Below, piece after piece: positions 1-64,000 of a stretch of DNA of 64,000 nt (position 1 is its first letter; each line of letters starts with the position of its first letter). Origin of the DNA: Moorella humiferrea (lineage in GTDB: Bacteria; Bacillota; DSM-521; Neomoorellales; Neomoorellaceae); NCBI RefSeq assembly GCF_039233145.1, contig NZ_CP136419.1:1896001-1960000 (forward strand), given 5' to 3'. The notes under the pieces are model-generated. The model was not told the DNA's origin and made no database searches. It saw only the letters and a program-made list of their open reading frames with translations. The translations under genes and the position numbers were made by a program.

Positions 1-532
1 GGCCACTCAGGCGATGGCCTGCAGGAACGATTAGTACAATCTCATCTTCAACCAGGCGGCTGTATGTCAAATTCCGACCGCGTCCACCGGCCCCAACTAA
101 CCCCAAGTCTATCTCTCCGCTCTGCAGGCGCCGTATCACCTCTTGCGAATCGGCGATCTCCACAACCACCTCCACCTGGGGATACTCCTGCCGGAAATTG
201 CCGATAAGCCGAGGGAGGATATACTGGCCCGGAATGGTGCTGGCACCGAGGAGCAGGCGCCCCTTTACCAGCCGCGTAAGTTCCGCCAGCTCCCGCCGGC
301 TCTGTTCCAGGTGGCGCAAAATGGCCTTGGCATGCCGAAAACAGATCCTGCCGGCGGCCGTAAGACGCACCTCACGCCCCCTGCGTTCGAGAAGGCGCAC
401 GCCGTAGAAATCTTCAAGGGCCTGCAGCTGTTTGCTTACCGCCGGCTGGGTCAGGTGAAGTTCTTCCGCCGCCGCGGAAAGGGTGCCCTTTTCAACGGTA
501 GTGATAAAGGTTAGCCATAAATTCAGGTTCAT
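1..532 (-). CDS. LysR family transcriptional regulator (partial, 3' end outside window)
   Basis: The reverse strand from an ATG at 532 reads an open frame to the left edge, so only about 177 N-terminal residues are seen. The first 60 residues form a LysR winged HTH with the usual core (SAAAEELHLTQPAVSKQLQ, then an ALEDFYGVRLLERRG-like wing). After residue 90 the LysR substrate-binding fold begins (GRLLLGASTIPGQYILPRLI). It is divergent from ldh with 67 bp between the starts, so it may control that gene or itself. The HTH resembles CysL/CbbR-like members, including those annotated near selenium genes; the effector is unknown. A GTGGGG run precedes the start. Confidence 0.85.
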   Translation of the reverse strand, partial: MNLNLWLTFITTVEKGTLSAAAEELHLTQPAVSKQLQALEDFYGVRLLERRGREVRLTAAGRICFRHAKAILRHLEQSRRELAELTRLVKGRLLLGASTIPGQYILPRLIGNFRQEYPQVEVVVEIADSQEVIRRLQSGEIDLGLVGAGGRGRNLTYSRLVEDEIVLIVPAGHRLSG

Positions 533-599
533 CCCCACGAACCCCGCTCGTCGTATAACTAATTTGCTAAAAGTAGATTATAGGGATGGAGGTGATATA

Positions 600-1553
600 A
601 TGCCCCCAGAGTTTCCGGCAAAGGTCGCCATCGTCGGTGCCGGATACGTCGGCGCCAGTACGGCATTTGCCCTCCTCTTCACTCCCCTGGTTAAAGAAAT
701 AGTGCTCGTAGACATTAACCATGCCCGGGCCGAAGGGGAAGCCATGGACCTTGCCCATGCAGCCACTTTGATCCGCCCCGTAAAAATTTATGCCGGGCAT
801 GCCTCCGACTGTGCCGGTGCCCGCATCGTTATCTTTACGGCCGGCGCCAATCAGCGTCCGGGAGAAACACGCCTTGAGCTGGTGCACCGTAACGCGGCCA
901 TTGTAAAGGAAGCCCTGCCTCCTCTTTTGCCATACTGCCCCGACGCCTTAATCCTCATGGTTGCCAATCCCGTCGACGTATTAACCTATGTAGCCTGGAA
1001 ACTTTCCGGACTGCCGGAAAATAAGGTTTTAGGTTCAGGTACCGTTCTGGACAGCGCCCGTTTCCGCCACCTATTAAGCAGGCACCTTCACGTCGACCCG
1101 CGCAACATCCACGCCTATGTTATCGGTGAACACGGTGATACCGAAGTCCCCGTCTGGAGTCTGGCCAATGTTGCCGGCATCGACCTGGCAGATTTCTACC
1201 TCCTGGACGGTACAACGGAAGAAAACGCCCTGCGGGAGGAGATGAGCCGCCGCGTGCGCGAAGCCGCCTACGCCATCATTGAACGCAAAGGTGCTACCGC
1301 CTACGGCGTGGCCCTGGCTTTAAGCCGGATCACCGAAAGCATTATTAGAGACGAGAAGGCCGTCCTTACGGTTTCCAGCGTAATCCGCAACCTTTACGGT
1401 ATCGAAGGCGAAGTGGCCTTAAGCCTTCCCTGCATCGTGGGCAGCAGCGGTCGGGAAAAGATCCTGGCCATTCCCCTCGGCAGCGAAGAGCTTGCCGCCC
1501 TGCAGCATTCGGCAGTCACCCTTCAGGAGACTATCGCTGGATTGAACCTTTAG
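600..1553 (+). CDS. ldh: L-lactate dehydrogenase
   Basis: Interconverts pyruvate and lactate with NAD(H) in the cytoplasm. The 317-residue protein has the Rossmann motif GAGYVGAS near its N-terminus, then TAGANQRPGETR, whose Gln points to lactate rather than malate dehydrogenase. The catalytic pair is visible as VLDSARF (Asp/Arg) and the His in VIGEHGDTEVPVWS. An ATG at 600 follows a near-perfect GGAGGTGAT site; the frame is open upstream to 483 but that extension has no ribosome site and lacks homology. It is divergent from a LysR gene. A malate dehydrogenase annotation is the main alternative and is disfavoured by the Gln. Confidence 0.93.
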   Translation: MPPEFPAKVAIVGAGYVGASTAFALLFTPLVKEIVLVDINHARAEGEAMDLAHAATLIRPVKIYAGHASDCAGARIVIFTAGANQRPGETRLELVHRNAAIVKEALPPLLPYCPDALILMVANPVDVLTYVAWKLSGLPENKVLGSGTVLDSARFRHLLSRHLHVDPRNIHAYVIGEHGDTEVPVWSLANVAGIDLADFYLLDGTTEENALREEMSRRVREAAYAIIERKGATAYGVALALSRITESIIRDEKAVLTVSSVIRNLYGIEGEVALSLPCIVGSSGREKILAIPLGSEELAALQHSAVTLQETIAGLNL

Positions 1554-2312
1554 CTAATGGCTTCGTTTATAAAGCTGAATAAAATTTAAGATAAAACGCA
1601 GTTCTTCCTCGGTACAGTTGCATACCAGACGTAACACCGCCTGTACCTGGGGCTCCGTGAGCAACCGCCGTACGGCAGGGCACATTTGGTTCAATATCTC
1701 ATCCACTCCGGCATCGTCGGCTATAAAATAGCAGGGGGAAATATTTAAGACTTCACCTATTTTTTCCAGGGTTTTTAAGGAAGGTTGAACTTTCCCCTGC
1801 TCGATTTGGCCGATAAGGCCGGCGGAAACACCGGCGGCCCGGGCAAGCTCCGCCTGGGTGAAACCCTGCTCCTCCCGGGCCTGACGTAATTTTTGCCCCA
1901 GGGAACCAGGGGTCCCGAGGATGGTGCTGAGGGGTACCTGGAGGACGGCGGTAATTTTTTTTAAAGTATCCACCGCAGGGTACACGTTACCCCGTTCAAT
2001 CTCGCTGAGGTACGACGGCGAAATCCCCGCTTCTTCGGCCAGGGCGGTCAGGCTTTTTCCTTTTTCTTCCCGTAAAAGCCGAATCCTTTCTCCCAGCCCC
2101 ATTCCCCGCTCTTGACCTGCGTCAATAAGCTGTTCCCTTGGATAATTCAGGGCTTTGGCTATTTTGTCAAGGGTTTTTAGGGAAGGCTTCTTCGCGCCCC
2201 GCTCGATTTCGCTCAAATATGAAACTGAAATCGAAGCCTTTTTTGCCAGATCATGGAGGGAATAACCCCGCTCTTCCCTAAGTTCCCTGATGCGTGTACC
2301 CATAACGCGCAT
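1554..2312 (-). CDS. XRE-family regulator with three tandem HTH domains
   Basis: A 252-residue DNA-binding protein containing three consecutive Cro/CI-type HTH domains at about residues 4-63, 72-131 and 137-200. Domains 1 and 2 share the recognition-helix text SYLSEIERG; domain 3 has AGLIGQIEQGKVQPSLKTLEKI. The last 50 residues (around LLTEPQVQAVLRLVCNC) are helical and may dimerise or sense a signal. The start at 2312 follows AGGAGAG; a second in-frame ATG lies at 2303. It is convergent with ldh, whose stop abuts its stop. Palindromes at its promoter suggest autoregulation. Targets are unknown. Confidence 0.9.
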   Translation of the reverse strand: MRVMGTRIRELREERGYSLHDLAKKASISVSYLSEIERGAKKPSLKTLDKIAKALNYPREQLIDAGQERGMGLGERIRLLREEKGKSLTALAEEAGISPSYLSEIERGNVYPAVDTLKKITAVLQVPLSTILGTPGSLGQKLRQAREEQGFTQAELARAAGVSAGLIGQIEQGKVQPSLKTLEKIGEVLNISPCYFIADDAGVDEILNQMCPAVRRLLTEPQVQAVLRLVCNCTEEELRFILNFIQLYKRSH

Positions 2313-2327
2313 GTTTTCGCTCTCCTG

Positions 2328-2395
2328 GTATAATATTAGTGTTATACTTATAGTATTTTCGAATTAAGTATAAATAAAACCTCTACCCGTGTCAA
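2328..2395 (-). promoter_or_regulatory. Promoter and palindromic operator of the triple-HTH gene
   Basis: On the reverse strand TTGACA (2395-2390) and TATACT (2372-2367) are separated by 17 bp. Just downstream of the -10 lie two inverted repeats: ATACT-TAT-AGTAT at 2344-2356 and GTATAA/TTATAC arms at 2328-2333 and 2342-2347. Their position over the expected transcription start fits repression by the downstream HTH protein; that role is inference. Confidence 0.7.
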
Positions 2396-2477
2396 GTTTC
2401 ACATTTTCTTCATATTTTGGTCATAATTTTATCACTGTCGGCGGATAGAATAAAAAGCGAGAGGAGGTGGTTAGAGG

Positions 2478-2873
2478 ATGAAAAAAATAGCACTCATCCT
2501 CGCCGTAGTGTTAACCCTCGGGGTGCTGACGCCGGTAGCCTTCGCCGCAGTAAGCGACCAGCAAAAGGCCGAAATTGAATCCCTGTACCAGCAGATTATA
2601 GCGCTGCGCCAGCAAATAATCGACAAATATGTAGAAAGCGGTCAGCTGACTAAGGAACAGGGCGACCTGATAAAGCAGCGCATTCAGGCGATGGAAGAAT
2701 ACCGGGCGCAAAACGGCTTCGTTCCCGGCCCCGGTTTCTGCGGTAACGGCTACGGTATGATGGGCGGCTGGGGCCGCGGTTTCCGCGGCGGTTTCGGCAA
2801 CGCTCCCAATCAAGGCAACCAGAATTCCGCCTTCTTCGGCCCCGGCATGATGCGCGGCTATACCGGCCTCTAA
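2478..2873 (+). CDS. DUF2680 (YckD-like) secreted protein
   Basis: A 131-residue exported protein of unknown function. A signal peptide covers roughly residues 1-23 (hydrophobic core LILAVVLTLGVLTPVAFA). It is followed by a short helical DUF2680 segment (QKAEIESLYQQIIALRQQII, then EQGDLIKQRI) and a Gly/Met/Phe-rich low-complexity tail. The start follows GAGGAGGTGG. The gene stands alone and ends at a strong bidirectional hairpin. The family resembles small envelope proteins with metal or stress links, but nothing here shows the ligand. Confidence 0.85.
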   Translation: MKKIALILAVVLTLGVLTPVAFAAVSDQQKAEIESLYQQIIALRQQIIDKYVESGQLTKEQGDLIKQRIQAMEEYRAQNGFVPGPGFCGNGYGMMGGWGRGFRGGFGNAPNQGNQNSAFFGPGMMRGYTGL

Positions 2874-2878
2874 GCTCT

Positions 2879-2915
2879 AATGGGAAAAGCCCCGCTCAGC
2901 GGGGCTTTTCCCATT
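2879..2915. terminator. Bidirectional intrinsic terminator
   Basis: Perfect 17-bp inverted repeat with a 3-nt loop, A-rich on the left and T-rich on the right, between the convergent DUF2680 and ResA-like genes. Confidence 0.92.
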
Positions 2916-3422
2916 TTAAAGCAAGTCTTTAACGAGATTGTCGAGTTCCCCCGGCGCCAGGGGACCCTGTTTTACCCGCCGTATCTGACCCTGGCGGTCG
3001 ATAATAAAAGTGGTGGGGATGCCGCCTACACCATAGCTTCCTGCCACCCGGCTGCCCGCATCCAAAAGCACCATGTAATTATGACGCTTCTCACCGAGAA
3101 ATCTGCGGATACTATCTTCGGTTTCCCGCTGCATAATGTTTACGGCCAGGACCTTAACTCCCCTGGGAGCCAGCCTGGCAGCCGCGGCGTCGAGTTCTTC
3201 CATTTCGGCAACACAGTAAGGGCACCAGGTCGCCCAAAAATTCAAAACAACTACCTGGCCCTTTAAACCTGCCAGGTTCACCTCGCCGCCGTCTAGAACA
3301 GGCAGGGAGAAGTCGGGAGCCGTCACCTTGCTACCCCGCAGTGTCGGTAAAATAAAAGAAGCAATTAAAACGACGGCCATGATAACAACAATGACAACTG
3401 GAGCCTTTAAGCTTTTAACCAT
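2916..3422 (-). CDS. ResA/TlpA-like membrane-anchored thiol-disulfide oxidoreductase
   Basis: A 168-residue thioredoxin-fold protein tethered outside the membrane by an N-terminal helix (about residues 8-26). The redox motif WCPYC (Cys67 and Cys70) sits in NFWATWCPYC, and the cis-Pro region GVGGIPTTFIID is present. ResA/TlpA proteins reduce disulfides in apocytochromes or other exported proteins using electrons passed by CcdA. Its start overlaps the end of the ccdA gene by 8 bp, so the two are translationally coupled and probably act as one relay. No cytochrome maturation genes are adjacent, so the substrate is open. Confidence 0.92.
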   Translation of the reverse strand: MVKSLKAPVVIVVIMAVVLIASFILPTLRGSKVTAPDFSLPVLDGGEVNLAGLKGQVVVLNFWATWCPYCVAEMEELDAAAARLAPRGVKVLAVNIMQRETEDSIRRFLGEKRHNYMVLLDAGSRVAGSYGVGGIPTTFIIDRQGQIRRVKQGPLAPGELDNLVKDLL

Positions 3423-4104
3423 ATAGCAACCTCCCGTTGAAGACTAGCAGCCCCATTATCACCAGTATAATACCGCTAATAAAGGATATAATGGGTAAAT
3501 AACGAGAAGACCGCCGTAAAAGCTGTAAAACGGTTCCCATGGCCAGGGCCGTGAGGATAAAGGGTACCGCCAGACCCAGGGAATAAAAGGCCAGGAGAAC
3601 CATTCCTTTAAATAATGTAGCCTGACTGCCGGCATAAATTAAAATAGAAGCCAGAACGGGGCCGATACAAGGTGTCCATCCTGCCGCAAAGGCCATTCCC
3701 ATAAGAAAGGAGGCCAGGGCGCCGGGAGCGCGGGGTTGCAAGTGCCACTTTTTTTCACGATTAAGCAGGGAAGGACGGACAATTCCGGCCACATACAGGC
3801 CGAAAAAAATAATGAGCAGTCCGCCAATGCGGTTTAAAAGGCTACGATATTGAAGGAGCAGAAATCCCAGGCTTCCGCTGAGCATCCCCAAAACGATAAA
3901 GATCAGGGAGAAACCGAAAATAAAGAGCACCGCCCGCCCGACCAAAAAAACGCGCTTTTTTCCTTCTTCCTCGCCTCCTGCGGCCGACGCTCCCAAATAC
4001 GAAAAATAAGCCGGAAGCAGGGGGATAATACAGGGTGAAAAAAAAGAAAGGATTCCGGCAGAAAAGGCCACCGCTAGCGATATGTTATCAAGCAATTTAT
4101 GCAC
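3415..4104 (-). CDS. ccdA: CcdA-type thiol-redox membrane transporter
   Basis: A 229-residue integral membrane protein with about six hydrophobic segments. It moves reducing equivalents from cytoplasmic thioredoxin across the membrane. Both hallmark cysteines are present: Cys25 in FFSPCIIPLLPAYF and Cys146 in AAGWTPCIGP. It is the first gene of a two-gene operon with the ResA-like protein. Length and motifs match the family well. The gene starts at an ATG after GAGGTG. Confidence 0.92.
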   Translation of the reverse strand: MHKLLDNISLAVAFSAGILSFFSPCIIPLLPAYFSYLGASAAGGEEEGKKRVFLVGRAVLFIFGFSLIFIVLGMLSGSLGFLLLQYRSLLNRIGGLLIIFFGLYVAGIVRPSLLNREKKWHLQPRAPGALASFLMGMAFAAGWTPCIGPVLASILIYAGSQATLFKGMVLLAFYSLGLAVPFILTALAMGTVLQLLRRSSRYLPIISFISGIILVIMGLLVFNGRLLYG

Positions 4105-4264
4105 CTCCTCTTTAATTATACTTTTTTTATATTACGCCGTCAATATTTAAATGCCAGTATATGGAATACAGTCGAAAGTAGCGCAAAAGGGACTAAAATA
4201 TGGATAATCAATCCCCCAGACGTTTTGAAGGCTAAATTTGCCTTTGTACAGTCATTAGAGCCCA

Positions 4265-4293
4265 TTGGTACCGCAAAGTTGTAATGCTATAAT
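4265..4293 (+). promoter_or_regulatory. Sigma-70-type promoter of the glycosyltransferase gene
   Basis: TTGGTA (4265-4270), a 17-bp spacer and a perfect TATAAT (4288-4293), 40 bp before the ATG at 4333. Confidence 0.65.
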
Positions 4294-4332
4294 AAGGAGC
4301 GGCGTAAATACCCAGATTGGGGAGAGATTATA

Positions 4333-5754
4333 ATGGATTGGGAAATAATCAGCTCCGCGCAAATGCTTTATCTTTTTTCGGTATGGTTTTATCTTTTGTT
4401 TTTCGCCCTTTTCTTGCGGTATTTTTACTGGATGTGGTATTCATATCGCACCCACTGGAGCAAACGTACTAAACTCAGTATAGAAAAAGTGGCGGCGTTG
4501 GCGGCATCTAAAAATTTGGAGCTCCCATTCTTTACAATTCTCGTGCCGGCAAGAAATGAGGCCGAGGTCATAGCCAACACCATCGAACACCTTGCTTCTT
4601 TAAATTATCCCAACGATCGCTATGAAATCCTGGTTATCACCGACGAAAAAGAAGCCATGGCCAAGGCTGCCGGCGAACAGCAAGGGCCTACCACCATGGA
4701 AGTAGTTGAGGCTAAAATCCGGGAATTCACGGCCCGTGGTGACGCACCACAGTTAAAACATTGTACCGTTCCCTATGATTTCGACGGTCGTTTTCGCGGT
4801 TCCCGGAGGGGGCACAGTATCACTTCAACCAAAGGTCGAGCCCTTAATTATGGCCTGGAATTTGTAGATCCACGGACTACCATTTGCGGTTTTTATGACG
4901 CCGAAAGCCATCCGGAAGCCGACGTGCTCCTCTACATAGCCTGGTCCTGGCTTCATGACCCCCGGGAACGCATTTGGCAGGGTCCGGTCTTCCAGGTGCG
5001 CAATTTCTACCAACTGGGCTTTATAACTAAAATCGCCGCCATATATCAGGCCATCTCCCATAAAATCTATCTGCCGGTTTTAATGAAAAAGCTGCCTTTC
5101 GTAGGGGGAACTAACCTCTTTGTCGGACGACGCCTCCTGGAGGAGATCGGCGGCTACGATCACCGGGCCCTGACGGAAGACCTGGAACTGGGAGTAAGGG
5201 CGTATTTAAAAACGGGAGTTTGGGCCGAGTACTTCCCTTATTATAGCACTGAACAGACACCGGCTACCTTCTATGCCTTCTTTCGCCAGAGGCTGAGGTG
5301 GGGCAGCGGCCATCTCCAGGTATGCGATAAATTCCGTTATGCCTATCAATATTCATGGGATAAACGGGGCCCCATTTTGCACAACCTGTTCTGGAAGGGT
5401 CAGGGCGAGTGGCTTCTTTACCAGGGTGCCGTGATAGTTGCACTGCTCCTTCTCCTGCTGGGACTAAACGGCGGTCTCGATCCTTCCATCCTGCCCGTGG
5501 AGTTCAGGCGCGTCCTCCATTACCTGACCTTTGTTTACTATGCCTTTACCTTTTTGGCCTATGTGCATTTTAGCCGCCATATGACTCCGGTCGGCTGGTG
5601 GCAACAATTAATCGGCGCCATGCAACTTCTGGTTTTGCCTTTAGCCAGTTTTTTCCTGCCGCTGCCATATACCGCGGCCTCCATTATGAAGGCTTTAAAT
5701 CGCCAGCCCCAAACCTGGGTGAAAACCCCACGTACTAAGGAGGCAACCCGTTAG
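4333..5754 (+). CDS. Family 2 membrane glycosyltransferase
   Basis: A 473-residue processive-type GT2 enzyme. It has an N-terminal membrane helix (about 11-37), a cytoplasmic GT-A domain, and three C-terminal hydrophobic segments (about 361-378, 395-412, 428-450). Catalytic motifs are visible: DAES (189-192) for metal and nucleotide sugar, TED (281-283), and QRLRW (319-323). The layout resembles cellulose/hyaluronan synthase-like and poly-GlcNAc synthase-like enzymes. Donor and acceptor sugars cannot be read from the sequence. It is monocistronic, with its own promoter; ferredoxin follows 64 bp later. Confidence 0.88.
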   Translation: MDWEIISSAQMLYLFSVWFYLLFFALFLRYFYWMWYSYRTHWSKRTKLSIEKVAALAASKNLELPFFTILVPARNEAEVIANTIEHLASLNYPNDRYEILVITDEKEAMAKAAGEQQGPTTMEVVEAKIREFTARGDAPQLKHCTVPYDFDGRFRGSRRGHSITSTKGRALNYGLEFVDPRTTICGFYDAESHPEADVLLYIAWSWLHDPRERIWQGPVFQVRNFYQLGFITKIAAIYQAISHKIYLPVLMKKLPFVGGTNLFVGRRLLEEIGGYDHRALTEDLELGVRAYLKTGVWAEYFPYYSTEQTPATFYAFFRQRLRWGSGHLQVCDKFRYAYQYSWDKRGPILHNLFWKGQGEWLLYQGAVIVALLLLLLGLNGGLDPSILPVEFRRVLHYLTFVYYAFTFLAYVHFSRHMTPVGWWQQLIGAMQLLVLPLASFFLPLPYTAASIMKALNRQPQTWVKTPRTKEATR

Positions 5755-5818
5755 TATGAAATAGGGGACGGCGGCGCAAAATACCTAATACTTTGGGAAA
5801 AAGATTGGAGGGTCAAAA

Positions 5819-6007
5819 ATGAAGGTAACTGTCGATCAAGATCTATGTATAGCCTGCGGCACCTGCATTGATTTATGCCCCAGCGTTTTTGATTGGAACG
5901 ACGAGGGGCTGTCTCAGGTAATCGTCGATGAAGTGCCCGAAGATGCCGAAGACTGTGCCAGGGAATCCATTGAATCCTGTCCTACCGATGCCATCAAAGA
6001 AATTTAA
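5819..6007 (+). CDS. Single-cluster [4Fe-4S] ferredoxin
   Basis: A 62-residue electron carrier of the Thermotoga/Pyrococcus type. Cys10, Cys13, Cys16 and Cys54 are the expected cluster ligands (LCIACGTCIDLCP and ESCPTDA). Cys20 and Cys46 match the pair that forms a stabilising disulfide in the Thermotoga protein. The acidic body (EVPEDAED) is typical. The start follows TTGGAGGG. It stands alone; its redox partners are not indicated by neighbours. Confidence 0.95.
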   Translation: MKVTVDQDLCIACGTCIDLCPSVFDWNDEGLSQVIVDEVPEDAEDCARESIESCPTDAIKEI

Positions 6008-6030
6008 TTAACTACTTAATTAAATTTTTT

Positions 6031-6054
6031 AGGGGGAGCCCTTTGGCTCCCCCT
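6031..6054. terminator. Hairpin between convergent genes
   Basis: 10-bp perfect stem with loop CTTT separating the ferredoxin gene and the convergent DUF3243 gene. The T-tract is weak on both strands, so its efficiency is uncertain. Confidence 0.7.
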
Positions 6055-6057
6055 ATC

Positions 6058-6333
6058 TTAATGGACCATATCCTCCTGCCGCCGGCCGTCGCTGACCATT
6101 CTGGCGATCAAGGCCGCCAGGACCCTTCTCTCATCTTCCCCGGCAACATCCCATAGTTCCTTGATTACCCTTTGCTCCCGGCTCCCGGGGTCTATGTGTT
6201 CGGCCAGCCAATTACCTAAACGATAGGCAAGATTATTTATTGTTTTTTCACCAAGGCCCATTTTACTGCCGATATTGACCATCCTGGCTAGGGAATCCTT
6301 CCAATCCTCCCACTGCTTTTCTTGATCAGGCAT
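6058..6333 (-). CDS. DUF3243 family protein
   Basis: A 91-residue helical protein matching the DUF3243 pattern: WEDWKDSLARMV near the N-terminus, LAYRLGNWLAEHIDP in the middle and EQRVIKELWDVAGEDE before the end. Members occur widely in endospore-forming Firmicutes. No catalytic motif or membrane segment is seen. It is transcribed alone, convergent with the ferredoxin gene and divergent from the nitroreductase. The function is unknown. Confidence 0.85.
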   Translation of the reverse strand: MPDQEKQWEDWKDSLARMVNIGSKMGLGEKTINNLAYRLGNWLAEHIDPGSREQRVIKELWDVAGEDERRVLAALIARMVSDGRRQEDMVH

Positions 6334-6422
6334 GCCGTCACCTCCGGATAAAATTAAGCTTTTGGGGTTATTTTATCCCTGTATAACGCTCATTTATGCG
6401 GGCAGACATTTTAAGGCATGCC

Positions 6423-6452
6423 TTGACATTTAATGGCAAAAACAAAATAATA
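6423..6452 (+). promoter_or_regulatory. Possible promoter of the nitroreductase gene
   Basis: TTGACA at 6423-6428 with a weak AT-rich -10 (AATAAT/ATAATA) 17-18 bp downstream, about 35 bp before the gene. Confidence 0.4.
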
Positions 6453-6488
6453 ATTATTATAAAAAGGGTTAAAGGAGTTGAAGTGCAA

Positions 6489-7061
6489 ATGGATCTTTAT
6501 GCAGCCATTAAAGGGCGACGCAGCATTCGCAGGTATAAGCCGGACATGGTCCCAAAGGAAGTAATCACCCGTATTCTGGAAATGGCTACCTGGGCGCCTT
6601 CCGGCCTCAACTGGCAACAATGGGAGTTTTTAGTTATAACCGGCCCCAAAAAAGACGCCCTGGCAGCGAGCTATGGCCGCATCGTGGAATTCGGCATGCC
6701 ACCTGCCGGCCAGCGCACCCCCCAGCAGGAAGACTTTTTACGTTGGGCCAGGACTTTAGGCGGGGCTCCGGTGGCCGTTGTCGCTTTGACCCGCGCCCAC
6801 GGCCAGCCGGGTACACGCAAGATGAATCTCGAAAGCGTTGCAGCAGCCTTTACCATTTTGCTCCTGGCAGCCGCCAATGAAGGCCTGGGCACCTGCTGGA
6901 TGACGGGGCCTTTAAATAACGAGACAGAGTTGCGCAAGGTCCTGGAAATCCCCGCCGATAAAGAAATCGTCGCCGTCACGCCATTAGGTTATCCCGCCGA
7001 AAGCCCGGAACCGGCTCCGCGCAAAGCCCTGGATGAAGTCGTCACCTGGATCGGCTTCTAA
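6489..7061 (+). CDS. Nitroreductase family protein
   Basis: An FMN-binding oxidoreductase of about 190 residues. The N-terminal signature GRRSIRRYKPDMVP and the MATWAPSGLNWQQWEFLVI segment match the nitroreductase fold, and the C-terminal part GLGTCWMTGPL and AVTPLGYPAE completes the flavin site. These enzymes reduce nitro groups, quinones or flavins with NAD(P)H; the substrate here is unknown. The ATG at 6489 gives the family-like start MDLYAAIKGRRS. An in-frame GTG at 6483 sits closer to the AAGGAG site and is equally possible. The open frame extends to 6396 without homology. Confidence 0.9.
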   Translation: MDLYAAIKGRRSIRRYKPDMVPKEVITRILEMATWAPSGLNWQQWEFLVITGPKKDALAASYGRIVEFGMPPAGQRTPQQEDFLRWARTLGGAPVAVVALTRAHGQPGTRKMNLESVAAAFTILLLAAANEGLGTCWMTGPLNNETELRKVLEIPADKEIVAVTPLGYPAESPEPAPRKALDEVVTWIGF

Positions 7062-7071
7062 TTTAGCGCCG

Positions 7072-8196
7072 TTAATAAACTATCTGCAGCAGCCAATAGA
7101 TTGTCTGTTTATCCCATCCCATATCCCAGGGAACACGGGCGCGATCGGCCGTATGGCTGTTGACCAATATGTAGCCGGCGGAATCCCGCCCTACGACAAC
7201 AGATACATGGCTGATGGCGCCCCCTTCTTCATAAGCGATAATGTCTCCTTCATGGAGGGCATTGACGGCTCCCTGGGGATAAGCAGGTGAGGCTTTAGTG
7301 ACCTCATCAAAGTCGCCGCGCATAATTCTTACGGCCAGACCGCTGTTTATAAGATAGTGCACCAGGGCTTCAGCCTGGGCCCACGCCTGGCTGCCTTCAC
7401 CATTGTAGTAATTCCAGGCCCAATCCCGAGGTATGCCGCCGGCCTTCTCATCCGTTAGGACTTGGGAGGCAAAATTGGCGCAGTCGCCGCCGAGACCGGT
7501 GAAATCGCGGTAAGCCCGGTTATAGCGGCCGTCACCGGTGCCGAGGCGGACGCCGCTGTAGCGTTCGGCATACTGGACAGCCGCCTGCCGGTTGTATTTA
7601 CCGGAAGGAGCTGTAGGTATTGCCACGTTACACCTGGCAGTCCCCGGAGCAACCTCCGGTTCAAGATCGTCGGCCTCAAAGGGATCCCAGTACCAATCCT
7701 TGATGATTAACCATTGCTCGTTGCGTTTTACTAGTTCCACCCAATGAATGGTCCTCACGCCCATCTGGTTTACAGTATCTTCCCTTTCCCCTTGATGCCG
7801 GTAACTAAGGATAATATGCTGGGAAACAGAAGCCCATTGCCTGCCGTTCTCTTCGCCGGTATCAACTACAGCCAAATCCAATTTCCCGCCGGTAAGGATA
7901 ACCTGCCGCTGTTTCAGCCATTCATGGACGTATTTGATGCGACCTATTTCATGGTTTAAGGCAAAAAGCCCCGAAGTGGCGGTGGTATCGTAATAGGCTT
8001 CCAGGCCTTCATAACTGCCGCTGATAAGACCTTTGAATCTGGCGGTAAAAATCTGCTGCAGACGACCGCGGAGTTCCTTCCCTTCGCCTGAGGAAGCAAG
8101 AACGGGGACAAAAAGGTTTTGAATGGGTAGAACTGCAAAGGACGTGCCGCCCAGGGCCAAGAATAGAATTATTATCGCTTTTTTCAACCGCCGCAC
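7072..8196 (-). CDS. Exported amidase-domain (Amidase_6) protein
   Basis: A 374-residue exported protein with an N-terminal hydrophobic signal (about residues 5-22). The first half (to about 190) is a stalk-like region. The second half is an Amidase_6/CHAP-like cysteine hydrolase fold: YNRQAAVQYAERY, the presumed catalytic Cys in GGDCANFASQVL, and His in GAISHVSVVVG, followed by VNSHTADRARVPW. Such proteins may cleave amide bonds in peptidoglycan or stored peptides and are common in spore formers. It is convergent with the nitroreductase. Confidence 0.87.
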   Translation of the reverse strand: MRRLKKAIIILFLALGGTSFAVLPIQNLFVPVLASSGEGKELRGRLQQIFTARFKGLISGSYEGLEAYYDTTATSGLFALNHEIGRIKYVHEWLKQRQVILTGGKLDLAVVDTGEENGRQWASVSQHIILSYRHQGEREDTVNQMGVRTIHWVELVKRNEQWLIIKDWYWDPFEADDLEPEVAPGTARCNVAIPTAPSGKYNRQAAVQYAERYSGVRLGTGDGRYNRAYRDFTGLGGDCANFASQVLTDEKAGGIPRDWAWNYYNGEGSQAWAQAEALVHYLINSGLAVRIMRGDFDEVTKASPAYPQGAVNALHEGDIIAYEEGGAISHVSVVVGRDSAGYILVNSHTADRARVPWDMGWDKQTIYWLLQIVY

Positions 8197-8283
8197 AAGC
8201 CTTTCCCTCCAAGGGCAAAGTACATTAAATGTATATTCCAGGAGCTAAAGAAAAAACTCCCTCGGAGGACGCTGCGTCGGGCA

Positions 8284-8313
8284 ATAAAAAAACGTGGGGT
8301 TTACCCACGTTTT
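8284..8313 (-). terminator. Terminator of tRNA-Leu(GAG)
   Basis: 10-bp stem (8289-8298 with 8304-8313) followed on the reverse strand by a run of T, directly after the tRNA 3' end. Confidence 0.85.
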
Positions 8314-8316
8314 CTG

Positions 8317-8401
8317 TGGTGCGGCGAGCGGGACTTGAACCCGCACGGCTGTTGCCATACGCCCCTCAAACGTACGCGTCTGCCAGTTCCGCCATCGCCG
8401 C
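8317..8401 (-). tRNA. tRNA-Leu(GAG)
   Basis: Reverse-strand 85-nt tRNA including encoded CCA. The acceptor stem GCGGCGA pairs with TCGCCGC, the long variable arm is typical of class II tRNA-Leu, and the T-loop region reads GGGTTCAAGTCCC. The anticodon loop TTGAGGG gives anticodon GAG (codon CUC). Confidence 0.95.
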
Positions 8402-8416
8402 GTACCGGCAAAGTTA

Positions 8417-8446
8417 ATTATAAACCTTAAAAGGCCTTCCTGTCAA
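8417..8446 (-). promoter_or_regulatory. Promoter of tRNA-Leu(GAG)
   Basis: On the reverse strand TTGACA (8446-8441), 18-bp spacer, TATAAT (8422-8417), ending 15 bp before the mature tRNA. Confidence 0.75.
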
Positions 8447-8466
8447 GGATACGTTGCCCTTCCCCT

Positions 8467-9507
8467 TTACTTTAATTTCTGTAACCTGGGATTGGGAATA
8501 ATCCCGGGGAGACGTCCCCGTTTGGCCACCGGCCGTCCTTCGACTTCTTTCAAATCCATAGTCATGTCAATGGGCGCCGCCCCCGATATATAGCTGCCTA
8601 CGCCAAAGGCATCGGCCCCCGCCTCGATGAGGGCGCGAATGCGCTCCGGCGTCAGGCCACCGGAAACGAAAATACGCACATGCGGGAAGCCGGCCATATC
8701 CAGACGGTAACGCACTTCCCGCACCAGTTCCGGCGTAACGCCTCCCCGCTCACTGGGGGTGTCTAAACGTATTCCGTCCAGGGCTGGACCCAAAGCTTCC
8801 GCCACCCGCAGAGCTTCTTCCGCCTCATCCTTAAAAGTGTCGACTAAAATAGTACGCTTGGCATCAGGGGGCATCAGGCGATGGTAGGCCAGGGCTCCCT
8901 CAACGGTGTCGCCGATTATAAGGAAAACGGCATGGGGCACTGTTCCCTGGGGTTCCTGTCCGGCTAATTTGGCCGCCAGGATGCAGCTGGCCCCGCTGGC
9001 TCCGCCGACAATGGCCGCCCTTTCCATCACCGGAGCCACGGCAGGGTGTACGTGGCGGGCGCCGAAGCAGAAAAAGGGATGCTCCCCGGCCGCCTCTTTA
9101 ATTTCCCGGGCGGCGGTGGCCCAGCCGCTAGAACTGGCAAGCATTCCAAGCAGGGGTGTTTCAAACAGCCCGAATTCACTATAAGGGCCTTGTATACGCA
9201 TGACTACTTCTTTAGGAGAAAAGGAGCTTCCCTCGGGGAGGCCCCAGATGGCAACCCTTTTATCCCGTAGCAGTTCCAGAACCTCGTCGACGCCGCAAAG
9301 AATCCCGGCGCGGCGTGGAAAAATTTCGGCGGTTACGACGGTATCGGCTTTGCCTAGGGCCTTAAGGATTTCATAAGTCCGGACAAAATATATATCGGTG
9401 GTTGCGCCCCCGGCTATCTCTTCGTGCCGGGCAGAATAAAAGCGCCCCTCCGGGGATACTTGCAGCTTTTTTACCTTGGCCAGGGAATCCGTAACCTCCA
9501 TCGCCAT
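8467..9507 (-). CDS. Nicotinate phosphoribosyltransferase family protein
   Basis: A 346-residue enzyme of the nicotinate/quinolinate phosphoribosyltransferase fold, expected to make nicotinate mononucleotide from nicotinate and PRPP in NAD salvage. Recognisable parts are FYSARHEEIAGGATTDIYFV near the N-terminus, CFGARHVHP, LVDTFKDEAEEALRVAE, the sugar-phosphate site FVSGGLTPERI, and GVGSYISGA near the C-terminus. The protein is shorter than E. coli PncB and resembles the compact clostridial/archaeal form. The start follows GGAGTGA. It lies between tRNA-Leu and a lytic transglycosylase and appears monocistronic. Confidence 0.85.
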   Translation of the reverse strand: MAMEVTDSLAKVKKLQVSPEGRFYSARHEEIAGGATTDIYFVRTYEILKALGKADTVVTAEIFPRRAGILCGVDEVLELLRDKRVAIWGLPEGSSFSPKEVVMRIQGPYSEFGLFETPLLGMLASSSGWATAAREIKEAAGEHPFFCFGARHVHPAVAPVMERAAIVGGASGASCILAAKLAGQEPQGTVPHAVFLIIGDTVEGALAYHRLMPPDAKRTILVDTFKDEAEEALRVAEALGPALDGIRLDTPSERGGVTPELVREVRYRLDMAGFPHVRIFVSGGLTPERIRALIEAGADAFGVGSYISGAAPIDMTMDLKEVEGRPVAKRGRLPGIIPNPRLQKLK

Positions 9508-9584
9508 TAAAATTCACTCCTCGACCTTTGTTCATCTCGTTAAAAGGTTTTCTATATTATTCGGCTTTTAAGGCCAAATACCTG

Positions 9585-10136
9585 CTAATGGATATGGGGA
9601 TATAAAAAACGGTATATGCGGTAGTTTAAAAGGACCCGGCGGACAAACTCCCGGGTTTCCCCAAACGGTACCTTATCTAAATTTTGGAGGCTCCCGTCCC
9701 AGTTCCCCTCCTCCAGCCAGCTGTGGACATTGCCCCGTCCGCCGTTGTATGCCGCCAGAGCTGTAGGAAGGTCGCCGAACTCCCTCAACAATTCGGCCAG
9801 GTACCAGCAACCCAGACGCAGGTTATATTCTGGAGTAAAAAGTAAGTCGGGTTCATAGGGGAGTTTTAGGTGCTCGGCCGCAAGCCTGGCCGTCTCCGGC
9901 ATCAATTGCATCAATCCCCGGGCCCCTTGATCGGATTGGGCATGGGGATAAAATTTACTTTCAACACGAGTTACCGCGGCGACGAGGAGGGGATCTATCC
10001 CTTCACGATGGGCATAAAGGGTGATTATATCTATGTAGGGTAAAGGATAAAGGACTCGGGCCGCCCGGGGTACAAGATAGAAAAGAAGCGCCGCGACCGC
10101 CGTTAGCCACAGGAAACGGCGCCAGGTTCTTATCAT
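9585..10136 (-). CDS. Lytic transglycosylase (SLT domain), membrane anchored
   Basis: A 183-residue murein-cleaving enzyme. A signal anchor occupies about residues 5-25, and the SLT domain follows with the catalytic Glu in AAVTRVESKFYPHAQS, the GARGLMQLMPETARLAA motif and LAAYNGGRGNV. The ATG at 10136 has a strong AGGAGG site; the frame is open upstream to 10220 but overlaps coaE and is not needed. It is the last gene of the polA-mutM-ytaF-coaE run, 16 bp after coaE. It may act in peptidoglycan turnover or spore formation. Confidence 0.9.
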   Translation of the reverse strand: MIRTWRRFLWLTAVAALLFYLVPRAARVLYPLPYIDIITLYAHREGIDPLLVAAVTRVESKFYPHAQSDQGARGLMQLMPETARLAAEHLKLPYEPDLLFTPEYNLRLGCWYLAELLREFGDLPTALAAYNGGRGNVHSWLEEGNWDGSLQNLDKVPFGETREFVRRVLLNYRIYRFLYPHIH

Positions 10137-10152
10137 GAAAAACCTCCTATCT

Positions 10153-10764
10153 TTAGGATAGCTTCCGGCTCCCCTGGATTTCCTGCCAGGCTGCCAGAAC
10201 GCTGGCGCGGGTGGCTTCAAAATCGCCGCCTGTCGGTATTATCTTGGTGGCGTAACGTAACCTTTCCCCTTCTTCCATCTGGGCCTGGAGCCTGTTCCGC
10301 GCTTCCTGCAGTGAGAGCCCGTCCCGTTCCATCAGTCTTTTTAACCGCACCCCTTCCGGTGCGGTCACCACCCAGACGGCATCAACCATGTCATCCATAC
10401 CCGCTTCAATTAAGAGGGGGGCTTCTATCACGACCACCGCCCCGGGATCAGTTCGCTTTAAATCTTCCAGGCGGGCCTCGACCCTCGCGCGAATACGGGG
10501 ATGGGTAATGGCGTTCAACAATTCCCGGGCAGCGGCGTCCCTGAAAACAATACGCCCCAGGGCCTTACGGTTAAGTTGCCCGTCGGGGAGAACAATTCCC
10601 TTACCAAAGGCGGCGACTATATCGCGATAAGCAGGCTCGCCGGGAAGTACCACCTCCCTGGCAACCTGATCCGTATCGATGACTTTCGCCCCCAGGTCTT
10701 TTAAAATTGCGGCGACGGTACTTTTGCCGCCGGCTATACCCCCAGTTAGGCCGATAACAAACAT
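10153..10764 (-). CDS. coaE: Dephospho-CoA kinase
   Basis: Catalyses the last step of coenzyme A synthesis, phosphorylating dephospho-CoA with ATP. The 203-residue protein starts MFVIGLTGGIAGGKSTV, giving the P-loop GGIAGGKS. The DTDQVAREVV segment and VVVIEAPLLIEAGMDDMVD are typical of the family. Two adjacent ATGs (10767 and 10764) follow TAGGAG; the second gives the family-like start. Gene order polA-mutM-ytaF-coaE is the same as in Bacillus subtilis. Confidence 0.94.
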   Translation of the reverse strand: MFVIGLTGGIAGGKSTVAAILKDLGAKVIDTDQVAREVVLPGEPAYRDIVAAFGKGIVLPDGQLNRKALGRIVFRDAAARELLNAITHPRIRARVEARLEDLKRTDPGAVVVIEAPLLIEAGMDDMVDAVWVVTAPEGVRLKRLMERDGLSLQEARNRLQAQMEEGERLRYATKIIPTGGDFEATRASVLAAWQEIQGSRKLS

Positions 10765-10775
10765 CATCCCTACTC

Positions 10776-11390
10776 CTACCAGCGCCAAATCCCTATGGCA
10801 ATTAAAATTAAACCCGGCAAGGCCGCACCCCGCCATCCCACTTTCACCGGCCGCCAGCGTCTTCCCAGGCAAAGGCCGACTAGAATGAGCAGGACCTGGC
10901 TTCCACCCAATAATAAAGGTGTCAAAAGAAAGGAAAAACCGGCGGCAGCGGCACCGAAACCTATACCCATCGAATCCAGGGCCAATGCCAGGCCAAGGGT
11001 AAAGGCTTCCCGCCCGCCGATGCTCCCCGAGGAGTCGGCATCGGCCTTTACAGGCTCTTTAAGAATTTGAATAACAAGGCCGAGGCGGGGCAAGCGCAAT
11101 TTAACAACGGCTTTTTCCGGAATACCTTCTTTACAATAAGCCTCCAGAACTATGGCCAATCCCAGTGTTAATAATATAACAGCTCCCACATGCCCGGCAA
11201 GGGCCGGACTAAACACCTTAACTATAAAATGTCCGCCGACCATGGCGGAAAAGCTTACGGTCAGGGACACCAAGGCTATTATGAATAGAGAATACCACGG
11301 CAGTTTGATACTGCGCAGGCCGTAAGACAGACCGACGCCCAGACCGTCAAGACTGGCAGCAAAGGCTAAAAGTAGCGTTGCCATCAACAT
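10776..11390 (-). CDS. ytaF: YtaF-like sporulation membrane protein (MntP superfamily)
   Basis: A 204-residue membrane protein with six predicted helices, related to the MntP manganese efflux family. The N-terminal helix carries the acidic motif LAFAASLDGLGVGLSYGL and the matching half is LALALDSMGIGFGAAAAG; the two Asp residues are the conserved family pair. A soluble loop (about 98-122) joins the halves. Its place between mutM and coaE is the conserved Bacillus location of ytaF. The transported substrate is not established. Confidence 0.88.
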   Translation of the reverse strand: MLMATLLLAFAASLDGLGVGLSYGLRSIKLPWYSLFIIALVSLTVSFSAMVGGHFIVKVFSPALAGHVGAVILLTLGLAIVLEAYCKEGIPEKAVVKLRLPRLGLVIQILKEPVKADADSSGSIGGREAFTLGLALALDSMGIGFGAAAAGFSFLLTPLLLGGSQVLLILVGLCLGRRWRPVKVGWRGAALPGLILIAIGIWRW

Positions 11391-11469
11391 GGCAATTTAT
11401 CCCACCCCTTGCCTTCAACTTTTCAGTAACACAATATACGGGCAAAGGGAGGAATGGGTGCCTGTAAAC

Positions 11470-12294
11470 TTATGGCTGGCACGCCGGACAAAATACTGCC
11501 GTGCGGCCGCCGAGCTTTAGCTTCGTTAGAATCCGTCCGCAGCGGCGACACGGAAGGCCGGCGCGGCCGTAGACCTGGAGGTGATGCTGGTTTTTCCCCT
11601 GCCGTCCGTATCCATCGACATAGTCCCGGAAAGATGTACCGCCATTAGTTATACCCTGTTTCAGGACATCTTGCATGGCATGATAAAGTCGTGTTAGTTC
11701 TTCCCCGGATAAATCGGCCGCCGGTCTGGCAGGATGAATGCCTGCCAAAAAAAGCATCTCATCGGCATAAATATTGCCGATTCCGGCCAGAAGGTGTTGA
11801 TCTAAAAGAACCTGTTTTATCGAACGTTTTCTACCGGCGCAGATCGCCGCCAGGGCTTCAACGTCAAAGGTAGGATCCAAGGGTTCCGGACCCAGCTTAT
11901 CCAAACCCGCCAAAGCCACAATCTCTTCTTTTTTCCCAAAATAGAGGCGGCCGAAACGCCGGCTGTCCACCCACTGGAGACCTCCCCCGCCGGCAAAGAA
12001 AAAAATAACGTGGGTATGGGGAGGGATATTTTCGCAATCTGCCGCAAGCATAAGGCGACCGGTCATCCGCAGGTGGCCGATCAGGCAGTATTCATCCCCC
12101 AGGAAAAAAAGGAGATATTTCCCCCGGCGCTCCAGGTCCGTTACTACCTTACCAGTCAGCTGTTCTTTAAAAGTAACTGCATCGGGTACAGCAATAACGC
12201 CGGGGTGGTATACCTCTACCCCGGCAATCGTCTTTCCCAGAACATGGGGGCGTAAGGTGCGTTTTATGGTTTCTACTTCAGGCAGTTCCGGCAT
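11470..12294 (-). CDS. mutM: Formamidopyrimidine-DNA glycosylase (Fpg)
   Basis: Bifunctional base-excision repair enzyme that removes 8-oxoguanine and nicks the strand. The 274-residue protein starts MPELPEVETIKRTL, exposing the catalytic Pro after Met removal and Glu at the next position. The helix-two-turn-helix segment GIGNIYADEMLFLAGIHP and the C-terminal zinc finger CRRCG...CPACQ are complete. The ATG at 12294 is chosen over 12309 because Pro must follow Met. It overlaps the end of polA by 17 bp, so the two are coupled. Confidence 0.96.
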   Translation of the reverse strand: MPELPEVETIKRTLRPHVLGKTIAGVEVYHPGVIAVPDAVTFKEQLTGKVVTDLERRGKYLLFFLGDEYCLIGHLRMTGRLMLAADCENIPPHTHVIFFFAGGGGLQWVDSRRFGRLYFGKKEEIVALAGLDKLGPEPLDPTFDVEALAAICAGRKRSIKQVLLDQHLLAGIGNIYADEMLFLAGIHPARPAADLSGEELTRLYHAMQDVLKQGITNGGTSFRDYVDGYGRQGKNQHHLQVYGRAGLPCRRCGRILTKLKLGGRTAVFCPACQP

Positions 12295-14953
12295 CTTTCT
12301 CCGCTCCATGATAAGGTTCCATATCGTACCAGTTCGGTCCGCATTTCAAGTCCACCTGGAGAGGTACTTGTAGTTCCAGGGTATTTTCCATGTTCTCTTT
12401 TACCAGGGCGGCAATGATCGGCAATTCCTCCCGGGATACGTCGAAAATCAGCTCGTCGTGTACCTGGAGAATCATCCATGCCTCCGGGTAATGCTCCTCC
12501 AGTAGACGGAAAATCCTAACCATGGCAATTTTTATAATATCGGCGGCGCTGCCCTGAATCGGAGTATTCATTGCCGCCCGCTCACCAAAGCTCCGCACAG
12601 TATGGTTGGAGCTAAAGAGTTCCGGCAAGTAGCGTCGTCGTCCTAAGAGGGTAGTTACATAACCGTCCATCTTTGCCCTGGCAACTACTTCTTCCATATA
12701 GGCCTTAACACCCGGATAACGCTCGAAATACCGTTTAATATAATCGCGGGCTTCACTGCGGCTGATGCCCAGATCGCGGCTGAGGCCAAAATCGCTGATA
12801 CCGTATACGATACCGAAATTCACCGCCTTGGCGCTGCGGCGCATTAAGGGGGTCACATCACTCAAAGGAACGCCGAAAACTTCCGCCGCCGTCCGGGCGT
12901 GGATGTCTTCCCCGCGGCGAAAGGCGGCAATCATTCCCGGATCCCCGGAAATGTGGGCCAGTACCCGCAGTTCAATCTGGGAATAGTCGGCGGCCAAAAG
13001 GAGACGATCCTGGGAGTGGGGTACAAAGGCACGTCGCAGGCGTCGCCCTATTTCCAGACGCACGGGGATGTTCTGTAAATTGGGTTCGCTGCTAGACAGG
13101 CGGCCGGTAGCGGTAACCGTCTGGTTAAAGGTTGTATGGAGGCTCTTTGTATGAGGATTAACCAAAGGCTTCAAGCCGTCTATATAAGTCGATTTTAATT
13201 TGGTCAGCTGGCGGTACTCCACAAGTTTGGCGGCTATGGGATGCTTATCCGCTAGCTCTTCCAGGACCGCCGCGTCGGTAGAAAAACCGGTTTTGGTCCG
13301 CTTTACGGGAGGAAGACCCAATTTCTCAAAAAGGATATTTCCCAGCTGTCGTGATGAATTGATATTAAATTTTTCTCCGGCCAAACGGTAAATTTCTTCT
13401 GTTAGAGTCACAATGCTCTCTTCCAGTTCGTCTCCCATCAGCTCCAGGGTTTTTAAATCAACGGCCACGCCCAAGATCTCCATTTCCCCTAAAACCCTGG
13501 TCAGGGGGAGCTCTACTCGCCGGTACAGCTCGCCCATACCCGCCACCTGTAGTTTGGCCAACAGCTCGCCGTGTAAAAGGCTGACGGCGGCGGCCCGCCG
13601 GGCGGTGTTTTCCACTATTGAACCGTTTTCCACCAAGGCCAGTTGGAGGTGTTCCAGACAGAGTTCCGGCAGATCGTGGTGTGAAGCCGTCGGATTGAGG
13701 AGATAGCCGGCAATCATGGTATCGCCGGCAGGGTCGGATAGCCTGGCGCCGGCCTTCTTCAACCATACTAAAGCTTCCTTGGCATTATGAAAGATGGCGC
13801 CCGCGGCAATTAAAGGTTCCAGGGCCGCGGCCAGTCCGGCGGCCGGTATGGATGCCGCATCTAGCGCCGCCGCTTCTCCTTCCCAGGCTACACCTACGGC
13901 CAAAGCCCGGGCTTCCATATAATTGGCGCTGTTTAGCGTCAGTACCAACGCGACTTCTTTCCGGCCGGCCAAATGCCCGGCGAGTTCGGAGAGTTCCTCA
14001 AGGCCCGTCAAAAAGCGCGGCGAAGGTAGTGTAAGGGTTTTTACGGTAACGGAATTATCTCCTGAAGTTTCCGCCTGCATCCCTTTTAAGACGTCTTTAA
14101 CCAGGCTGTTAAACTCTAGCTCCCTGTAAAGGGCGAGGACGGCCTGATAGTCGGGTTCCCCACGACGGCAGGCACCGGGATCTAATTCTACCGGCAGGTC
14201 GCAGTGAATGGTGGCCAGTTCCTTGGAAAGACGGGCCTGGTCGGCGTAGGCCGCCAGGTTGGCCGCGATTTTCCGTCCTTTAACCTCATGGGCGTGGGCC
14301 AGGACTCCTTCCAGATCGCCATACTGGCGCACAAGCTGAACGGCCGTTTTTTCTCCTATTCCCGGGACGCCGGGAATATTGTCGGAGGCGTCCCCCATGA
14401 GGGCTTTAACGTCTATGAGCTGTTTGGGTTCCAATCCGTACGTTTTTTTAATGGCTTCCCTGTCAAGGAAATCCACCTGGGATAGGCCGCGGCGCATGAG
14501 GAGAACTTTGATCCCCTCATCCACCAGCTGCAATGCGTCGCGGTCACCGGTCAAGATTAAGACCTCCATCCCGGCTTCCTTCCCTTTACGGCTTAAGGTG
14601 CCTATAAGGTCGTCGGCCTCATAACCCTCAAGCTCGCAACTCGCCAGCCTCCAGGCCGCCAGGAGCCGCCTCACCAGGGCAAACTGGGGCCTTAATTCCG
14701 GAGCGGTTTCCGGACGTGTCCCTTTGTAATCGCCATAAATCCCATGCCGGAAGGTTACTTTGCTGTGGTCAAAGGCTACGATCACATAGTCGGGGTTTAC
14801 CTGCTGCATGGCCTTTTGCAGCATGGTGGCAAAACCGTAAACGGCGTTGGTCGGTTGTCCTTCTTTAGTCTGAAGGGGCGGCAGGGCGTGGAAGGCGCGG
14901 TGAATAACGCTGTTGCCATCCACCAGCAACAATCTGCCGTTTTTTGCGGTCAT
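12278..14953 (-). CDS. polA: DNA polymerase I
   Basis: An 891-residue family A polymerase for repair and Okazaki fragment processing. It has an N-terminal 5'-3' nuclease (about 1-290), a middle exonuclease-like domain, and a C-terminal polymerase with motif A (DYSQIELRVLAHISGD), motif B (RRSAKAVNFGIVYG) and motif C (QVHDELIF). The middle domain starts VALVLTLNS where an active proofreading domain would have an acidic DxE motif. 3'-5' exonuclease activity is therefore probably lost, as in Bacillus and Thermus enzymes. It heads the polA-mutM-ytaF-coaE run. Confidence 0.97.
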   Translation of the reverse strand: MTAKNGRLLLVDGNSVIHRAFHALPPLQTKEGQPTNAVYGFATMLQKAMQQVNPDYVIVAFDHSKVTFRHGIYGDYKGTRPETAPELRPQFALVRRLLAAWRLASCELEGYEADDLIGTLSRKGKEAGMEVLILTGDRDALQLVDEGIKVLLMRRGLSQVDFLDREAIKKTYGLEPKQLIDVKALMGDASDNIPGVPGIGEKTAVQLVRQYGDLEGVLAHAHEVKGRKIAANLAAYADQARLSKELATIHCDLPVELDPGACRRGEPDYQAVLALYRELEFNSLVKDVLKGMQAETSGDNSVTVKTLTLPSPRFLTGLEELSELAGHLAGRKEVALVLTLNSANYMEARALAVGVAWEGEAAALDAASIPAAGLAAALEPLIAAGAIFHNAKEALVWLKKAGARLSDPAGDTMIAGYLLNPTASHHDLPELCLEHLQLALVENGSIVENTARRAAAVSLLHGELLAKLQVAGMGELYRRVELPLTRVLGEMEILGVAVDLKTLELMGDELEESIVTLTEEIYRLAGEKFNINSSRQLGNILFEKLGLPPVKRTKTGFSTDAAVLEELADKHPIAAKLVEYRQLTKLKSTYIDGLKPLVNPHTKSLHTTFNQTVTATGRLSSSEPNLQNIPVRLEIGRRLRRAFVPHSQDRLLLAADYSQIELRVLAHISGDPGMIAAFRRGEDIHARTAAEVFGVPLSDVTPLMRRSAKAVNFGIVYGISDFGLSRDLGISRSEARDYIKRYFERYPGVKAYMEEVVARAKMDGYVTTLLGRRRYLPELFSSNHTVRSFGERAAMNTPIQGSAADIIKIAMVRIFRLLEEHYPEAWMILQVHDELIFDVSREELPIIAALVKENMENTLELQVPLQVDLKCGPNWYDMEPYHGAEKDAGTA

Positions 14954-15040
14954 GGGTCATCCTTCTTTGTTAAAAGCTGCTTTTATTTTATCTATTTCTA
15001 TCTTCGGAGGCAATTCTTTTTACTATTTTAAAGGCCACCC

Positions 15041-15748
15041 TTACGGCGAGGGCGACCCAGAAATTCCTGCTGGTTCGGAAACGGTATCCGGTTCTTCATA
15101 TACTTTTTCAGGTACCGACAATTTTGAGTCAGCATCGTTATCTGTTTTTGTAAAAAGCAAGGGGGCATCTAAAGGGACGCTACCCATTGAAGGAGCTGCC
15201 TTCGACGGTGCCCCTTCGGCGGCCGGGGGGACTAGGGCTTTCTCTTGAAGCGGCCTCTTTGCCTGAGTTGGCCGGCGTATTTCCTGTAGAGGAGCAACCG
15301 GCGCCTGTTTTTCCTCCTGATTTGCAGTCGTCGGGGGTAAACTAACCGGTTCCGGGGACGGCGGGGCCTCTATTTCGTAAGATGGGGGCTCTGACTCATT
15401 GTTTCTAAAGGGGTGGATAAAACGAGTATGGTAACCCGTTAAAGCGGTAAAAAACACCGCCATTATGATTGCCGCTGCCGTCAGTGATGCCCTTTGCCCC
15501 AGGCGCCGGTACCAGGGGCGGCAGGCCGCTTCCAGCCGCCGTCGTAAATCTTCTTCAAATCCCGGTGGCAGGTCCAGTTCTTCCTCCGACCAATCCTTCA
15601 GGAGTTCCACCGTCCGGCGCAGGGCTTCCAACTCCTCCCGGCAGGCCCTGCATCCATTTATATGTTCTTCCACTTCCCGGCGCTCTGTCGCCGTAAGGGC
15701 GTTATCAAGATAAGATGAAAGGAGTTCGCGGTAGTAACGACATTTCAC
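15041..15748 (-). CDS. Anti-sigma factor with zinc-finger (zf-HC2) domain
   Basis: A 235-residue membrane protein. The N-terminal zinc-binding domain has His and two Cys in EEHINGCRACREELEAL. One membrane helix is at about residues 90-107 (TAAAIIMAVFFTALTG). The remaining roughly 125 residues are outside the cell and rich in Pro, Glu and Ala, without a recognised fold. Its start overlaps the ECF sigma gene by 4 bp, so it is almost certainly the cognate anti-sigma. It should hold the sigma factor at the membrane until a signal is sensed. Confidence 0.9.
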   Translation of the reverse strand: MKCRYYRELLSSYLDNALTATERREVEEHINGCRACREELEALRRTVELLKDWSEEELDLPPGFEEDLRRRLEAACRPWYRRLGQRASLTAAAIIMAVFFTALTGYHTRFIHPFRNNESEPPSYEIEAPPSPEPVSLPPTTANQEEKQAPVAPLQEIRRPTQAKRPLQEKALVPPAAEGAPSKAAPSMGSVPLDAPLLFTKTDNDADSKLSVPEKVYEEPDTVSEPAGISGSPSP

Positions 15749-16374
15749 CGCCCCTCACCGCCTTTTTTTATATAGACGCCGGGATTAGTTAAATGTTCCC
15801 GCTCTTTAAGTAAATACTGCCGCAAGAACTGCCGTGCCCGGCTGAGGCGGGATTTCACCGTTCCTACGGAACAGCCCAAGATGGCTGCTATTTCGTCATA
15901 AGTAAATCCCTGGATATCCCGCATAATTAATGTCATGCGGTATTCGGGTTTCATTAGCTGCAGCAGCTTATGTATCACATCTTCCCCTTCCCTGGCCAGG
16001 AAAACTTCCTCAGGCGAAGATAAAACTTTTCCATCTGCAACTTCTAAAAAAACGCCTTCGGCTTCCTGAAAACCCTCCAGGGATATGGTCGGCCGCCGCT
16101 TACGACGACGTAGCGCATCACGACAGATATTGGTAATGATATATTTAAGCCAGGTCCTGAAAGAACAATCCCCGCGAAAGCCGGGTAAGTTCTTATAGGC
16201 CCGTACCAGGGCCTCTTGGGCGGCATCAGCGGCATCTTCGGAATTACCCAGCAGGCGAAATGCTATGGTATAAAGCATTTTCTGGTAACGCTCTATAAGA
16301 AGGACAAAGGCCTCCATATCTCCCCTTTGGCTCCGGGACAAAAGCTCATCATCCGGGACCACGCCTGCCACCAC
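15745..16374 (-). CDS. ECF-type RNA polymerase sigma factor (SigW-like)
   Basis: A 209-residue sigma-70 family protein with region 2 (RYQKMLYTIAFRLLGNSEDA, then DAAQEALVRAYKNL) and region 4 (RMTLIMRDIQGFTYDEIAAI followed by GCSVGTVKSRLSRAR). It lacks regions 1 and 3, typical of extracytoplasmic function factors. It is paired with the downstream anti-sigma gene by a 4-bp overlap. The start is a GTG; at least two further in-frame GTGs lie within 15 bp, so the exact N-terminus is uncertain. The signal and regulon are unknown. Confidence 0.92.
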   Translation of the reverse strand: MVAGVVPDDELLSRSQRGDMEAFVLLIERYQKMLYTIAFRLLGNSEDAADAAQEALVRAYKNLPGFRGDCSFRTWLKYIITNICRDALRRRKRRPTISLEGFQEAEGVFLEVADGKVLSSPEEVFLAREGEDVIHKLLQLMKPEYRMTLIMRDIQGFTYDEIAAILGCSVGTVKSRLSRARQFLRQYLLKEREHLTNPGVYIKKGGEGR

Positions 16375-16426
16375 CTTCCAGCTCTTTTCCTATTCGCCAC
16401 TATACCGCCTTAATCCTTTTTAGCCC

Positions 16427-16455
16427 TTGCAGGAATAAAAAGTCTGTGCTAAAAT
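16427..16455 (+). promoter_or_regulatory. Promoter of tRNA-Leu(CAA)
   Basis: TTGCAG (16427-16432), 17-bp spacer, TAAAAT (16450-16455), ending 12 bp before the tRNA. Confidence 0.7.
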
Positions 16456-16467
16456 AAAAAAGCGCGA

Positions 16468-16554
16468 GCCGAAGTGGTGGAACTGGCAGACGCGCCGGAC
16501 TCAAAATCCGGTGGCCGCGAGGCCGTGCGGGTTCGACCCCCGCCTTCGGCACCA
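16468..16554 (+). tRNA. tRNA-Leu(CAA)
   Basis: 87-nt class II tRNA with encoded CCA. The acceptor stem GCCGAAG pairs with CTTCGGC; the anticodon stem CCGGA/TCCGG encloses loop CTCAAAA, giving anticodon CAA (codon UUG). A long variable arm and the GGGTTCGACCCCC T-arm are present. Confidence 0.96.
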
Positions 16555-16562
16555 ATTACTTT

Positions 16563-16596
16563 GTACCAAGGTCTTTGTACCTTGGTATTTTACTTT
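16563..16596 (+). terminator. Terminator after tRNA-Leu(CAA)
   Basis: Stem ACCAAGG/CCTTGGT (16565-16571 with 16580-16586) followed by ATTTTACTTTT. Confidence 0.75.
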
Positions 16597-16630
16597 TATA
16601 ACCTTTATAACCCAGGGAGGCTGCATAACC

Positions 16631-17575
16631 ATGGCGATGTGCCCGGAAACAGAAAGGGCAATCCCCAACTGTAAACAACACAAAAATTCCCTCAGGCTTG
16701 GTTATGTAGCCGTCTCAATTGCCACCTTTCTTTACGGCGGCAATGTTATAGCCGGCCGTTTGCTGGCACCCAACGTACCTCCTGCAGCCCTCTCGACTTT
16801 GCGCGGTATACTGGGTTTAATAATTCTTCTACCTTTTGCCCGGCGAGCCACCCTCCGCCCACGCCTTAACGACTTCCCCGTTTTTATGCTCATAGGCTTA
16901 TTAAGCGTCACCATCGCCTATGTTACTTTTGCTTGGTCAATGCAGAACAATCGGGCAATCAGCGCCGCCGTCATCATTTCAACTTCTCCTGCCGTGACCC
17001 TGCTTCTCCTCGCCCTCGGCTGGCATGAAAAACCAAACATATTTCAAATAGCAGGCGTTGTTATCGCCTTTGCCGGCTTAACCCTTGTATCTTGCGAAGG
17101 TTCCCTTAAACGCGTCATGGCTTTACAATTCCATAAAAGCGATCTTATTCTCTTGATAAACGTCATCGCCGTTTCCCTGGCCAATATTCTCGTACAAAAA
17201 GAAACCCATCGCTATCCAGCAATAACCACCTGTACCTGGAGCCTTTTTTTCGGAACTATTTTTCTCCTGCCCCCAGGATTATGGGAAATAATACGTTACG
17301 GCTGGCATCTTACCTGGTGGGAATGGCTGTTACTTTTTTATATGGGCGGCATTATAGCCGGGGTAGCACTTTTATTGAACTTTGAAGCCGTCAACCGCCT
17401 CGGCAGCGGCACTGTAGCCATGTTCAATAACTTAACCCCACTCGTTACCGTGATTTTAGCGGCCTTGCTCCTTAACGAAAAACTTTTGTGGTATCACACC
17501 CTGGGCATGATTTTAGCCCTGGGAGGAGTATTTCTATCCCTCAGACGTCGGTTGAGGGAAGAAAATTCATTGTAA
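16631..17575 (+). CDS. EamA/DMT-family transporter
   Basis: A 314-residue membrane protein with about ten hydrophobic helices arranged as two EamA repeats (roughly residues 20-155 and 170-305). Typical family stretches include NVIAGRLL with PPAALSTLRGILGLIILLPF in the first repeat and RLGSGTVAMFNNLTPLVTVI in the second. Such carriers export or import metabolites and amino acids; the substrate is unknown. The ATG at 16631 follows GGGAGG; the frame is open back into the tRNA, but that part is not coding. Confidence 0.88.
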   Translation: MAMCPETERAIPNCKQHKNSLRLGYVAVSIATFLYGGNVIAGRLLAPNVPPAALSTLRGILGLIILLPFARRATLRPRLNDFPVFMLIGLLSVTIAYVTFAWSMQNNRAISAAVIISTSPAVTLLLLALGWHEKPNIFQIAGVVIAFAGLTLVSCEGSLKRVMALQFHKSDLILLINVIAVSLANILVQKETHRYPAITTCTWSLFFGTIFLLPPGLWEIIRYGWHLTWWEWLLLFYMGGIIAGVALLLNFEAVNRLGSGTVAMFNNLTPLVTVILAALLLNEKLLWYHTLGMILALGGVFLSLRRRLREENSL

Positions 17576-17606
17576 AAGATAAAGAAAGAATGTAGGAGGT
17601 TTTTAT

Positions 17607-18578
17607 GTGAAGAAGAATATCGTCGCTACCTCCCTGATTGTATTTCTTGTTTTTTTATTATTATTTAGTTTGATTCATCGCAGGCCGCTGTTGCCTCAAC
17701 ACAGCCTTGCACAAACAACGGATACAAAAGCTAAAAACGAAACTGCAACAATTAAAGAAGCCGCCGTCACGCCTGTTCAGGAGGTAGAAAACGATAACCC
17801 TAGAAAAAAAATTTTTGCCGACAAGGTTGTCGCCCTGATTTATCATCATATTGATGAGCACGAAATTCCCGGGCTGGTTATATCTCCCCAACGCTTCCGG
17901 CACCATCTGGATATGCTCCGGGCTGCAGGATACAGAGCCGTCGGCCTTCAGGAAATGGAGGCTTTCCTCAACGGAAAACCTATTCCCAACAACGCCGTGC
18001 TCATTACCTTCGATGACGGTTACGAAAGCGTCTACCGATATGCATTACCTGAACTAAAGGCCAGGCACATGCCTGCATTATCCTTCGCCATCGTCGGCTA
18101 TATGGGGCAAAAGCTGGGCAATCTCCAACATTATAACTGGCAACAGGCCGCGGAAATGGCCTCTGCCGGGTTTATAACCCAATCTCATACATATAATTTA
18201 CATGACTATGCCCTCCTCGCCAACGGTCATACCGGCCCCATCCTTAACGGACCTTTAAAAGGACAAAATACAAATGAATTTCAAGAGATGGTCCGCAGGG
18301 ATTTACAGCATTCACGGGAACTAATTGAGGCCAACCTACATTATCCGGCCGTGGCGTTGGCATTGCCCTTTGGAGCCGCCGGTAGTTTATCAATCAAAGT
18401 TGCGGCTGAAACGGGTTTTAAGTTTATCTTTACCACCCGTCCCGGTGCCATTACCAGAAAAACTAACCCGTTATATCTCCCCCGCATCAATGCCGGTACG
18501 CCGAATTTGACGACAAGCCAGCTTGATAATATAATCCGCAAAACTGCCGGGGAAGATCTTAAAACGGGCGGCCAGTAA
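17607..18578 (+). CDS. Polysaccharide deacetylase, membrane anchored
   Basis: A 323-residue NodB-fold hydrolase that would remove acetyl groups from a cell-wall or exported polysaccharide. An N-terminal membrane anchor spans about residues 5-23, followed by a low-complexity linker. The NodB metal site is visible as TFDDGY (134-139) and SHT (193-195). The start is GTG at 17607, nine bases after TAGGAGG; an ATG three bases earlier is out of frame and stops at once. It follows the DMT transporter by 31 bp and probably shares its transcript. Confidence 0.9.
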   Translation: MKKNIVATSLIVFLVFLLLFSLIHRRPLLPQHSLAQTTDTKAKNETATIKEAAVTPVQEVENDNPRKKIFADKVVALIYHHIDEHEIPGLVISPQRFRHHLDMLRAAGYRAVGLQEMEAFLNGKPIPNNAVLITFDDGYESVYRYALPELKARHMPALSFAIVGYMGQKLGNLQHYNWQQAAEMASAGFITQSHTYNLHDYALLANGHTGPILNGPLKGQNTNEFQEMVRRDLQHSRELIEANLHYPAVALALPFGAAGSLSIKVAAETGFKFIFTTRPGAITRKTNPLYLPRINAGTPNLTTSQLDNIIRKTAGEDLKTGGQ

Positions 18579-18591
18579 TGCCGCCCGTAAC

Positions 18592-19032
18592 TTATTCCCA
18601 ACCGTGCCGCCGGCAGCGTCCATGTCCCGGCTTCGGCCCTGCAAAAACTTCTTTGCTGCCGCAACGGGGACAGGTTTCAACATTATGTTCCTTTTCCAGT
18701 TCCCATTCATGGCCGCACTCTTCACAGCGCGCCCTGGCGCCGACCAGGTGATATATTCCCCCTTCAATACGTATGGCCTTGCCGTTAATTAAGGCGTCGG
18801 CCACCTTGCTGCGGGCCGCGCCGAGGATGCGGAAAAAGGTCGGCCGTGAAACCCCCATCCTGGCGGCGCATTCTTCCTGCTCCAGCCCTTCTATATCTTT
18901 CAGGCGTATTGCCTCCAGTTCTTCTACTGCCAAAACGACTTCTTCCAGCTGGCGTAAAGGCACGGCAGCCGGTTTAAAATAGGTAACTCCGGGTAAAAAT
19001 TCCACGCGCCGGCACTTGGGCGGCCTCGGCAT
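18592..19032 (-). CDS. DUF134 family HTH protein with zinc ribbon
   Basis: A 146-residue predicted regulator. The N-terminal part starts [20 protein letters not shown], the DUF134 hallmark, then has a sigma-70 region 4-like HTH ([20 protein letters not shown] and [11 protein letters not shown]). The C-terminal 50 residues hold a zinc ribbon, CEECG...CPRCG. DUF134 genes commonly sit beside NifX/NifB-like and MinD-like genes, as here. Its promoter belongs to the shared-motif set, so it may autoregulate and control the group; that is inference. Confidence 0.9.
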
Positions 19033-19066
19033 ATTATTCCCCCGCTTTCAACTTTAACTGTTTCAT

Positions 19067-19095
19067 ATGATAACTTTAATCTGGACTTATGTCAA
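19067..19095 (-). promoter_or_regulatory. Shared-motif promoter of the DUF134 gene
   Basis: Reverse strand TTGACA (19095-19090), 17-bp spacer, TATCAT (19072-19067). The -35 and following bases read TTGACATAAGTCCA, nearly the same as at the NifX promoter. Confidence 0.75.
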
Positions 19096-19153
19096 CCAGA
19101 AGTCCCTAAAAACACTCAACGCCACCCGCCCGTCCGGCTAAAATATTTAAACT

Positions 19154-19705
19154 TTAAAAAACCCGGTCTAAATCTAAGTCCAACTTGGGTAAAACTGTCG
19201 AAACGAAAGGGTCCTTTCCCCGCCGGGTGTAGAGATCTTTTTTCTCCCCTTCGGGAGTAAAAGCACAAACTTCTATGGTCTGGGCCACAGGGTGGACAAA
19301 CCATATCTCCCGCACCTGGTGGGCGGCATATAACTTTTTCTTGATTACTTGATCCCGCTCAGCGGTAGAAGGGGAGAGAATTTCAATTACCAGGTCCGGC
19401 CCGCCTTTGATATTGGCTTCAGTGATGATGGCCCGTCTTTCGTTGCTGATAAAAATGATATCCGGCTGGACGACATCTTCCGGTGTTAAATAAACATCAA
19501 TAGGTGAGTGGAGAATTATCCCTATCTTTTGCTCTTCCACATGCTGGCGTAAAATAAACTCCAGGTTCCCGGAAACCATCTGGTGGATGACACTTGGTGC
19601 CGGCACCATATACAGCTTCCCCCCGATGAGCTCATACCTTTTGTCCTCCGGTAGCTGGCAATAGTCCTCGTAAGTAAATTTAACCTCGTTAACGGCCATG
19701 TTCAT
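19154..19705 (-). CDS. Uma2 family protein (DUF820, restriction endonuclease-like fold)
   Basis: A 183-residue protein of the Uma2/DUF820 family, which has a PD-(D/E)XK nuclease-like fold. Family features are the N-terminal YEDYCQLPEDKRYELIGG, the DVVQPDIIFI strand and PDLVIEILSPSTAERD, then KKKLYAAHQVREIWFV. The acidic and Lys residues of the putative active site are all present. These proteins are frequent, often multicopy, accessory genes of unclear role. The gene stands alone downstream of the orphan riboswitch region. Confidence 0.88.
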   Translation of the reverse strand: MNMAVNEVKFTYEDYCQLPEDKRYELIGGKLYMVPAPSVIHQMVSGNLEFILRQHVEEQKIGIILHSPIDVYLTPEDVVQPDIIFISNERRAIITEANIKGGPDLVIEILSPSTAERDQVIKKKLYAAHQVREIWFVHPVAQTIEVCAFTPEGEKKDLYTRRGKDPFVSTVLPKLDLDLDRVF

Positions 19706-19867
19706 CCCTCCCGGGACATTTCCTTTAGTGGTATTGTACCATTTGTTTACCCGGCTTAAAAGCTGGCCGATATCCCTGTCAGATGGGCCCGGTACTATTC
19801 AGGTTCTCTCTATACCACCAGATAATTTTATCACCAGTGCTTATAATACCTAATAACATCTAAAAAC

Positions 19868-19934
19868 AAAACGGCCTTTTCCAACACCTTCCTACATACT
19901 CCCCGGGTGGGTTAGAATAGGCCGTCCATAACAG
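19868..19934 (-). terminator. Terminator-like hairpin
   Basis: On the reverse strand ACGGCCT pairs with AGGCCGT across a structured loop and is followed by TTTTGTTTTT. It would end any transcript that reads past the riboswitch terminator. Confidence 0.6.
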
Positions 19935-20043
19935 TCCCAGCGCATCGTGAACTTCCAGTCGTTTTGCCTTATTGGAAATCACTTGCCGGGCCGGTTGGCA
20001 GCATTTAAGCCGGCCCCTCGGGGCCGGTCACCTATCCTGTTCA

Positions 20044-20076
20044 AAAATAAAACCCTGCTCCAACTAGAACAGGGTT
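20044..20076 (-). terminator. Terminator directly after the cobalamin riboswitch
   Basis: Stem AACCCTG/CAGGGTT (20051-20057 with 20070-20076) followed on the reverse strand by TTTATTTTT. It is the likely expression platform of the riboswitch. Confidence 0.75.
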
Positions 20077-20118
20077 CATGCTGTTTCCCCATCCTGCGTA
20101 GGGAGCACCAGCTGCTAA

Positions 20119-20262
20119 GACAGGCACCAGGTCTCCTGGCTCGGGTTCACCGTTTCCCCACGCCTTCCCAGGGCAAAACCCAGTGGCCTGATGTGGGGTC
20201 ACTCCCCCTTACAGTGGCGCGACCGCGCCGGTTTTACACCGGCTTCCCTTGATGCCTGCTGT
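20119..20262 (-). promoter_or_regulatory. Cobalamin (B12) riboswitch
   Basis: Reverse-strand RNA with the B12 aptamer hallmarks in order: GGGAAGCCGGTGTAAAACC, GCGCCACTGTA, the second conserved GCCACTG, GGGAAGGCG, and AACCCGAGCCAGGAGACC, closed by a P1 stem GGCA/TGCC. It lies after the terminator of the MinD-like operon. A terminator follows, but no transport or cobalamin gene lies downstream on this strand before the Uma2 gene. Confidence 0.92.
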
Positions 20263-20283
20263 TATTTAAATTAATCCTTCTAC

Positions 20284-20307
20284 AAAAAAAGCCGGAATCC
20301 TCCCGGC
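20284..20307 (-). terminator. Terminator of the NifX/MinD operon
   Basis: GCCGG/CCGGC stem followed on the reverse strand by seven T, 50 bp after the stop of the last operon gene. Confidence 0.75.
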
Positions 20308-20356
20308 CAATGTTTTTAAATTGCATAGGTCCGTTTTATTTAAAAATCCCGTCCGG

Positions 20357-21277
20357 TTATTGATTTCCTATTTTTTCCAACCGGACCAGAAGGCTATCCC
20401 ACATGGCCTGTACCGCCTTGGCCGCCGCCCCCCGGGAGCAGGACGTAAGGGGAACGCCGTTTACCAGGGCCCTGACCACATCGATATCATAGGGTATTTT
20501 GCCGGCGACGCTAAGCCCTGTTTCATAACAATAAGCCTCGATTTCCCTGCTTTTTTCCGGTGCGAGATCATACTTATTGATGCAAACGGATACCGGCACG
20601 TGGAAATGGTCGGCAAGCTTTACCACCCGTTCCAGGTCGTGCCGGCCAGCCGCCGTTGGCTCCGTCACCACCAGAGCCAGGGTAACGCCAGTCAGCGAAG
20701 AAATAACAGGACAGCCGATGCCCGGCGGGCCGTCGGTAATAATCAGCCGGGCGTTATTTTCCTCCCCCAGCCGCCGCGCTTCCTGACGCACCTTTGTTAC
20801 CAGCTTGCCGGAATTTTCCTCAGCCAGACCTAGCTGAGCATGGACCAGGGAGCCGTAAGGCGTTTCCGAGATATACCAGTAGCCGGCAAGATTGGGTTCC
20901 ATGGTCACGGCTCCCGTCGGGCACACAAGGGCACATACCCCACAGCCTTCGCATGCCAGAGAATCGATATAGAAAGACCCTCTGTCCGAACGGGCCTTCC
21001 CGTCAGCTTTCTCCGACACTACCTGCAAAACGGCATCAAAACGGCATGCTTCCAAGCAGCGGCCGCAAAGGTTGCAAAATTTCGGGTTGATAACCGCCTT
21101 TTTGGATCCGTAAAATTCATTTACACTTTCCACCTCTGGCCGCAGAAGCAAATGCAGGTCGGCAGCGTCGACATCGCAGTCGGCCAGAACCTTATCTTCC
21201 GCCAGGGCGGCCAGGGCAGCGGTAACAGTTGTTTTTCCCGTGCCCCCCTTACCGCTAATTACCAGCAGCTCTTGCAC
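20357..21277 (-). CDS. MinD-superfamily P-loop ATPase with inserted ferredoxin domain
   Basis: A 306-residue cytoplasmic ATPase of the Mrp/NBP35-like group. The deviant Walker A ISGKGGTGKTTVT starts at about residue 7. Two [4Fe-4S] motifs are inserted at about 65-110 (CNLCGRCLEACRF and CEGCGVCALVCPTGA). The switch region TDGPPGIGCPV and VTEPT follow. Relatives carry or insert metal clusters. It is the last gene of the operon NifX-NifX-ferredoxin-MinD-MinD and overlaps the previous MinD gene by 23 bp. The start is GTG. The client protein is unknown. Confidence 0.9.
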   Translation of the reverse strand: MQELLVISGKGGTGKTTVTAALAALAEDKVLADCDVDAADLHLLLRPEVESVNEFYGSKKAVINPKFCNLCGRCLEACRFDAVLQVVSEKADGKARSDRGSFYIDSLACEGCGVCALVCPTGAVTMEPNLAGYWYISETPYGSLVHAQLGLAEENSGKLVTKVRQEARRLGEENNARLIITDGPPGIGCPVISSLTGVTLALVVTEPTAAGRHDLERVVKLADHFHVPVSVCINKYDLAPEKSREIEAYCYETGLSVAGKIPYDIDVVRALVNGVPLTSCSRGAAAKAVQAMWDSLLVRLEKIGNQ

Positions 21278-22133
21278 GCTGTGACACCAGCCTCTCTACC
21301 TCCTGCCAGAGGCCGATAAAGGACGGTACCCAGTGGGGATAATCTTCCACCAGGCATCTTCCCCGGGCATAAGTGGCGGCATATTCCTTATCAAAGGGTA
21401 TTTTTAGCAGAATGGGGATGCCTTCCCGCAGGCAGTAACGCTCCACCCGCTGATCCCCCAGGGTGGAACGGTTGATGACCACGGCGCAGGGCACTCCCAG
21501 TTCCCGCACCATCCCCACGGCAAGGCGGAGATCGTTTAGGCCGAAGGGAGTGGGCTCGGTGACCAGCAGGCAGAAGTCGCTACCCTTTACGGCGGCAACC
21601 ACCGGGCACGAGGTGCCCGGCGGAGCGTCGATTAAGGTAAGGCCTTCCCTTCGGGAAAGTTTTTTTACGGCCCTTATCACCGGCGGTGCCATGGGCATGC
21701 CAATATCGATCCTGCCGTGGACAAAATCGATATTCCCGGCCTGCCCCCTGGCCACCACACCGATACGGTACGGCTTTTCCCTTATCGCCCCGGCCGGGCA
21801 GACTAGAGAACAGCCGCCGCAGCCGTGACACATCTCCGGAAAAACAAGCACCCTACCTCCAGCAACGGCCAAGGCATGAAAAGCGCACACTTCACTGCAC
21901 CGGCCGCAGGCGGTACATTTAGTTTCATCCACTTCTGGGACCGGCAGAGTCACTTCCCTTTCTTCCTGAAATTCAGGCTTTAAGAAAAGGTGGGCATTGG
22001 GTTCTTCCACATCGCAGTCTAGGACCTGAACCGGCATTTTTTTGGCCAGGGCCAGGGCCAGGTTGGTGACGATGGTAGTCTTCCCCGTCCCCCCCTTGCC
22101 GCTGGCCACCGTAACAATCATTTCCTTCACCAC
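21255..22133 (-). CDS. MinD-superfamily P-loop ATPase with inserted ferredoxin domain (paralogue)
   Basis: A 292-residue paralogue of the next gene with the same plan: Walker A VASGKGGTGKTTIV, two [4Fe-4S] motifs (CTACGRCSEVCAFHA and CHGCGGCSLVCPAGA), and IDAPPGTSCPV. Pairs of such ATPases are conserved and may form a heterodimer. It lies 3 bp after the small ferredoxin gene. The start is one of two adjacent GTG codons (22133 or 22130). A cluster-assembly or redox-driven ATPase role is inferred from the family and neighbours. Confidence 0.9.
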   Translation of the reverse strand: MVKEMIVTVASGKGGTGKTTIVTNLALALAKKMPVQVLDCDVEEPNAHLFLKPEFQEEREVTLPVPEVDETKCTACGRCSEVCAFHALAVAGGRVLVFPEMCHGCGGCSLVCPAGAIREKPYRIGVVARGQAGNIDFVHGRIDIGMPMAPPVIRAVKKLSRREGLTLIDAPPGTSCPVVAAVKGSDFCLLVTEPTPFGLNDLRLAVGMVRELGVPCAVVINRSTLGDQRVERYCLREGIPILLKIPFDKEYAATYARGRCLVEDYPHWVPSFIGLWQEVERLVSQRARAAGN

Positions 22134-22136
22134 GCT

Positions 22137-22307
22137 TTAATCAAGGCTTAAAGCTCCGTTGGGACATTCTTCAACACAGGTGCCGCATTCCAGGCATTCA
22201 TCGGCATTGACAACCGCTACTCCATCCACGGTAATGGCCTCCACCGGGCAAACGTCCACGCAGCTGCCGCAACCGGTGCATTTTTCCTCATCAACCCTGA
22301 CCGCCAT
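22137..22307 (-). CDS. Two-cluster [4Fe-4S] ferredoxin
   Basis: A 56-residue clostridial-type ferredoxin with two complete motifs, CTGCGSCVDVCPVEA and CLECGTCVEECPNGA. The ATG at 22307 follows GGAGGGAG; the longer reading to 22412 overlaps the upstream gene and lacks homology. It is embedded between the NifX-like genes and the MinD-like ATPases and may supply electrons for cluster handling. Confidence 0.94.
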   Translation of the reverse strand: MAVRVDEEKCTGCGSCVDVCPVEAITVDGVAVVNADECLECGTCVEECPNGALSLD

Positions 22308-22326
22308 CTTTTTCTCCCTCCATTTA

Positions 22327-22689
22327 TTAATGGCCACCGCAGCCCTCATGACCGCCGTGGTCATGGCTGCAGGTACCGCCGCTGCTTTTGAGGCTGCCGG
22401 CAAGGTAGGCATGCACCGCCGCCTCTACCGGTCCGTAAGCGCCGCTAATTACTTCTATGCCCCGCTCGCCGAACAATTCGACGGCGCGGGCGCCGATACC
22501 GCCCACGATAACGCAGTTGACCCCTAGATCGGCCAGGTAATTGGGTAAAAACCCCGGTTGATGTCCGGGATTGGCGATAACTTCCCTGCCGATGACTTTC
22601 CCGTCTTTCACGGTAAAAAGGCTGTACTGGGAGCAATGACCGAAATGCTCGGCAACCATTGTTCCCTCGGTTGCTACGGCGATCTTCAC
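22327..22689 (-). CDS. NifX/NifB-type dinitrogenase cofactor-binding-like protein
   Basis: A 120-residue protein with the NifX/NafY-like fold (MKIAVATEGTMVAEHFGHCSQYSLF, then NCVIVGGIGARAVELFGERGIEV). The C-terminus is rich in His, Cys and Gly (CSHDHGGHEGCGGH), a likely metal-binding tail. The start is GTG immediately after the stop of the previous gene. The window has no nitrogenase genes, so a general metal-cluster carrier role is more likely than nitrogen fixation. Confidence 0.9.
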   Translation of the reverse strand: MKIAVATEGTMVAEHFGHCSQYSLFTVKDGKVIGREVIANPGHQPGFLPNYLADLGVNCVIVGGIGARAVELFGERGIEVISGAYGPVEAAVHAYLAGSLKSSGGTCSHDHGGHEGCGGH

Positions 22690-23070
22690 TTAACGATTAC
22701 CTCCTCGACCCATACCAGAATGAGGACCTACGTTAGGCTGAGATACAGGGGTGGCCTTTCCGGCCTGCCACTGTTCCAGCGCCGCCTGGACCGTAGGCGC
22801 CGTTGTTGAGTAAACCTTAATCCCCGCCCCCTGGAGAACCCGGAGGGCATTGGGCCCGACGTTTCCGGTTAGGACAACTTCCACACCCCGGTTTACCAGG
22901 GTCTGGGCCGTTGCCACTCCCGCACCCCCGCCGGCGCCGACATTGTCGTTGGCCACGACCTCTATGGTGTTTTTATCCAAGTCGGCAATCACGAAATACT
23001 GGCAGCGCCCGAAACGGGGATCTACCGCTGCCGCTCCATCTTTACCCTGGGCCGTAACGGCCACTTTCAT
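22690..23070 (-). CDS. NifX/NifB-type cofactor-binding-like protein (first gene of operon)
   Basis: A 126-residue NifX-fold protein with MKVAVTAQGKDGAAAVDPRFGR at the start and GVEVVLTGNVGPNALRVL in the second half, ending in a Gly/Arg-rich tail. It is the first gene of a five-gene run ending at 20357, all closely spaced. Its promoter carries the shared motif in two copies. The start follows AAAGGGG. A role in binding or moving iron-sulfur or molybdenum-type clusters is inferred. Confidence 0.9.
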   Translation of the reverse strand: MKVAVTAQGKDGAAAVDPRFGRCQYFVIADLDKNTIEVVANDNVGAGGGAGVATAQTLVNRGVEVVLTGNVGPNALRVLQGAGIKVYSTTAPTVQAALEQWQAGKATPVSQPNVGPHSGMGRGGNR

Positions 23071-23092
23071 TCATTTCGCCCCTTTCTGTTGC

Positions 23093-23138
23093 GGTCATTC
23101 GTCCATTTTATTATAAAGCTATTTTGGTCTTATGTCAA
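23093..23138 (-). promoter_or_regulatory. Shared-motif promoter of the NifX/MinD operon
   Basis: Reverse strand TTGACA (23138-23133), 17-bp spacer, TATAAT (23115-23110). The -35/spacer copy reads TTGACATAAGACCA; a second copy, ATGGACGAATGACC (23106-23093), starts 32 bp further down, after the -10. Confidence 0.8.
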
Positions 23139-23145
23139 TAAAAAC

Positions 23146-23177
23146 AAAAAGGCCGGGGAGAAAAATATGACCCGGCC
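23146..23177 (-). terminator. Terminator of the DUF5320 gene
   Basis: Stem GGCCGGG/CCCGGCC (23151-23157 with 23171-23177) followed on the reverse strand by TTTTTGTTTTT. Confidence 0.8.
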
Positions 23178-23194
23178 CCGCAATTAGGGTTTAC

Positions 23195-23593
23195 CTACAG
23201 GTCCTCCTCTGAGGCGTCGCCCGCTTCATCACCACCCCGGTCTTCCCGCTGTAAGGCCTTCAGCTGCTCTTTGACCATTTTGAGCTGGCTTTCCAACACG
23301 GCCGCCTGTTGCTTTAAAAATTCCGCATCAGGCGCCGCGCCCCCGGGAGGTACGGCGCCGGGAAAGGACGCGCCCCAAAAGGCACCGGGGTAATAGCCAT
23401 AAAACGATGGGAAAAAACCCCAGGCCAGGCGGCGACCCCATCCAAGGCCCAGACCCCGGCCCCGTCCCAGACCCCGACCGAAGCCAAAGGCGGGGTTCAT
23501 AAAACCGGGTACGGGAAAGCCGCTGCAGTAACCGGCACCGCGGCCGGTGCGCGGTCCAAGACCCCATGGGCCGGTCCTGTCACCACGTGGCAT
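23195..23593 (-). CDS. DUF5320 family Gly/Arg-rich protein
   Basis: A 132-residue small protein starting MPRGDRTGPWGLGPRTGRGA, the DUF5320 hallmark. A long Gly/Arg/Phe/Pro-rich centre is followed by a C-terminal coiled-coil-like stretch (LKQQAAVLESQLKMVKEQLK). Family members accompany NifX and MinD-like genes in anaerobes, as here; the function is unknown. The ATG at 23593 has a strong AAAGGAGGTG site and gives the family start; the reading to 23656 runs through the promoter. It is monocistronic. Confidence 0.87.
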   Translation of the reverse strand: MPRGDRTGPWGLGPRTGRGAGYCSGFPVPGFMNPAFGFGRGLGRGRGLGLGWGRRLAWGFFPSFYGYYPGAFWGASFPGAVPPGGAAPDAEFLKQQAAVLESQLKMVKEQLKALQREDRGGDEAGDASEEDL

Positions 23594-23609
23594 TTTAACA
23601 CCTCCTTTC

Positions 23610-23656
23610 GGACCTATGTTCATTATTAGTATAAATCTATTATGGCCAAATGTCAA
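23610..23656 (-). promoter_or_regulatory. Shared-motif promoter of the DUF5320 gene
   Basis: Reverse strand TTGACA (23656-23651), 17-bp spacer, TATACT (23633-23628). The first copy reads TTGACATTTGGCCATAA; the second, ATGAACATAGGTCC (23623-23610), begins 33 bp downstream. Confidence 0.82.
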
Positions 23657-23680
23657 TAATAAAATACTGCCTCAATAGTT

Positions 23681-23709
23681 AAAAACCCCGGAGGTGATCC
23701 TCCGAGGTT
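23681..23709 (-). terminator. Terminator of the FmdE/ABC importer operon
   Basis: 11-bp near-perfect stem (23684-23694 with 23699-23709) followed on the reverse strand by TTTTTAAC, directly after the ATPase stop codon. Confidence 0.8.
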
Positions 23710-24468
23710 TCAATTTAATCCAGGTACGACTACCGGTATGTTTTGCACCTTGGCTATCGTTACCGGTATGCCATAAACGCCGGCGATATTTTCCGGTGTC
23801 ATTATCTCCATCCCGCCGCAGGCAAAAACCGTATAGTCTTTTAAAAAAAGAAACTTATCGGCAAAGCGTAAAGCTAAATTAAGATCGTGCATCACTACCA
23901 CCGCCGCCAAGTCTTGCTCGTGCACAACCCTTTTTACGATCCGCAGGACCTCCAGCTGGTTTCTTAAATCTAAATTACTGGTAGGCTCATCGAGAAGAAG
24001 GACCCGCGGTTCCTGGGCCAGGGCGCGGGCAATGACCACCTTTTGCAGCTCGCCGCCGCTCAACTCGTCAATATAACGCAGGGCAAGTCCTTTGAGGTTC
24101 AGAAGCGCTAAAACCCGTTCCACGATATTTAAGTCATCAACGGAGACGTCCCACTTAATGTGGGGTTTCCGGCCTAAAAGGACGGCATCAAAAACGGTGA
24201 CCCTGCCGCCTTCGCTCCTCTGGGGAACATAACCGATTTTCCGCGCCACTTCCTGTCGGTGGAGTTGCAGAACGTTTTCTTTATCGATTAAAACCGTTCC
24301 CCGCCGGGGTTGCAAAATTTTATTCAGGCATTTGATGAGGGTGGACTTCCCGGCGCCGTTGTTACCCAAAACGGCCAGAAACTCTCCCGGGGCCACGGAA
24401 AACTTAACATTCCTTAACACAGGGTGACCGTTATAGCTGAATTCCACGCCGTCTACCTCAATAATCAT
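23710..24468 (-). CDS. ABC transporter ATP-binding protein (FecE/BtuD type)
   Basis: A 252-residue ATPase energising import by the neighbouring permease. Walker A GNNGAGKST, Q-loop KIGYVPQR, signature LSGGELQK, Walker B VLLLDEPTSNLD and the switch His in VVMHDLNLAL are complete. It overlaps the permease gene by 4 bp. It belongs to the FecCD-type importer family for iron-siderophore, cobalamin, heme or molybdate/tungstate; the FmdE gene in the same operon makes molybdate or tungstate worth considering. Confidence 0.93.
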   Translation of the reverse strand: MIIEVDGVEFSYNGHPVLRNVKFSVAPGEFLAVLGNNGAGKSTLIKCLNKILQPRRGTVLIDKENVLQLHRQEVARKIGYVPQRSEGGRVTVFDAVLLGRKPHIKWDVSVDDLNIVERVLALLNLKGLALRYIDELSGGELQKVVIARALAQEPRVLLLDEPTSNLDLRNQLEVLRIVKRVVHEQDLAAVVVMHDLNLALRFADKFLFLKDYTVFACGGMEIMTPENIAGVYGIPVTIAKVQNIPVVVPGLN

Positions 24469-25508
24469 CGTCTTCTACCCCCCCTGGCAAGGAGATATAA
24501 AAACATGGGCGCTCCCATAAAGGAGGTTATGGCTCCTACGGGGAGGACGACCGGGGCGATAACGGTCCGACCAACGGTATCAGCGGCCAGAAGCAGAAGC
24601 CCTCCCATAACCCCTGCCGCCGGGATTAAAAAGCGATGATCGCCGCCTATTAACCGCCGCATCAGGTGCGGTCCTACCAGGCCGATAAACCCAATGATAC
24701 CCAGGAAAGAAACAATGGCGGCCGTTATCAACGAGGCTGTAAACATCCCCAAAAGCCTAACCTTTTCTACGTTCACACCCAGGCCTTTGGCTGTTTCCTC
24801 GCCGCCGTCCAGGGCGTTGTAGTTCCACCTGTTGGCCATGAAATAAAGGAAGGCGACGGCAATAACCAAAACCATAATTTCTAAATCCCGCCAGGAAGCC
24901 CGACCAATGTCGCCGAAGGTCCAGAAAACAATGGCCGCTACCTGCACATCGCTGGCAAAATATTGGATGATAATAGTCGCGGCGGAAAACAGGGATCCCA
25001 GGGCCACCCCGCTCAAAACCATGGCTTCGGGAGAAAAGCCTTTTTGCGAGGCCAAGAATATAATCACTAAGGTCGCGGCCATGGCCCCTAAAAAGGCGGA
25101 AAACGTCACCACATAAGGATTGTTAATAAGCACCGCGTCGGCCACAGTGCGCTGGGTGCTTCCCGCCCCCAGGGCAACGATGGCCAGGGCAGCGCCGCAT
25201 GCCGCACCCTGGGAAACGCCCAGGGTGAAGGGGGAAGCCAGGGGGTTGCGGAGGATGTTCTGCATTACACATCCCGCCACGGAAAGACCCACGCCAGCAG
25301 TGAAGGCCGCCAGCACCCGCGGCAGGCGTATGTTCCAGATGATTATGTCCGCCCGACTTTCCCCCAAACCCAGCAAAGTCCGTATTACCTGATACGGTGT
25401 AAGTTCCGCCGACCCGGCGTTTATGGCATAAATCCCCACCAAACAACTAAGAAAAACAAGGAAAAAAATAATTAATATATTACGCCGGGTGTATTGTAAG
25501 TATTCCAA
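24465..25508 (-). CDS. FecCD-family ABC permease
   Basis: A 347-residue membrane permease with about ten helices. Conserved FecCD text includes IIIWNIRLPRVLAAFTAGVG, MQNILRNPLASPFTLGVSQG and IIGFIGLVGPHLMRRLIGGD. It would form a homodimeric import channel with the downstream ATPase and receive substrate from the upstream lipoprotein. Operon order is FmdE, binding protein, permease, ATPase. The substrate is not determined by sequence. Confidence 0.93.
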   Translation of the reverse strand: MEYLQYTRRNILIIFFLVFLSCLVGIYAINAGSAELTPYQVIRTLLGLGESRADIIIWNIRLPRVLAAFTAGVGLSVAGCVMQNILRNPLASPFTLGVSQGAACGAALAIVALGAGSTQRTVADAVLINNPYVVTFSAFLGAMAATLVIIFLASQKGFSPEAMVLSGVALGSLFSAATIIIQYFASDVQVAAIVFWTFGDIGRASWRDLEIMVLVIAVAFLYFMANRWNYNALDGGEETAKGLGVNVEKVRLLGMFTASLITAAIVSFLGIIGFIGLVGPHLMRRLIGGDHRFLIPAAGVMGGLLLLAADTVGRTVIAPVVLPVGAITSFMGAPMFLYLLARGGRRR

Positions 25509-25537
25509 CTTTCCACCTCGCCTGGTAAAATCGTTTG

Positions 25538-26662
25538 TTACGGCCTTGCTAGATCTATCTTTTTAAAACCGCCAAAGTCTTTAGCCATTTGTTCGTATAC
25601 CGGCCTTCCTAATAGGAATTGATAAATCTCATCGGCCTTCTGGGCCGGATCGATGTCCTTGAACCTTTCGGGATAAATCACCTTGCCCGCATAATAGGCG
25701 TCGGCGATGGCGGTATCAATATTGGTGGAATAATAGTTAAAAGGAATCTGGCCGTAAAGGCGCCCCTCCCGCACCGCCTTGAGGGAGTGATAAAACTGGG
25801 GATTTTTCTTATAGTCTTCCTGCACCAGCTTTAAACCGGCTGCGTCGATAAAAATGATATCTGGGTCCCAAATTAAAAGTTTTTCCCTGTCGATCATGAC
25901 GCTCCCCGTTTTGCCGGTTTCATCGACTACATTGCGGGCGTTAATGGCTACAAAGGGGGCGTATTGACCCCTGGTGCTTTCAATGCCATGGGTCCCCTTC
26001 ATGCCCAGGGCGCCCACATAAACCTTGGGTTTTTGGGTTTCCGGTATATCCTTTGTCCGCGTATTTAAATCCTGCTGACAATTTTTCAGATAAGCTATTA
26101 CTTCCCCTGCCCTCTCATCATTACCGGTAATCTTGCCGATTAACTCCAGGGAACGGTAAACGTCTTCGTCAAAGACGGCCGTTGTGCCGTAGCTTAATAC
26201 TACTATGGGAATATTGGTTTTCGCCTGCAGCTCATCTGCCTGCATCCTGTCCACCAGGGAGGTGACGAAAACAACGTCCGGCTTAACGCTGGCCAGTTTT
26301 TCCGCATCAGGCGTTGAATCTGGACCCCCGGGGCCGATTACCGGTTTTGTCAACAATTCAGGATGGGCTAGCAGGTATGGTTTCCCGGCGGGCTGCTGTT
26401 TTTCCACGTTTTCAATGCCCGCTACCTTGTCGGTACCGGCGACATAACAGACGAGCCTTAAAGCGCCGGGACCGATGGCCACGATTTTATCGGCCGGAAT
26501 AGATACCGTCACTTCCCGCCCCAGCATGTCGGTTATTTTGGCGGCTGCGGCCAAATCCCGTTGCGGTTCCGCCGCCCGCCGGCCGCACCCTGCCAGGCCA
26601 AATATCATCAAGAATACCAATAGCGTCGTTATCAAAGTCTTTTCCTTTTTCAACTCCCCCAT
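25538..26662 (-). CDS. ABC importer substrate-binding lipoprotein (BtuF/FhuD type)
   Basis: A 374-residue binding protein. The N-terminal lipobox FGLAGCGRR anchors it to the membrane. The class III fold is visible as ITDMLGREVTVSIPADKIVAI, SVKPDVVFVTSLVDRM and the long helix linking the two lobes. Its closest-looking relatives bind metal chelates or oxyanions. The gene starts at the stop of fmdE (1-bp overlap), so they are coupled. Specificity remains open among iron chelate, cobalamin and molybdate/tungstate. Confidence 0.9.
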   Translation of the reverse strand: MGELKKEKTLITTLLVFLMIFGLAGCGRRAAEPQRDLAAAAKITDMLGREVTVSIPADKIVAIGPGALRLVCYVAGTDKVAGIENVEKQQPAGKPYLLAHPELLTKPVIGPGGPDSTPDAEKLASVKPDVVFVTSLVDRMQADELQAKTNIPIVVLSYGTTAVFDEDVYRSLELIGKITGNDERAGEVIAYLKNCQQDLNTRTKDIPETQKPKVYVGALGMKGTHGIESTRGQYAPFVAINARNVVDETGKTGSVMIDREKLLIWDPDIIFIDAAGLKLVQEDYKKNPQFYHSLKAVREGRLYGQIPFNYYSTNIDTAIADAYYAGKVIYPERFKDIDPAQKADEIYQFLLGRPVYEQMAKDFGGFKKIDLARP

Positions 26663-27282
26663 TATTTTCTCTCCCCCCAGCCGCGGCTGTAATTTTCGGC
26701 GCAGGGAATACAGGCTATTTTCCCGTTTTTTATCCGGGCCCGCACCTCGGCCACCTGTTCCCCGCAGTAGGCACAGGTGACGGAGTTGAAGAGGCGAGCT
26801 TTTTCCGGCAGTTCCAGGTTTATGTGCTCTATTTTAAATATTTCCTCTTCCGGCGCCTCCAGGATATGCTGCAAACGCTTTTCCTGGTAACCGGCATACA
26901 GTTCCTCTTCCTCCGGCGTTGCCCGGCCGCTCAAAACCCTTTGCCGCAGGCTGCGGTAATTTTCATCCTCCGACCAAGCCGCACTTTTCATAGCCACCCG
27001 TACGGCGGCTCCGCTCTGCCTATTGGCCACAGTAAATGCGTGCTTGCCGTAATCCCGGTATAAAAGATTGCCTTTGCCCAGGGTACAGCCGGTAAGAACC
27101 TGGAGGGCATCCACGCCGCAGGCATCGGTTTCAACAATGGCCACCAGTTCCTCATCCCCGGCCCGTGCGGCCGCCAGCTCCCGCAGGGCGATTTTGGCCG
27201 CCCGGTAGCCTATCGCCAGCCCCGGGCACCTGTGACCGTGAAAGGCCACGGCCCTTTCCCAATCGTTGGTAATTGGTTCCAT
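26662..27282 (-). CDS. FmdE family protein with C-terminal zinc ribbon
   Basis: A 206-residue protein related to subunit E of molybdenum formylmethanofuran dehydrogenase. The conserved core is AVAFHGHRCPGLAIGYRAAK and VETDACGVDALQVLTGCTLG, with Cys/His residues suited to metal binding. A zinc ribbon (CAYCGEQ...CIPCAENY) closes the C-terminus. FmdE genes in bacteria often accompany metal or molybdate transport genes, matching this operon. The biochemical role is not established. The start follows AAAGGAGAG. Confidence 0.9.
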   Translation of the reverse strand: MEPITNDWERAVAFHGHRCPGLAIGYRAAKIALRELAAARAGDEELVAIVETDACGVDALQVLTGCTLGKGNLLYRDYGKHAFTVANRQSGAAVRVAMKSAAWSEDENYRSLRQRVLSGRATPEEEELYAGYQEKRLQHILEAPEEEIFKIEHINLELPEKARLFNSVTCAYCGEQVAEVRARIKNGKIACIPCAENYSRGWGERK

Positions 27283-27323
27283 GATTTAAATCTCTCCTTT
27301 TCTCCCATCTAGAAAATAAAAAT

Positions 27324-27367
27324 AACCACTTCAGGCGCCCCTTCTGGGGCACATACCCTCCGTGGTT
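27324..27367 (-). terminator. Terminator of malQ
   Basis: Outer stem AACCAC/GTGGTT with an inner GCCCC/GGGGC hairpin, followed on the reverse strand by ATTTTTATTTT. A second small palindrome, CAACC-tccat-GGTTG, lies at 27376-27390. Confidence 0.7.
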
Positions 27368-27431
27368 ACATCTTACAACCTCCATGGTTGTTAAATATTT
27401 TATTCGCCATGCAAAGCTAAAATCCTGCCGC

Positions 27432-29480
27432 TTAATCCCCATCCCGCAGGCGGTTGACTTCTTTAAGCAGGGACACTATTTGCGACATCCCGCTGAATTC
27501 CTCCAGGCTGTAGCGCGTTTTCCGCCGCCAGTTGGGGTAACGGTTTCCCGTACCCGGGACATTCTGGGGCTCTCTTTCCAACCATAGATCCTCAAGGTTG
27601 ACGAGAAGAAGCTTCGCCCGGCTTGCGGCTAGATAGGCTAGGCAACCACGTAAAAGGCTGCCGGCCTCCGTCGTGGCTACTGACAAAAAACCTTGATGAT
27701 ACAGGAAAAGGGGGAGAGCCGCCTTTAGACGGCCGCCTTGCCTTAGCTTATTCCGCCAAAAAGAAGCAAAGGGCGGCATGTCGTGGGTATTCAGGCCGGC
27801 CAAACACCCGGCACGCACCGGTGCCAGGGCCCGGCTCGGCTTTCCGGTGTATTCGGTGGCCAGGATATACATGCGGTTGACCTTGTACCGCTCCATGGCA
27901 CGGCGGACGTAACCCGGCACCGTACCCAGGTCTTCACCGACAAGTAATGCTTTATGGCGCCGGGATTCTAAGGCCAAAATTGCGTAAAATTCCTCGGCGT
28001 GATAGCGAACGTAAACTCCTTCCGCGGCTGTAAGCCCTTTCGGTATCCAAAAAAGGTGGTGCAAACCCATGACGTGATCCAGGCGCAAAATACCTGCATG
28101 GCGCAGGTGATGGCGCAGGCAGGCTATATAATAGCGGTAGCCGTCTTCCCGTATTCCTTCCGGGTGCAGGGGAGGAAATCCCCAGTCTTGTCCCTCGCGA
28201 AAAAAAGCATCGGGCGGCGCCCCGCTGCTGGCCGCCAGGCAAAAATTCCGGCGGTAGCGCCAGACGTCGTATCCCTCGCGGTGGACTCCCAGGGGCAAAT
28301 CGAGATACAAATTGCCTTTGGCCAGGGATTGGAGCTGGCGATGGGCCTGCCATTGGACATATAAATGATACGCCGCGACTTCCCGATCATAATCGCCCTC
28401 TTTTAGAAAACCGTCCCGCATTCGTGCCGGCCACGCCGTCCAGCCGGCACGCCTTTTTTCCACGGCGGCCCGGAACCGGGCGTAATCTAGAACTTCCCTT
28501 TTGCCGGCCACCCAGGTGGCTAATTCCGCCTGTCCTTTTACGTTACTGTTATAAAATTCACGGGCACAGATTGCAAAGACTTTTCTCTTGAGAGCCATTA
28601 CCCGTCGATAATCGACAAAAGATGTTTTCCGTAAAAAAGCCGCTTCGTCCTGGAATTCCTTCGAGTTTAAGAAATCCCGGGCCTCTCGGGATTTCTGCAC
28701 TTCTTCCAGCTGAGAAACGTCCAAATAAAACTCATTCCAAAAAAGGCGGCTTACGGGCTGATAGGGACTGGGCTCCATGGGTTCATCCAGAAAAGCAGCC
28801 AGGAAGGGTAAAGAGGCGACAAAACTGCCGCCCAGCCGTTCCACCCAATTAGAAAAGGCCTCCAGGTCCCCGAAATCACCGGATCCCAGGCTGCGCTGCG
28901 AATGAAGGGCATATAGGGGCACAAAGCAGCCCCATATTTTTTCCCGGCCTTTCGGCAGGTTCCATGCCTGAAAAGGGGCGGAAATCAGCATTACCTCTTT
29001 ATCGTCCCCGGCAAAACTTAAAGACAAGCGGTGATAGCCCCAGGGTAATTTTATAGGCAGCCGCAACAGCCGGGCTTCATAAACAGCTCCTTCCACCACG
29101 GCCGCCCGGGTTAGGGGGAGGGAAGAGGGTACAATGCTATACCGCCACAACCCGCCTCCTTCTAAATGCAGTTTGCATTCCAGGCGGCTAGCAATCTTTG
29201 CCGCAGGCAGGCGGAGTTCTAAGCAGGGACTACTACCGGACCAAACCACGGTTACCGGCTCACAAAATTTACGCCAGCGCTCCTGACGTCGCTCACGCAC
29301 GGCCCTTAAGACGTCGGCCATATTAGCCACCGGCGCTCCCAGGGCCTGTAAAACCGCCAGCAACGTTTCCGGTTCAGCCGTCTGGAGGTTACCCTCACCA
29401 TCGCGATAGGCGGGCTCTACGCCATATAGGCAGCAGAGTTGGTACAAAAGATGCAATTCTTTTTCGCGTCTAACCATCAA
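27432..29480 (-). CDS. malQ: 4-alpha-glucanotransferase (amylomaltase)
   Basis: A 682-residue GH77 enzyme that transfers glucan segments between malto-oligosaccharides. Core motifs are WGCFVPLYALHSQRSLGSGD, the nucleophile region ILRLDHVMGLHHLFWIP, the acid/base region LLVGEDLGTVP, and LNTHDMPPFASFW. About 170 N-terminal residues precede the GH77 domain, as in the longer MalQ type. It is monocistronic; no glycogen genes lie nearby. Confidence 0.95.
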   Translation of the reverse strand: MMVRREKELHLLYQLCCLYGVEPAYRDGEGNLQTAEPETLLAVLQALGAPVANMADVLRAVRERRQERWRKFCEPVTVVWSGSSPCLELRLPAAKIASRLECKLHLEGGGLWRYSIVPSSLPLTRAAVVEGAVYEARLLRLPIKLPWGYHRLSLSFAGDDKEVMLISAPFQAWNLPKGREKIWGCFVPLYALHSQRSLGSGDFGDLEAFSNWVERLGGSFVASLPFLAAFLDEPMEPSPYQPVSRLFWNEFYLDVSQLEEVQKSREARDFLNSKEFQDEAAFLRKTSFVDYRRVMALKRKVFAICAREFYNSNVKGQAELATWVAGKREVLDYARFRAAVEKRRAGWTAWPARMRDGFLKEGDYDREVAAYHLYVQWQAHRQLQSLAKGNLYLDLPLGVHREGYDVWRYRRNFCLAASSGAPPDAFFREGQDWGFPPLHPEGIREDGYRYYIACLRHHLRHAGILRLDHVMGLHHLFWIPKGLTAAEGVYVRYHAEEFYAILALESRRHKALLVGEDLGTVPGYVRRAMERYKVNRMYILATEYTGKPSRALAPVRAGCLAGLNTHDMPPFASFWRNKLRQGGRLKAALPLFLYHQGFLSVATTEAGSLLRGCLAYLAASRAKLLLVNLEDLWLEREPQNVPGTGNRYPNWRRKTRYSLEEFSGMSQIVSLLKEVNRLRDGD

Positions 29481-29530
29481 TTATTACCTGCCAGGCGATG
29501 TTATTAAATATAATTTTCCCCTTCCCAAGG

Positions 29531-29959
29531 TTATTCAATTTTTCTTTTTCCCTCCCGGCACTTCGCGCACAAGCCGTAAACTTCAAAACAATGTTCCGTC
29601 GGCAAGAACCCTTTGCGGTCCAACTCCTGTACTAATTCTTCCATGGGACAAAAGTCAACGGCAAAATAAGCGCCGCACATTTTACACACGGCGTGATGAT
29701 GGTGTCCTTCCTCCCGCCGCAGTTCGTATAAATCGGCACCTGTCTGGGAAGAAACGCGGCATAAAAGCCCTTTTTCGAGCAATAGATCTATGTTGCGGTA
29801 AACGGTAGAAAAATTTGTTCCGGGAAGAATTTCAATGACCTTTTGGAACAGATCTTGAGCGCTTAAAAAAGAGCGGGTGTTTTTAAGGACCGCCAGGATG
29901 GCCTTTCGCTGGGGAGTTACCCTGAGGTCGTTTTGCCTTAACAGTTCTTCTACATCCAC
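29531..29959 (-). CDS. Fur-family metal regulator (probably Zur)
   Basis: A 142-residue Fur protein. The winged HTH (LRVTPQRKAILAVLKN and TNFSTVYRNIDLLLEKGL) is followed by the His cluster GHHHHAVC and two structural CxxC pairs (CKMC and CAKC). It is the last gene after znuABC and overlaps znuB by about 10 bp, so it most likely senses zinc and represses the operon. The start is GTG at 29959 after AAAGGAG; the longer frame to 30070 lies inside znuB. Confidence 0.92.
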   Translation of the reverse strand: MDVEELLRQNDLRVTPQRKAILAVLKNTRSFLSAQDLFQKVIEILPGTNFSTVYRNIDLLLEKGLLCRVSSQTGADLYELRREEGHHHHAVCKMCGAYFAVDFCPMEELVQELDRKGFLPTEHCFEVYGLCAKCREGKRKIE

Positions 29960-30768
29960 TTTTTTATTACTCCTTTCCCAACCATAACTGCCACCAGCAA
30001 CCCCGCCGCAATAAGCACAATAGTCCCCCCGGGGGCCAAATCGAAAATAAACGAAGCGTACAGGCCGCAAGTCACCGAAATAAGGGCCGCCAGGATGGCT
30101 ATAACGAAAGTTTCTTTGAAACTGCGGGCAACCTGCAGGCTCACTGCCGGCGGTATTACCATTAAGGCCGACACCAAAAGGGTCCCCACCACCCTTACCG
30201 CCAGGGCGACGGTCAGGGCAGTGAGCAAGGTAAAATAAATGCTCACGGCAGTGACCGGTATTCCCGCCAGGCGCGCCGCCTCTTCGTCAAAGGTAATGGC
30301 AAAAAGCTCGCGGTGTAGAAGCGTTACGGATATAAGGATAAATATGCCGGCACCGGCAATGACCGCCACATCCCTTGGGGATACGGCCACCAGGCTGCCG
30401 AACAAATATGAAAAGAGATCGGCGTTAAAGACCTTTTTTAAGCTGATCATGATCACAGCCAGGGCCATACCGCCGGACATGACTACCGCCAGGGCTACTT
30501 CGGCATAGCGAGGAAAGGCCCGGCGGATAAACTCGATGATTAAAGCGGCGCCGGCCGCCGCAAGTAGGGCGCCGTAAAAAGGATAAAAACCCAAGAGCAT
30601 CCCTCCGGCGACGCCGGCCAGGCTGGCATGGGCCAGACTGTCACCCACCAGGGATAACCTTCTAAGTACAATAAAGACACCCAGGGTGGCGGCCAGAACG
30701 GCGGTAATCATACCGGCTATCAAGGCCCGCTGCATGAAATCAAAGCTAAAGATCCACATAATCATCAC
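29950..30768 (-). CDS. znuB: Zinc ABC transporter permease
   Basis: A 272-residue ABC-3 family permease with about eight helices. Conserved stretches are the N-terminal FMQRALIAGMITAVLAATLG, RRLSLVGDSLAHASLAGVAG and AVRVVGTLLVSALMVIPPA. With ZnuC and ZnuA it imports zinc or manganese. It overlaps znuC by 23 bp and the Fur gene by 10 bp, so translation is tightly coupled. Confidence 0.92.
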   Translation of the reverse strand: MMIMWIFSFDFMQRALIAGMITAVLAATLGVFIVLRRLSLVGDSLAHASLAGVAGGMLLGFYPFYGALLAAAGAALIIEFIRRAFPRYAEVALAVVMSGGMALAVIMISLKKVFNADLFSYLFGSLVAVSPRDVAVIAGAGIFILISVTLLHRELFAITFDEEAARLAGIPVTAVSIYFTLLTALTVALAVRVVGTLLVSALMVIPPAVSLQVARSFKETFVIAILAALISVTCGLYASFIFDLAPGGTIVLIAAGLLVAVMVGKGVIKKWM

Positions 30769-31507
30769 CTATACGGTAACCGAGAACGTCGGCGATGTGG
30801 TTCTGGTCCACTTCATTTATTTGCTCATGAATGTAGACGTGTCGATCGCGAACACAGCCAATTTTTTGGGCCCTAGTAAAAGCCGCCCCTATATCATGGG
30901 TTACGATAACTATCGTCATGCCCCTTTCCCGGTTTAGATGGGCGAGAAGGCGATAAAACTCTTCCCGTGCGGCGGCATCTATGCCGGTGGTAGGCTCGTC
31001 AAGGAACAGGGCCGCCGGTTTTTTGGCCAGGGCCCGCGCGAGAAAAACCTTCTGGCGCTGGCCGCCGGAAAGTTCGCCAATGAGGCGACCCGCCAAATCT
31101 CTAATACCCACCAATTCCATGGCTTCGTCGATAATATTTTTCCTGGCGCGTCTATCCAAAAACCCTTTCAAGCCCCCGTAATACCCGGAAGCCACTACCT
31201 CGGCCACAGTTGCGGGAAAAGAAGCATTGATATCGCCGGCATTCTGTGAAATGTAACCTATCAAGCCCCAATCCCGAAAGTTCCTAATGTCCCTGCCAAA
31301 TAGCCTTACTTCCCCGCTTTTGGGCCTAAGAAGGCCCACCATTATTTTCAGCAGAGTGGACTTGGCGGCGCCGTTGCGCCCGATAAGGGCAAGAAAATCG
31401 CCGCAGTTCACCTTTAGATTGACCCCTTCAAGGACGGGGATGCCGTTATAAGCAAAGGTGACATCGTTCATGCGAACTACTTCTCCACATTCAAGGCAAC
31501 GGTCCAT
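30746..31507 (-). CDS. znuC: Zinc ABC transporter ATP-binding protein
   Basis: A 253-residue ATPase with Walker A GRNGAAKST (an Ala replaces the usual Gly before Lys), signature LSGGQRQK, Walker B ALFLDEPTTGID and switch His in VTHDIG. A ZnuC-like Q-loop, IGYISQNAGD, is present. It follows the ZnuA gene by 14 bp. The altered Walker A residue is known as a tolerated variant in this family, so activity is expected. Confidence 0.92.
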   Translation of the reverse strand: MDRCLECGEVVRMNDVTFAYNGIPVLEGVNLKVNCGDFLALIGRNGAAKSTLLKIMVGLLRPKSGEVRLFGRDIRNFRDWGLIGYISQNAGDINASFPATVAEVVASGYYGGLKGFLDRRARKNIIDEAMELVGIRDLAGRLIGELSGGQRQKVFLARALAKKPAALFLDEPTTGIDAAAREEFYRLLAHLNRERGMTIVIVTHDIGAAFTRAQKIGCVRDRHVYIHEQINEVDQNHIADVLGYRIGDDYVDL

Positions 31508-31521
31508 AATGATTTTCCTTT

Positions 31522-32421
31522 CTACTCCAGGGCTTTTTTGAGGGCCGCCAGATTTTTTGCCATAATGGAAAAGTAGTCTTCGCTGGCCTCCATCTCTTCC
31601 TTAGTCAATCCGCCGATAGGATTTAAAACCAAAGTTCCCGCTCCCGCCTCCCGTGCCAGGGCTTCGGCCAGTTTAGGACTGGCCAGGGTTTCAAAAAAGA
31701 TATATTTTACGCCTTTGCTGCGGCAAAGGGTTATGAGCTCCGCCATCTGCTGGGCCGACGGTTCCTGCTGGGGTGAAAGCCCGCTGATAGGAATCTGGTT
31801 GAGGCCGTAACGCCTGGCAAGATAACCGAAGGCGGCATGGGAGGTTACGATATCTCTTCTAGTAACGGCGTTCAGGGTATCTCGGTACTCACGGTCCAGC
31901 ATGGCAAATTTTTCGTCCAATTCATGGTAATTTTTTTCATAATAACTTTTATTATCGCCGTCTACCGTCGCCACTGCTTCAAATATCCTCCTGGCTATCT
32001 CCCGGGCAAGGAGTGGGTCCAGCCATATGTGGGGGTCATTGTTTTCTATCAGACCTTTGCCCGCTTCCAAGGTCACGACTCCCTTCTCCTGCAGCTGGCC
32101 CTCAATTTTCTTTGCCCAGGCATCCATGGGTTCACCTAAAAAAATAAATAATTTCCCGCTGTAAATCGAAGCAATCTGCCGGGGCGAAGGCTCATAATCA
32201 TGGGGTTCGACACCTGCAGGTTGTAGATTCTCTACCACGGCTCTATCCCCAACTATCTTTTTAGTGAAATCATAAAGGGGATAAAAGGTAGTATAAATTT
32301 TTAAGGGGCCGCTTTCCGCCGGCACTAGACCTTCCTTTGCCCGACAACCTGCAATAAAAAAAATGAGGGCGATAACCAGTAATTTTAAGACGATGCCCCG
32401 CGATTTGTAACCGACTTTCAT
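31522..32421 (-). CDS. znuA: Zinc/manganese ABC substrate-binding lipoprotein
   Basis: A 299-residue cluster A-I metal-binding protein. The lipobox FFIAGCRA anchors it. Metal ligands are visible: His in GVEPHDYEPSPRQ, His in NDPHIWLDP, His in SHAAFGYLARRYGL and an acidic residue near the C-terminus. There is no long His-rich loop. It is the first gene of znuA-znuC-znuB-fur. A strong promoter and a Fur-type element precede it. Confidence 0.93.
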   Translation of the reverse strand: MKVGYKSRGIVLKLLVIALIFFIAGCRAKEGLVPAESGPLKIYTTFYPLYDFTKKIVGDRAVVENLQPAGVEPHDYEPSPRQIASIYSGKLFIFLGEPMDAWAKKIEGQLQEKGVVTLEAGKGLIENNDPHIWLDPLLAREIARRIFEAVATVDGDNKSYYEKNYHELDEKFAMLDREYRDTLNAVTRRDIVTSHAAFGYLARRYGLNQIPISGLSPQQEPSAQQMAELITLCRSKGVKYIFFETLASPKLAEALAREAGAGTLVLNPIGGLTKEEMEASEDYFSIMAKNLAALKKALE

Positions 32422-32439
32422 TTAACCTCCCGGCCTCCT

Positions 32440-32495
32440 GCAATCGATTTGCATTTGCATTATAATTATATAACTTTTCTCTTAAAAAATGTCAA
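32440..32495 (-). promoter_or_regulatory. znuA promoter with candidate Zur operator
   Basis: Reverse strand TTGACA (32495-32490), 17-bp spacer, TATATA (32472-32467). Just downstream, 32440-32460 contains the AT-rich repeat ATGCAAATGCAAATCGATTG, resembling Fur-family sites and covering the transcription start. Confidence 0.6.
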
Positions 32496-32501
32496 TGAAT
32501 T

Positions 32502-32921
32502 TTATTCGCGGCAGGCCGGGCAGTAACCGAAAAAGATTGTAGAGGTGCTTAGGACTTCAAACCCTTCCTCATTTGTATATTTCCCTAGAGGCTCTTGCGT
32601 TCTCTGAAACTCGTAGGTACGACCGCACTTTAAGCAGACAAAGTGGCTGTGGGGGCTTCTATTCATCTCATATCTGGCCGAACCGTTAAGGGTCGGAGCC
32701 TTAACAATAATCCCCATCTGGGTAAATAAATCCAATGTCCGATAAACGGTCGCCCTTCCAACCGTCGGGCAGTACCGGCGCGCCGCATGGTAAATGGTTT
32801 CTGCCGTAGGGTGTTCCCGGGACAGTTCCATAAAGGCCTTTAGAACCGCCTGCCGCTGGGGGGTTAAACGCCGATCGCTTTCTTGAAATTTTTCCAGGTG
32901 TAAAGAGGTAATGACAGGCAT
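32502..32921 (-). CDS. Fur-family regulator co-transcribed with IscU-like gene
   Basis: A 139-residue Fur/PerR-like protein: HTH region RRLTPQRQAVLKAFMEL and GRATVYRTLDLFTQMG, the HSHFVCLKCG metal region and a C-terminal CPAC pair. It follows the IscU-like gene by 3 bp, so both share the motif-bearing promoter at 33342. The sensed signal could be peroxide, iron or another metal; no decisive residue can be read. It lies 80 bp upstream of znuA but ends before that promoter. Confidence 0.9.
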   Translation of the reverse strand: MPVITSLHLEKFQESDRRLTPQRQAVLKAFMELSREHPTAETIYHAARRYCPTVGRATVYRTLDLFTQMGIIVKAPTLNGSARYEMNRSPHSHFVCLKCGRTYEFQRTQEPLGKYTNEEGFEVLSTSTIFFGYCPACRE

Positions 32922-32924
32922 TTC

Positions 32925-33302
32925 CTAACCCCCTTCCTTAAACTTTCTTTGATAATCGCGAATTGCTTCATGCAGGGCGCTGGCTCCCAGGTTGGAACAG
33001 TGTAGCTTAACTTCCGGCAGACCGCCAATTGCCGCCGCCACATCGGCGTCGGTAATTTTAAGGCCTTCTTCCAATGTCTTACCTCTGGCCATTTCCGTAA
33101 GAATGCTGCTAGTAGCTATGGCCGCCGGGCAACCGTAAACCTGAAATTTAACGTCTGCCAGCCGGTTATCCTTTACTTTTATATAAATACAGAGATAGTC
33201 GCCACAGTCAGGGTCGCCTATAGTGCCAATGCCATCCGCATTTTTTATGACGCCTACATTACGCGGGTTTATAAAATGATCGAGAAGCAGTTCGCCGTAC
33301 AT
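32925..33302 (-). CDS. IscU/NifU-like iron-sulfur cluster scaffold
   Basis: A 125-residue scaffold that builds Fe-S clusters. The three ligand cysteines are present: Cys33 (GDPDCGDYLC), Cys58 (VYGCPAAIATSS) and Cys102 (KLHCSNLGASALHEAI). No NifS/IscS gene is adjacent. The ATG at 33302 is preferred because the longer frame to 33347 would start at or inside the promoter's transcription start region; an upstream GGGGG run is the likely ribosome site. It forms a two-gene unit with a Fur-family regulator. Confidence 0.9.
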   Translation of the reverse strand: MYGELLLDHFINPRNVGVIKNADGIGTIGDPDCGDYLCIYIKVKDNRLADVKFQVYGCPAAIATSSILTEMARGKTLEEGLKITDADVAAAIGGLPEVKLHCSNLGASALHEAIRDYQRKFKEGG

Positions 33303-33341
33303 TATCTCTAGCCCCCTGAGAATCAGCTTCAACTTGCTTTT

Positions 33342-33388
33342 GGACATTTGTTCATTATTATTATATCCGCCTTATGGCCCCATGTCAA
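33342..33388 (-). promoter_or_regulatory. Shared-motif promoter of the IscU-like/Fur operon
   Basis: Reverse strand TTGACA (33388-33383), 17-bp spacer, TATAAT (33365-33360). First copy TTGACATGGGGCCATAA; second copy ATGAACAAATGTCC (33355-33342), 33 bp downstream, as at the DUF5320 promoter. Confidence 0.82.
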
Positions 33389-33474
33389 TAAATATTAAAG
33401 GCCTTGACGCCGTAGCCGGCAGCCTCAGTTCGAGCGGCGTTCAAGGCAATCGCAGCGCATTATTTCGTATAGCG

Positions 33475-34563
33475 CTACAAGCCAAAGAGCTTGTAACAGT
33501 TGGTACACGGCGGGGGAGGCACCGGTACTTCCGGATTATCCAGGAGAAAAGGGTTGGTCAGGTCCAGCCGGTAACGAAAGGGCTGTTTAAATTCCCGGGC
33601 GGCTTTATTTTTAATCACCCTGGTCAAGCCTTCAGTAATTTTGCCATAATTAAAAGGAGTAAAGGGCGCTTCCTGCCGGCAAAAGTAACGGGGTGCTACA
33701 CCTTTATAGGGCAGTCCAAGGTAAACACAAGGGGCTACCTCGCCGTGGCTATTGATGAAAATGTGTTTTAAGGGCCAGGCATCGCAGACCATGACGTCAA
33801 GATTAAACTGCAGTGGATAAACTCTTAAATTAAGACCCAGACGCCCGGCTTGCTCTTCGGCAGCCTGAACAGCAAAAAGGTAGTCTCCAGGAAGTGCTTC
33901 TCCCGGACAAGCAAACACCCTTAACTCTTCCATCTCCGGGGAAAGGGTGAGATCCAGGTTGGTGGCCACCACTTCATCGGCCCCGGCGCTGGCCGCAAGT
34001 TCTATGAAGGCCGGGAGTTCAAGTAAATTTTTCCTGGTCATCAGGTAAGAACAGATAATTTTGGGTAAAGGGCTACCTCGCTTTTGTTTGATATCTGCCA
34101 GGCGGCTAATATTAGTAAGCAATCGCTTGAGACTGGAGCCGGAACGTAACATAGCATGGGTTACCTGGTTGCCCCCCGCTACAGAAAGGCCCAGGATGTC
34201 ACTCTGCATTTCCACCAGTCGCTCCAAAATAGCGGTTCCCAGGAGGATGCCGTTGGTAGTGAAGCCTACCCGGCAGCCCTGTTCTTTGGCTAGCTGCATC
34301 ATATCAAATAGCCGCGGGTGCAAGAGAGGTTCGCCCCAGCCCTGGAAGTAGATCAAACCTACCTGCTGCAAATAAGGGGCGATATAGCGCACGAAAAGTT
34401 CCCACGGAAAGTCAGCGCCATACCAGCCGTCTTGCAAAAAGGTGTGGGGACAAAAAGAACATTTAAGCTGGCAGCGGCTGGTGACCTCTAGTTGGAGGAC
34501 CGGTATTTTCCGCCTTGATGAAAAAAATCTCTGCAGAAAATTTCTGGGGTCTGGCCATTTCAT
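33475..34563 (-). CDS. Radical SAM/SPASM-type protein of unknown substrate
   Basis: A 362-residue radical SAM enzyme. The cluster motif CQLKCSFC (Cys31, Cys35, Cys38) is followed by the GWGEPLLHPRLF and GFTTNGI motifs. C-terminal cysteines (CDAWPLKHIFI, VAPCVYLG, CTNCYKLFGL) suggest auxiliary Fe-S clusters of the SPASM kind. It sits 70 bp after an MBL-fold gene, behind a FmdB-like protein. Substrate and product cannot be named; no peptide substrate gene is seen beside it. Confidence 0.88.
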   Translation of the reverse strand: MKWPDPRNFLQRFFSSRRKIPVLQLEVTSRCQLKCSFCPHTFLQDGWYGADFPWELFVRYIAPYLQQVGLIYFQGWGEPLLHPRLFDMMQLAKEQGCRVGFTTNGILLGTAILERLVEMQSDILGLSVAGGNQVTHAMLRSGSSLKRLLTNISRLADIKQKRGSPLPKIICSYLMTRKNLLELPAFIELAASAGADEVVATNLDLTLSPEMEELRVFACPGEALPGDYLFAVQAAEEQAGRLGLNLRVYPLQFNLDVMVCDAWPLKHIFINSHGEVAPCVYLGLPYKGVAPRYFCRQEAPFTPFNYGKITEGLTRVIKNKAAREFKQPFRYRLDLTNPFLLDNPEVPVPPPPCTNCYKLFGL

Positions 34564-34633
34564 CGGTAATCATATTGCTTCTTTCTTTTAATATGAGCCC
34601 TTGTAATATGAGCCTCGCATGTCCTGTATGTAG

Positions 34634-35476
34634 TTAACAATCGAACCTGAAGGTACGTCCTGCTTCATTGTAAATAAACTTATCTCCCAGGGCCTGGTAG
34701 AGGGCGGCACTGGCCCGAAAACCGGTACAGTGGCACGCTACCAGGTACTGGAGACCAAACCGCGGCAGAGTCTTTATCGTCTCCTCTAGCCGCTCCGGGC
34801 CGGCGTCCTTTAAGTGGGTACCGCCAATGACGGCGAAGATGCGGCTGGCACCGGTAAGGTCCAGGACGTGCTCCAGGGTACTGATCAAGCCGGAGTGGGC
34901 GCAGCCCAGGAGCACCAGCGGCCCTTCCCTGGTAGTGATGATTAAAGACTGGTCGTCCCAGAGGCTGTCCTGGAGGTATTCGCCACCGGCAAGGAGGCGA
35001 AATTCCCGGCTTATAGCTTCAAAAGCCTGTCGACGACGGATTTCGCCGGTTAAAAAAATTCCTTCCCCCAGCTCGACGGGTTGCCGGGAGAGGTGAAATA
35101 CCGCACCGCTTGCCTCTAATTCTGCCCGCGACCAGGGGATACCGATATACCTGGCTTCCTCCCCTTCCCGGAGGCGGTATTTAGCCACGAAGATATCGGG
35201 GTGGGCGTATACGGGAAGGGGGCCGGTAATCTCGCAGATCTTTTTCAGGCTTCCGGTATGGTCGTCATGGCCGTGACTCAGGGCAATAGCTGTAATTTCC
35301 CGCGGATCGAGACCCAGGCTCAACATGTTCTGGACAACGGCACCCCCGGCCCCGGTATCGAAAAGGATGGTCCTTTTCCCGATTCGTACCAGGAAAGCCA
35401 GGCCATGCTCGGCTATCAAGCCCCTGGAGGTGACCGTATTGTCTACCAGGTTGATAATTTCAATGGTTCCGGCCAT
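34634..35476 (-). CDS. MBL-fold metallo-hydrolase (COG1237-like)
   Basis: A 280-residue metallo-beta-lactamase fold protein. The metal motif ALSHGHDDHTGS and later ligands LLGCAHSG, IGGTHL and VACHCTGF are complete. This pattern matches the COG1237 group, often annotated as dihydropterin-ribofuranosylaminobenzene phosphate synthase-like in anaerobes. It follows the FmdB-like gene by 19 bp. The true reaction is unknown. Confidence 0.9.
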   Translation of the reverse strand: MAGTIEIINLVDNTVTSRGLIAEHGLAFLVRIGKRTILFDTGAGGAVVQNMLSLGLDPREITAIALSHGHDDHTGSLKKICEITGPLPVYAHPDIFVAKYRLREGEEARYIGIPWSRAELEASGAVFHLSRQPVELGEGIFLTGEIRRRQAFEAISREFRLLAGGEYLQDSLWDDQSLIITTREGPLVLLGCAHSGLISTLEHVLDLTGASRIFAVIGGTHLKDAGPERLEETIKTLPRFGLQYLVACHCTGFRASAALYQALGDKFIYNEAGRTFRFDC

Positions 35477-35495
35477 TCTTATTTACCCTCCCCTT

Positions 35496-35720
35496 TTAAC
35501 CGTGGCAGCAACCGCCAGGCGTGCAGCCTTCCGGCCGGGAATCCCTCCCGCAGCACAGCGTTTTCCCGCCGGCCTCCGGGCGGCTTTTTACTATATGCGG
35601 CACCGAGAATATCCTCACCAACCTCGTACTGCCGCAGTTAGGACAAATATCCGCATCTTCTCGCTTGTTAAATGTACTTATAGCCCCGCAATCGCTGCAT
35701 TTGAATTCAAATTCCGGCAT
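35496..35720 (-). CDS. FmdB-family small zinc-ribbon protein
   Basis: A 74-residue protein with an N-terminal zinc ribbon (EFKCSDCGAISTF and DICPNCGSTRLVRIFS), the FmdB hallmark. A second Cys-rich tail (KTLCCGRDS, EGCTPGGCCHG) could bind another metal. FmdB proteins are putative regulators named from the formamidase operon. It leads an operon with the MBL and radical SAM genes and has a promoter of the shared-motif set. Confidence 0.88.
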   Translation of the reverse strand: MPEFEFKCSDCGAISTFNKREDADICPNCGSTRLVRIFSVPHIVKSRPEAGGKTLCCGRDSRPEGCTPGGCCHG

Positions 35721-35745
35721 TTACTGTTCACCCCCGCTTGACTTT

Positions 35746-35774
35746 AGTATAAATCTATAAAGAACATACGTCAA
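35746..35774 (-). promoter_or_regulatory. Shared-motif promoter of the FmdB-like operon
   Basis: Reverse strand TTGACG (35774-35769), 17-bp spacer, TATACT (35751-35746). The end of the spacer and -10 (ATAGATTTATACTA) are identical to the DUF5320 promoter. No clear second copy follows. Confidence 0.7.
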
Positions 35775-35785
35775 TATCGCCTTGC

Positions 35786-35815
35786 AAAAAGGCCCCTCCT
35801 TCACAAGAGGGGCCT
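35786..35815 (-). terminator. Intrinsic terminator
   Basis: 9-bp stem AGGCCCCTC/GAGGGGCCT followed on the reverse strand by TTTTTGC; it would end transcripts coming from the modAB operon or the debris behind it. Confidence 0.8.
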
Positions 35816-35960
35816 CCTGTAGAAAATTACCTTAGCTATATAGGCTACGTCTTTTTTGACTACGAAAACGCCTTCCAGGTCAGCCCCTTTTACCGGGGGA
35901 ATAACAGGAGACGACCCGGTAGCCAGGACGAGCTTGTCATAGGTGATGCTTAATAAATCC
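35801..35960 (-). pseudogene. Fragment of an FAD/NAD(P) disulfide oxidoreductase
   Basis: About 53 codons on the reverse strand translate to TYDKLVLATGSSPVIPPV followed by KGADLEGVFVVKKD, the internal ATG motif region of NADH oxidase/CoA-disulfide reductase-like proteins. No FAD-binding N-terminus, no start and no C-terminal half are present, so it is a remnant. The segment resembles the same region of the 402-residue oxidoreductase at 46962-48170. Confidence 0.7.
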
Positions 35961-36166
35961 AAAAAAGAAAATTGGCAACAGATACCGTTATGGAATTATA
36001 TACTGCGCCCCATATTACGGCTGAACAGCAAGAAAAAATGGTACGGCTGTTCGATGGCTTAAATGGGATAGCGGCAACAGCATTACATCTGGACGCTGTT
36101 CTCGCCACAAGGAATAAAAAGCATTTTGATTTTATCCCTGGAATTATTGTTCACTGTCCTTATTAA
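35954..36166 (+). pseudogene. C-terminal remnant of a PIN-domain (VapC-like) protein
   Basis: An open stretch of 70 codons ends with LDAVLATRNKKHFDFIPGI, which matches the end of PIN-domain toxins. The N-terminal half with the first acidic active-site residues is missing. A TTG at 35972 could start it, but there is no ribosome site. It overlaps the oxidoreductase fragment head to head, so this interval looks like decayed insertion debris. Confidence 0.55.
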
Positions 36167-36181
36167 AGGCAGTCTTCGACT

Positions 36182-36973
36182 TTACAGGTCCGGCAGCCTT
36201 TCAAAGGGTTTCGCCCCCACCCGCTCAAAAATCGCGAGGGTAATAACCGCGATGAGGATCAGAATAGTTGCTGAGGCCATCAAAGCCTCCATGTCGCCGG
36301 TAGCCATATTTAAATAGATAGAAATGGGCAGGGTTTCCGTTTTAAACCTGGTGGCGCCGGCCAGCATGAGCACCGCGCCAAATTCTCCCAGAGCTTTGCC
36401 CCAGGTAAGAACCAAACCGGCAAGGATATTATTACGGATTAACGGCAAGGTAACTTTAAAAAAAGCCCCGGCCTGGGAATAACCCAGGGTCCGGGCTACG
36501 TATTCCAGACGGATATCCACGTTCTCTATGGCCGCCTTGAGAACGGTAATTAAAGAAGGTAGATTGACAAAAAACTGGGCCAAAATTATCCCCTGGACGG
36601 TAAAAACAAAACGCAGGCCTAAGCCGGCCAAGGTTTTGCCGAGGGCGGTAGTCCCAAAAAGGAGGAGAAGGCAAACACCGGAGACAACAGGCGGTAAGGT
36701 TAAGGGGATGCGGAGGATATTTACCATTAAGCTCTGACCTGGTAAGTTATAGCGGGCCAAGCAGTAAGCTATAGGTATCGCGACGATCAGACAAGCAGCT
36801 GTAGAAATTATTGATGTTAAAAGGCTGAGCCTGATGGCAAAAATAAGCTCCGGCGACGTTAAAGAAAAAGGAATATGGGGAAGCCCCCGAACCAACACGG
36901 TCCCCACGGCAACCATGATAAAAAGTAGCACCAGGCAGGTAATAAATATATTAGCTGCTTTAAAAAGTTTCAT
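36182..36973 (-). CDS. modB: Molybdate/tungstate ABC permease
   Basis: A 263-residue permease with about six helices. The binding-protein-dependent transport loop is visible as LEYVARTLGYSQAGAFFKVT and TWGKALGEFGAVLMLAG, the EAA motif typical of ModB/WtpB. It follows the modA-like gene by 26 bp in the riboswitch-controlled operon. No ModC ATPase gene follows; the downstream interval contains only gene remnants. Confidence 0.92.
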   Translation of the reverse strand: MKLFKAANIFITCLVLLFIMVAVGTVLVRGLPHIPFSLTSPELIFAIRLSLLTSIISTAACLIVAIPIAYCLARYNLPGQSLMVNILRIPLTLPPVVSGVCLLLLFGTTALGKTLAGLGLRFVFTVQGIILAQFFVNLPSLITVLKAAIENVDIRLEYVARTLGYSQAGAFFKVTLPLIRNNILAGLVLTWGKALGEFGAVLMLAGATRFKTETLPISIYLNMATGDMEALMASATILILIAVITLAIFERVGAKPFERLPDL

Positions 36974-36999
36974 CCCCGAGCGTTACCCCCTGCTTAACC

Positions 37000-37809
37000 T
37001 TACCTGCTAACCGGTTTGTAGCCCCATTTTTGCCAAATCTGGCAGGCATCCGCCGATGTATAAAATTCGGCTAATTGTTGAGCCAGCTCTTTTTCCTGGG
37101 AACATGTTAGCACTGCTACCGGCACGGTTTTAACACATTCCCGTAATTCGGGTATTGCTAATACTTCGATCTTATCTTTTACGCTCCGGGCATTTTCTTC
37201 CCAGATAATGGCAGCATCAGCCTGACCGGTACTTAAATACACCACCAGTTCATTTGCCGTCGGCGTCCTGACTACCACATTTTTATTGACTGCTTCTAAC
37301 AAACCCTTCTCCTTAAGGAGCTGATCGGCCAGCTTGCCAATAGGTAGGGCCTGGGGGTCCCCCAGGGCTACTTTCACTCCCGGACGCCCCAGGTCGGCTA
37401 ATTTGTGGATGCCAGCAGGATTCCCCTTGGGAACAGCCAGTACCGGCATGTGATAGACGACATCCTTTTCCCAGGCCACCAGGTCTTTTTCTTTAACGGG
37501 CTTTAATTCCGCTACATCCCCCGGCAGGTAAACGTCCCCCTGCCCGGTTAATATTATCTGGTTGTTGAGCTGGGCGGCACCGCCAAAGGTATAATTAATC
37601 TTTATGCCGGTTTTGGCGTGAAAGGCGGTCCCGATCTCTTCAACCGGATTTTTAAGGCCGGCGCCGCTGTAAACTAAAAGGCTCTGTTCGTCTTTCGCTT
37701 TATCTAGCTGTTGCGGCTGGACTTTCGTTTTACTACAGCCACTAAGTGCCAGAACTCCCGCCAACATGAAACCCAATAATATACGTACCAGTCTTACATT
37801 CACAGCCAT
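37000..37809 (-). CDS. modA: Molybdate/tungstate-binding lipoprotein
   Basis: A 269-residue ModA/WtpA-like binding protein with lipobox VLALSGCSK. Family features are LLVYSGAGLKNPVEEIGTAF, FGGAAQLNNQI and VVYLSTGQADAAIIWEEN. It captures the oxyanion outside the cell and feeds the ModB permease. The operon is preceded by a Moco-type riboswitch, which supports molybdate or tungstate as substrate. Confidence 0.93.
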   Translation of the reverse strand: MAVNVRLVRILLGFMLAGVLALSGCSKTKVQPQQLDKAKDEQSLLVYSGAGLKNPVEEIGTAFHAKTGIKINYTFGGAAQLNNQIILTGQGDVYLPGDVAELKPVKEKDLVAWEKDVVYHMPVLAVPKGNPAGIHKLADLGRPGVKVALGDPQALPIGKLADQLLKEKGLLEAVNKNVVVRTPTANELVVYLSTGQADAAIIWEENARSVKDKIEVLAIPELRECVKTVPVAVLTCSQEKELAQQLAEFYTSADACQIWQKWGYKPVSR

Positions 37810-37822
37810 CGTCTCCTATGCT

Positions 37823-38551
37823 TTAATGTCCAAAGGCACAATACTGCTCATAACCCTCTAGACGGGCAATCCCGCTGATGGTTACCCCATAAAAGACGAC
37901 GGGTTTTACTCCCATTACCCCGGATAAAGTGTCATTGACGGCCGTGGTGCCGGTGGCTAAAACCAAATCGCTCCAGGCGACTATTTCCGGCGTACGGCTG
38001 GCATCTTCTATCAAAACCCCGTCTTTGCGCCGGCCGACATTATCGGGATCGAGATCTGTCACCCGGATGGGGAAATGGGCGGCCAGGGCCGCGATCATGG
38101 CCGGCTGCAGGCCGATAAAGGCAATGCGCGGACTGCCGAAACGCTCCCGGACATAATCTACCAGGCGGGCGGCACAGAGTCCCGGTTCCCGGTCGCGGCA
38201 GTGAATGGTCCTATCAATTAGCTTTAAATGGCGCATCACGGCGTTCAAGGTGGCGATAAAAACGGCCCTTTCGTAATTGGTGCATAGGGGTATAGCCAAA
38301 ACTTCCTTGAGAGTCCCCTGGTAGTTGCCGGGCATGTCGGTATACGCTTGGCCGCAAGAACCCAAAAACGTGGCCTGGATCATCGTTTCCTTGCCCTTCA
38401 GAAGGGGAAAATCCTGGCGTTCCGGCCGACCGATAGCTTCTTCCGGTGTCAACGGCCTGGCGCTGACAATTTTTACCTCTTCATCGCCGCTGAGGTTCCT
38501 CGTTTCTATCATTCGGCGGAATTTTTCCCTTATGCTTTCTAAAAACTGCAT
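37823..38551 (-). CDS. DUF364 (Rossmann-like, heavy-metal chelation) protein
   Basis: A 242-residue cytoplasmic protein of the DUF364 family, whose members are predicted to chelate metals. Recognisable parts are LCTNYERAVFIATLNAVM, RIAFIGLQPAMIAALA, VTDLDPDNVG and LATGTTAVNDTL. It is the first gene of the operon with modA (13 bp gap) and modB, so it may handle molybdenum or tungsten after uptake. Its exact role is unknown. Confidence 0.88.
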   Translation of the reverse strand: MQFLESIREKFRRMIETRNLSGDEEVKIVSARPLTPEEAIGRPERQDFPLLKGKETMIQATFLGSCGQAYTDMPGNYQGTLKEVLAIPLCTNYERAVFIATLNAVMRHLKLIDRTIHCRDREPGLCAARLVDYVRERFGSPRIAFIGLQPAMIAALAAHFPIRVTDLDPDNVGRRKDGVLIEDASRTPEIVAWSDLVLATGTTAVNDTLSGVMGVKPVVFYGVTISGIARLEGYEQYCAFGH

Positions 38552-38591
38552 TCAAACCTACTCCCTTCCCAGATTATATAAACGCCAAAGT

Positions 38592-38622
38592 AAAACCCCG
38601 CCTCTACTGGGGAGCGGGGTCT
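38592..38622 (-). terminator. Leader terminator of the DUF364-modAB operon
   Basis: Stem ACCCCGC/GCGGGGT (38594-38620) followed on the reverse strand by TTTTA, between the riboswitch and the DUF364 start; the likely expression platform. Confidence 0.75.
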
Positions 38623-38651
38623 TATGGCAAAAATAATGCGCTAATATAGTC

Positions 38652-38768
38652 ACCCCCTCCTTTTCGATACCTGGAAGGCATACCAGTTTCCCGGTATACC
38701 CCGTGGACCAAAAGGTCCAGGCCTACCCGCCATGGGATCTTTCCTTTAGGACAGGTTGGCTCGGAGGA
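38652..38768 (-). promoter_or_regulatory. Moco-type (molybdenum/tungsten cofactor) riboswitch
   Basis: Reverse-strand leader with the Moco RNA end motifs: CCTCCGAGCC at the 5' side and GCCTTCCAGGTATCGAAAAG followed by GAGG at the 3' side, closing a P1 CCTCC/GGAGG stem. Internal hairpins GGACC/GGTCC and a GGTATACCGGGAAACTGGTA helix with a GGGAAAC loop lie between. It precedes a molybdate-type transport operon, which fits. The rest of 38552-38871 holds only two terminators. Confidence 0.85.
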
Positions 38769-38837
38769 TAAAGTTATTTGCATACGTTCTTAATGTATTA
38801 TTCGCGCTAAAAAAACAAATTCCTGCCAGCATGGGCG

Positions 38838-38866
38838 AAAAAACCCCCGGGATAAACCCGGGGGAG
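38838..38866 (-). terminator. Terminator of the Hdr-MetFV operon
   Basis: Stem CCCCCGGG/CCCGGGGG (38844-38851 with 38857-38864) followed on the reverse strand by TTTTTT, directly after metF. Confidence 0.92.
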
Positions 38867-38871
38867 CCGAT

Positions 38872-39795
38872 TTAATCCACTTTGGGGCGGGGGTAGAGGC
38901 CGGCTTCCTTGACGATGGTGGGGATGATATCTTCCCACATGACGGCCATGATGTGCACGCCGGCTACACCTTCAATGTTTCTTAGGTGTTTTATCTGTTC
39001 AACGCATATCGCCACCCCTTCGGCTTTGGGGTCGGCGGCTTTTTCCATGCGGCTGACGATTTCCTCGGGAACGATCATCCCGGCCACCGACTGCTGCATA
39101 TACCGGGCGGCTTTGGCGGATTTTAAGGGCATGACGCCGGCGATGATGTAGGCCCTTTTGTGAAGCCCCCTTTCCCTGACCATGGCCATGAACTTCTCGA
39201 AACGCTCCATGTCGAAGATGCATTGGGTCTGGATGAAGTCGGCCCCGGCGTTGATTTTCTTTTCCAGCCGTAAGACCCGAAACTCAAAGGGATCGGCGAA
39301 GGGGTTGGCAGCGGCGCCTATGAAGAAGCGGGGCTCATTACCTTTCAGCTCTTCCCCGCAGGCGAACTTTTTCTCGTCCCGCAGGTCCTTGACGATTTTG
39401 ATGAGCTGGATGGAATCTATGTCATGGACGTTTTTGGCCGTTGGGTGGTTGCCAAAGCTTTGGTGGTCGCCCGAGAGGCAGAGGACGTTGCGCATACCTA
39501 AACTGTAGGCGCCCAGAAGGTCGCTCTGCAGGGCGATCCTGTTGCGGTCCCGGACCGTCATCTGGATGATGGGTTCGCCCCCGCTTGCAAGGACGTGGAC
39601 GCCGGCGGCGATGCTGGAAAGGCGCACGATGGCCGTCTGGTTGTCCGTCAAATTCATGGCATCCACGTAGTCTTTAAGGAGGGCGGCATGTTTTTTTATC
39701 CCTTCGGGGTTGGCGTGTTTCGGCGGCCCTATTTCCCCGCTCACCACGAAATGCCCCTGGGAAAGGAGTCTTTCCAGTTTGCTTTCCGTCTTCAT
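38872..39795 (-). CDS. metF: Methylene-tetrahydrofolate reductase, large subunit
   Basis: A 307-residue TIM-barrel flavoprotein that reduces methylene-THF to methyl-THF in the Wood-Ljungdahl methyl branch. MetF motifs include FVVSGEIGPPKHANPEGI, NLTDNQTAIVRLSS, RNVLCLSGDH and GADFIQTQCIFDMERF. The ATG at 39795 gives the family start; the longer frame to 39855 lies inside metV. It overlaps metV by 4 bp and is the last gene of the operon. In acetogens it works with MetV and, in Moorella, with HdrABC-MvhD. Confidence 0.95.
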   Translation of the reverse strand: MKTESKLERLLSQGHFVVSGEIGPPKHANPEGIKKHAALLKDYVDAMNLTDNQTAIVRLSSIAAGVHVLASGGEPIIQMTVRDRNRIALQSDLLGAYSLGMRNVLCLSGDHQSFGNHPTAKNVHDIDSIQLIKIVKDLRDEKKFACGEELKGNEPRFFIGAAANPFADPFEFRVLRLEKKINAGADFIQTQCIFDMERFEKFMAMVRERGLHKRAYIIAGVMPLKSAKAARYMQQSVAGMIVPEEIVSRMEKAADPKAEGVAICVEQIKHLRNIEGVAGVHIMAVMWEDIIPTIVKEAGLYPRPKVD

Positions 39796-40463
39796 GCCAG
39801 CCTCACATCCTCTCGTACCACTTTGCGGGGACCGCCGTCCCGGGATTTGGACCAATCCTTGGGCGGCTGGATTTCCAGGAGGAGGTCGAGTTTACCGAGG
39901 GTCTTCAACCGGTCGTAGATGAGCTGCCAGGCGCAGGGGGTTTCCGGGTTGACCTCGCATTTGCCGTTCTGGGAGCCGCCACAGGGGCCGTTGAGAATGC
40001 TTTTGGAGCAGCGGATAACGGGGCAGATCCCCCCGGTTTTATAGAGGATGCACTCGCCGCAGAGGCCGCAGCGTTCTTCCCAGACGCCGTGCTCGATAGT
40101 TGCGCCGGCGAACTTGGTGTTTAAGGCCGGCACTACCCATTTAGGGTAGCGTTCGGCCAAAAACTGGACGCCGACGCCGCAGGCCAAAGAGATGATGGCG
40201 TCGATGTCGTCGGTTACATATTTAGCCAGCATGTCGACGTACTCCGGGTCGCACTGGCGGGTCAGGGTGACTTCCACCGTTTCCAGGGGATTGCCTTCCT
40301 TTTTCCTTAACATCCGCAAAGCAGCGGCTAGAATCCCCGTTTCCTTTTCGCCGCCGGCCAGGCACACGGTCACGCAGCCGCCGCAGCCGACCACCAGTAT
40401 TTTTTGCGCATCATTGATTAACCCTGCCACTTCGGCCAGGGGTTTAGCCTCGGCGATAATCAT
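39792..40463 (-). CDS. metV: MetV, Fe-S/zinc subunit of methylene-THF reductase
   Basis: A 223-residue partner of MetF. It contains an N-terminal VVGCGGCVTVC cysteine group and a C-terminal Cys array (CGLCGECILYKTGGICPVIR, then NGPCGGSQNGKCEVN) expected to hold a [4Fe-4S] cluster and zinc. It passes electrons to the MetF flavin. It overlaps metF and mvhD by 4 bp each, so MvhD-MetV-MetF are coupled and probably form one module. Confidence 0.95.
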   Translation of the reverse strand: MIIAEAKPLAEVAGLINDAQKILVVGCGGCVTVCLAGGEKETGILAAALRMLRKKEGNPLETVEVTLTRQCDPEYVDMLAKYVTDDIDAIISLACGVGVQFLAERYPKWVVPALNTKFAGATIEHGVWEERCGLCGECILYKTGGICPVIRCSKSILNGPCGGSQNGKCEVNPETPCAWQLIYDRLKTLGKLDLLLEIQPPKDWSKSRDGGPRKVVREDVRLA

Positions 40464-40939
40464 TCCCCTTCACCTGCTTTCGTCGAATTTCCTTTATGGC
40501 CTTCGCCTTCTTTTGGGGGAGGAGGATAGTTTTTGTTCAACGGGCTAGGGCCGAGTTTCTTAATCCGTTCGGTGAACTCCTGGGCGATTTCCGCAAAGCG
40601 CGGGCCCATGGCCGCCGAGAGGTTGTACATCTCCAGGCGTTCGCCGCCGATGCCGATCTCGTCCAGGATTTTTTTGGCTTGCTTAACCCGGCGCTTGGCC
40701 CGGTAATTACCTTTCAAGAAATGGCAGTCGCCCTCCATGCAGCCCAGGACGTAGACACCGTCAGCGCCCTTTTCAAAGGCCTCCAGCAGTACCCGCACGT
40801 CGGTCTTCCCGGAGCAGGGCATTTCAATCACGCGGATATTGGCCGGGTACTGCAGCCGTAAAGACCCGGCCAGGTCGGCGGCCGAGTAGGCGCAGTAGTA
40901 GCAGCAGAAGGCGACGATTTTCGGCTCAAAATCCTGCAA
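40460..40939 (-). CDS. mvhD: MvhD-like hydrogenase/Hdr iron-sulfur subunit
   Basis: A 159-residue [2Fe-2S]-type electron-transfer protein. MvhD motifs are IVAFCCYYCAYSAADLAG, VIEMPCSGKTDVRVLL and GVYVLGCMEGDCHFLKGNYRA. In methanogens and Moorella it links an electron donor to HdrA. It starts 3 bp after hdrA. The C-terminal 20 residues are Pro/Glu/Lys-rich and probably disordered. A second MvhD domain is fused to the other HdrA of the operon. Confidence 0.93.
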   Translation of the reverse strand: MQDFEPKIVAFCCYYCAYSAADLAGSLRLQYPANIRVIEMPCSGKTDVRVLLEAFEKGADGVYVLGCMEGDCHFLKGNYRAKRRVKQAKKILDEIGIGGERLEMYNLSAAMGPRFAEIAQEFTERIKKLGPSPLNKNYPPPPKEGEGHKGNSTKAGEGE

Positions 40940-40942
40940 AGG

Positions 40943-43900
40943 TTACACCTCCCCGAAGAGGCCGGCCACCTTGGCCAGCAGCTGGTCGTCTTTGTAGAAC
41001 TGGAGCTGGATGGCCTTGGCCGGGCATTCGCCGGCGCAGGTGCCGCAGCCCATGCACTGGACGGCGTCGATTTCGGCCACGCTACGCTCGTTGATGCGCG
41101 GTACACTGTAGGGGCAGACCCGGACGCAGGTCAGGCAGGCCGCGCATTTGTTTTCCTCGACCACGGCCACCACGCCGCCCACCATGAGGTTCTCCCGGCT
41201 TAAAATGGTGCAGGCCCGGGCCGCCGCCCCTTGGGCCTGGGCTATGGCCTCGGCGGCAAACTTGGGGGCATGGCCGGCCCCGCAGAGGAATATGCCGGCC
41301 GAAGGAAAGTCTATGGGCGCAAGCTTGGCGTGGGTCTCGACATAGAACTTATCTTCGTTAAGGGGCAGCTTCAACATGGTGGCCAGTTGTTCTATACCTT
41401 GAGGCGCTACGGCACCCGTGGCTAAAACCAGCTGGTCGGGCCAGAGGACCAGGTCTTTGCCGGAATCGGGATCGGTGATGAGCACTTCCAGAAGGCCGAT
41501 ATCCCGGCGCCGTACCTCGGGGGGCTTTTCCGGGTCGTAGTGGATAAAGATGACGCCTTCTTCCCTGGCCCGGCGGTAGTAATCTTCCATGAAGGCATAG
41601 GTGCGGATGTCCCGGTAAAGGACGTAAACCGCCGTTTCCGGGCTCCTTTCTTTTATGGCCAGGGCGTTTTTAATGGTCTGGGCGCAGCAGGTGCGGCTGC
41701 AGTAGGGTCGCTCTTCATCCCGGGAGCCCACGCACTGGATGAAGACCACCTGTTTGTTTTTGTGTGCCTCCCACTTGCCGGCGGCAAGGCTTTGTTCCAG
41801 TTGGGTGTTGGTTAGCACCCGTTCGTCCTGGCCGTAGAGGTAGGATGTGGTTGTTACCTCCCGGCTGCCGGTGGCGACAATCACCACGCCGTGTTCCAGT
41901 TTCAGGGTGCGGCGAACATGTTCTTTGCCCGGTTCTGCTACTGAGATGGTGGTGGTAAAATGCCCCTGGTGGCCGCCGAAGTCTTCTATCTTGGCGTTGG
42001 TGAACACGGTGATGCGCTTATTTTCCCGGACCCGGGCGATGAGGTCTTTTAACAGGGCCTGGAGGTCGTCGCCTTCTAGTGTTTTCCTTAAATTGCGCAC
42101 CTGACCTCCCAGCTCATCTTCCCGTTCGACGATGATGGCCTCATACCCCTGGTCGGCGATATTTAATGCCGCCGTGAGCCCTGATATGCCGCCGCCGATG
42201 ATTAAGGCCTTCTGGACGACGGGCACGGGCTTAAGGTGCAGGGCTTCATGGCGCTTGACCTTGGCCACGGCCATGCGTACCAAATCGATGGCTTTTTCTG
42301 TGGCCTTGTCCGGTTCGTTGCGGTGCACCCAGGAACACTGGTCGCGGATGTTGGCCATTTCAAAGTAAAAGGGGTTTAAGCCGGCCTCCTTCAAGGCTTC
42401 CCGGAAAAGGGGCTGGTGGGTGCGGATGGTGCAGGAGGCCACTACCACCCGGTTTAAGTTGTATTCGTGGATGGCTTCTTTTATCTTGTTCAAGGTGTCC
42501 TGGGAGCAGGTGTAGAGGTTGTCCTCGGCATGGACGACGCCGGGAAGTTTGGCCGCAGCTTCGACTACCGCTTTGACGTCGACGACCCCGGCGATGTTGA
42601 TGCCGCAGTGGCAGATGAAAACCCCCACCCGCGGTTCTGCGTGACTTACGTCTTTTTCCGGCGGGTACTCTTTGGGTTTAACCAGGGTGTTGCGCCCGGA
42701 AGATATTGCGGCCCCGGCCAGGGCGGCGGCGGCGCTGGCGTTGACCACCGTCTCCGGTATGTCCCGGGGGCCTTGAAATACCCCGGCCACATATACGCCC
42801 GGCCGGGTGGTCGCCGCCGGCTCCATTGGCAGGGTCCGGGCAAAGCCGTAAGGGTTAAGCTCAATGCCGGCGGCGGCCGCCAGTTTTTCCGCCCCGGCCG
42901 GGGGCTTCACCCCTACCGCCAGGACCACCATGTCGAATTCTTCCCGGTTTATCCGGCCGTCGGCGTAGTACTGGATGGTGAGGTTTTTGGTCTTCGGGTC
43001 TTCTTCCACCCGGGAGATCATGGCCCGCACGAAACGTACCCCGGCGGCTCTGGCCCCTTCGACGTAACGGTCGAAGTTCTTGCCGTAGGCGCGGATGTCG
43101 AGGTAAAAGATGGTCGGCTCGATATTGGCGTCGTGCTCTTTGGCGATAAGGGCTTCTTTGGTGGAATACATGCAGCAGATGGCCGAACAGTAGGGGCTGC
43201 CTTCCCCATCAATGTCCCGGGAGCCGACGCACTGGATGAAGGCCACCTTTTTCGGCGGTCTGCCGTCGGACGGCCGCAGTACATGGCTTTCCGTGGGACC
43301 GGTGGCGCTAAGGAGGCGCTCAAATTCTAAACTCGTGACTACATTGGCGTAGTAGCCGTAACCGTACTCCCCGGCTAAAGCGGCATCAAACAGCTCGTAC
43401 CCCGGGGCCAGGACCACGGAGCCGACCTGGAGTTTGATGACCTTCTCTTCCTGCCAGTGCTCGATGGCCTTTTTCTTACAGGCGGTTTCGCACTGGAGGC
43501 ATTCGGAACAGATGCCGCAGTTTAAGCACCTTTTGGCTTCTTCTATGGCTTCCTCCGGGGTAAAGCCCTGGTAGACTTCGCGGAAATCCCGTATACGTTC
43601 GGAGGCCGTGGCCATGGCCTGTTTTTGGCGCCTGCCGGGGAAGGGCACGACATTGGGCGGCGGGTCCAGCCTGGGTTGTTTTTCTTTCTTACGGCCGGCG
43701 GCCAGGTCTTTTCCTTCCAGGTAGCGTTTTACGCTTTCGGCGGCTTCGTGGCCGCCGGCTACGGCTTCGACCACCGAGGCGGGACCGCTCACTACATCCC
43801 CGCAGGCGAAAATGCCAGGTATAGCTGTGGCCAGGGTTACGGGATCGGCGGCGATTAGCCCCCGGCTGGTAGTTATGCTACCGTCTTCTTTTAAGAAAGA

Positions 43901-45406
43901 AAGATCGGCGGCTTGGCCGATGGCTAAGATTACGGTGTCGGCGGCTAGAACCGTGGTGACTTCCGGGTTATACTGGGGATTGAAACGGCCTTGTTCGTCG
44001 AAGACCCGGGTGCACGCCATGAGCTCTACACTGGTGACCCGGCCGTCTTTCCCCAGGAAGCGTTTGGGTCCTAAGGAGGGATGGATGATGACGCCTTCTT
44101 CCAGGGCTTCTTCGACTTCCCAGGGGTGGGCGGGCATCTCTTCCCTCTTTTCCAGGCAGGCCAGGTGGACTTCTGCGGCCCCCAGGCGCCTGGCCGTGCG
44201 GGCGACGTCTATGGCTACGTTGCCGCCGCCGATAACTACCACCCTTTTGCCTACTTTAGGCCTGCCGCCCAGGGCCGTTTCCCGTAAGAATGATACGCCG
44301 GGTAGTATCCCTCCTAAATCGGCTCCGGCGATATTTAACATGCGGCTCTTTTGCAATCCGGTGGCGATGATGACGGCGTCGTATTCTTTTTTTAGTTCGG
44401 CCAGGGTGATGTCTTGGCCGACAGTGATGTTGCCGATAAATTTTACCCCCAGGGCGAGGATGCGTTCCGTTTCCCGCTCTACTACCTCCAGGGGCAGGCG
44501 GTACCGGGGTATGCCGGCCCGCAGCATGCCGCCGGGTTTGTCCAGGACGTCGTAGATGGTGACCTGAAATCCTTCCAGGGCCAGGTCCTGGGCGGCGGTA
44601 AGACCCGCAGGACCGGCGCCGATGATGGCTACCTTTTCTTCTTTGGCGGGTATATCCGCTTTTTGTTGTTTTTCGCGGGCGGCTTCTTCTTCCCAGCCGT
44701 AGTCGTAGGCCGCCCTCTTCAATGTGGCTATGGCGATGGGGTCGTCGTACTGCCCCCGGTTGCATTCAGTCTCACAGGGGTGGTGGCAGATGCGGCCGCA
44801 GATCCCGGCAAAGGGCATGCGCCGGTGGATGACTTCTAATGCTTCGGCGAATTTCCCCTGGGAGATCAGGGCTACGTACCCTTGAGCGTTGGTCCCCGCC
44901 GGGCAGGCGCTGCGGCAGGGCGGAGTGCCCCTCTTGGTGATGAGGTATTTATTGGGCACCGCCTGGGGAAACATTTTGTGGATGGCTTTCCTGCTGCCCA
45001 TATTCTGGTTGTATTCGTTGGGGACTGTTACCGGGCAGACCTGTTCGCAGTCGCCGCAGGCCGTGCATTCTTCGCTATTGACGTAGCGGGGGCTTTGGCG
45101 CACATAGGCAGTGAAGCTGCCTTTTTCTCCTTCTATTTTTTCTATACTGGCCAGGGTGTGCAGGCGGATGTTGGGATGGGTAAGGGTGTCCGTCATGCGG
45201 GGTCCCAGAAGACACATGGCGCATTCGTTGGTGGGAAAGGTCTTGTCCAGCTGGGCCATGCGCCCGCCTAAAGATGAGCTTTCAGTCACCAAGTGTACCA
45301 GGTAGCCGGCATTGGCTAGATCAAGGGCTGCTTGCATCCCGGCTATGCCGCCGCCTGCTACCAGTACCGCCCCTGTGGCTTTTTCTTTGTCCTGCTGTGC
45401 TTGCAT
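40943..45406 (-). CDS. hdrA: Three-flavin HdrA with NfnB/GltD-like insertion
   Basis: A 1487-residue fused heterodisulfide reductase A-type protein. Domains in order: FAD site GGGIAG (18-23); CxxCxxC cluster (114-124); GltD/NfnB N-terminal Fe-S region (Cys164-215); second FAD site GAGPAG (263-268) and NAD(P) site GGGNVAID (393-400); CLNCGICSECLQCETAC (627-643); HdrA middle part (FIQCVGSRD 723, CCMY 744); a second HdrA copy (ICHCG 931, FAD site GGGISG 1071, FIQCVGSRD 1222); and C-terminal double ferredoxin (1421-1461). It is far longer than archaeal HdrA. The insertion suggests NAD(P)H use and flavin-based bifurcation; inference. Confidence 0.93.
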   Translation of the reverse strand: MQAQQDKEKATGAVLVAGGGIAGMQAALDLANAGYLVHLVTESSSLGGRMAQLDKTFPTNECAMCLLGPRMTDTLTHPNIRLHTLASIEKIEGEKGSFTAYVRQSPRYVNSEECTACGDCEQVCPVTVPNEYNQNMGSRKAIHKMFPQAVPNKYLITKRGTPPCRSACPAGTNAQGYVALISQGKFAEALEVIHRRMPFAGICGRICHHPCETECNRGQYDDPIAIATLKRAAYDYGWEEEAAREKQQKADIPAKEEKVAIIGAGPAGLTAAQDLALEGFQVTIYDVLDKPGGMLRAGIPRYRLPLEVVERETERILALGVKFIGNITVGQDITLAELKKEYDAVIIATGLQKSRMLNIAGADLGGILPGVSFLRETALGGRPKVGKRVVVIGGGNVAIDVARTARRLGAAEVHLACLEKREEMPAHPWEVEEALEEGVIIHPSLGPKRFLGKDGRVTSVELMACTRVFDEQGRFNPQYNPEVTTVLAADTVILAIGQAADLSFLKEDGSITTSRGLIAADPVTLATAIPGIFACGDVVSGPASVVEAVAGGHEAAESVKRYLEGKDLAAGRKKEKQPRLDPPPNVVPFPGRRQKQAMATASERIRDFREVYQGFTPEEAIEEAKRCLNCGICSECLQCETACKKKAIEHWQEEKVIKLQVGSVVLAPGYELFDAALAGEYGYGYYANVVTSLEFERLLSATGPTESHVLRPSDGRPPKKVAFIQCVGSRDIDGEGSPYCSAICCMYSTKEALIAKEHDANIEPTIFYLDIRAYGKNFDRYVEGARAAGVRFVRAMISRVEEDPKTKNLTIQYYADGRINREEFDMVVLAVGVKPPAGAEKLAAAAGIELNPYGFARTLPMEPAATTRPGVYVAGVFQGPRDIPETVVNASAAAALAGAAISSGRNTLVKPKEYPPEKDVSHAEPRVGVFICHCGINIAGVVDVKAVVEAAAKLPGVVHAEDNLYTCSQDTLNKIKEAIHEYNLNRVVVASCTIRTHQPLFREALKEAGLNPFYFEMANIRDQCSWVHRNEPDKATEKAIDLVRMAVAKVKRHEALHLKPVPVVQKALIIGGGISGLTAALNIADQGYEAIIVEREDELGGQVRNLRKTLEGDDLQALLKDLIARVRENKRITVFTNAKIEDFGGHQGHFTTTISVAEPGKEHVRRTLKLEHGVVIVATGSREVTTTSYLYGQDERVLTNTQLEQSLAAGKWEAHKNKQVVFIQCVGSRDEERPYCSRTCCAQTIKNALAIKERSPETAVYVLYRDIRTYAFMEDYYRRAREEGVIFIHYDPEKPPEVRRRDIGLLEVLITDPDSGKDLVLWPDQLVLATGAVAPQGIEQLATMLKLPLNEDKFYVETHAKLAPIDFPSAGIFLCGAGHAPKFAAEAIAQAQGAAARACTILSRENLMVGGVVAVVEENKCAACLTCVRVCPYSVPRINERSVAEIDAVQCMGCGTCAGECPAKAIQLQFYKDDQLLAKVAGLFGEV

Positions 45407-45439
45407 TTTTGCGTCTCACCTTCCTTTCTCCTGGGAAGC

Positions 45440-46303
45440 TCATGCTAACCCATACTGCCGCAAAAGGGGAAAGGGGTCGATTAGGTGTTTTTTTAGCCAG
45501 GGGGTTGGGTCCAGCCCCAGGCTTAGACCGAGGATCTCTGTTATGAAAAAGACAGGCAGCGGTTCTTCATCCTTTGTTTGGCGGCTTTCCAGGTTGGTGT
45601 GGCATAAGGGGCAGGCGGTGACTATGGCCTTCGCTCCGGCATACCGTGCGGCTTCTACTATTTTCCCTACCAGTTCTTCTACCAGTTTTGGCTGGGGTAT
45701 GGAGAGGCTGGCGCCGCAGCATTCGTTTTTATGGCTCCAGCTCACCGCTGTCGCCCCGCATAAGGTTAACAGCCGGTCCATCAGTCGGGGCTGTTCGGGA
45801 TTGGCTTCAAAGCTGGCTACCTTCGGTGGCCGGGTTAAAAGGCAGCCGTAATATGACGCCAGGGGAATTCCTCCTAATTTTTTAGTGACCTTCCTTTCCA
45901 GGGCGGTAAAAACGCCGGGTTCGGCCAGTACCTCGATTACATGCCGTACTTTGATTGTGCCCCGGTACTCTCGCCCCATGATTTCTTTGGCCCTTTGCCC
46001 CAGTTCTTTTGCTTCCCGGCTTGCTGTCGCCATAAAGTTTTGGGTGGTCCTTAGGGTGTTGTAACAGGCGGCGCAGGGTACCAACAGGTCGTTGCCGGCG
46101 GCTTCGGCCAGTATCAGGTTGTACAGGGGTAGAGCATGGCTTAAATTACTGTCTAGGGAGTGGCCCGAGGTGGCCCCGCAGCAGCTCCAGTCGTTTAGCT
46201 CTTCTAGCTCTACCTCCAGGGCTTTAAAGACGCCTTCGGTGGAGGCGGAATATTCGGCCGAGGTGGCGTGCAGGGAACAACCAGGGTAATATGATAGTTT
46301 CAT
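45440..46303 (-). CDS. hdrB: HdrB-like subunit (CCG domains)
   Basis: A 287-residue protein starting MKLSYYPGCSLH with two CCG cysteine domains: NDWSCCGATSG in the first and KNECCGASLSI plus ACPLCHTNLE in the second. In HdrB these bind noncubane clusters that reduce a disulfide or other acceptor. The ATG at 46303 overlaps hdrC by 4 bp; the longer frame lies within hdrC. Acetogens lack CoB-CoM disulfide, so the actual acceptor is unknown. Confidence 0.94.
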   Translation of the reverse strand: MKLSYYPGCSLHATSAEYSASTEGVFKALEVELEELNDWSCCGATSGHSLDSNLSHALPLYNLILAEAAGNDLLVPCAACYNTLRTTQNFMATASREAKELGQRAKEIMGREYRGTIKVRHVIEVLAEPGVFTALERKVTKKLGGIPLASYYGCLLTRPPKVASFEANPEQPRLMDRLLTLCGATAVSWSHKNECCGASLSIPQPKLVEELVGKIVEAARYAGAKAIVTACPLCHTNLESRQTKDEEPLPVFFITEILGLSLGLDPTPWLKKHLIDPFPLLRQYGLA

Positions 46304-46854
46304 CTTCGCTCCTCCTTGGACCCTTCCCACATGGCCCGGAAGCGGCCTTTGTTTTTTATTCCTCCGCTAAATATGGGCAGCTTCCCCCGGCGCAGCATCT
46401 TAAAGCCCAGGGGGGCGTCCTGGAGGTAGGTCCTTGTCTTTAGCTTGTACGCTGCCAGCATCCCCAGTTCATGCACCCGTCCCCTGCTTTTTACCGATGC
46501 CAGAAAGGCCTGGTGGAAGGCGGCTACTTCCGGCAGGGCCGGTACTGCCCCTCTGGCCAGGGCCCGTTGTTTTAAGGCATCGTTGATGGCGGCGATATCG
46601 ATGCCGTTGGGACAGCGGGATACGCATGTCCGGCAGGCGGCGCATTGCCAGATGGTTTTGCTTTTTATGAGTTCTTCTTCCAATCCGAGCTGCACATAGC
46701 GGACCACTTGATGGGGCATGAGGTCCATGGCCATGGCCACCGGACACCCCGCTGTGCATTTGTGGCACTGGTAGCAGCGGTTAACAATCTGCCCGCTCCC
46801 TGCGGCTACTTCCGCCGCCAGCTCCTGAGACGGGATGGTTTGCTGCCCGGCCAT
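46300..46854 (-). CDS. hdrC: HdrC-like ferredoxin subunit
   Basis: A 184-residue protein with two [4Fe-4S] motifs, CYQCHKCTAGCPVA and CAACRTCVSRCPNG, which move electrons between HdrA and HdrB. The ATG at 46854 has an excellent AAAGGAGGAAG site; the open frame to 46959 adds an unrelated stretch. It is translationally coupled to hdrB. A 107-bp gap to the preceding oxidoreductase gene is the largest in the operon and could hide an internal promoter. Confidence 0.94.
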   Translation of the reverse strand: MAGQQTIPSQELAAEVAAGSGQIVNRCYQCHKCTAGCPVAMAMDLMPHQVVRYVQLGLEEELIKSKTIWQCAACRTCVSRCPNGIDIAAINDALKQRALARGAVPALPEVAAFHQAFLASVKSRGRVHELGMLAAYKLKTRTYLQDAPLGFKMLRRGKLPIFSGGIKNKGRFRAMWEGSKEERR

Positions 46855-46961
46855 CCCCCTTCCTCCTTTCTCTTGCCGAAAAAGAGAGGTACTGCCTTTC
46901 GCCGGTACCTCCCTTTTCATTAGCATATTAGCTTCTTTTTTGAAAAAACAAGCTGCCATTT

Positions 46962-48170
46962 TCAGACCAGGGAGATTTCGTCGAAACGCGTCTGCTGTTT
47001 AATAGCACCGGCCATACGGTCCATTATTTCCCTTACCAGGGTAAATGGCTTGCCGTGGACTTGAGCAGCGACAGCCGCTCCTGTTTCTGGGGAATAAATC
47101 ACCTTAACCGCGATTTCCCCGACCGTCAACATATAAGCCCCGCCTGGTTGCCGATTTTGCAAAAGACCCACGGCACCAAAGGCTTTGTTGCCTATGGCCA
47201 GGGAGAATTTATCTATAATCGCTTCCTTCGAACGTTTAAGGTTAAAAAGATTGGCGGCGGCAATGCGGGCTTCGCGGCCCCCTTCTAATGCCAGTCTGAC
47301 CCCGGTGCCTCCCGGTCCGGGCAAATTTTCCTTAATGGCACAATCACCCACGGCAAAGATATTTTCATCTGTTGTGCGCATATACGCGTCAACAAGAATA
47401 CCTGCGTATTCATGGGTTGCCAGGCCGGCCGCCCGCGCCAGGGCAGTATTCGGTATTATACCTGTTGCCAGGATCACTGTATCGGCAGGTATTACCTGGC
47501 CGTTGGTGAGCTTCACTCCTTCAACCCGTTTATTGCCGTATAATTCTTCCACCCCGGTGGCAGTTATAATATTGATGCCGCGCTGGCGGAGATTATCTTC
47601 CATGAGATTACCAATCTCTTCGTCAAAGGCCCACTCCAGAAGACGGGGCCGATGTTCTACCAGAGTAACATTCAGCTGTCTGGTGGCGGAGCATGCCTCG
47701 GCAAACTCTATGCCCGTCGACCCGCCGCCTACAATGACCACATCCGTCGCGGAATCTAGATGGACGGAGAGGTTTTGTAAATAAGGGTATTCCTTTTTAA
47801 AAGAGAAAACACCATATAAACCGTCATCTTTAAAAGGCGGCGGTTGGGGCAAAGAACCGGTAGCCAGAATTAATTTATCATACTCTATTTCTTCACCACA
47901 GGTAGTGACGACACATTTCCCCTTGCGGTCGATGTCCGTCACTTCATCGATTATCAGCTCAATTCCCTCGTCGTAGAGGCGATCGTCCCGTAAGATATTT
48001 TCGTGGATGGCACCCCTGGCGCAATTGTAAGTCAGACACCAGGGGATTAATGCCCTGAGCCCCTTGCGCAGCAGACCGATTTTTTTCTCCCCATAATAGC
48101 GCCTGGCTGCCATGGCCGCCGTATATCCACAAATACCCCCACCGACAACGAGCACATCGACCTGCTTCAT
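46962..48170 (-). CDS. FAD/NAD(P)-dependent disulfide-type oxidoreductase
   Basis: A 402-residue two-dinucleotide-binding flavoprotein of the NADH oxidase/CoA-disulfide reductase superfamily. FAD site VVGGGICGYTAAMAAR, ATG motif KLILATGSLPQPP, NAD site VVIVGGGSTGIEFAEA and a C-terminal FAVGDCA motif are present. A Cys near residue 45 (IPWCLTYNCARG) lies roughly where these enzymes keep a redox Cys, but the context is atypical. It lies inside the Hdr operon, 21 bp after the HdrA-MvhD fusion, so it may feed NAD(P)H electrons to that complex. Confidence 0.88.
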   Translation of the reverse strand: MKQVDVLVVGGGICGYTAAMAARRYYGEKKIGLLRKGLRALIPWCLTYNCARGAIHENILRDDRLYDEGIELIIDEVTDIDRKGKCVVTTCGEEIEYDKLILATGSLPQPPPFKDDGLYGVFSFKKEYPYLQNLSVHLDSATDVVIVGGGSTGIEFAEACSATRQLNVTLVEHRPRLLEWAFDEEIGNLMEDNLRQRGINIITATGVEELYGNKRVEGVKLTNGQVIPADTVILATGIIPNTALARAAGLATHEYAGILVDAYMRTTDENIFAVGDCAIKENLPGPGGTGVRLALEGGREARIAAANLFNLKRSKEAIIDKFSLAIGNKAFGAVGLLQNRQPGGAYMLTVGEIAVKVIYSPETGAAVAAQVHGKPFTLVREIMDRMAGAIKQQTRFDEISLV

Positions 48171-48191
48171 GGCTGCACTCCTTTCTGTTTT

Positions 48192-51100
48192 TTAACCTAG
48201 GCAACCGGCCAAATTCCTGTTATTATCCGGCATTGGTGGAGGCAAACGCCATACCTTTACCGTTTCGGCATCCATTCCAATTTCTCCTAGTATTTTCCGG
48301 ACGCGACGCCAGGCCTGCTCCTGGCAAAACATGGGCTCAGGCATTGCTTTTCTGCTACCGAAGGCCCTAGCCGGACGGAAATGGCACTGTCCTTCGACGC
48401 ATCCCGTGAGGATGATTTCCGCAGCCCCGGCCTCAAGGGCCTTCAGCACCTCCAGGGTACCGATCCGGCTTAAACACGGCACCTGGATAACTGACACGTC
48501 TTTCTGGCATTCCCATCCAACAGCGTTTTCAAAATTGGCATAAGCACAGTAGCTGCAGGTAAAGACAATGGTAGAAGAATTCGTCCGGTTAGTTTTGGCC
48601 AGGGTTTTGATGCCCGCTTCCACTTCTTCATGGGAATATCCGGTAAGGGTAATAGCCCTGGCCGGGCAGGCCGCCACACAAGCGCCGCAGCCCCGGCAAA
48701 GCAGGGGGTCAATATAAGAGCGGTGTTCTTGTATTGCCGGAGCGCCGTAGGGACATACGCGCACGCAGGTAAGGCAGGCCGCACAATCTCCTTCTACCCT
48801 GGCTACCCTCGCGGGCAGTAATCTTCGTTCCCGCAGCACTAAAGCCGCTGCCTTCACCGCTGCAGCCCGAGCCGAAGCGATTGTTTCTTCCAGGTTTTTC
48901 GGGCTTTCTGCCAGGCCGCAGGTGAAAATGCCCGGGACAGCCGTCTCTACCGTCTTTAGTTTGGGGTGTTCGGAAGCAAAGAAACCGTTATCGTCTAAAG
49001 AAACATTGTATAATGAAGCCACCTCCCGGCTATCAGCACGCGGTTCCATTCCCGTTGACAATATCAGGAGATCGGCTTCAATGGTGATAACTTCATCCAG
49101 GATGGAATCCTTAACCCGAATCTGTACTTTGCCATCCGTTCCCGTATTTAAAGGCGCAACTTCCGGAGGAGTATCGGGATTGTAACGCAAAAACAGGACA
49201 CCTGCCGCCCGGGCCGCTTCATACCATTGCTCCTGCAAACCATAGGTCATAATATCCCGGTTGATTACGTAAACCTTTACGTCAGGATTCCTTCTTTTAA
49301 GTTCCAGGGCGTTTTTTATAGCGGTACCGCAGCAAACCCGGCTGCAATAAGGATGACCGTCGTCGCGGGATTCTACACACTGGATAAAAACAACTTGCTG
49401 CAGATTATCTGCTGACAATTTACCGGCCCCAAGGGCTTCTTCCAGTGCCAGACCGGTCATTACCGCCTGATGATTGCCGTATAAGTACTGCCGGGGCTTT
49501 TTCTCTTCAGCTCCGATGGCAATGACAGTTACGCCGTGGTCAATAACTTCCCTGGTTTTATCTTCTATTTCTATTTCAGTGGTAAAATTGCCCGGTCCGC
49601 CGCTTACAGCCCTTACGCAGGCGTTAAGATGGACACGAATGCGGGGATGCTCCCTTACTTGCCCTATAAGTTCATCCAGATATTCCTTAACATTAACGCC
49701 CTGTAAAGTATGGCGCAAGCGCCGGGCATTACCTCCCAGTATTCCTTCCTTTTCTACAAGGTGGACATCACAACCAAGTTCGGCCAGGGTCAAAGCGGCC
49801 GTCATGCCCGCCACCCCGCCGCCGACTACTAAAGCGGCGGGTGTTATCGTTTCTTCTTCTACAGTGACTGGAGGTGCTGCCCCAATCATGGCCGCAGCCG
49901 TACCCAACAATTCTTTTGCCTTTTGGGTGGCACGGTCTTTGCGTCCATTGTAGAGACGGGCGGCGTGTTCAAGGACATTGACTGTTCGGGCTGCATTGGC
50001 CGGTAGCCCGGCCTGTTCCAGGAATGTATTGACCATGGGTTCCAGGGCGCGCGCGCTGCAGGCCGCCAACACCAAACCATTTAAGCGGTGTTCTTTAACG
50101 GCCCGCATCAGGTGCTCCTTTCTCCCTTCGTCACATAAGTTTATTTTTTCAACGACAGCCACCCCGGGTAATTTACGGCTGTACTCCTCCAGTTCATGTA
50201 AATCCAGACCTGTCGATAAGATGTCGCATGTACAGATAAAGACGCCCATCCGCAAGGCTTCCCCAGTGTCGTTTATCACCGGACAGCTAGTCTTTACCGC
50301 TGCAGTCCGGGAAGGAAAACCCGTTTTCTTTAACCAGGAAGCGCAGGCAGCAGCCGCAGCCGAACCCTGGTTGACGGCATCGATTACATCACACGGACCG
50401 CCAAAGGCCCCGCCGAAAAAGATTCCTTCCCTTGTGGTAGTCGAAGGATTGAGGGAAGTAAACTGGCAAAAACCATATGGTTCGACAGCAATACCAAAGG
50501 CGCCGGCAAGGTCCCGGGCGCCATCGGGCGGCCGCAGGCCTGTTGCCAGAACGGCCAGGTCAAATTCTTCGAAGTTAACCCGACCGTCTTCTTCGACATA
50601 GCGGATTAAAAGCCTTGACTCTCCGGGATACTGAACAATGCTGTGAATACGAGAGCGCACAAGTCTTAACCCGTACTTTTTCCGGGCTTTATCAAGATAT
50701 TCCTGGTAGGTCTTGCCGTAGGTGCGTAAATCCATGTAAAAAATTGTTATTTTAGGTAAGGGTAGATTTGAGGCGACGGCACTTTCATAAAGCATCATGG
50801 CTTCCTTTAAAGCATACATGCAGCATACCGCCGAGCAGTAAGGCGCACCACCGGCGGGGTCACGAGAACCGGCGCACTGGATAAAAGCCACCTGCTCCAC
50901 GGGTGCGTCATCTGGGAAACGACGGGGATAGCCATTGGCTGCCAATTGCCGCTCCAGCTCCAGGCCGGTCAAAACACCGTCGTACCGGCCGTAACCATAA
51001 CGAACTTTTAAAACCGGAGGCAAATATTCCTCATAACCCGGGCAAAGGATGACGGCTGCAGCTTCGATGACTTCCTCCCGCCCATTCCGGGAAAGGTAAA

Positions 51101-51425
51101 GATAATAATGGCCGGGCTCGCCGCTGACTTTTTTTACTTCGGCACCGGTTAAAAGTACAATTCTATCTTCACCAGCCAGCCTCAAAAAGTAGGGGGAACG
51201 TATACAGAAGAAGCCATCCTGGGGCGTCAAGGCGCAGGCGCTGCAGTCGTTGGTGGGAAAAGTTTTGGGTAGGACTGCCAGCTTACCTCCCGGCCGATCT
51301 GCGCGTTCTATTAAGATGACCTTATAATTGAGGCGGGAAAGATCAATGGCCGCCTGCACGCCGGCGATACCAGCCCCAAGGACTGCTACCGGCAGGATGC
51401 TTTCTTTGTCCATATCCCTTTTCAC
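48192..51425 (-). CDS. HdrA-type protein fused to a C-terminal MvhD domain
   Basis: A 1077-residue protein with two HdrA-like flavin modules and a fused electron-input domain. FAD sites are GAGIAG (17-22) and GGGVAG (535-540); HdrA cysteine motifs FIQCAGSRD (181) and FIQCVESRD (680) each precede CC pairs; a double ferredoxin lies at 881-921; and an MvhD domain (FTCSYCAYANFENA, then LTGCVEGQCHF) fills 952-1060. It lacks the N-terminal cluster and NfnB-like insertion of the other HdrA. It overlaps the HdrD-like gene by 4 bp. Confidence 0.92.
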   Translation of the reverse strand: MKRDMDKESILPVAVLGAGIAGVQAAIDLSRLNYKVILIERADRPGGKLAVLPKTFPTNDCSACALTPQDGFFCIRSPYFLRLAGEDRIVLLTGAEVKKVSGEPGHYYLYLSRNGREEVIEAAAVILCPGYEEYLPPVLKVRYGYGRYDGVLTGLELERQLAANGYPRRFPDDAPVEQVAFIQCAGSRDPAGGAPYCSAVCCMYALKEAMMLYESAVASNLPLPKITIFYMDLRTYGKTYQEYLDKARKKYGLRLVRSRIHSIVQYPGESRLLIRYVEEDGRVNFEEFDLAVLATGLRPPDGARDLAGAFGIAVEPYGFCQFTSLNPSTTTREGIFFGGAFGGPCDVIDAVNQGSAAAAACASWLKKTGFPSRTAAVKTSCPVINDTGEALRMGVFICTCDILSTGLDLHELEEYSRKLPGVAVVEKINLCDEGRKEHLMRAVKEHRLNGLVLAACSARALEPMVNTFLEQAGLPANAARTVNVLEHAARLYNGRKDRATQKAKELLGTAAAMIGAAPPVTVEEETITPAALVVGGGVAGMTAALTLAELGCDVHLVEKEGILGGNARRLRHTLQGVNVKEYLDELIGQVREHPRIRVHLNACVRAVSGGPGNFTTEIEIEDKTREVIDHGVTVIAIGAEEKKPRQYLYGNHQAVMTGLALEEALGAGKLSADNLQQVVFIQCVESRDDGHPYCSRVCCGTAIKNALELKRRNPDVKVYVINRDIMTYGLQEQWYEAARAAGVLFLRYNPDTPPEVAPLNTGTDGKVQIRVKDSILDEVITIEADLLILSTGMEPRADSREVASLYNVSLDDNGFFASEHPKLKTVETAVPGIFTCGLAESPKNLEETIASARAAAVKAAALVLRERRLLPARVARVEGDCAACLTCVRVCPYGAPAIQEHRSYIDPLLCRGCGACVAACPARAITLTGYSHEEVEAGIKTLAKTNRTNSSTIVFTCSYCAYANFENAVGWECQKDVSVIQVPCLSRIGTLEVLKALEAGAAEIILTGCVEGQCHFRPARAFGSRKAMPEPMFCQEQAWRRVRKILGEIGMDAETVKVWRLPPPMPDNNRNLAGCLG

Positions 51426-52654
51426 TCCTTGTCCCCCCTTATGAGGGCGTCGGCTACCAGCTCGACGATGTTTTTGGCTTTAACATCAAGACGATAATGG
51501 CGGCACAAATCATTCAACTGATCTACGCAATTATGGCAGGGCGTGGCGATAATCTTTGCTCCCGTACGCTGGATCTGTTCAACTTTTACCCTGCCTTTGG
51601 CCATACGCTCTCCCCCAAATTCGCTTAAAGAAAGGAGGCCGCCCCCGCCGCCGCAGCAGTAATTGTTTTCACGATTGGGCGTCATCTCCCGAAAATCGGT
51701 AACGGCCGCCTGCAATACCTGCCGTGGTTCTTCAAAGATCCCTTCTTTGCGGCCTAGGTTACATGGATCGTGATAGGTCACCGGTTCGGTATTGCGCGAG
51801 GGATTAAGGCGAAGGCGGCCGTCCTCCAGGTATTCAGCCATAAGCTGGACGATACTCCGCACGCTAAAAGGCAATTTGTGCCCCAGCCACTGTTCGGGTC
51901 CCCAGCGAATGGCGCGAAAGGCATGCCCGCATTCGGTCATGATCAGTTCCTGGCACCCGAGGCGTTCCATCTCGTCGGCCAACCGCTGTACCAGCACGGC
52001 ACCGGCCCGGTCGTCGCCCGAAAAAAGGGCATAGTTGGTGGCGTCCCAGTAATGGCTTGGAAGGGTCCAGCTCTCTCCGGCCACATGGAATACTTTTGCT
52101 GCCGCTAAAATGGAAAGAGGAAAAAATTTAGCTTCCCGCGGGTTTATAACGTATAGCACCCGGGCGCCTTTTTTATCAACTGGAATCACCGCTTCCGGAC
52201 CAAATTCCGCCTGGAGTTCTTCCTGCATCCAGTCCAGGGTATCAAGGTAATCCTCCTGGCTGATCCCCATGTTGTTGCCTGTTTCCAAAGCCAGGTCTAC
52301 CACTTTCTGCAGGTTTTCGGGAACGCGCCCAATGGCCGCCAGTTCCGAACGCAGGGCCCGGACCAGGTCGCCCATATTTATGCCGGCCGGGCAATAAACC
52401 GTGCAACGTCCGCACATGGTACATAACCAGATCATGTCTGAAGCCAGCAATCGTTCTGCCATTCCCATGAGGAGCAGGCGCACCATTTTACGGGGATCTA
52501 CAGGAGCACCTATGTTACCGGTAGGACAGCCGCCGGTACACACACCGCAGGCCAGACAAGTTTGCAGGCTGGCTGCGCCCAGTATTTGGAATAATTTTGA
52601 AGTTAATTCTTGCGATTTAAATTCAAATGTTTTCTCAACAGGTAATGCTGTCAT
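51422..52654 (-). CDS. HdrD/HdrBC-like Fe-S oxidoreductase
   Basis: A 410-residue protein combining an HdrC-like double ferredoxin at the N-terminus (CLACGVCTGGCPTGN and CTMCGRCTVYCPAG) with an HdrB-like C-terminal part (HDPCNLGRKEG, NYCCGGGGGLLSL, TPCHNC). The first CCG half is weaker (TECGHAFRAI). It probably works with the adjacent HdrA-MvhD fusion as a catalytic or electron-output subunit. It is 36 bp after the MerR gene. The acceptor is unknown. Confidence 0.9.
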   Translation of the reverse strand: MTALPVEKTFEFKSQELTSKLFQILGAASLQTCLACGVCTGGCPTGNIGAPVDPRKMVRLLLMGMAERLLASDMIWLCTMCGRCTVYCPAGINMGDLVRALRSELAAIGRVPENLQKVVDLALETGNNMGISQEDYLDTLDWMQEELQAEFGPEAVIPVDKKGARVLYVINPREAKFFPLSILAAAKVFHVAGESWTLPSHYWDATNYALFSGDDRAGAVLVQRLADEMERLGCQELIMTECGHAFRAIRWGPEQWLGHKLPFSVRSIVQLMAEYLEDGRLRLNPSRNTEPVTYHDPCNLGRKEGIFEEPRQVLQAAVTDFREMTPNRENNYCCGGGGGLLSLSEFGGERMAKGRVKVEQIQRTGAKIIATPCHNCVDQLNDLCRHYRLDVKAKNIVELVADALIRGDKE

Positions 52655-52690
52655 AAGTCACACCCCTGATAATTCAAGGTAACTCTTCAC

Positions 52691-53011
52691 TTAACCTTGA
52701 TGATGTGGACAATATTTATTCTTCCTTTGCCAGCAGGGGCGTTTTGTTCCCACCGGATCATTTGAGGGGGTACATGTGCACTTGCCATCCTGCCAGCAGG
52801 GATACGCGGTGAGATAACGGGGCAAATCAGCCAACCGGTAACGCTTGCTGTCAACAAGATCCTTAATCAGCATTAACCGCTGTAAATCCAGTTCCGAATA
52901 GCAACGCCGCCCGTTCTTTCTCTTCGGCATGACCAAACCCTTTTCTTCCCAACGCCGCAAACGTTGAGAAGAAATATCTAAAACCTTTATAACCATACCG
53001 ATGGGATACAC
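52691..53011 (-). CDS. MerR-type regulator with Cys-rich tail (first gene of the Hdr operon)
   Basis: A 106-residue protein with an N-terminal MerR HTH (YPIGMVIKVLDISSQRLRRW, then EEKGLVMPKRKNGRRCYS) and a C-terminal cluster of cysteines (YPCWQDGKCTCTP, RPCWQRKNKYCPHH). The Cys/His array could bind an Fe-S cluster or metal, making it a redox or metal sensor. The start is GTG at 53011. It is co-directional with and 36 bp from the HdrD-like gene, so it probably controls the operon. A paralogue is divergent. Confidence 0.87.
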   Translation of the reverse strand: MYPIGMVIKVLDISSQRLRRWEEKGLVMPKRKNGRRCYSELDLQRLMLIKDLVDSKRYRLADLPRYLTAYPCWQDGKCTCTPSNDPVGTKRPCWQRKNKYCPHHQG

Positions 53012-53042
53012 CCGTCTCTTTCGCCCCGCTTTACCTTGTCTT

Positions 53043-53072
53043 AATTACATCATATTTATTGTTCTTTATTTT
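53043..53072 (-). promoter_or_regulatory. Promoter of the MerR-Hdr-MetFV operon
   Basis: Reverse strand TTGACA, 17-bp spacer, TATGAT, about 35 bp before the GTG at 53011. It lies in a 220-bp AT-rich divergent region between the two MerR genes; no clear MerR-type palindrome inside the spacer was recognised. Confidence 0.65.
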
Positions 53073-53231
53073 GTCAACTAACCTATAATATTTTTTATAA
53101 CTTTTTTGTTTAGATATAGTTAAATATAGTTTTCACATTAGGCAAAGTGATACTTGATATTATATGTTAAGATAACATAAAATAATTGTAGCAGGTTTTA
53201 TATACGTTTATTTTTAAATGAGGCGGTTGCA

Positions 53232-53627
53232 ATGGCTGAACAAATGTTATACACCATCAGTGTAGTAGCCGAGTTGCTGGGCATCCAGCCGGGTACCCTG
53301 CGCGTCTGGGAAAGGCATAAACTCATCCGGCCTGCACGCAAGAATGGGCGGCGCCTTTACTCCAATAATGACTTAAAAAGGCTACGCTTCATCCAAAAGC
53401 TCATCGACAAAGGTTTCAATTTGAATTCCATTAAGCATTACCTGGCCTTTTATCCTTGCTGGCTCTATGAAGACTGCCCGGCCTGCGCCCGTAAAACTGA
53501 ACGCATAGACTGCGCCAAGCCGTGTTGGAAGGAAGAGGGTACCTACTGCCTGATCTCCTTTGAGGATCCTTCCCTGTGTAAAAATTGCCCCTATAAGAAA
53601 CAGGAAAAAGGCAAGAACAATGAGTAA
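53232..53627 (+). CDS. MerR-type regulator with Cys-rich tail (divergent paralogue)
   Basis: A 131-residue paralogue of the MerR protein at 52691. The HTH (YTISVVAELLGIQPGTLRVW) and wing (KNGRRLYSNNDLKRL) are followed by nine cysteines (YPCWLYEDCPACARK, CAKPCWKEEGTYC, CKNCPYKK). The positions YPCW, PCW and YC match the paralogue, so the cluster is conserved and likely functional. It is divergent from the Hdr operon and ends near a strong hairpin. Confidence 0.88.
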   Translation: MAEQMLYTISVVAELLGIQPGTLRVWERHKLIRPARKNGRRLYSNNDLKRLRFIQKLIDKGFNLNSIKHYLAFYPCWLYEDCPACARKTERIDCAKPCWKEEGTYCLISFEDPSLCKNCPYKKQEKGKNNE

Positions 53628-53647
53628 AAGTTCCCGATGAAAATAAT

Positions 53648-53675
53648 AACTCCTGGTAACAGTTTACCAGGAGTT
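53648..53675. terminator. Bidirectional terminator
   Basis: 12-bp perfect stem with 4-nt loop (53648-53659 with 53664-53675). The reverse strand continues TTATTATTTT. It separates the MerR gene from the TusA fragment. Confidence 0.8.
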
Positions 53676-53693
53676 CCACTTTGATAAAAAACT

Positions 53694-53846
53694 TTAGCCC
53701 TTCCCGGGGATCAACAATATCCGGTAGCCACCGGCCATCTTTTCCACCTGAACCTGATAACCCCGGTTTCCTGCCAGGCGGGTCACGTTTTCTTTGGAAG
53801 TTTCGTTATCGGTCAATACCGTAATACCCTCCTTGTCGACTTGAAG
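53694..53846 (-). pseudogene. Truncated TusA/YedF-like gene copy
   Basis: Fifty codons on the reverse strand encode GITVLTDNETSKENVTRLAG followed by NRGYQVQVEKMAGGYR, the C-terminal half of a TusA-like protein; a stop codon precedes it and the CPxP active site is absent. The DNA is nearly identical to the intact gene at 55201-55419 over about 100 bp, with about 75 bp without a mismatch. It marks a partial duplication. Confidence 0.85.
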
Positions 53847-54059
53847 TTACCTGGTGCAATGTACGGATTATCACCCGTACCGTAAAAAAAGATCCAGCAG
53901 GCGGTATAGCTGTAGGAGGTGCCTTTCATAACCGGCAACGCTCCATTAAAAAACGCATCTATGCCATCAATGAAGTCTTCACGGCCGCTGATAATCCCGG
54001 CCTTGAAAGCCGCCGCCATGGCCGCCCTCTCCAGCTAGTTGCTCCCGCAAAGAGATATA
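53847..54059 (-). other. Unidentified remnant between TusA fragment and AbiEii-like gene
   Basis: A short reverse-strand frame (53813-54019) reads AAAFKAGIISGREDFIDGID and GTSYSYTACWIFFYGTGDN. It looks protein-like, but I do not recognise it; a stop lies just upstream of its first ATG and no ribosome site is evident. It is probably part of a decayed gene. Confidence 0.35.
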
Positions 54060-54728
54060 TTAAAGATCGTTTGCTTTTCTCCCGCTTTGTAATTTCCCTA
54101 TGCGGCTTTGCAGTTCGTACAAAAAAGCTGTAAAAAGCGCCGGGGTCTTCTCCACCAAACCTTCCTTTACCTGCAACAACCTCGCTTCCGCTAGAAACGC
54201 CGGCTGTAGCCTTTCCCATCGCCGCTGCAAGGCCTCCAGCCGTGACCCTAGAACCGTAGCTGCTGCCAGCAGGTACTCCTTCCTGGCGGCAAACACCGCC
54301 GCCGTATCAACAATGTCCCTGGCCCTTAGAGTTTCAGAGCGGTAAAACAGCTTCTTGATAATTATTTCTTCCGGTGTCTCCACCCGCACTGTTACCCCAT
54401 CTACTTCCATTAGTATCCAAGGGTTACGAGTAAGAAAAGGGGCTAAAATGAAATCAATCTCGCCCTCAGTATACTTTAACTTCAAGAAGCTGGAGCCTTC
54501 GGTATAGTCGGAAACCCCTTCTGCTACATCTTCATTAAGGCGGGGCGTCAGCAGGTTAAGAAGTTGGGCATCGCTTAAAAATATATCGACATCCCGGCTC
54601 TCCCGGTGGCGCAAGAAAAGGGCCAGTGCCGTACCTCCACCGAAAGTCCAGGCATCGGTAGTAATATTCCGGTCCGCCAGGATGGCCAGGGCCGTTCGAA
54701 AAAGCCCGCGCCACGGTTCAGTCTGCAT
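54060..54728 (-). CDS. AbiEii-type nucleotidyltransferase toxin-like protein
   Basis: A 222-residue nucleotidyltransferase. The active-site core FGGGTALALFLRHRESRDVD matches the AbiEii/AbiGii (COG2253-like) fold, with GGT...DxD. Later EEIIIKKLFYRSETLRARDI is also typical. AbiEii toxins act in type IV toxin-antitoxin or phage-abortive systems. The ATG at 54728 follows GAGGAG and overlaps the small upstream gene by 11 bp, the usual antitoxin-toxin layout. Confidence 0.85.
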   Translation of the reverse strand: MQTEPWRGLFRTALAILADRNITTDAWTFGGGTALALFLRHRESRDVDIFLSDAQLLNLLTPRLNEDVAEGVSDYTEGSSFLKLKYTEGEIDFILAPFLTRNPWILMEVDGVTVRVETPEEIIIKKLFYRSETLRARDIVDTAAVFAARKEYLLAAATVLGSRLEALQRRWERLQPAFLAEARLLQVKEGLVEKTPALFTAFLYELQSRIGKLQSGRKANDL

Positions 54729-55008
54729 AGGCCAGCATCTCCTCAAGACCGGGATTGGGGTAGATATTTTTTATATAAGTCAGATAATACTTCTTCAGCA
54801 CCCTATCCTCAATATCGTTCCTGGCGGTAAATTTATCTATATCCGGCAAAGGTACATCGGCAAAGAAGCTGTAAATCTGGGCCGCGTACTCCAAAGGTAA
54901 TTCCATATTCTTAATAATCCTGGCCAGGCTTTCTTCCGGCAAACGCACCTTCGTATGGGCATTGATAGTAGTTTCTACTGTTATAAAGTTGCTACTCTTC
55001 TCCGCCAT
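54718..55008 (-). CDS. Small partner (putative antitoxin) of the AbiEii-like protein
   Basis: A 96-residue acidic protein with no HTH I can recognise. It contains ETTINAHTKVRLPEESLARI and FFADVPLPDIDKFTARNDIE. Its position directly upstream of, and overlapping, an AbiEii-like gene suggests an antitoxin or accessory role. It is much shorter than classical AbiEi antitoxins, so this may be a variant pair. Confidence 0.7.
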   Translation of the reverse strand: MAEKSSNFITVETTINAHTKVRLPEESLARIIKNMELPLEYAAQIYSFFADVPLPDIDKFTARNDIEDRVLKKYYLTYIKNIYPNPGLEEMLAYAD

Positions 55009-55145
55009 GGAATCACTCCCTTCTAGTTGCCATTATACCATTATTCCATTATCTATGTCTCCAGGACCGATATAAAATATTAGTAGGAAGCGGCCTGAAA
55101 AATTGAACAAGGACAGCATTAAAGAGAAAAACGAGGAAGAAATTG

Positions 55146-55177
55146 CAAAAAAATTACCCCTGGGACTATTCCCCAGG
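55146..55177 (-). terminator. Terminator of the YedE/DUF3343/TusA operon
   Basis: Stem CCTGGG/CCCAGG (55159-55164 with 55172-55177) followed on the reverse strand by AATTTTTTTT, 24 bp after the TusA stop. Confidence 0.8.
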
Positions 55178-55200
55178 AGTTTCATATGAAAGAAGCCAAT

Positions 55201-55419
55201 TTAGCTTTTATTGGGGGTCAACAACAGCCGGTAGCCACCGGCCATCTTTTCCACCTGAACCTGATAACCCCGGTTTCCTGCCAGGCGGGTCACGTTTTCT
55301 CTGGAGGTTTCATTATCAGTCAATACTGCTAGGGTTTGGCCAGGATTTTGTTCCATGGCCTTTTTTGTCTTTACTACAGGTATGGGACAGGAAAGCCCGC
55401 GCACATCAACTTCCACCAT
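55201..55419 (-). CDS. TusA/YedF-like sulfur (or selenium) carrier
   Basis: A 72-residue TusA-family protein with the active Cys in LSCPIPVVKTKKAM and the C-terminal NVTRLAGNRGYQVQV strand. TusA proteins carry persulfide; YedF relatives cluster with selenium genes. The ATG at 55419 follows AGGAGG; the longer frame overlaps the kinase gene. It is the last gene of the YedE-DUF3343-kinase-TusA run. A truncated near-identical copy lies 1.5 kb downstream. Confidence 0.92.
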   Translation of the reverse strand: MVEVDVRGLSCPIPVVKTKKAMEQNPGQTLAVLTDNETSRENVTRLAGNRGYQVQVEKMAGGYRLLLTPNKS

Positions 55420-55447
55420 AAAAATATCTCCTCCTTTTGTCCTGATG

Positions 55448-56326
55448 TTACCTGGTACAAATACCGCTCCAGCTGCAGAGATTTTCCCTGAAAACGACTG
55501 GCAACTGGTCGATGATTTCGGCAACACTGGTGGCAGGCGTCGGGTTTGCCCTCTGGCCTGCTGCCCGGTTGGCTTTTGCGCTGATGCTGGCCGCCTGGTC
55601 CGGATCCATCCCGGCATAAGTAAAAGCAGTGACCATACCGGTGATGGTATCGCCCGTGCCGCCTATGCACTCCATTTGGGGGATATCCGGCTCCTTAATC
55701 TCATCAACGATAACTCCATCTTTTACTATATAATCGACAGCTCCTTTAACCAGGAGGCATTTAGCCGCACCCCCGTTAGCATAAGCGCGTTTAATTAGTT
55801 CGGGTACGCGGGCGAAGGCATCCTCGAACAGATGGCGGCTGATATAAGCCGGGTGCACGGCTTCCGGGTCGGCCAGGAAAGCAATTTCACTGGGGTCCGG
55901 GGTGAAAATATCAAAGTGGGGCGCTACACCTGCCGCCTTTGCCGCATACATGGAGCCGGCATCGGCAATTAGCACCGGCCGGGGGCGGCATTTTTCTACT
56001 GCGGTATAGAGCTTTTGCATTAACGTAACGATGGGTAGACAATAATGGAGAGCTAAAACCCTGGGCGCCAGCTCCTCTATATGTTCTATTAGATAATGAT
56101 AAATCAACCTGCTTCCTTTTCCTGTGCCAATATCGCCTGCCAGCAATACCCGGGGCGGTTCCAGCCCAAGGTGACAGGTAGTAGCTAGAGCCGCACTTAC
56201 CATGGCCATTGTCCCCTGGGTACAGGGCAAATAATGGCCGTCGACGCGAAGTTTTTCCCCTTCCTTTTCCACCCGGCCAAAGATCAAGGGCATGTCTGTT
56301 ACTGGGACGGTCCCGGCAATAAGCAT
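55448..56326 (-). CDS. Carbohydrate kinase/NAD(P)H-hydrate dehydratase-like protein
   Basis: A 292-residue ribokinase-fold protein. Visible features are LLAGDIGTGKGSRLIYHYL near residue 55, LIADAGSMYAAKAAG, HFDIFTPDPSEIAFLAD and the anion-hole region CIGGTGDTITGMVTAF. The ATG at 56326 overlaps the DUF3343 stop by one base (TGATG). The family grouping with YedE, DUF3343 and TusA is recurrent in anaerobes with selenium metabolism. Substrate unknown. Confidence 0.82.
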   Translation of the reverse strand: MLIAGTVPVTDMPLIFGRVEKEGEKLRVDGHYLPCTQGTMAMVSAALATTCHLGLEPPRVLLAGDIGTGKGSRLIYHYLIEHIEELAPRVLALHYCLPIVTLMQKLYTAVEKCRPRPVLIADAGSMYAAKAAGVAPHFDIFTPDPSEIAFLADPEAVHPAYISRHLFEDAFARVPELIKRAYANGGAAKCLLVKGAVDYIVKDGVIVDEIKEPDIPQMECIGGTGDTITGMVTAFTYAGMDPDQAASISAKANRAAGQRANPTPATSVAEIIDQLPVVFRENLCSWSGICTR

Positions 56327-56877
56327 CAATTGGGCGCTACCCCTTTCCAAATTTCTAAAGCCTTTTCCAAGGCGCGGTCGAGCATCAGGGCGCACAGGGT
56401 ACGGCCTTCGTCCTTGGGCCGGGGGGCTGCGGCCAGGTGGGTCCCCACCAGCCTGGTATAAAGATAGGGGATATCGGGACACCCTCCACCGGAAATATTA
56501 ACTATCACACCTGTCTTTATATCAAAAACAAGTTTCATATTACCTGACTTTATCATAACGTGCTCGGCAAACCGGGTTACTTTTTCTACCTGCAGGGGTT
56601 CCATCTCGCCCTTGAAGGGATAAATACCCATGAAGGACACCCTGCCGGTAAGGGCCCTGGCTACTGCCGTTTGCTCGACCAGGTCGATTTCCAGGGCCAG
56701 GTCACAGCCTTTGCGCATATCGGGCGGGGGCGCTACCAGTTTGCAGTCGAAGCCGGCTTTTTTCAACACCTTTTCGGCTTTCATAGCTTCCTCCACCGTA
56801 GTGAAAATCACCAAACCCCTGGCGTCAGCAGTTCCGGCCCGGGCCTCTGAGCTTTTTTTCAGCCAGCTTAAAACCAT
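56326..56877 (-). CDS. DUF3343 (putative Se/S carrier-like) protein with extension
   Basis: A 183-residue protein. The N-terminal 85 residues match DUF3343 (LVIFTTVEEAMKAEKVLKKA, GFDCKLVAPPPDMRKGCDLA), often annotated as a Se/S carrier-like domain. The rest (GRVSFMGIYPFKGEMEPLQV, ISGGGCPDIPYLYTRLVG) is an extra domain I cannot name. It sits between YedE and the kinase-like gene and overlaps the latter by 1 bp. Confidence 0.82.
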   Translation of the reverse strand: MVLSWLKKSSEARAGTADARGLVIFTTVEEAMKAEKVLKKAGFDCKLVAPPPDMRKGCDLALEIDLVEQTAVARALTGRVSFMGIYPFKGEMEPLQVEKVTRFAEHVMIKSGNMKLVFDIKTGVIVNISGGGCPDIPYLYTRLVGTHLAAAPRPKDEGRTLCALMLDRALEKALEIWKGVAPN

Positions 56878-56900
56878 TTGGCATTCCCCCGCTTATTACG

Positions 56901-57962
56901 TTAATCTAGACTCTCCCGCATAAAGAAACCGACGCCGGCGGCGAAAACCAGACCTATTATTACGGCTGTGGGCCCGAAGGGGCCGGGGCCCTGGGGGCTG
57001 GAGGCAATTTGGAAATTGTGGGCAAAGGCAGCCCCTGCCAGCATGCCCATTATAGCCACTCCTGCGTCGGTGTCACCTTCACCGGCGAGAACTGTTTGCC
57101 GCAAGGGACAGCCGCCCAGCAAGGTAGCGGTAAGTCCGGCCAGGGTCATTCCTAAAAAATTCCATAATTGATTTGTATGGGCCACGGGCTGGCCCGCAAA
57201 ACCGATGTTAATTTTACCAATGATGGCGTTAACTACAAGAGCCCCCGCAAAAAAGGCCGCGATGCCACTGAAGAGGTAGGTATCCTTTACCAGGAAAAGA
57301 TCGCGCCAGCCGCCGACAAAACACATCCTGGTTCTCTGGGCTAAAAAACCGATAATTAAACCTGCCGCCAGGGAAACTCCCAACAGGGCATGGGCAGCGC
57401 CGGGGCCTTCCTTGCTGAAGAAAATAAATGAGGGCCTGGCAATAGCAAGGAGGAGCAACCCCAGCATGAAGAGCGGCATCAACCAGCCGGCGGCTGTATA
57501 GGTAGATTGCCAGCGGCCCAGGTTGAAACCTCGCTTGAGAAAATAAATACCCAACAAAGCACCTGCCACTACCCCCGCCAAGCCGGCGACAGCATTCAAG
57601 TCACCGCCGGCAAGGCGCAATACAGCCCTTACCGGGCATCCTAAAAACACCAGGGCACCTATCATGAAAAAGGCGCCCAAAAAGAATCGTACCAAGGGTG
57701 CCGAGCCACCGCGGGCCCGGAATTCACCGAAAACAAGGGCGGACAGGAAGGCCCCTAAAGCGATCCCCATAATTTCCGGCCGCAAATACTGGACTGTCGC
57801 CGCCCGGTGCAGACCCAGGGCACCGGCAATGTCCCGGTAGAAACAGGCGATACAAATGCCCATATTGGCGGGATTGCCAAGGTAGGTCATAAAGGCTGCC
57901 AGGGCTCCGCCAATAAACCCTGCCATAATCATGAAGTTCTTTGGCGAAAAAAACCTATTCAT
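56901..57962 (-). CDS. yedE: YedE-family selenium/sulfur metabolism membrane protein
   Basis: A 353-residue membrane protein with about nine or ten helices. YeeE/YedE hallmarks are GCPVRAVLRLAGGDLNA, TRMCFVGGWRDLFLVKDTYL and GGCPLRQTVLAGEGDTDAGV, each with a conserved Cys. Related proteins import thiosulfate or are linked to selenium use. It is the first gene of the operon with DUF3343, kinase and TusA. It starts after GGAGGTG. Confidence 0.9.
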   Translation of the reverse strand: MNRFFSPKNFMIMAGFIGGALAAFMTYLGNPANMGICIACFYRDIAGALGLHRAATVQYLRPEIMGIALGAFLSALVFGEFRARGGSAPLVRFFLGAFFMIGALVFLGCPVRAVLRLAGGDLNAVAGLAGVVAGALLGIYFLKRGFNLGRWQSTYTAAGWLMPLFMLGLLLLAIARPSFIFFSKEGPGAAHALLGVSLAAGLIIGFLAQRTRMCFVGGWRDLFLVKDTYLFSGIAAFFAGALVVNAIIGKINIGFAGQPVAHTNQLWNFLGMTLAGLTATLLGGCPLRQTVLAGEGDTDAGVAIMGMLAGAAFAHNFQIASSPQGPGPFGPTAVIIGLVFAAGVGFFMRESLD

Positions 57963-58098
57963 TTATTTAAAACACCTCCGGTTATAAAAATAATAGGGAT
58001 AAATATAAAATGATTAAAGGATTTGTTCCACCCCCCTTGCGTCTTCTTTTTGATCAGGATATTGGTCACCTGTTTATAACAACCATTTCTATCCGTCG

Positions 58099-58113
58099 GA
58101 AGGATATTCCTTC
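58099..58113. promoter_or_regulatory. Palindrome upstream of yedE
   Basis: GAAGGA-tat-TCCTTC (plus strand), perfect 6-bp arms, 137 bp before the yedE start in an AT-rich intergenic region. A regulator binding site is possible; no regulator is identified. Confidence 0.35.
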
Positions 58114-58175
58114 ATATTTTGTATGACTTTTTGTTATACCTATGAAACAAAACAGGGCTTTAAAAAATAAAAAAT

Positions 58176-58218
58176 GGTTCAGAGACCTTTTAAACAAACT
58201 CTAAAAGTTCTCTGAACC
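58176..58218 (-). terminator. Terminator of the second metal ABC operon
   Basis: Stem GGTTCAGAGA/TCTCTGAACC with further pairing inward, followed on the reverse strand by ATTTTTTATTTTTT, 30 bp after the methyltransferase stop. Confidence 0.9.
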
Positions 58219-58249
58219 GTACAGCAAAATCCTGATGGTAGTTTGGCGA

Positions 58250-58855
58250 TTACTGATACCTCGCCTTGACCCCAGATGCCAGGTAATAATCATGACCCTC
58301 GTCAATCTCTATTTCCGTTAACCCTGCAGCTACCAGCATGCCCATCATTTCGCTGCCCGGCGGGATTTGGTCCCCGGCTATAACGCCCCCCAGGGATCTA
58401 TGCAAATTATTTATGGTTTCCCTTGCTTTCGTATGGCAGATAATCACCCGCCCGCCCGGTTTCAACACCCGGGCCATCTCTTTTAAGGCCTTAAGTTTAT
58501 GGGGAAAATGGGGGAAAGCCGAGTTGCAGATGACCTCGTCGAAAGTAGCATCCGGATAGGGTATGGAAACAACGTCGGCGCAAATGAACTCCACATTAGC
58601 GGGGAACCCTTTACTTTGCGCCCGTTCCAGCATAGCCTCGGCTATATCCAGGGCCACTATCCGGCCAGCAGGGCCTACGGCAGCCAGTAAATAGGGAATT
58701 AATATCCCTGTGCCGCAACCCACATCTAACACCGTGCTGCCGGGAGCAATGTTCAATCCTCTAATAATTGTTTCCAGCTTGGCTTTTTCTTCCGGCGCAC
58801 ACAGGCTGTCCCAAATATCAGCCTTGCTGTTAAAATACTCGCGGTGGGTAAGCAT
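58250..58855 (-). CDS. Class I SAM-dependent methyltransferase
   Basis: A 201-residue methyltransferase of the Methyltransf_11 type. Motif I is VLDVGCGTGILIPYLL; the acidic end of strand 2 is IVALDIAEAMLERA; motif post I continues FICADVVSIPYPDATFDEVI. The ATG at 58855 is chosen for its excellent AGGAGGG site; an upstream ATG at 58903 has none and would overlap the permease gene. It is the last gene after an ABC metal importer, so its substrate may be linked to that metal or a metallophore. Unknown. Confidence 0.85.
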   Translation of the reverse strand: MLTHREYFNSKADIWDSLCAPEEKAKLETIIRGLNIAPGSTVLDVGCGTGILIPYLLAAVGPAGRIVALDIAEAMLERAQSKGFPANVEFICADVVSIPYPDATFDEVICNSAFPHFPHKLKALKEMARVLKPGGRVIICHTKARETINNLHRSLGGVIAGDQIPPGSEMMGMLVAAGLTEIEIDEGHDYYLASGVKARYQ

Positions 58856-58895
58856 ATAACTCCCTCCTGCGCCCGCATATTGTTTTAACCCGCAA

Positions 58896-59720
58896 TCACT
58901 CATTTTCTTGCCACTGTTTTACCTTGCGTTTCGGGGAGAAAATTGTTGCCAGGACAAAAATAACCGCCGAAGTAATGACTATAGCTGCTCCGCTAGGAAC
59001 ATCCAAGATATAAGAAACACCAAGCCCGGCCCAGCAGGAAAGGACACCAAAAAGCGCCGCCAGGAAAAACATGCGTTTCAAGCTATAGGTGAGCTGGTAA
59101 GCAGCGGCTGCCGGATTTAAAATCAGATTAAAAATTAACAGGCCGCCAATGCTGCGCAGGGAAGCGGTTACCGTTGCTCCGGTAAGAAAAAGGATACTGT
59201 AAAAGATGGCGTCGGCAGGTATGCCTACCGCCCGGGCCATTTCCCGGTGAAAGATAACCGCCTGGATCTCTTTAAAAAACATGACAACCAGCCCGGTAAC
59301 TATGATCGTCACCACGGCCAGTAGCCAGAGATCCGCTGTCGTGACCGTCAGGATACTGCCCCACAGGAGTTCTAAGGCCTGGGTTTTGGGACCGGGCAAT
59401 AGGCCCATAAAAAGGAAAGCCAGACCCATAGTTATGGAAAATATGATGCCGATGGGCGTATCGAGGTTAAATTCGCCCCGGTCGGCCAGGGGCCCGATGA
59501 CAGCCGCCCCGGCCAAGCTGAAGAGTATGGCTCCCAGCAATGGTTCAAACCCCAGCCAGGTAGCAAAGAGGGCGCCGGCAAAGGCGGCATGGGAAAGGGA
59601 AACCCCAATAAAAGAAAGGTGCATAGTAACGACAAAAACGCCGATCAAGGAGCAGGCTACGCCGGCCAGCAGGCCGGCCAGCAAGGCCTCCTGCATAAAC
59701 TTGTAGCTTAAAATAGACAT
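58896..59720 (-). CDS. Metal ABC transporter permease (ABC-3 family)
   Basis: A 274-residue permease with about eight helices, paralogous to ZnuB at 29950. Conserved parts are FMQEALLAGLLAGVACSLIG, MHLSFIGVSLSHAAFAGALF and SLRSIGGLLIFNLILNPAA. It pairs with the upstream ATPase and binding protein. The ATG at 59720 follows AGGAAG; a GTG at 59753 extends the frame by 11 residues. Confidence 0.9.
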   Translation of the reverse strand: MSILSYKFMQEALLAGLLAGVACSLIGVFVVTMHLSFIGVSLSHAAFAGALFATWLGFEPLLGAILFSLAGAAVIGPLADRGEFNLDTPIGIIFSITMGLAFLFMGLLPGPKTQALELLWGSILTVTTADLWLLAVVTIIVTGLVVMFFKEIQAVIFHREMARAVGIPADAIFYSILFLTGATVTASLRSIGGLLIFNLILNPAAAAYQLTYSLKRMFFLAALFGVLSCWAGLGVSYILDVPSGAAIVITSAVIFVLATIFSPKRKVKQWQENE

Positions 59721-59812
59721 TTCCAGCTTCTTCCTAAAATTAATTTGGAACACCCAGGCCGGCAGGCGGCACTATGAAAGGATGAAAATGGCAGTTGCTA
59801 TTTTCAAGCAAG

Positions 59813-60535
59813 TTAAAATAGCTGCTCCAGCACCCTGTCCTGGAGGAGCTCTTCCGGGTTTCCTGTTTTCCAGATACGCCCTTTTTTCATGAGCACCAGG
59901 CGGTCGCACAATCCAGTCAACCCTGCCAGGGAATGGGTAACCATTAAAGTAGTTAACTTGCGTTCCTGGTGAATACGTTGTACCAGCTGTAATATTTGCT
60001 GCGCCCGCCGGTCCAGGGAAGCGGTGGGTTCATCCAGCAGGAGAATTGACGGTTCCTGGGCCAGGGCGCGGGCGATGGCTACCCGCTGCTGTTCGCCGCC
60101 GGAAAGATGGCCGATGGGACGCCCGGCTAAAGCCGTCATACCTACCAGTTCCAGCATGCGGTCTACTACCTGCCAATCGCTGGATCCCGGCCGGTGGAAA
60201 AAGCCCAGCCGTCCGTAACGCCCCATCATGACTACTTCCCTTGCTGTTACCGGCATCCGGGGATCGATGACTGGCAACTGGGGGACGTAGCCGATTTTAC
60301 TGCGCAGGGCCGCCGGGCAGCCACGTGCCAGGTTATGGCCCAGCACCCACACTTCTCCCTGGAGCAAATGTCCCAGGCCATTGACCAGGGTTAGCAGTGT
60401 CGTTTTCCCGGCCCCATTGGGACCAATGATCCCTATAAGTTCCCCTGCTTTAACTTCTAGCGACACGCCACGCAGCGCTACATCTTCACGATAGGATACT
60501 ACTGCTTTTTTAATTTTAATAACTACTGGTACCAT
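59813..60535 (-). CDS. Metal ABC transporter ATP-binding protein
   Basis: A 240-residue ATPase with Walker A GPNGAGKTT, signature LSGGEQQR, Walker B ILLLDEPTASLD and switch His in MVTHSLAGL. Sequence and context place it with Zn/Mn-type importers, like ZnuC. It lies 12 bp after the binding-protein gene and 92 bp before the permease gene. Confidence 0.92.
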   Translation of the reverse strand: MVPVVIKIKKAVVSYREDVALRGVSLEVKAGELIGIIGPNGAGKTTLLTLVNGLGHLLQGEVWVLGHNLARGCPAALRSKIGYVPQLPVIDPRMPVTAREVVMMGRYGRLGFFHRPGSSDWQVVDRMLELVGMTALAGRPIGHLSGGEQQRVAIARALAQEPSILLLDEPTASLDRRAQQILQLVQRIHQERKLTTLMVTHSLAGLTGLCDRLVLMKKGRIWKTGNPEELLQDRVLEQLF

Positions 60536-60547
60536 TGCTTTTCTTCC

Positions 60548-61402
60548 CTATTTGGGGAGGGCCGCCAGCAGCAATTCGACGTTTTTTTGTAAAGCCTGGT
60601 CCCATTTATCTGTTCCAGGGAGGCCGCCGGGAAAGTTGGAAATAGTAACCCTGGGTATTCCCAGTTCCTTAGCCATGCCGGCGCCAGCATCCGGCCCGCT
60701 CTGGAGATTATCAATTATTAATTGCACACCTGCCTGCCGGCCCTTATCTACCAGTTCCTTCACTCGCTGCGGTGTAAGTTCTTCCGGACGGCCATAAGTA
60801 CCTATAACCTGGAAACCGGCCCAGCGAACAAAGCCCTCTTGCTGGTCGGAGCAAAGAACTTTCAAGTTCCCCGCGCCCGCTGCCTGCAGGCGGGCCTGCG
60901 TTTCTTGTCCCACCCTGGCTGCCTGGTCAACAGCTTCCTGGGCCTTAGCCTTATAGTAATCTTTATTAGCCGGGTCTTTCTCTGCGAGTATACTGGCTAC
61001 TGCCTGTAACGCCTGCTGCCATACCGGTGGTGCCATCCAGTTACCCTTTACTGCCACCGGGACTACTTCTAACTGGGGATTATTGGCGGAAGCCACCAAT
61101 TCTTTGGTAAAAAGTTTACCCTGCCAGTCATGCATCAGGAAAACCCGGGCCTGGCTAAGTACGGCTACATCGGAAGGCTTGATGTCGAAGTGTCCGGGGC
61201 AGGAGGCCGGCGGGATAATATTCTTTACTTCCACCCTGTCCTTACCTACTTCCTGCACAGCAGTCATCAAAAGAGAGGTGCCGGTTACTACCTTGAGCTT
61301 ATTACCCGTCTGCCGGGAATTACAACCAGTAGCAACAAATAGCAAAAGGAACAGCAAAACGATCTTGGCCATGAAACGCCCCATGGTTCTTGAGGAAAAC
61401 AT
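60548..61402 (-). CDS. Divergent ZnuA-like metal-binding lipoprotein
   Basis: A 284-residue cluster A-I-like binding protein with lipobox LFVATGCNSR. The fold is visible in VVTGTSLLMTAVQEVGKDRV, CPGHFDIKPSDVAVLSQARV and GVQLIIDNLQSGPDAGAGMA. Compared with the ZnuA at 31522 it keeps His in PGHFD but lacks the HIWLDP and SHAAF His motifs, so its metal site must differ and the cargo may not be zinc. It leads the operon to the methyltransferase. Confidence 0.85.
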   Translation of the reverse strand: MFSSRTMGRFMAKIVLLFLLLFVATGCNSRQTGNKLKVVTGTSLLMTAVQEVGKDRVEVKNIIPPASCPGHFDIKPSDVAVLSQARVFLMHDWQGKLFTKELVASANNPQLEVVPVAVKGNWMAPPVWQQALQAVASILAEKDPANKDYYKAKAQEAVDQAARVGQETQARLQAAGAGNLKVLCSDQQEGFVRWAGFQVIGTYGRPEELTPQRVKELVDKGRQAGVQLIIDNLQSGPDAGAGMAKELGIPRVTISNFPGGLPGTDKWDQALQKNVELLLAALPK

Positions 61403-61466
61403 AATATCGACCTCCCAAAATTTCGGAATGCAGTTCTGGCCCGGAGCCTATTCCTGGCAAATAAAA

Positions 61467-61509
61467 AACCATGGAAGCAGCTCCGCGCCAGCGAAGAACC
61501 TCCATGGTT
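61467..61509. terminator. Bidirectional hairpin terminator in the leader of the divergent metal importer
   Basis: Stem AACCATGGA/TCCATGGTT with a GC-rich inner part; A-run on the left (TTTTTT on the reverse strand) and TCTCTTTTT on the right. It lies 65 bp before the ZnuA-like start, after the candidate structured RNA. Confidence 0.8.
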
Positions 61510-61637
61510 CTCTTTTTACCCTGGCTACCTGCCAGGTAATTTAGTCGCTAGTTATATTCGTCACTGGTTCAAAAATTCCTCCTGTCAACAAAGCAATTTT
61601 TTAATTTCCGGTTCCCCAAGCCATTTTAATTGTTAAC

Positions 61638-61734
61638 CTGGTGGGCGATAAAATGGTTGCCCCCCTCATCATGGCACAACCGTCAGCACCTCGACGGTGT
61701 TTATCTCCCGGCAGGTCGCCCTTCAAGTAACCAG
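61638..61734 (-). ncRNA. Candidate structured leader RNA
   Basis: Reverse-strand segment with nested helices: outer CTGGT/ACCAG and GGGCGA/TCGCCC (61638-61648 with 61716-61734), an inner ACCGTC/GACGGT hairpin (61679-61698), and an alternative GGTTG/CAACC pairing (61655-61681). A terminator and then the metal-importer gene follow, as in a riboswitch leader. A GATGA...GGCAACC string recalls SAM-I RNAs, but the rest does not match. The remainder of 61403-61742 shows no gene. Confidence 0.4.
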
Positions 61735-61742
61735 CAGTCCTC

Positions 61743-62696
61743 CTATTTAATCATTTCCAGGAAAGCGTCAATCCGGACCTTAAGCTGCTGCAAGTCACTT
61801 GTTGAATAGTCAGTCTCGATTGGTAGAAAAGGCAGTCCCTCTTTTTCCTGGACAAATTTCTTAATGCTATAGGATTCAATATTATACGTATGGCAGGCCT
61901 GCCAGGTGAGATCGATTACCCCATCGACCCTGTATTCTTTAATAAGACGTTCCAGCAATTCTAGACGACCCCGATTGGGGGTTAAACAGGGACAGGGTAC
62001 TTGCAAATACTTGGCAGCAATTGCCTGCAAGGGATCACCTTCCTCATCCACAAGTGGCTCCAGGGCTTTAATGCCGCTGCAGGACTCCAGGCAAACAACC
62101 ACCCCGCCCCCGGCCTCCACCAGTTTAATCACCTTCTCGGAACCCAGGCCTACCGGGCAACCGGTTAAGAGTATTCGAGGTGAGCCCGGTGGTGCCGCAG
62201 ACACGCCCCTGGCCATCTGTTCCTTTACCGCTAGAGTGACCTGGCGAATCACGGCCGTACCGGCGGCTATATCGGGAGTAAAGCCCTTTGCCCAAAGCAC
62301 CTTCAAAAGATCCAAACCCGATAACGGTGCTGGGTCGTGCCGGTTTAAGCGATGAAATTCCAGTAAAGCCCGGCGTTCTTCATTAACCAGGCGAATGGCT
62401 TCCTGCAATTTTGCCGTTGTGATCTCAACAGCAAATTCTCTTTCCAGCCGTTCTTTGGCTTTAAGTATTTCATTATACCAGTAGACAAAGGCGTCTTCGC
62501 CCAGCGAAGTGGGCGGTAAATTGAGAATATGTATGGGTTTATATTCCCTGAGCAATTCGTACATCTTGATCTTGCCATCACAGGTGGTTTCGGCAATAAG
62601 CAGGTCGGCAAAATAAAAATAAGGACAGCTCCCGTAGACATTACTTTTGTCGACATGAATGGTCATGGTAATCTGGCTACTGCCCTCGCGAATCAT
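61743..62696 (-). pseudogene. 5'-truncated 2-hydroxyacyl-CoA dehydratase (HgdB-like) gene
   Basis: The frame encodes a HgdB/double-cubane-cluster-type protein from CPYFYFADLLIAETTCDGK onward, including LTGCPVGLGSEKVI and a C-terminal WQACHTYNIES cysteine. Family members are about 380-430 residues; the first hundred or so, including the first cluster Cys, are missing. The first 20 codons (62640-62696) are antisense to a transporter-gene fragment and have no ribosome site. The gene was probably cut at about 62640 and is unlikely to be functional. Confidence 0.75.
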
Positions 62697-63020
62697 CTTG
62701 TTGATGGTTTTATAGGGGCAGAACCCTTTCCAACTTTAGCCGTCCAGGATAGTGAAGCCCAAAAAATAACCAGCCTTGAAACTCTACCACCTGCGGGGCG
62801 ATGGCAGAATCATGCCTGTTGCACGGTGAAAGCAACTGAAGCTGTCATTAGCAAACATCGTGATCAGGTTAAAAAACTGGAAGAACTTTTAATTCTGGCT
62901 ACCCATGAGGTAAACCAAAATCGTGACGGGCAGCAAAAGATGCTGCTGCCTGGCTGGGTGGAACTTTCCATGTTTATCTCCATCCCAGGCCCGGTTATTG
63001 CTTTCTTTACGACGAGTTAG
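62649..63020 (+). pseudogene. Fragment of a NrtA/SsuA-like ABC substrate-binding protein
   Basis: The forward frame encodes LATALANHLVDGFIGAEPFP and RWQNHACCTVKATEAVISKH, then EELLILATHEVNQNRD, the C-terminal lobe of nitrate/sulfonate/taurine-type binding proteins. The N-terminal lobe and signal are absent, and the last 30 codons look like an unrelated read-through. It abuts the truncated HgdB-like gene in opposite orientation. Confidence 0.7.
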
Positions 63021-63077
63021 ACGTTCAGTCCCACATTCCTGTTATATTAACTATTTGTTATGTGTCATGCATAAAGA

Positions 63078-63117
63078 AAACCATGGGAGGAGCTCCCTTA
63101 ACAACCCCCCATGGTTT
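63078..63117 (-). terminator. Terminator of the NrdG-like gene
   Basis: Stem AAACCATGGG/CCCATGGTTT followed on the reverse strand by TCTTTATG, 37 bp after the stop. The rest of 62697-63153 holds only the transporter fragment. Confidence 0.65.
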
Positions 63118-63153
63118 CAGGTAGCTACAGGCGCTAGCTCTTACCTTATTCCT

Positions 63154-63906
63154 TTAGCTCCTGACTTCTACCCTGGCAAAAAAAGGCTGTAATTTCACAG
63201 CAATATTTTTTAAAGTTGTCTCCGGGTAAAGAAGGAGTTCCTGCAATCCGGGGTTCAGCAGGGTTCTGGCGGGCCGGAATTGTTGCAAAACATAATGCCG
63301 GGCTCCAGCCAGCATTTGGCCTATGGCCAGGAAATCTTCCTCCAGTAACAGGCTGGGAACTGCCGTGGTACGAAATTCATAAGCAACCCGGCTGTTTTTA
63401 ATGAGAGCAATACTTTCCTTTACAGCCTCCAGGTTCGCCCTGGTGCCGGTTAAAAGGTCATACTTCTCCGGCGGCGCTTTTACGTCCATGGCCACATAGT
63501 CCAGGAGGTCACCGGCCAGTAGCCTGGCTATAACTTCCGGCTGCGTGCCGTTGGTATCCAGTTTGACTTTGAAACCGTGGGATTTCAGTGACCGGATAAA
63601 TTCCTCCAGGCCCGGCGTCAGGCTTGGCTCTCCTCCAGTTATACAAACGGCCTGTACCCAGGAGCGGCGCCGAATCAACAGGTTTAAAACCTCGCCGGGG
63701 CTGATTTCCGGCAAAGTAGCAGTGCGCAGCACCAGGTCGGCATTGTGGCACCAAGGGCAGCGGAAATTGCACCCGCCCAAAAAGATGGTAGTGCAGACCT
63801 CGCCGGGGAAGTCCACCAGGCTCGTTAACTGGATGCCTCTAATGGTTATGGGTACCGCCCCCCTTAAAATAGTCTCCAGGGCACTCTTGGCACTCTTCTC
63901 CTGCAT
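63154..63906 (-). CDS. nrdG: Anaerobic ribonucleotide reductase-activating-type radical SAM protein
   Basis: A 250-residue radical SAM activase. The signature CNFRCPWCHN carries the three cluster Cys; ITGGEPSLTPGLEEFIRSLK and VKLDTNGTQPEVIARLL follow, then DYVAMDVKAPPEKYDLLTG. The N-terminal IRGIQLTSLVDFPGEVCTTI is typical of NrdG-like proteins that put a glycyl radical on NrdD. The start is uncertain: ATG at 63906 has a weak ribosome site and the frame extends to a TTG at 63975. The partner gene would lie beyond the right edge. Confidence 0.82.
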   Translation of the reverse strand: MQEKSAKSALETILRGAVPITIRGIQLTSLVDFPGEVCTTIFLGGCNFRCPWCHNADLVLRTATLPEISPGEVLNLLIRRRSWVQAVCITGGEPSLTPGLEEFIRSLKSHGFKVKLDTNGTQPEVIARLLAGDLLDYVAMDVKAPPEKYDLLTGTRANLEAVKESIALIKNSRVAYEFRTTAVPSLLLEEDFLAIGQMLAGARHYVLQQFRPARTLLNPGLQELLLYPETTLKNIAVKLQPFFARVEVRS

Positions 63907-64000
63907 CTGCAGCGTGAGGAAAACCGGGCTCCCTGCCAGGCCTGGTGGACCTGCCTGGTTCCCGCCGGGCAACAACAGGCCGTCAATATTCCCTTACGGG

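Follow-up and report, generated by a model that had tools for sequence, protein, structure and literature searches.

Does a row of ten genes that includes two HdrA genes and those of a methylene-THF reductase (MTHFR) encode one enlarged complex, or have two units come to lie end to end? The question is posed by a locus in the window, the 64,000-nucleotide stretch of DNA analysed here from Moorella humiferrea, a thermophilic bacterium of acetogen type (its genome is G000 below), and it bears on which second electron partner type IV MTHFR has, a gap of long standing in the picture of acetogen energetics according to excerpts of two papers (PMC13391211, PMC13040438). According to the original prediction, the ten genes form one functional operon for an enlarged complex in which two HdrA hubs join NAD(P)H, methylene-THF and another acceptor. 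Our analysis leads to a different answer: it is highly probable that the locus consists of two units joined by a recent lineage-specific duplication, and not of one obligate ten-subunit complex.

The ORF check of the window recovered all ten reverse-strand frames where they had been proposed and, given the likely starts, the four 4-bp overlaps (51422-51425, 46300-46303, 40460-40463 and 39792-39795) and the sole gap of more than 40 bp, 107 bp upstream of hdrC. The best sigma-70-like promoter match of the region (TTGACA-17-TATGAT, 11/12, a consensus match alone) does lie upstream of merR1, at 53049..53077 on the reverse strand, 5-6 bp away from the proposed 53072-53043; the region holds 10 such matches versus 10.2 by chance, and the consensus search returned none in the 107-bp gap. 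The terminator expected after metF (38838..38866, reverse strand) is sound in form, with a stem at 38864-38844 followed by a T run, and folds at -18.8 kcal/mol (z -2.4; 3 of 200 shuffles equally good). Family assignments hold in kind with Pfam and NCBIfam, the NCBIfam models for hdrC, hdrB and HmcF scoring below their curated cut-offs, and both the gene identities and the link to the Hdr-type MTHFR of Moorella proved correct. Two features had been overlooked: positions 38829-46911 are nearly identical to another place in the genome, and the 107-bp gap holds a strong hairpin.

The metFV half, all on the reverse strand, opens with hdrC (46300..46854; TIGR03290, 2e-19, below cut-off), its start placed from the ribosome-binding site and the congeners, and hdrB (45440..46303, likely start 46303 in an ORF that opens at 46330; TIGR03288, 2.2e-43, below cut-off; PF02754, 1.2e-23). 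The next gene, hdrA (40943..45406), encodes 1487 residues in which Pfam and NCBIfam place an inserted GltD/NfnB-like NAD(P)H domain at about 160-566, where a GltA-type model matches 154-563 and solved Nfn chains match 162-567. It is followed by mvhD (40460..40939; PF02662, 5.1e-52), metV (39792..40463; PF12225, 2.3e-38), for whose product no solved chain matched at 1e-5, and metF (38872..39795, likely start 39795 in an ORF that opens at 39855; PF02219, 1.8e-40). The half thus has the make-up of an Hdr-type (type IV) MTHFR, with metVF, hdrCBA and mvhD in one unit and a GltD-like insertion in HdrA. Glu and Lys near the flavin are markers of bifurcating flavins in the part of PMC9430772 consulted, and such pairs are present in both flavin domains of HdrA (E696/K750, E1204/K1246) and of the upstream HdrA2 (E158/K207, E662/K704).

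The hdrCBA-mvhD-metVF operon of M. thermoacetica has the identical six genes and order, the same GltD-type insertion in HdrA and the Glu/Lys residues; enrichment and activities of its Hdr-type MTHFR are reported in the sections available of PMC8760232 and PMC8578096. What sets the window apart is that its operon is a second copy, outside the acs locus and behind another Hdr module, which no searched congener has. MetVF of Sporomusa ovata did not remain associated with the Hdr subunits, although pulldowns showed contact, as an extract of PMC9430772 relates. The MTHFR cluster of Thermacetogenium phaeum has hdrA and an MvhD-like gene beside metVF and draws hdrBC from another place, so that relocation of the Hdr partners of MetVF has a precedent; unlike the window, it shows no duplication and no HmcF-like gene in the passages seen of that description (PMC6895022).

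Judged by sequence, the metFV half arose recently by copying of the operon at the acs locus. The segment from hdrC through metF and its terminator (38829..46911, reverse strand) aligns by blastn with G000:C1:1255864-1263957 at 99.78% over 8095 columns, ragged ends included, and the canonical copy lies behind acsE and acsD-type genes (identities by NCBIfam). Over 8.08 kb the copies differ by 14 coding substitutions, 10 of them synonymous and 4 not, and their terminators differ by 1 bp; with a crude 3:1 neutral ratio, so few replacements have P = 0.0003. Seven sites could be polarised, all five near congeners agreeing with one copy, and the change fell on the window copy at 3 of them and on the canonical copy at 4. 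MetV Ile91 and HdrA Ser97 are specific to the window copy, the alternatives being Val91 and Asn97, and the copies also differ at MetV residue 141 (Tyr or His). G000 has two metF genes versus one in each of 10 congeners, where it stands next to the acs-side hdr genes, and the entire junction was matched in G000 alone among the 11 genomes. The exact shared ends could be determined, the flanks differing on both sides of both copies: the window copy starts 57 bp before hdrC, in the same direction as the upstream unit and 50 bp behind its flavoprotein gene. A retro-copied transcript, suggested by ends at the hairpin and the terminator, is disfavoured, since the shared stretch continues nine bases beyond the terminator T run, making a DNA-level copy more likely. 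As for insertion traces, the flanks share only loose TGGCAG...TTGTTTTTT similarity, inspection by eye of the ORFs of L042 and L043 recognised no transposase around the canonical copy, and an IS4-family transposase (L044, 2327-3574) lies about 19 kb from the window copy, not beside it.

The duplication may also be real but neutral and transient, which amounts to the preferred reading minus its regulatory part, so that the odds of the two overlap. The presence of the copy in one genome in 11, its beginning 57 bp before hdrC and the gap without a promoter match would all fit this version, whereas the six intact frames and the small number of replacement changes overall speak against it, even if the window copy carries two or more of the four replacements. 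We regard it as unlikely.

The upstream genes for merR1, the HmcF-like protein, HdrA2 and the flavoprotein, all on the reverse strand, are by their distribution in the genus an older Moorella unit. merR1 (52691..53011; 106 residues, PF13411, 6.3e-14) encodes a Cys-rich MerR-type regulator and was matched in 9 of 10 congener loci, two of them partial, the tenth contig beginning within hmcF. A second, divergent regulator of this type, merR2 (53232..53627, forward strand; 131 residues, PF13411, 1.1e-20), was found in 8 of the 10 at 88-91% identity, and inverted repeats in the spacer between the two genes were limited to AT-rich candidates. All ten congeners have hmcF followed by hdrA2, and in nine of them an intact flavoprotein gene comes after these two; in G007 that gene is reduced to a C-terminal match. 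In the stretches of 5-11 kb fetched, neither metF nor metV lies behind this unit in any of the ten, and in six of them inspection revealed a hairpin with a T-rich tail after the flavoprotein gene.

The product of the second gene (51422..52654), with two [4Fe-4S] motifs and one complete CCG motif (CX34CCX38CX2C at 298-376), had been called HdrD-like. HdrD, as in HdrDE, has two complete CCG domains, versus the one Pfam CCG stretch and one complete motif found here, and HmcF/TmcB-like is the better description. The HmcF and TmcB proteins of sulfate reducers provide its best curated models, at 299.1 bits against an NCBIfam cut-off of 750 and 266 against 735; both scores lie below the cut-offs, and the operon lacks the membrane or cytochrome partners that mark the Hmc complex of sulfate respiration. 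Pfam found no membrane or multihaem partners among the ten products, and the hydropathy maximum, 1.87, falls on the FAD-binding start of HdrA2 (a neighbouring permease, our yardstick, reaches 2.92). HdrA2 (48192..51425; 1077 residues) combines, by Pfam and NCBIfam, two TrxR-like flavin domains, a ferredoxin domain and an MvhD-like tail; the proposed fusion to MvhD corresponds to a partial Pfam FlpD match at residues 953-1021. The flavoprotein (46962..48170; 402 residues, Pyr_redox_2, PF07992, 6.6e-62) is of NAD(P)H type, its nearest solved chain being the NADH oxidase 6pfz (1.5e-39).

Between the halves, a terminator-like hairpin with a U tract occupies 46879..46911 of the 107-bp gap (reverse strand; fold z -4.3 and -5.3), and the duplicated segment begins exactly where the 7-bp core stem of this hairpin does. 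It occurs in both G000 copies and at the canonical locus of 9 of 10 congeners (z -3.5 to -5.3), so that a ten-gene transcript must read through it. With this hairpin in place, no promoter would fit ahead of hdrC even at the canonical site; it may therefore act as an attenuator and permit a long transcript.

Taken together, these data are best explained by a recent duplication that most likely adds an intact Hdr-type MTHFR behind a MerR-flanked promoter. On this reading, an 8.08-kb segment with the whole HdrCBA-MvhD-MetVF operon was copied from its place behind acsE to a position behind the resident four-gene unit. The latter would encode a compact, soluble complex for flavin-based electron transfer: the flavoprotein may exchange electrons with NAD(P)H, HdrA2 may form the branching hub, its two flavins being of bifurcating type, and the HmcF-like protein may replace HdrBC and serve a disulfide or quinone-like partner. 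The metFV copy would raise dosage, and read-through past the hairpin could tie part of MTHFR expression to the MerR-flanked promoter. MetFV probably works as at the canonical locus, the upstream and metFV modules not being subunits of one obligate complex.

Clusters elsewhere are relevant to two readings that connect the modules. Among 40 genomes outside the genus (45 loci, picked with a bias to closer relatives from 114 metV-positive of 398 genomes), five cluster metVF with an HmcF-like gene, two HdrA genes and NAD(P)H-type genes. G352 and G194 have the order acsE-HdrA-three Flx-like genes-HmcF-HdrA-MvhD-MetV-MetF, G265 and G288 add HdrC/HdrB-like genes, and G390 has a rearranged form; two of the five, G352 and G390, were first found via the HmcF search. 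Flx-like is our label: by NCBIfam, two of these proteins match families of the sulfhydrogenase gamma/AsrB and beta/AsrA-like kinds below cut-off, and no model matches the third. Single absences in this survey are not firm, as overlapping longer frames displaced some ORFs, G270 had no called metV ORF and about four loci were cut by contig ends. Like the window, the five clusters unite two HdrA, an HmcF-like protein, NAD(P)H-type proteins and MetVF; they differ in HdrA types and NAD(P)H proteins, and lie at the acs locus without being duplicates. These HmcF-HdrA-MetVF clusters point to the HmcF-like protein as a concrete candidate for the missing link. It is conceivable, if improbable, that MetVF is wired to two HdrA hubs via an HmcF-like HdrBC substitute and NAD(P)H-type flavoproteins, as one cluster in several lineages and with the layout re-created here by duplication; the co-substrate of type IV MTHFR would then have its exit or entry at the HmcF-like protein, not at HdrBC alone.

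The enlarged complex of the original prediction is a doubtful proposition. The shared strand, the 107-bp gap and the single good promoter match upstream and terminator downstream agree with one operon, and the five outside clusters support the general idea. Selection for joint action could also explain why the insertion lies on the same strand directly after another HdrA module; the duplication would then have built a gene order whose advantage is that the modules cooperate. Within the genus, however, the proposal is unsupported: the order occurs in none of the ten congeners, each with a single metF, the metFV half is a recent copy and the conserved hairpin separates the halves; the outside clusters, moreover, use HdrA types and NAD(P)H-type proteins other than HdrA2 and the window flavoprotein. 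That one operon was placed twice in the assembly is scarcely credible, for although near-identical 8-kb repeats are of the type that assemblers mishandle, the substitutions are scattered, polarised changes fall on both copies, all flanks differ and G000 is a single contig, 99.62% complete.

The two-unit reading carries a caution: a recent duplication can produce a gene order from which, taken by itself, a complex might be postulated. It also offers a natural second MTHFR copy, told apart by fixed variants and placed behind another promoter, with which to study under what conditions the cell requires extra MTHFR.

Across the phylum, an HmcF-like gene has no hdrA neighbour in 11 of 20 chosen stretches, including those of G288 and G265, which rank highest in whole-length identity; a role as HdrBC substitute is therefore not general. 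One stretch (the first locus of G194) gave no HmcF row, and in the other eight the gene lies beside hdrA. In G027 (twice), G139, G372, G024 and G242, an HmcF-like gene stands next to HdrA, mostly with MvhD, plus Flx-like or hydrogenase genes, whereas the window has the MvhD-like part as a tail on HdrA2 and a single Pyr_redox_2 flavoprotein as NADH partner. FlxABCD-HdrABC, reportedly described by Ramos et al. 2015 as an NADH dehydrogenase/heterodisulfide reductase, would resemble the window unit in outline, with an NADH-side flavoprotein, an HdrA hub and an HdrBC-type output; the window operon differs in having one flavoprotein of unrelated type and an HmcF-like protein.

All ten genes proposed to form one operon on the reverse strand (merR1 to metF, 53011-38872) are present as open reading frames with family profile matches, and the downstream terminator, the four 4-bp overlaps (given the likely start codons) and the single gap longer than 40 bp (the 107 bp preceding hdrC) were borne out as well. 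The upstream promoter does coincide with a good consensus match, but the frequency of such matches in the region is no higher than chance. The protein described as HdrD-like is of the iron-sulfur, CCG type, having a pair of [4Fe-4S] motifs plus a single complete CCG motif, but its nearest models are HmcF and TmcB, with scores well below their cut-offs; it is here named HmcF-like. By Pfam matches, HdrA2 has a ferredoxin domain besides its two TrxR-like flavin domains, and ends in a partial MvhD-like tail. The Glu and Lys marking bifurcating flavins, a criterion taken from passages of PMC9430772, are kept in both flavin domains of HdrA2, and HdrA of this locus likewise keeps both pairs. By profile and solved-chain matches, the hdrA product (1487 residues) contains the NAD(P)H-binding GltD-like insertion that passages of PMC9430772 describe for M. 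thermoacetica.

A DNA search of the M. humiferrea genome (G000; one contig, 2,671,946 bases) with window 38300-48400 as query revealed a second 8.1-kb match at G000:C1:1255864-1263957, the canonical copy, and the stretch common to both copies is window 38829-46911. The assembly gives good support to a duplication of the whole type IV methylene-THF reductase (MTHFR) operon, hdrCBA-mvhD-metVF, behind another Hdr module, the resident unit (merR1, HmcF-like, HdrA2 and flavoprotein genes). The canonical copy lies downstream of acsE, which encodes a methyl-THF:corrinoid methyltransferase, and of an acsD-type gene; this position behind acsE is also the site of the operon in M. thermoacetica. The gene order at the acs-side MTHFR locus of that organism also appears in a passage of PMC6895022. 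Passages on Moorella genomes in PMC11328732 do not mention the duplication. Directly behind the duplicate, a molybdenum/tungsten cofactor riboswitch (window 38641-38778) precedes a DUF364 gene, and this stretch is followed by apparent oxyanion transport genes, identified by eye.

All reading frames are intact in both copies, which differ by 14 coding substitutions, 10 synonymous and 4 replacing (MetV 91, MetV 141, HdrA 97 and MetF 268 as counted in its 327-residue frame), and by 1 bp in the terminator stem. Four or fewer replacements of 14 has P = 0.0003 under a crude 3:1 expectation. Seven of the 14 sites could be polarised, as the five nearest congeners all match one copy, giving 3 changes in the window copy and 4 in the canonical one; at the other seven the congeners do not decide which copy changed. 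Because two or more of the replacements occurred in the window copy, the data do not demonstrate constraint acting on it by itself.

Comparison with ten congeners spoke against the original reading of one operon that encodes one enlarged complex. The order is absent from all ten, each has a single metF (two in G000), and the whole 801-base junction was matched in G000 only of the 11 genomes, the others matching both sides separately or one side. The order hmcF-hdrA2 is found in 10/10 congeners, followed by an intact flavoprotein gene in nine, G007 retaining a match to residues 312-398 only. merR1 was matched in nine, partially in G006 and G007, and the G008 contig begins inside hmcF (G007 and G008 are incomplete genomes, at 84% and 58%). 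Within the fetched stretches, about 5-11 kb beyond the flavoprotein gene, no metF or metV lies behind the congeners' resident units, and in six (G001, G003, G007, G008, G009, G010) inspection revealed a hairpin with a T-rich tail after that gene. Next to the unit in G002, on the opposite strand, lies a further, distantly related hdrBC-mvhD-hdrA set. As its order is kept in congeners with metFV not beside it, the resident unit predates the join and does without adjacent metFV; the ten-gene unit is a composite of ordinary parts with an unusual join. merR1 also forms a divergent pair of Cys-rich MerR-type regulators with merR2 (window 52691-53627); merR2 was found in 8/10 congener loci, 88-91% identical, at least as conserved as the adjoining resident genes.

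The first duplicated base, 57 bp ahead of hdrC, opens the 7-bp core stem of a hairpin that a U tract follows; bases preceding this point can lengthen the stem slightly in either copy. We folded 12 upstream stretches, from both G000 copies and the ten congeners (G002 and G009 being identical in sequence), and obtained z of -3.5 to -5.3 in both copies and nine congeners, G007 differing at -1.3. Sequences of the hairpin vary while pairing is retained. At the canonical site it lies between acsE and hdrC (L042 15879-15921, a fetched stretch), and it is conserved at the congeners' canonical loci. As there is no room for a promoter between hairpin and hdrC, it is probably an attenuator there, perhaps setting the MTHFR level against CODH/ACS. 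This fits the hdrCBA-mvhD-metVF transcription unit reported for M. thermoacetica in passages of PMC8578096 and PMC9430772. Any ten-gene transcript at the window site must read through the same hairpin.

HmcF-like proteins were found in 44 of 398 genomes of the phylum (protein search, 1e-60). Among 20 stretches chosen around such genes, eight have hdrA alongside (G027 twice, G139, G372, G242, G024, G390 and a second locus of G352), 11 lack it, and the remaining one yielded no HmcF row. The pair is accompanied by MvhD and three Flx-like genes in G027 and G139, and by MvhD and hydrogenase-like subunits at the second G027 locus; G372 has HdrA alone. In G242 a cassette of HdrA and three Flx-like genes occurs twice in tandem around the HmcF-like gene (L152 3458-9742 and 11216-17500). 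A quick midpoint-rooted tree of 35 HmcF-like sequences, read without support values, placed the Moorella proteins beside a group holding the HdrA-linked proteins and several without hdrA neighbours, apart from some whose neighbours appear, by eye, membrane-bound. The HmcF-like protein may replace HdrBC in the resident module, which would connect NAD(P)H, by way of the flavoprotein and HdrA2, with ferredoxin and with a partner of disulfide or quinone-like type. Menaquinol has been proposed as co-reductant of type IV MTHFR in a passage of PMC13040438. A literature search linking Moorella, HmcF and HdrA returned no paper.

The claim of an enlarged complex is weak for this organism, but five genomes outside the genus, from three families, do cluster MetVF with an HmcF-like gene, two HdrA and three Flx-like genes, and are the more promising lead. 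In 45 metV loci surveyed from 40 such genomes, hdrC-hdrB-hdrA precede metV/metF in 22. G352 and G194 have the order acsE-HdrA-three Flx-like genes-HmcF-HdrA-MvhD-MetV-MetF, G265 and G288 add HdrC- and HdrB-like genes after the first HdrA, and G390 has its HmcF and second HdrA genes placed after metF. acsE is adjacent in the four of these loci (L154, L172, L167, L168, L153) where that side was covered. The arrangement is undescribed in the literature searched, passages of PMC9430772 and PMC8578096 included, a coverage too incomplete to prove its absence from print. In each genome one HdrA keeps both Glu/Lys pairs. A GltD-bearing HdrA occurs in three of the five (G352, G390, G194), each time with one residue of its second pair missing, which suggests a division of labour.

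At G000:C1:813000-818000 a further hdrA-like frame is interrupted by an in-frame TGA; similar rows occur in several congeners, and it possibly encodes a selenocysteine HdrA. In the window, an AbiEii-type nucleotidyltransferase gene and a small upstream gene, its product without Pfam match, form a possible toxin-antitoxin pair (54060-55008). Some kilobases upstream of the ten genes (54718-57962) are genes for a TusA-type sulfurtransferase and for sulfur transport (PF04143), and a cobalamin riboswitch is found at 20129-20249.
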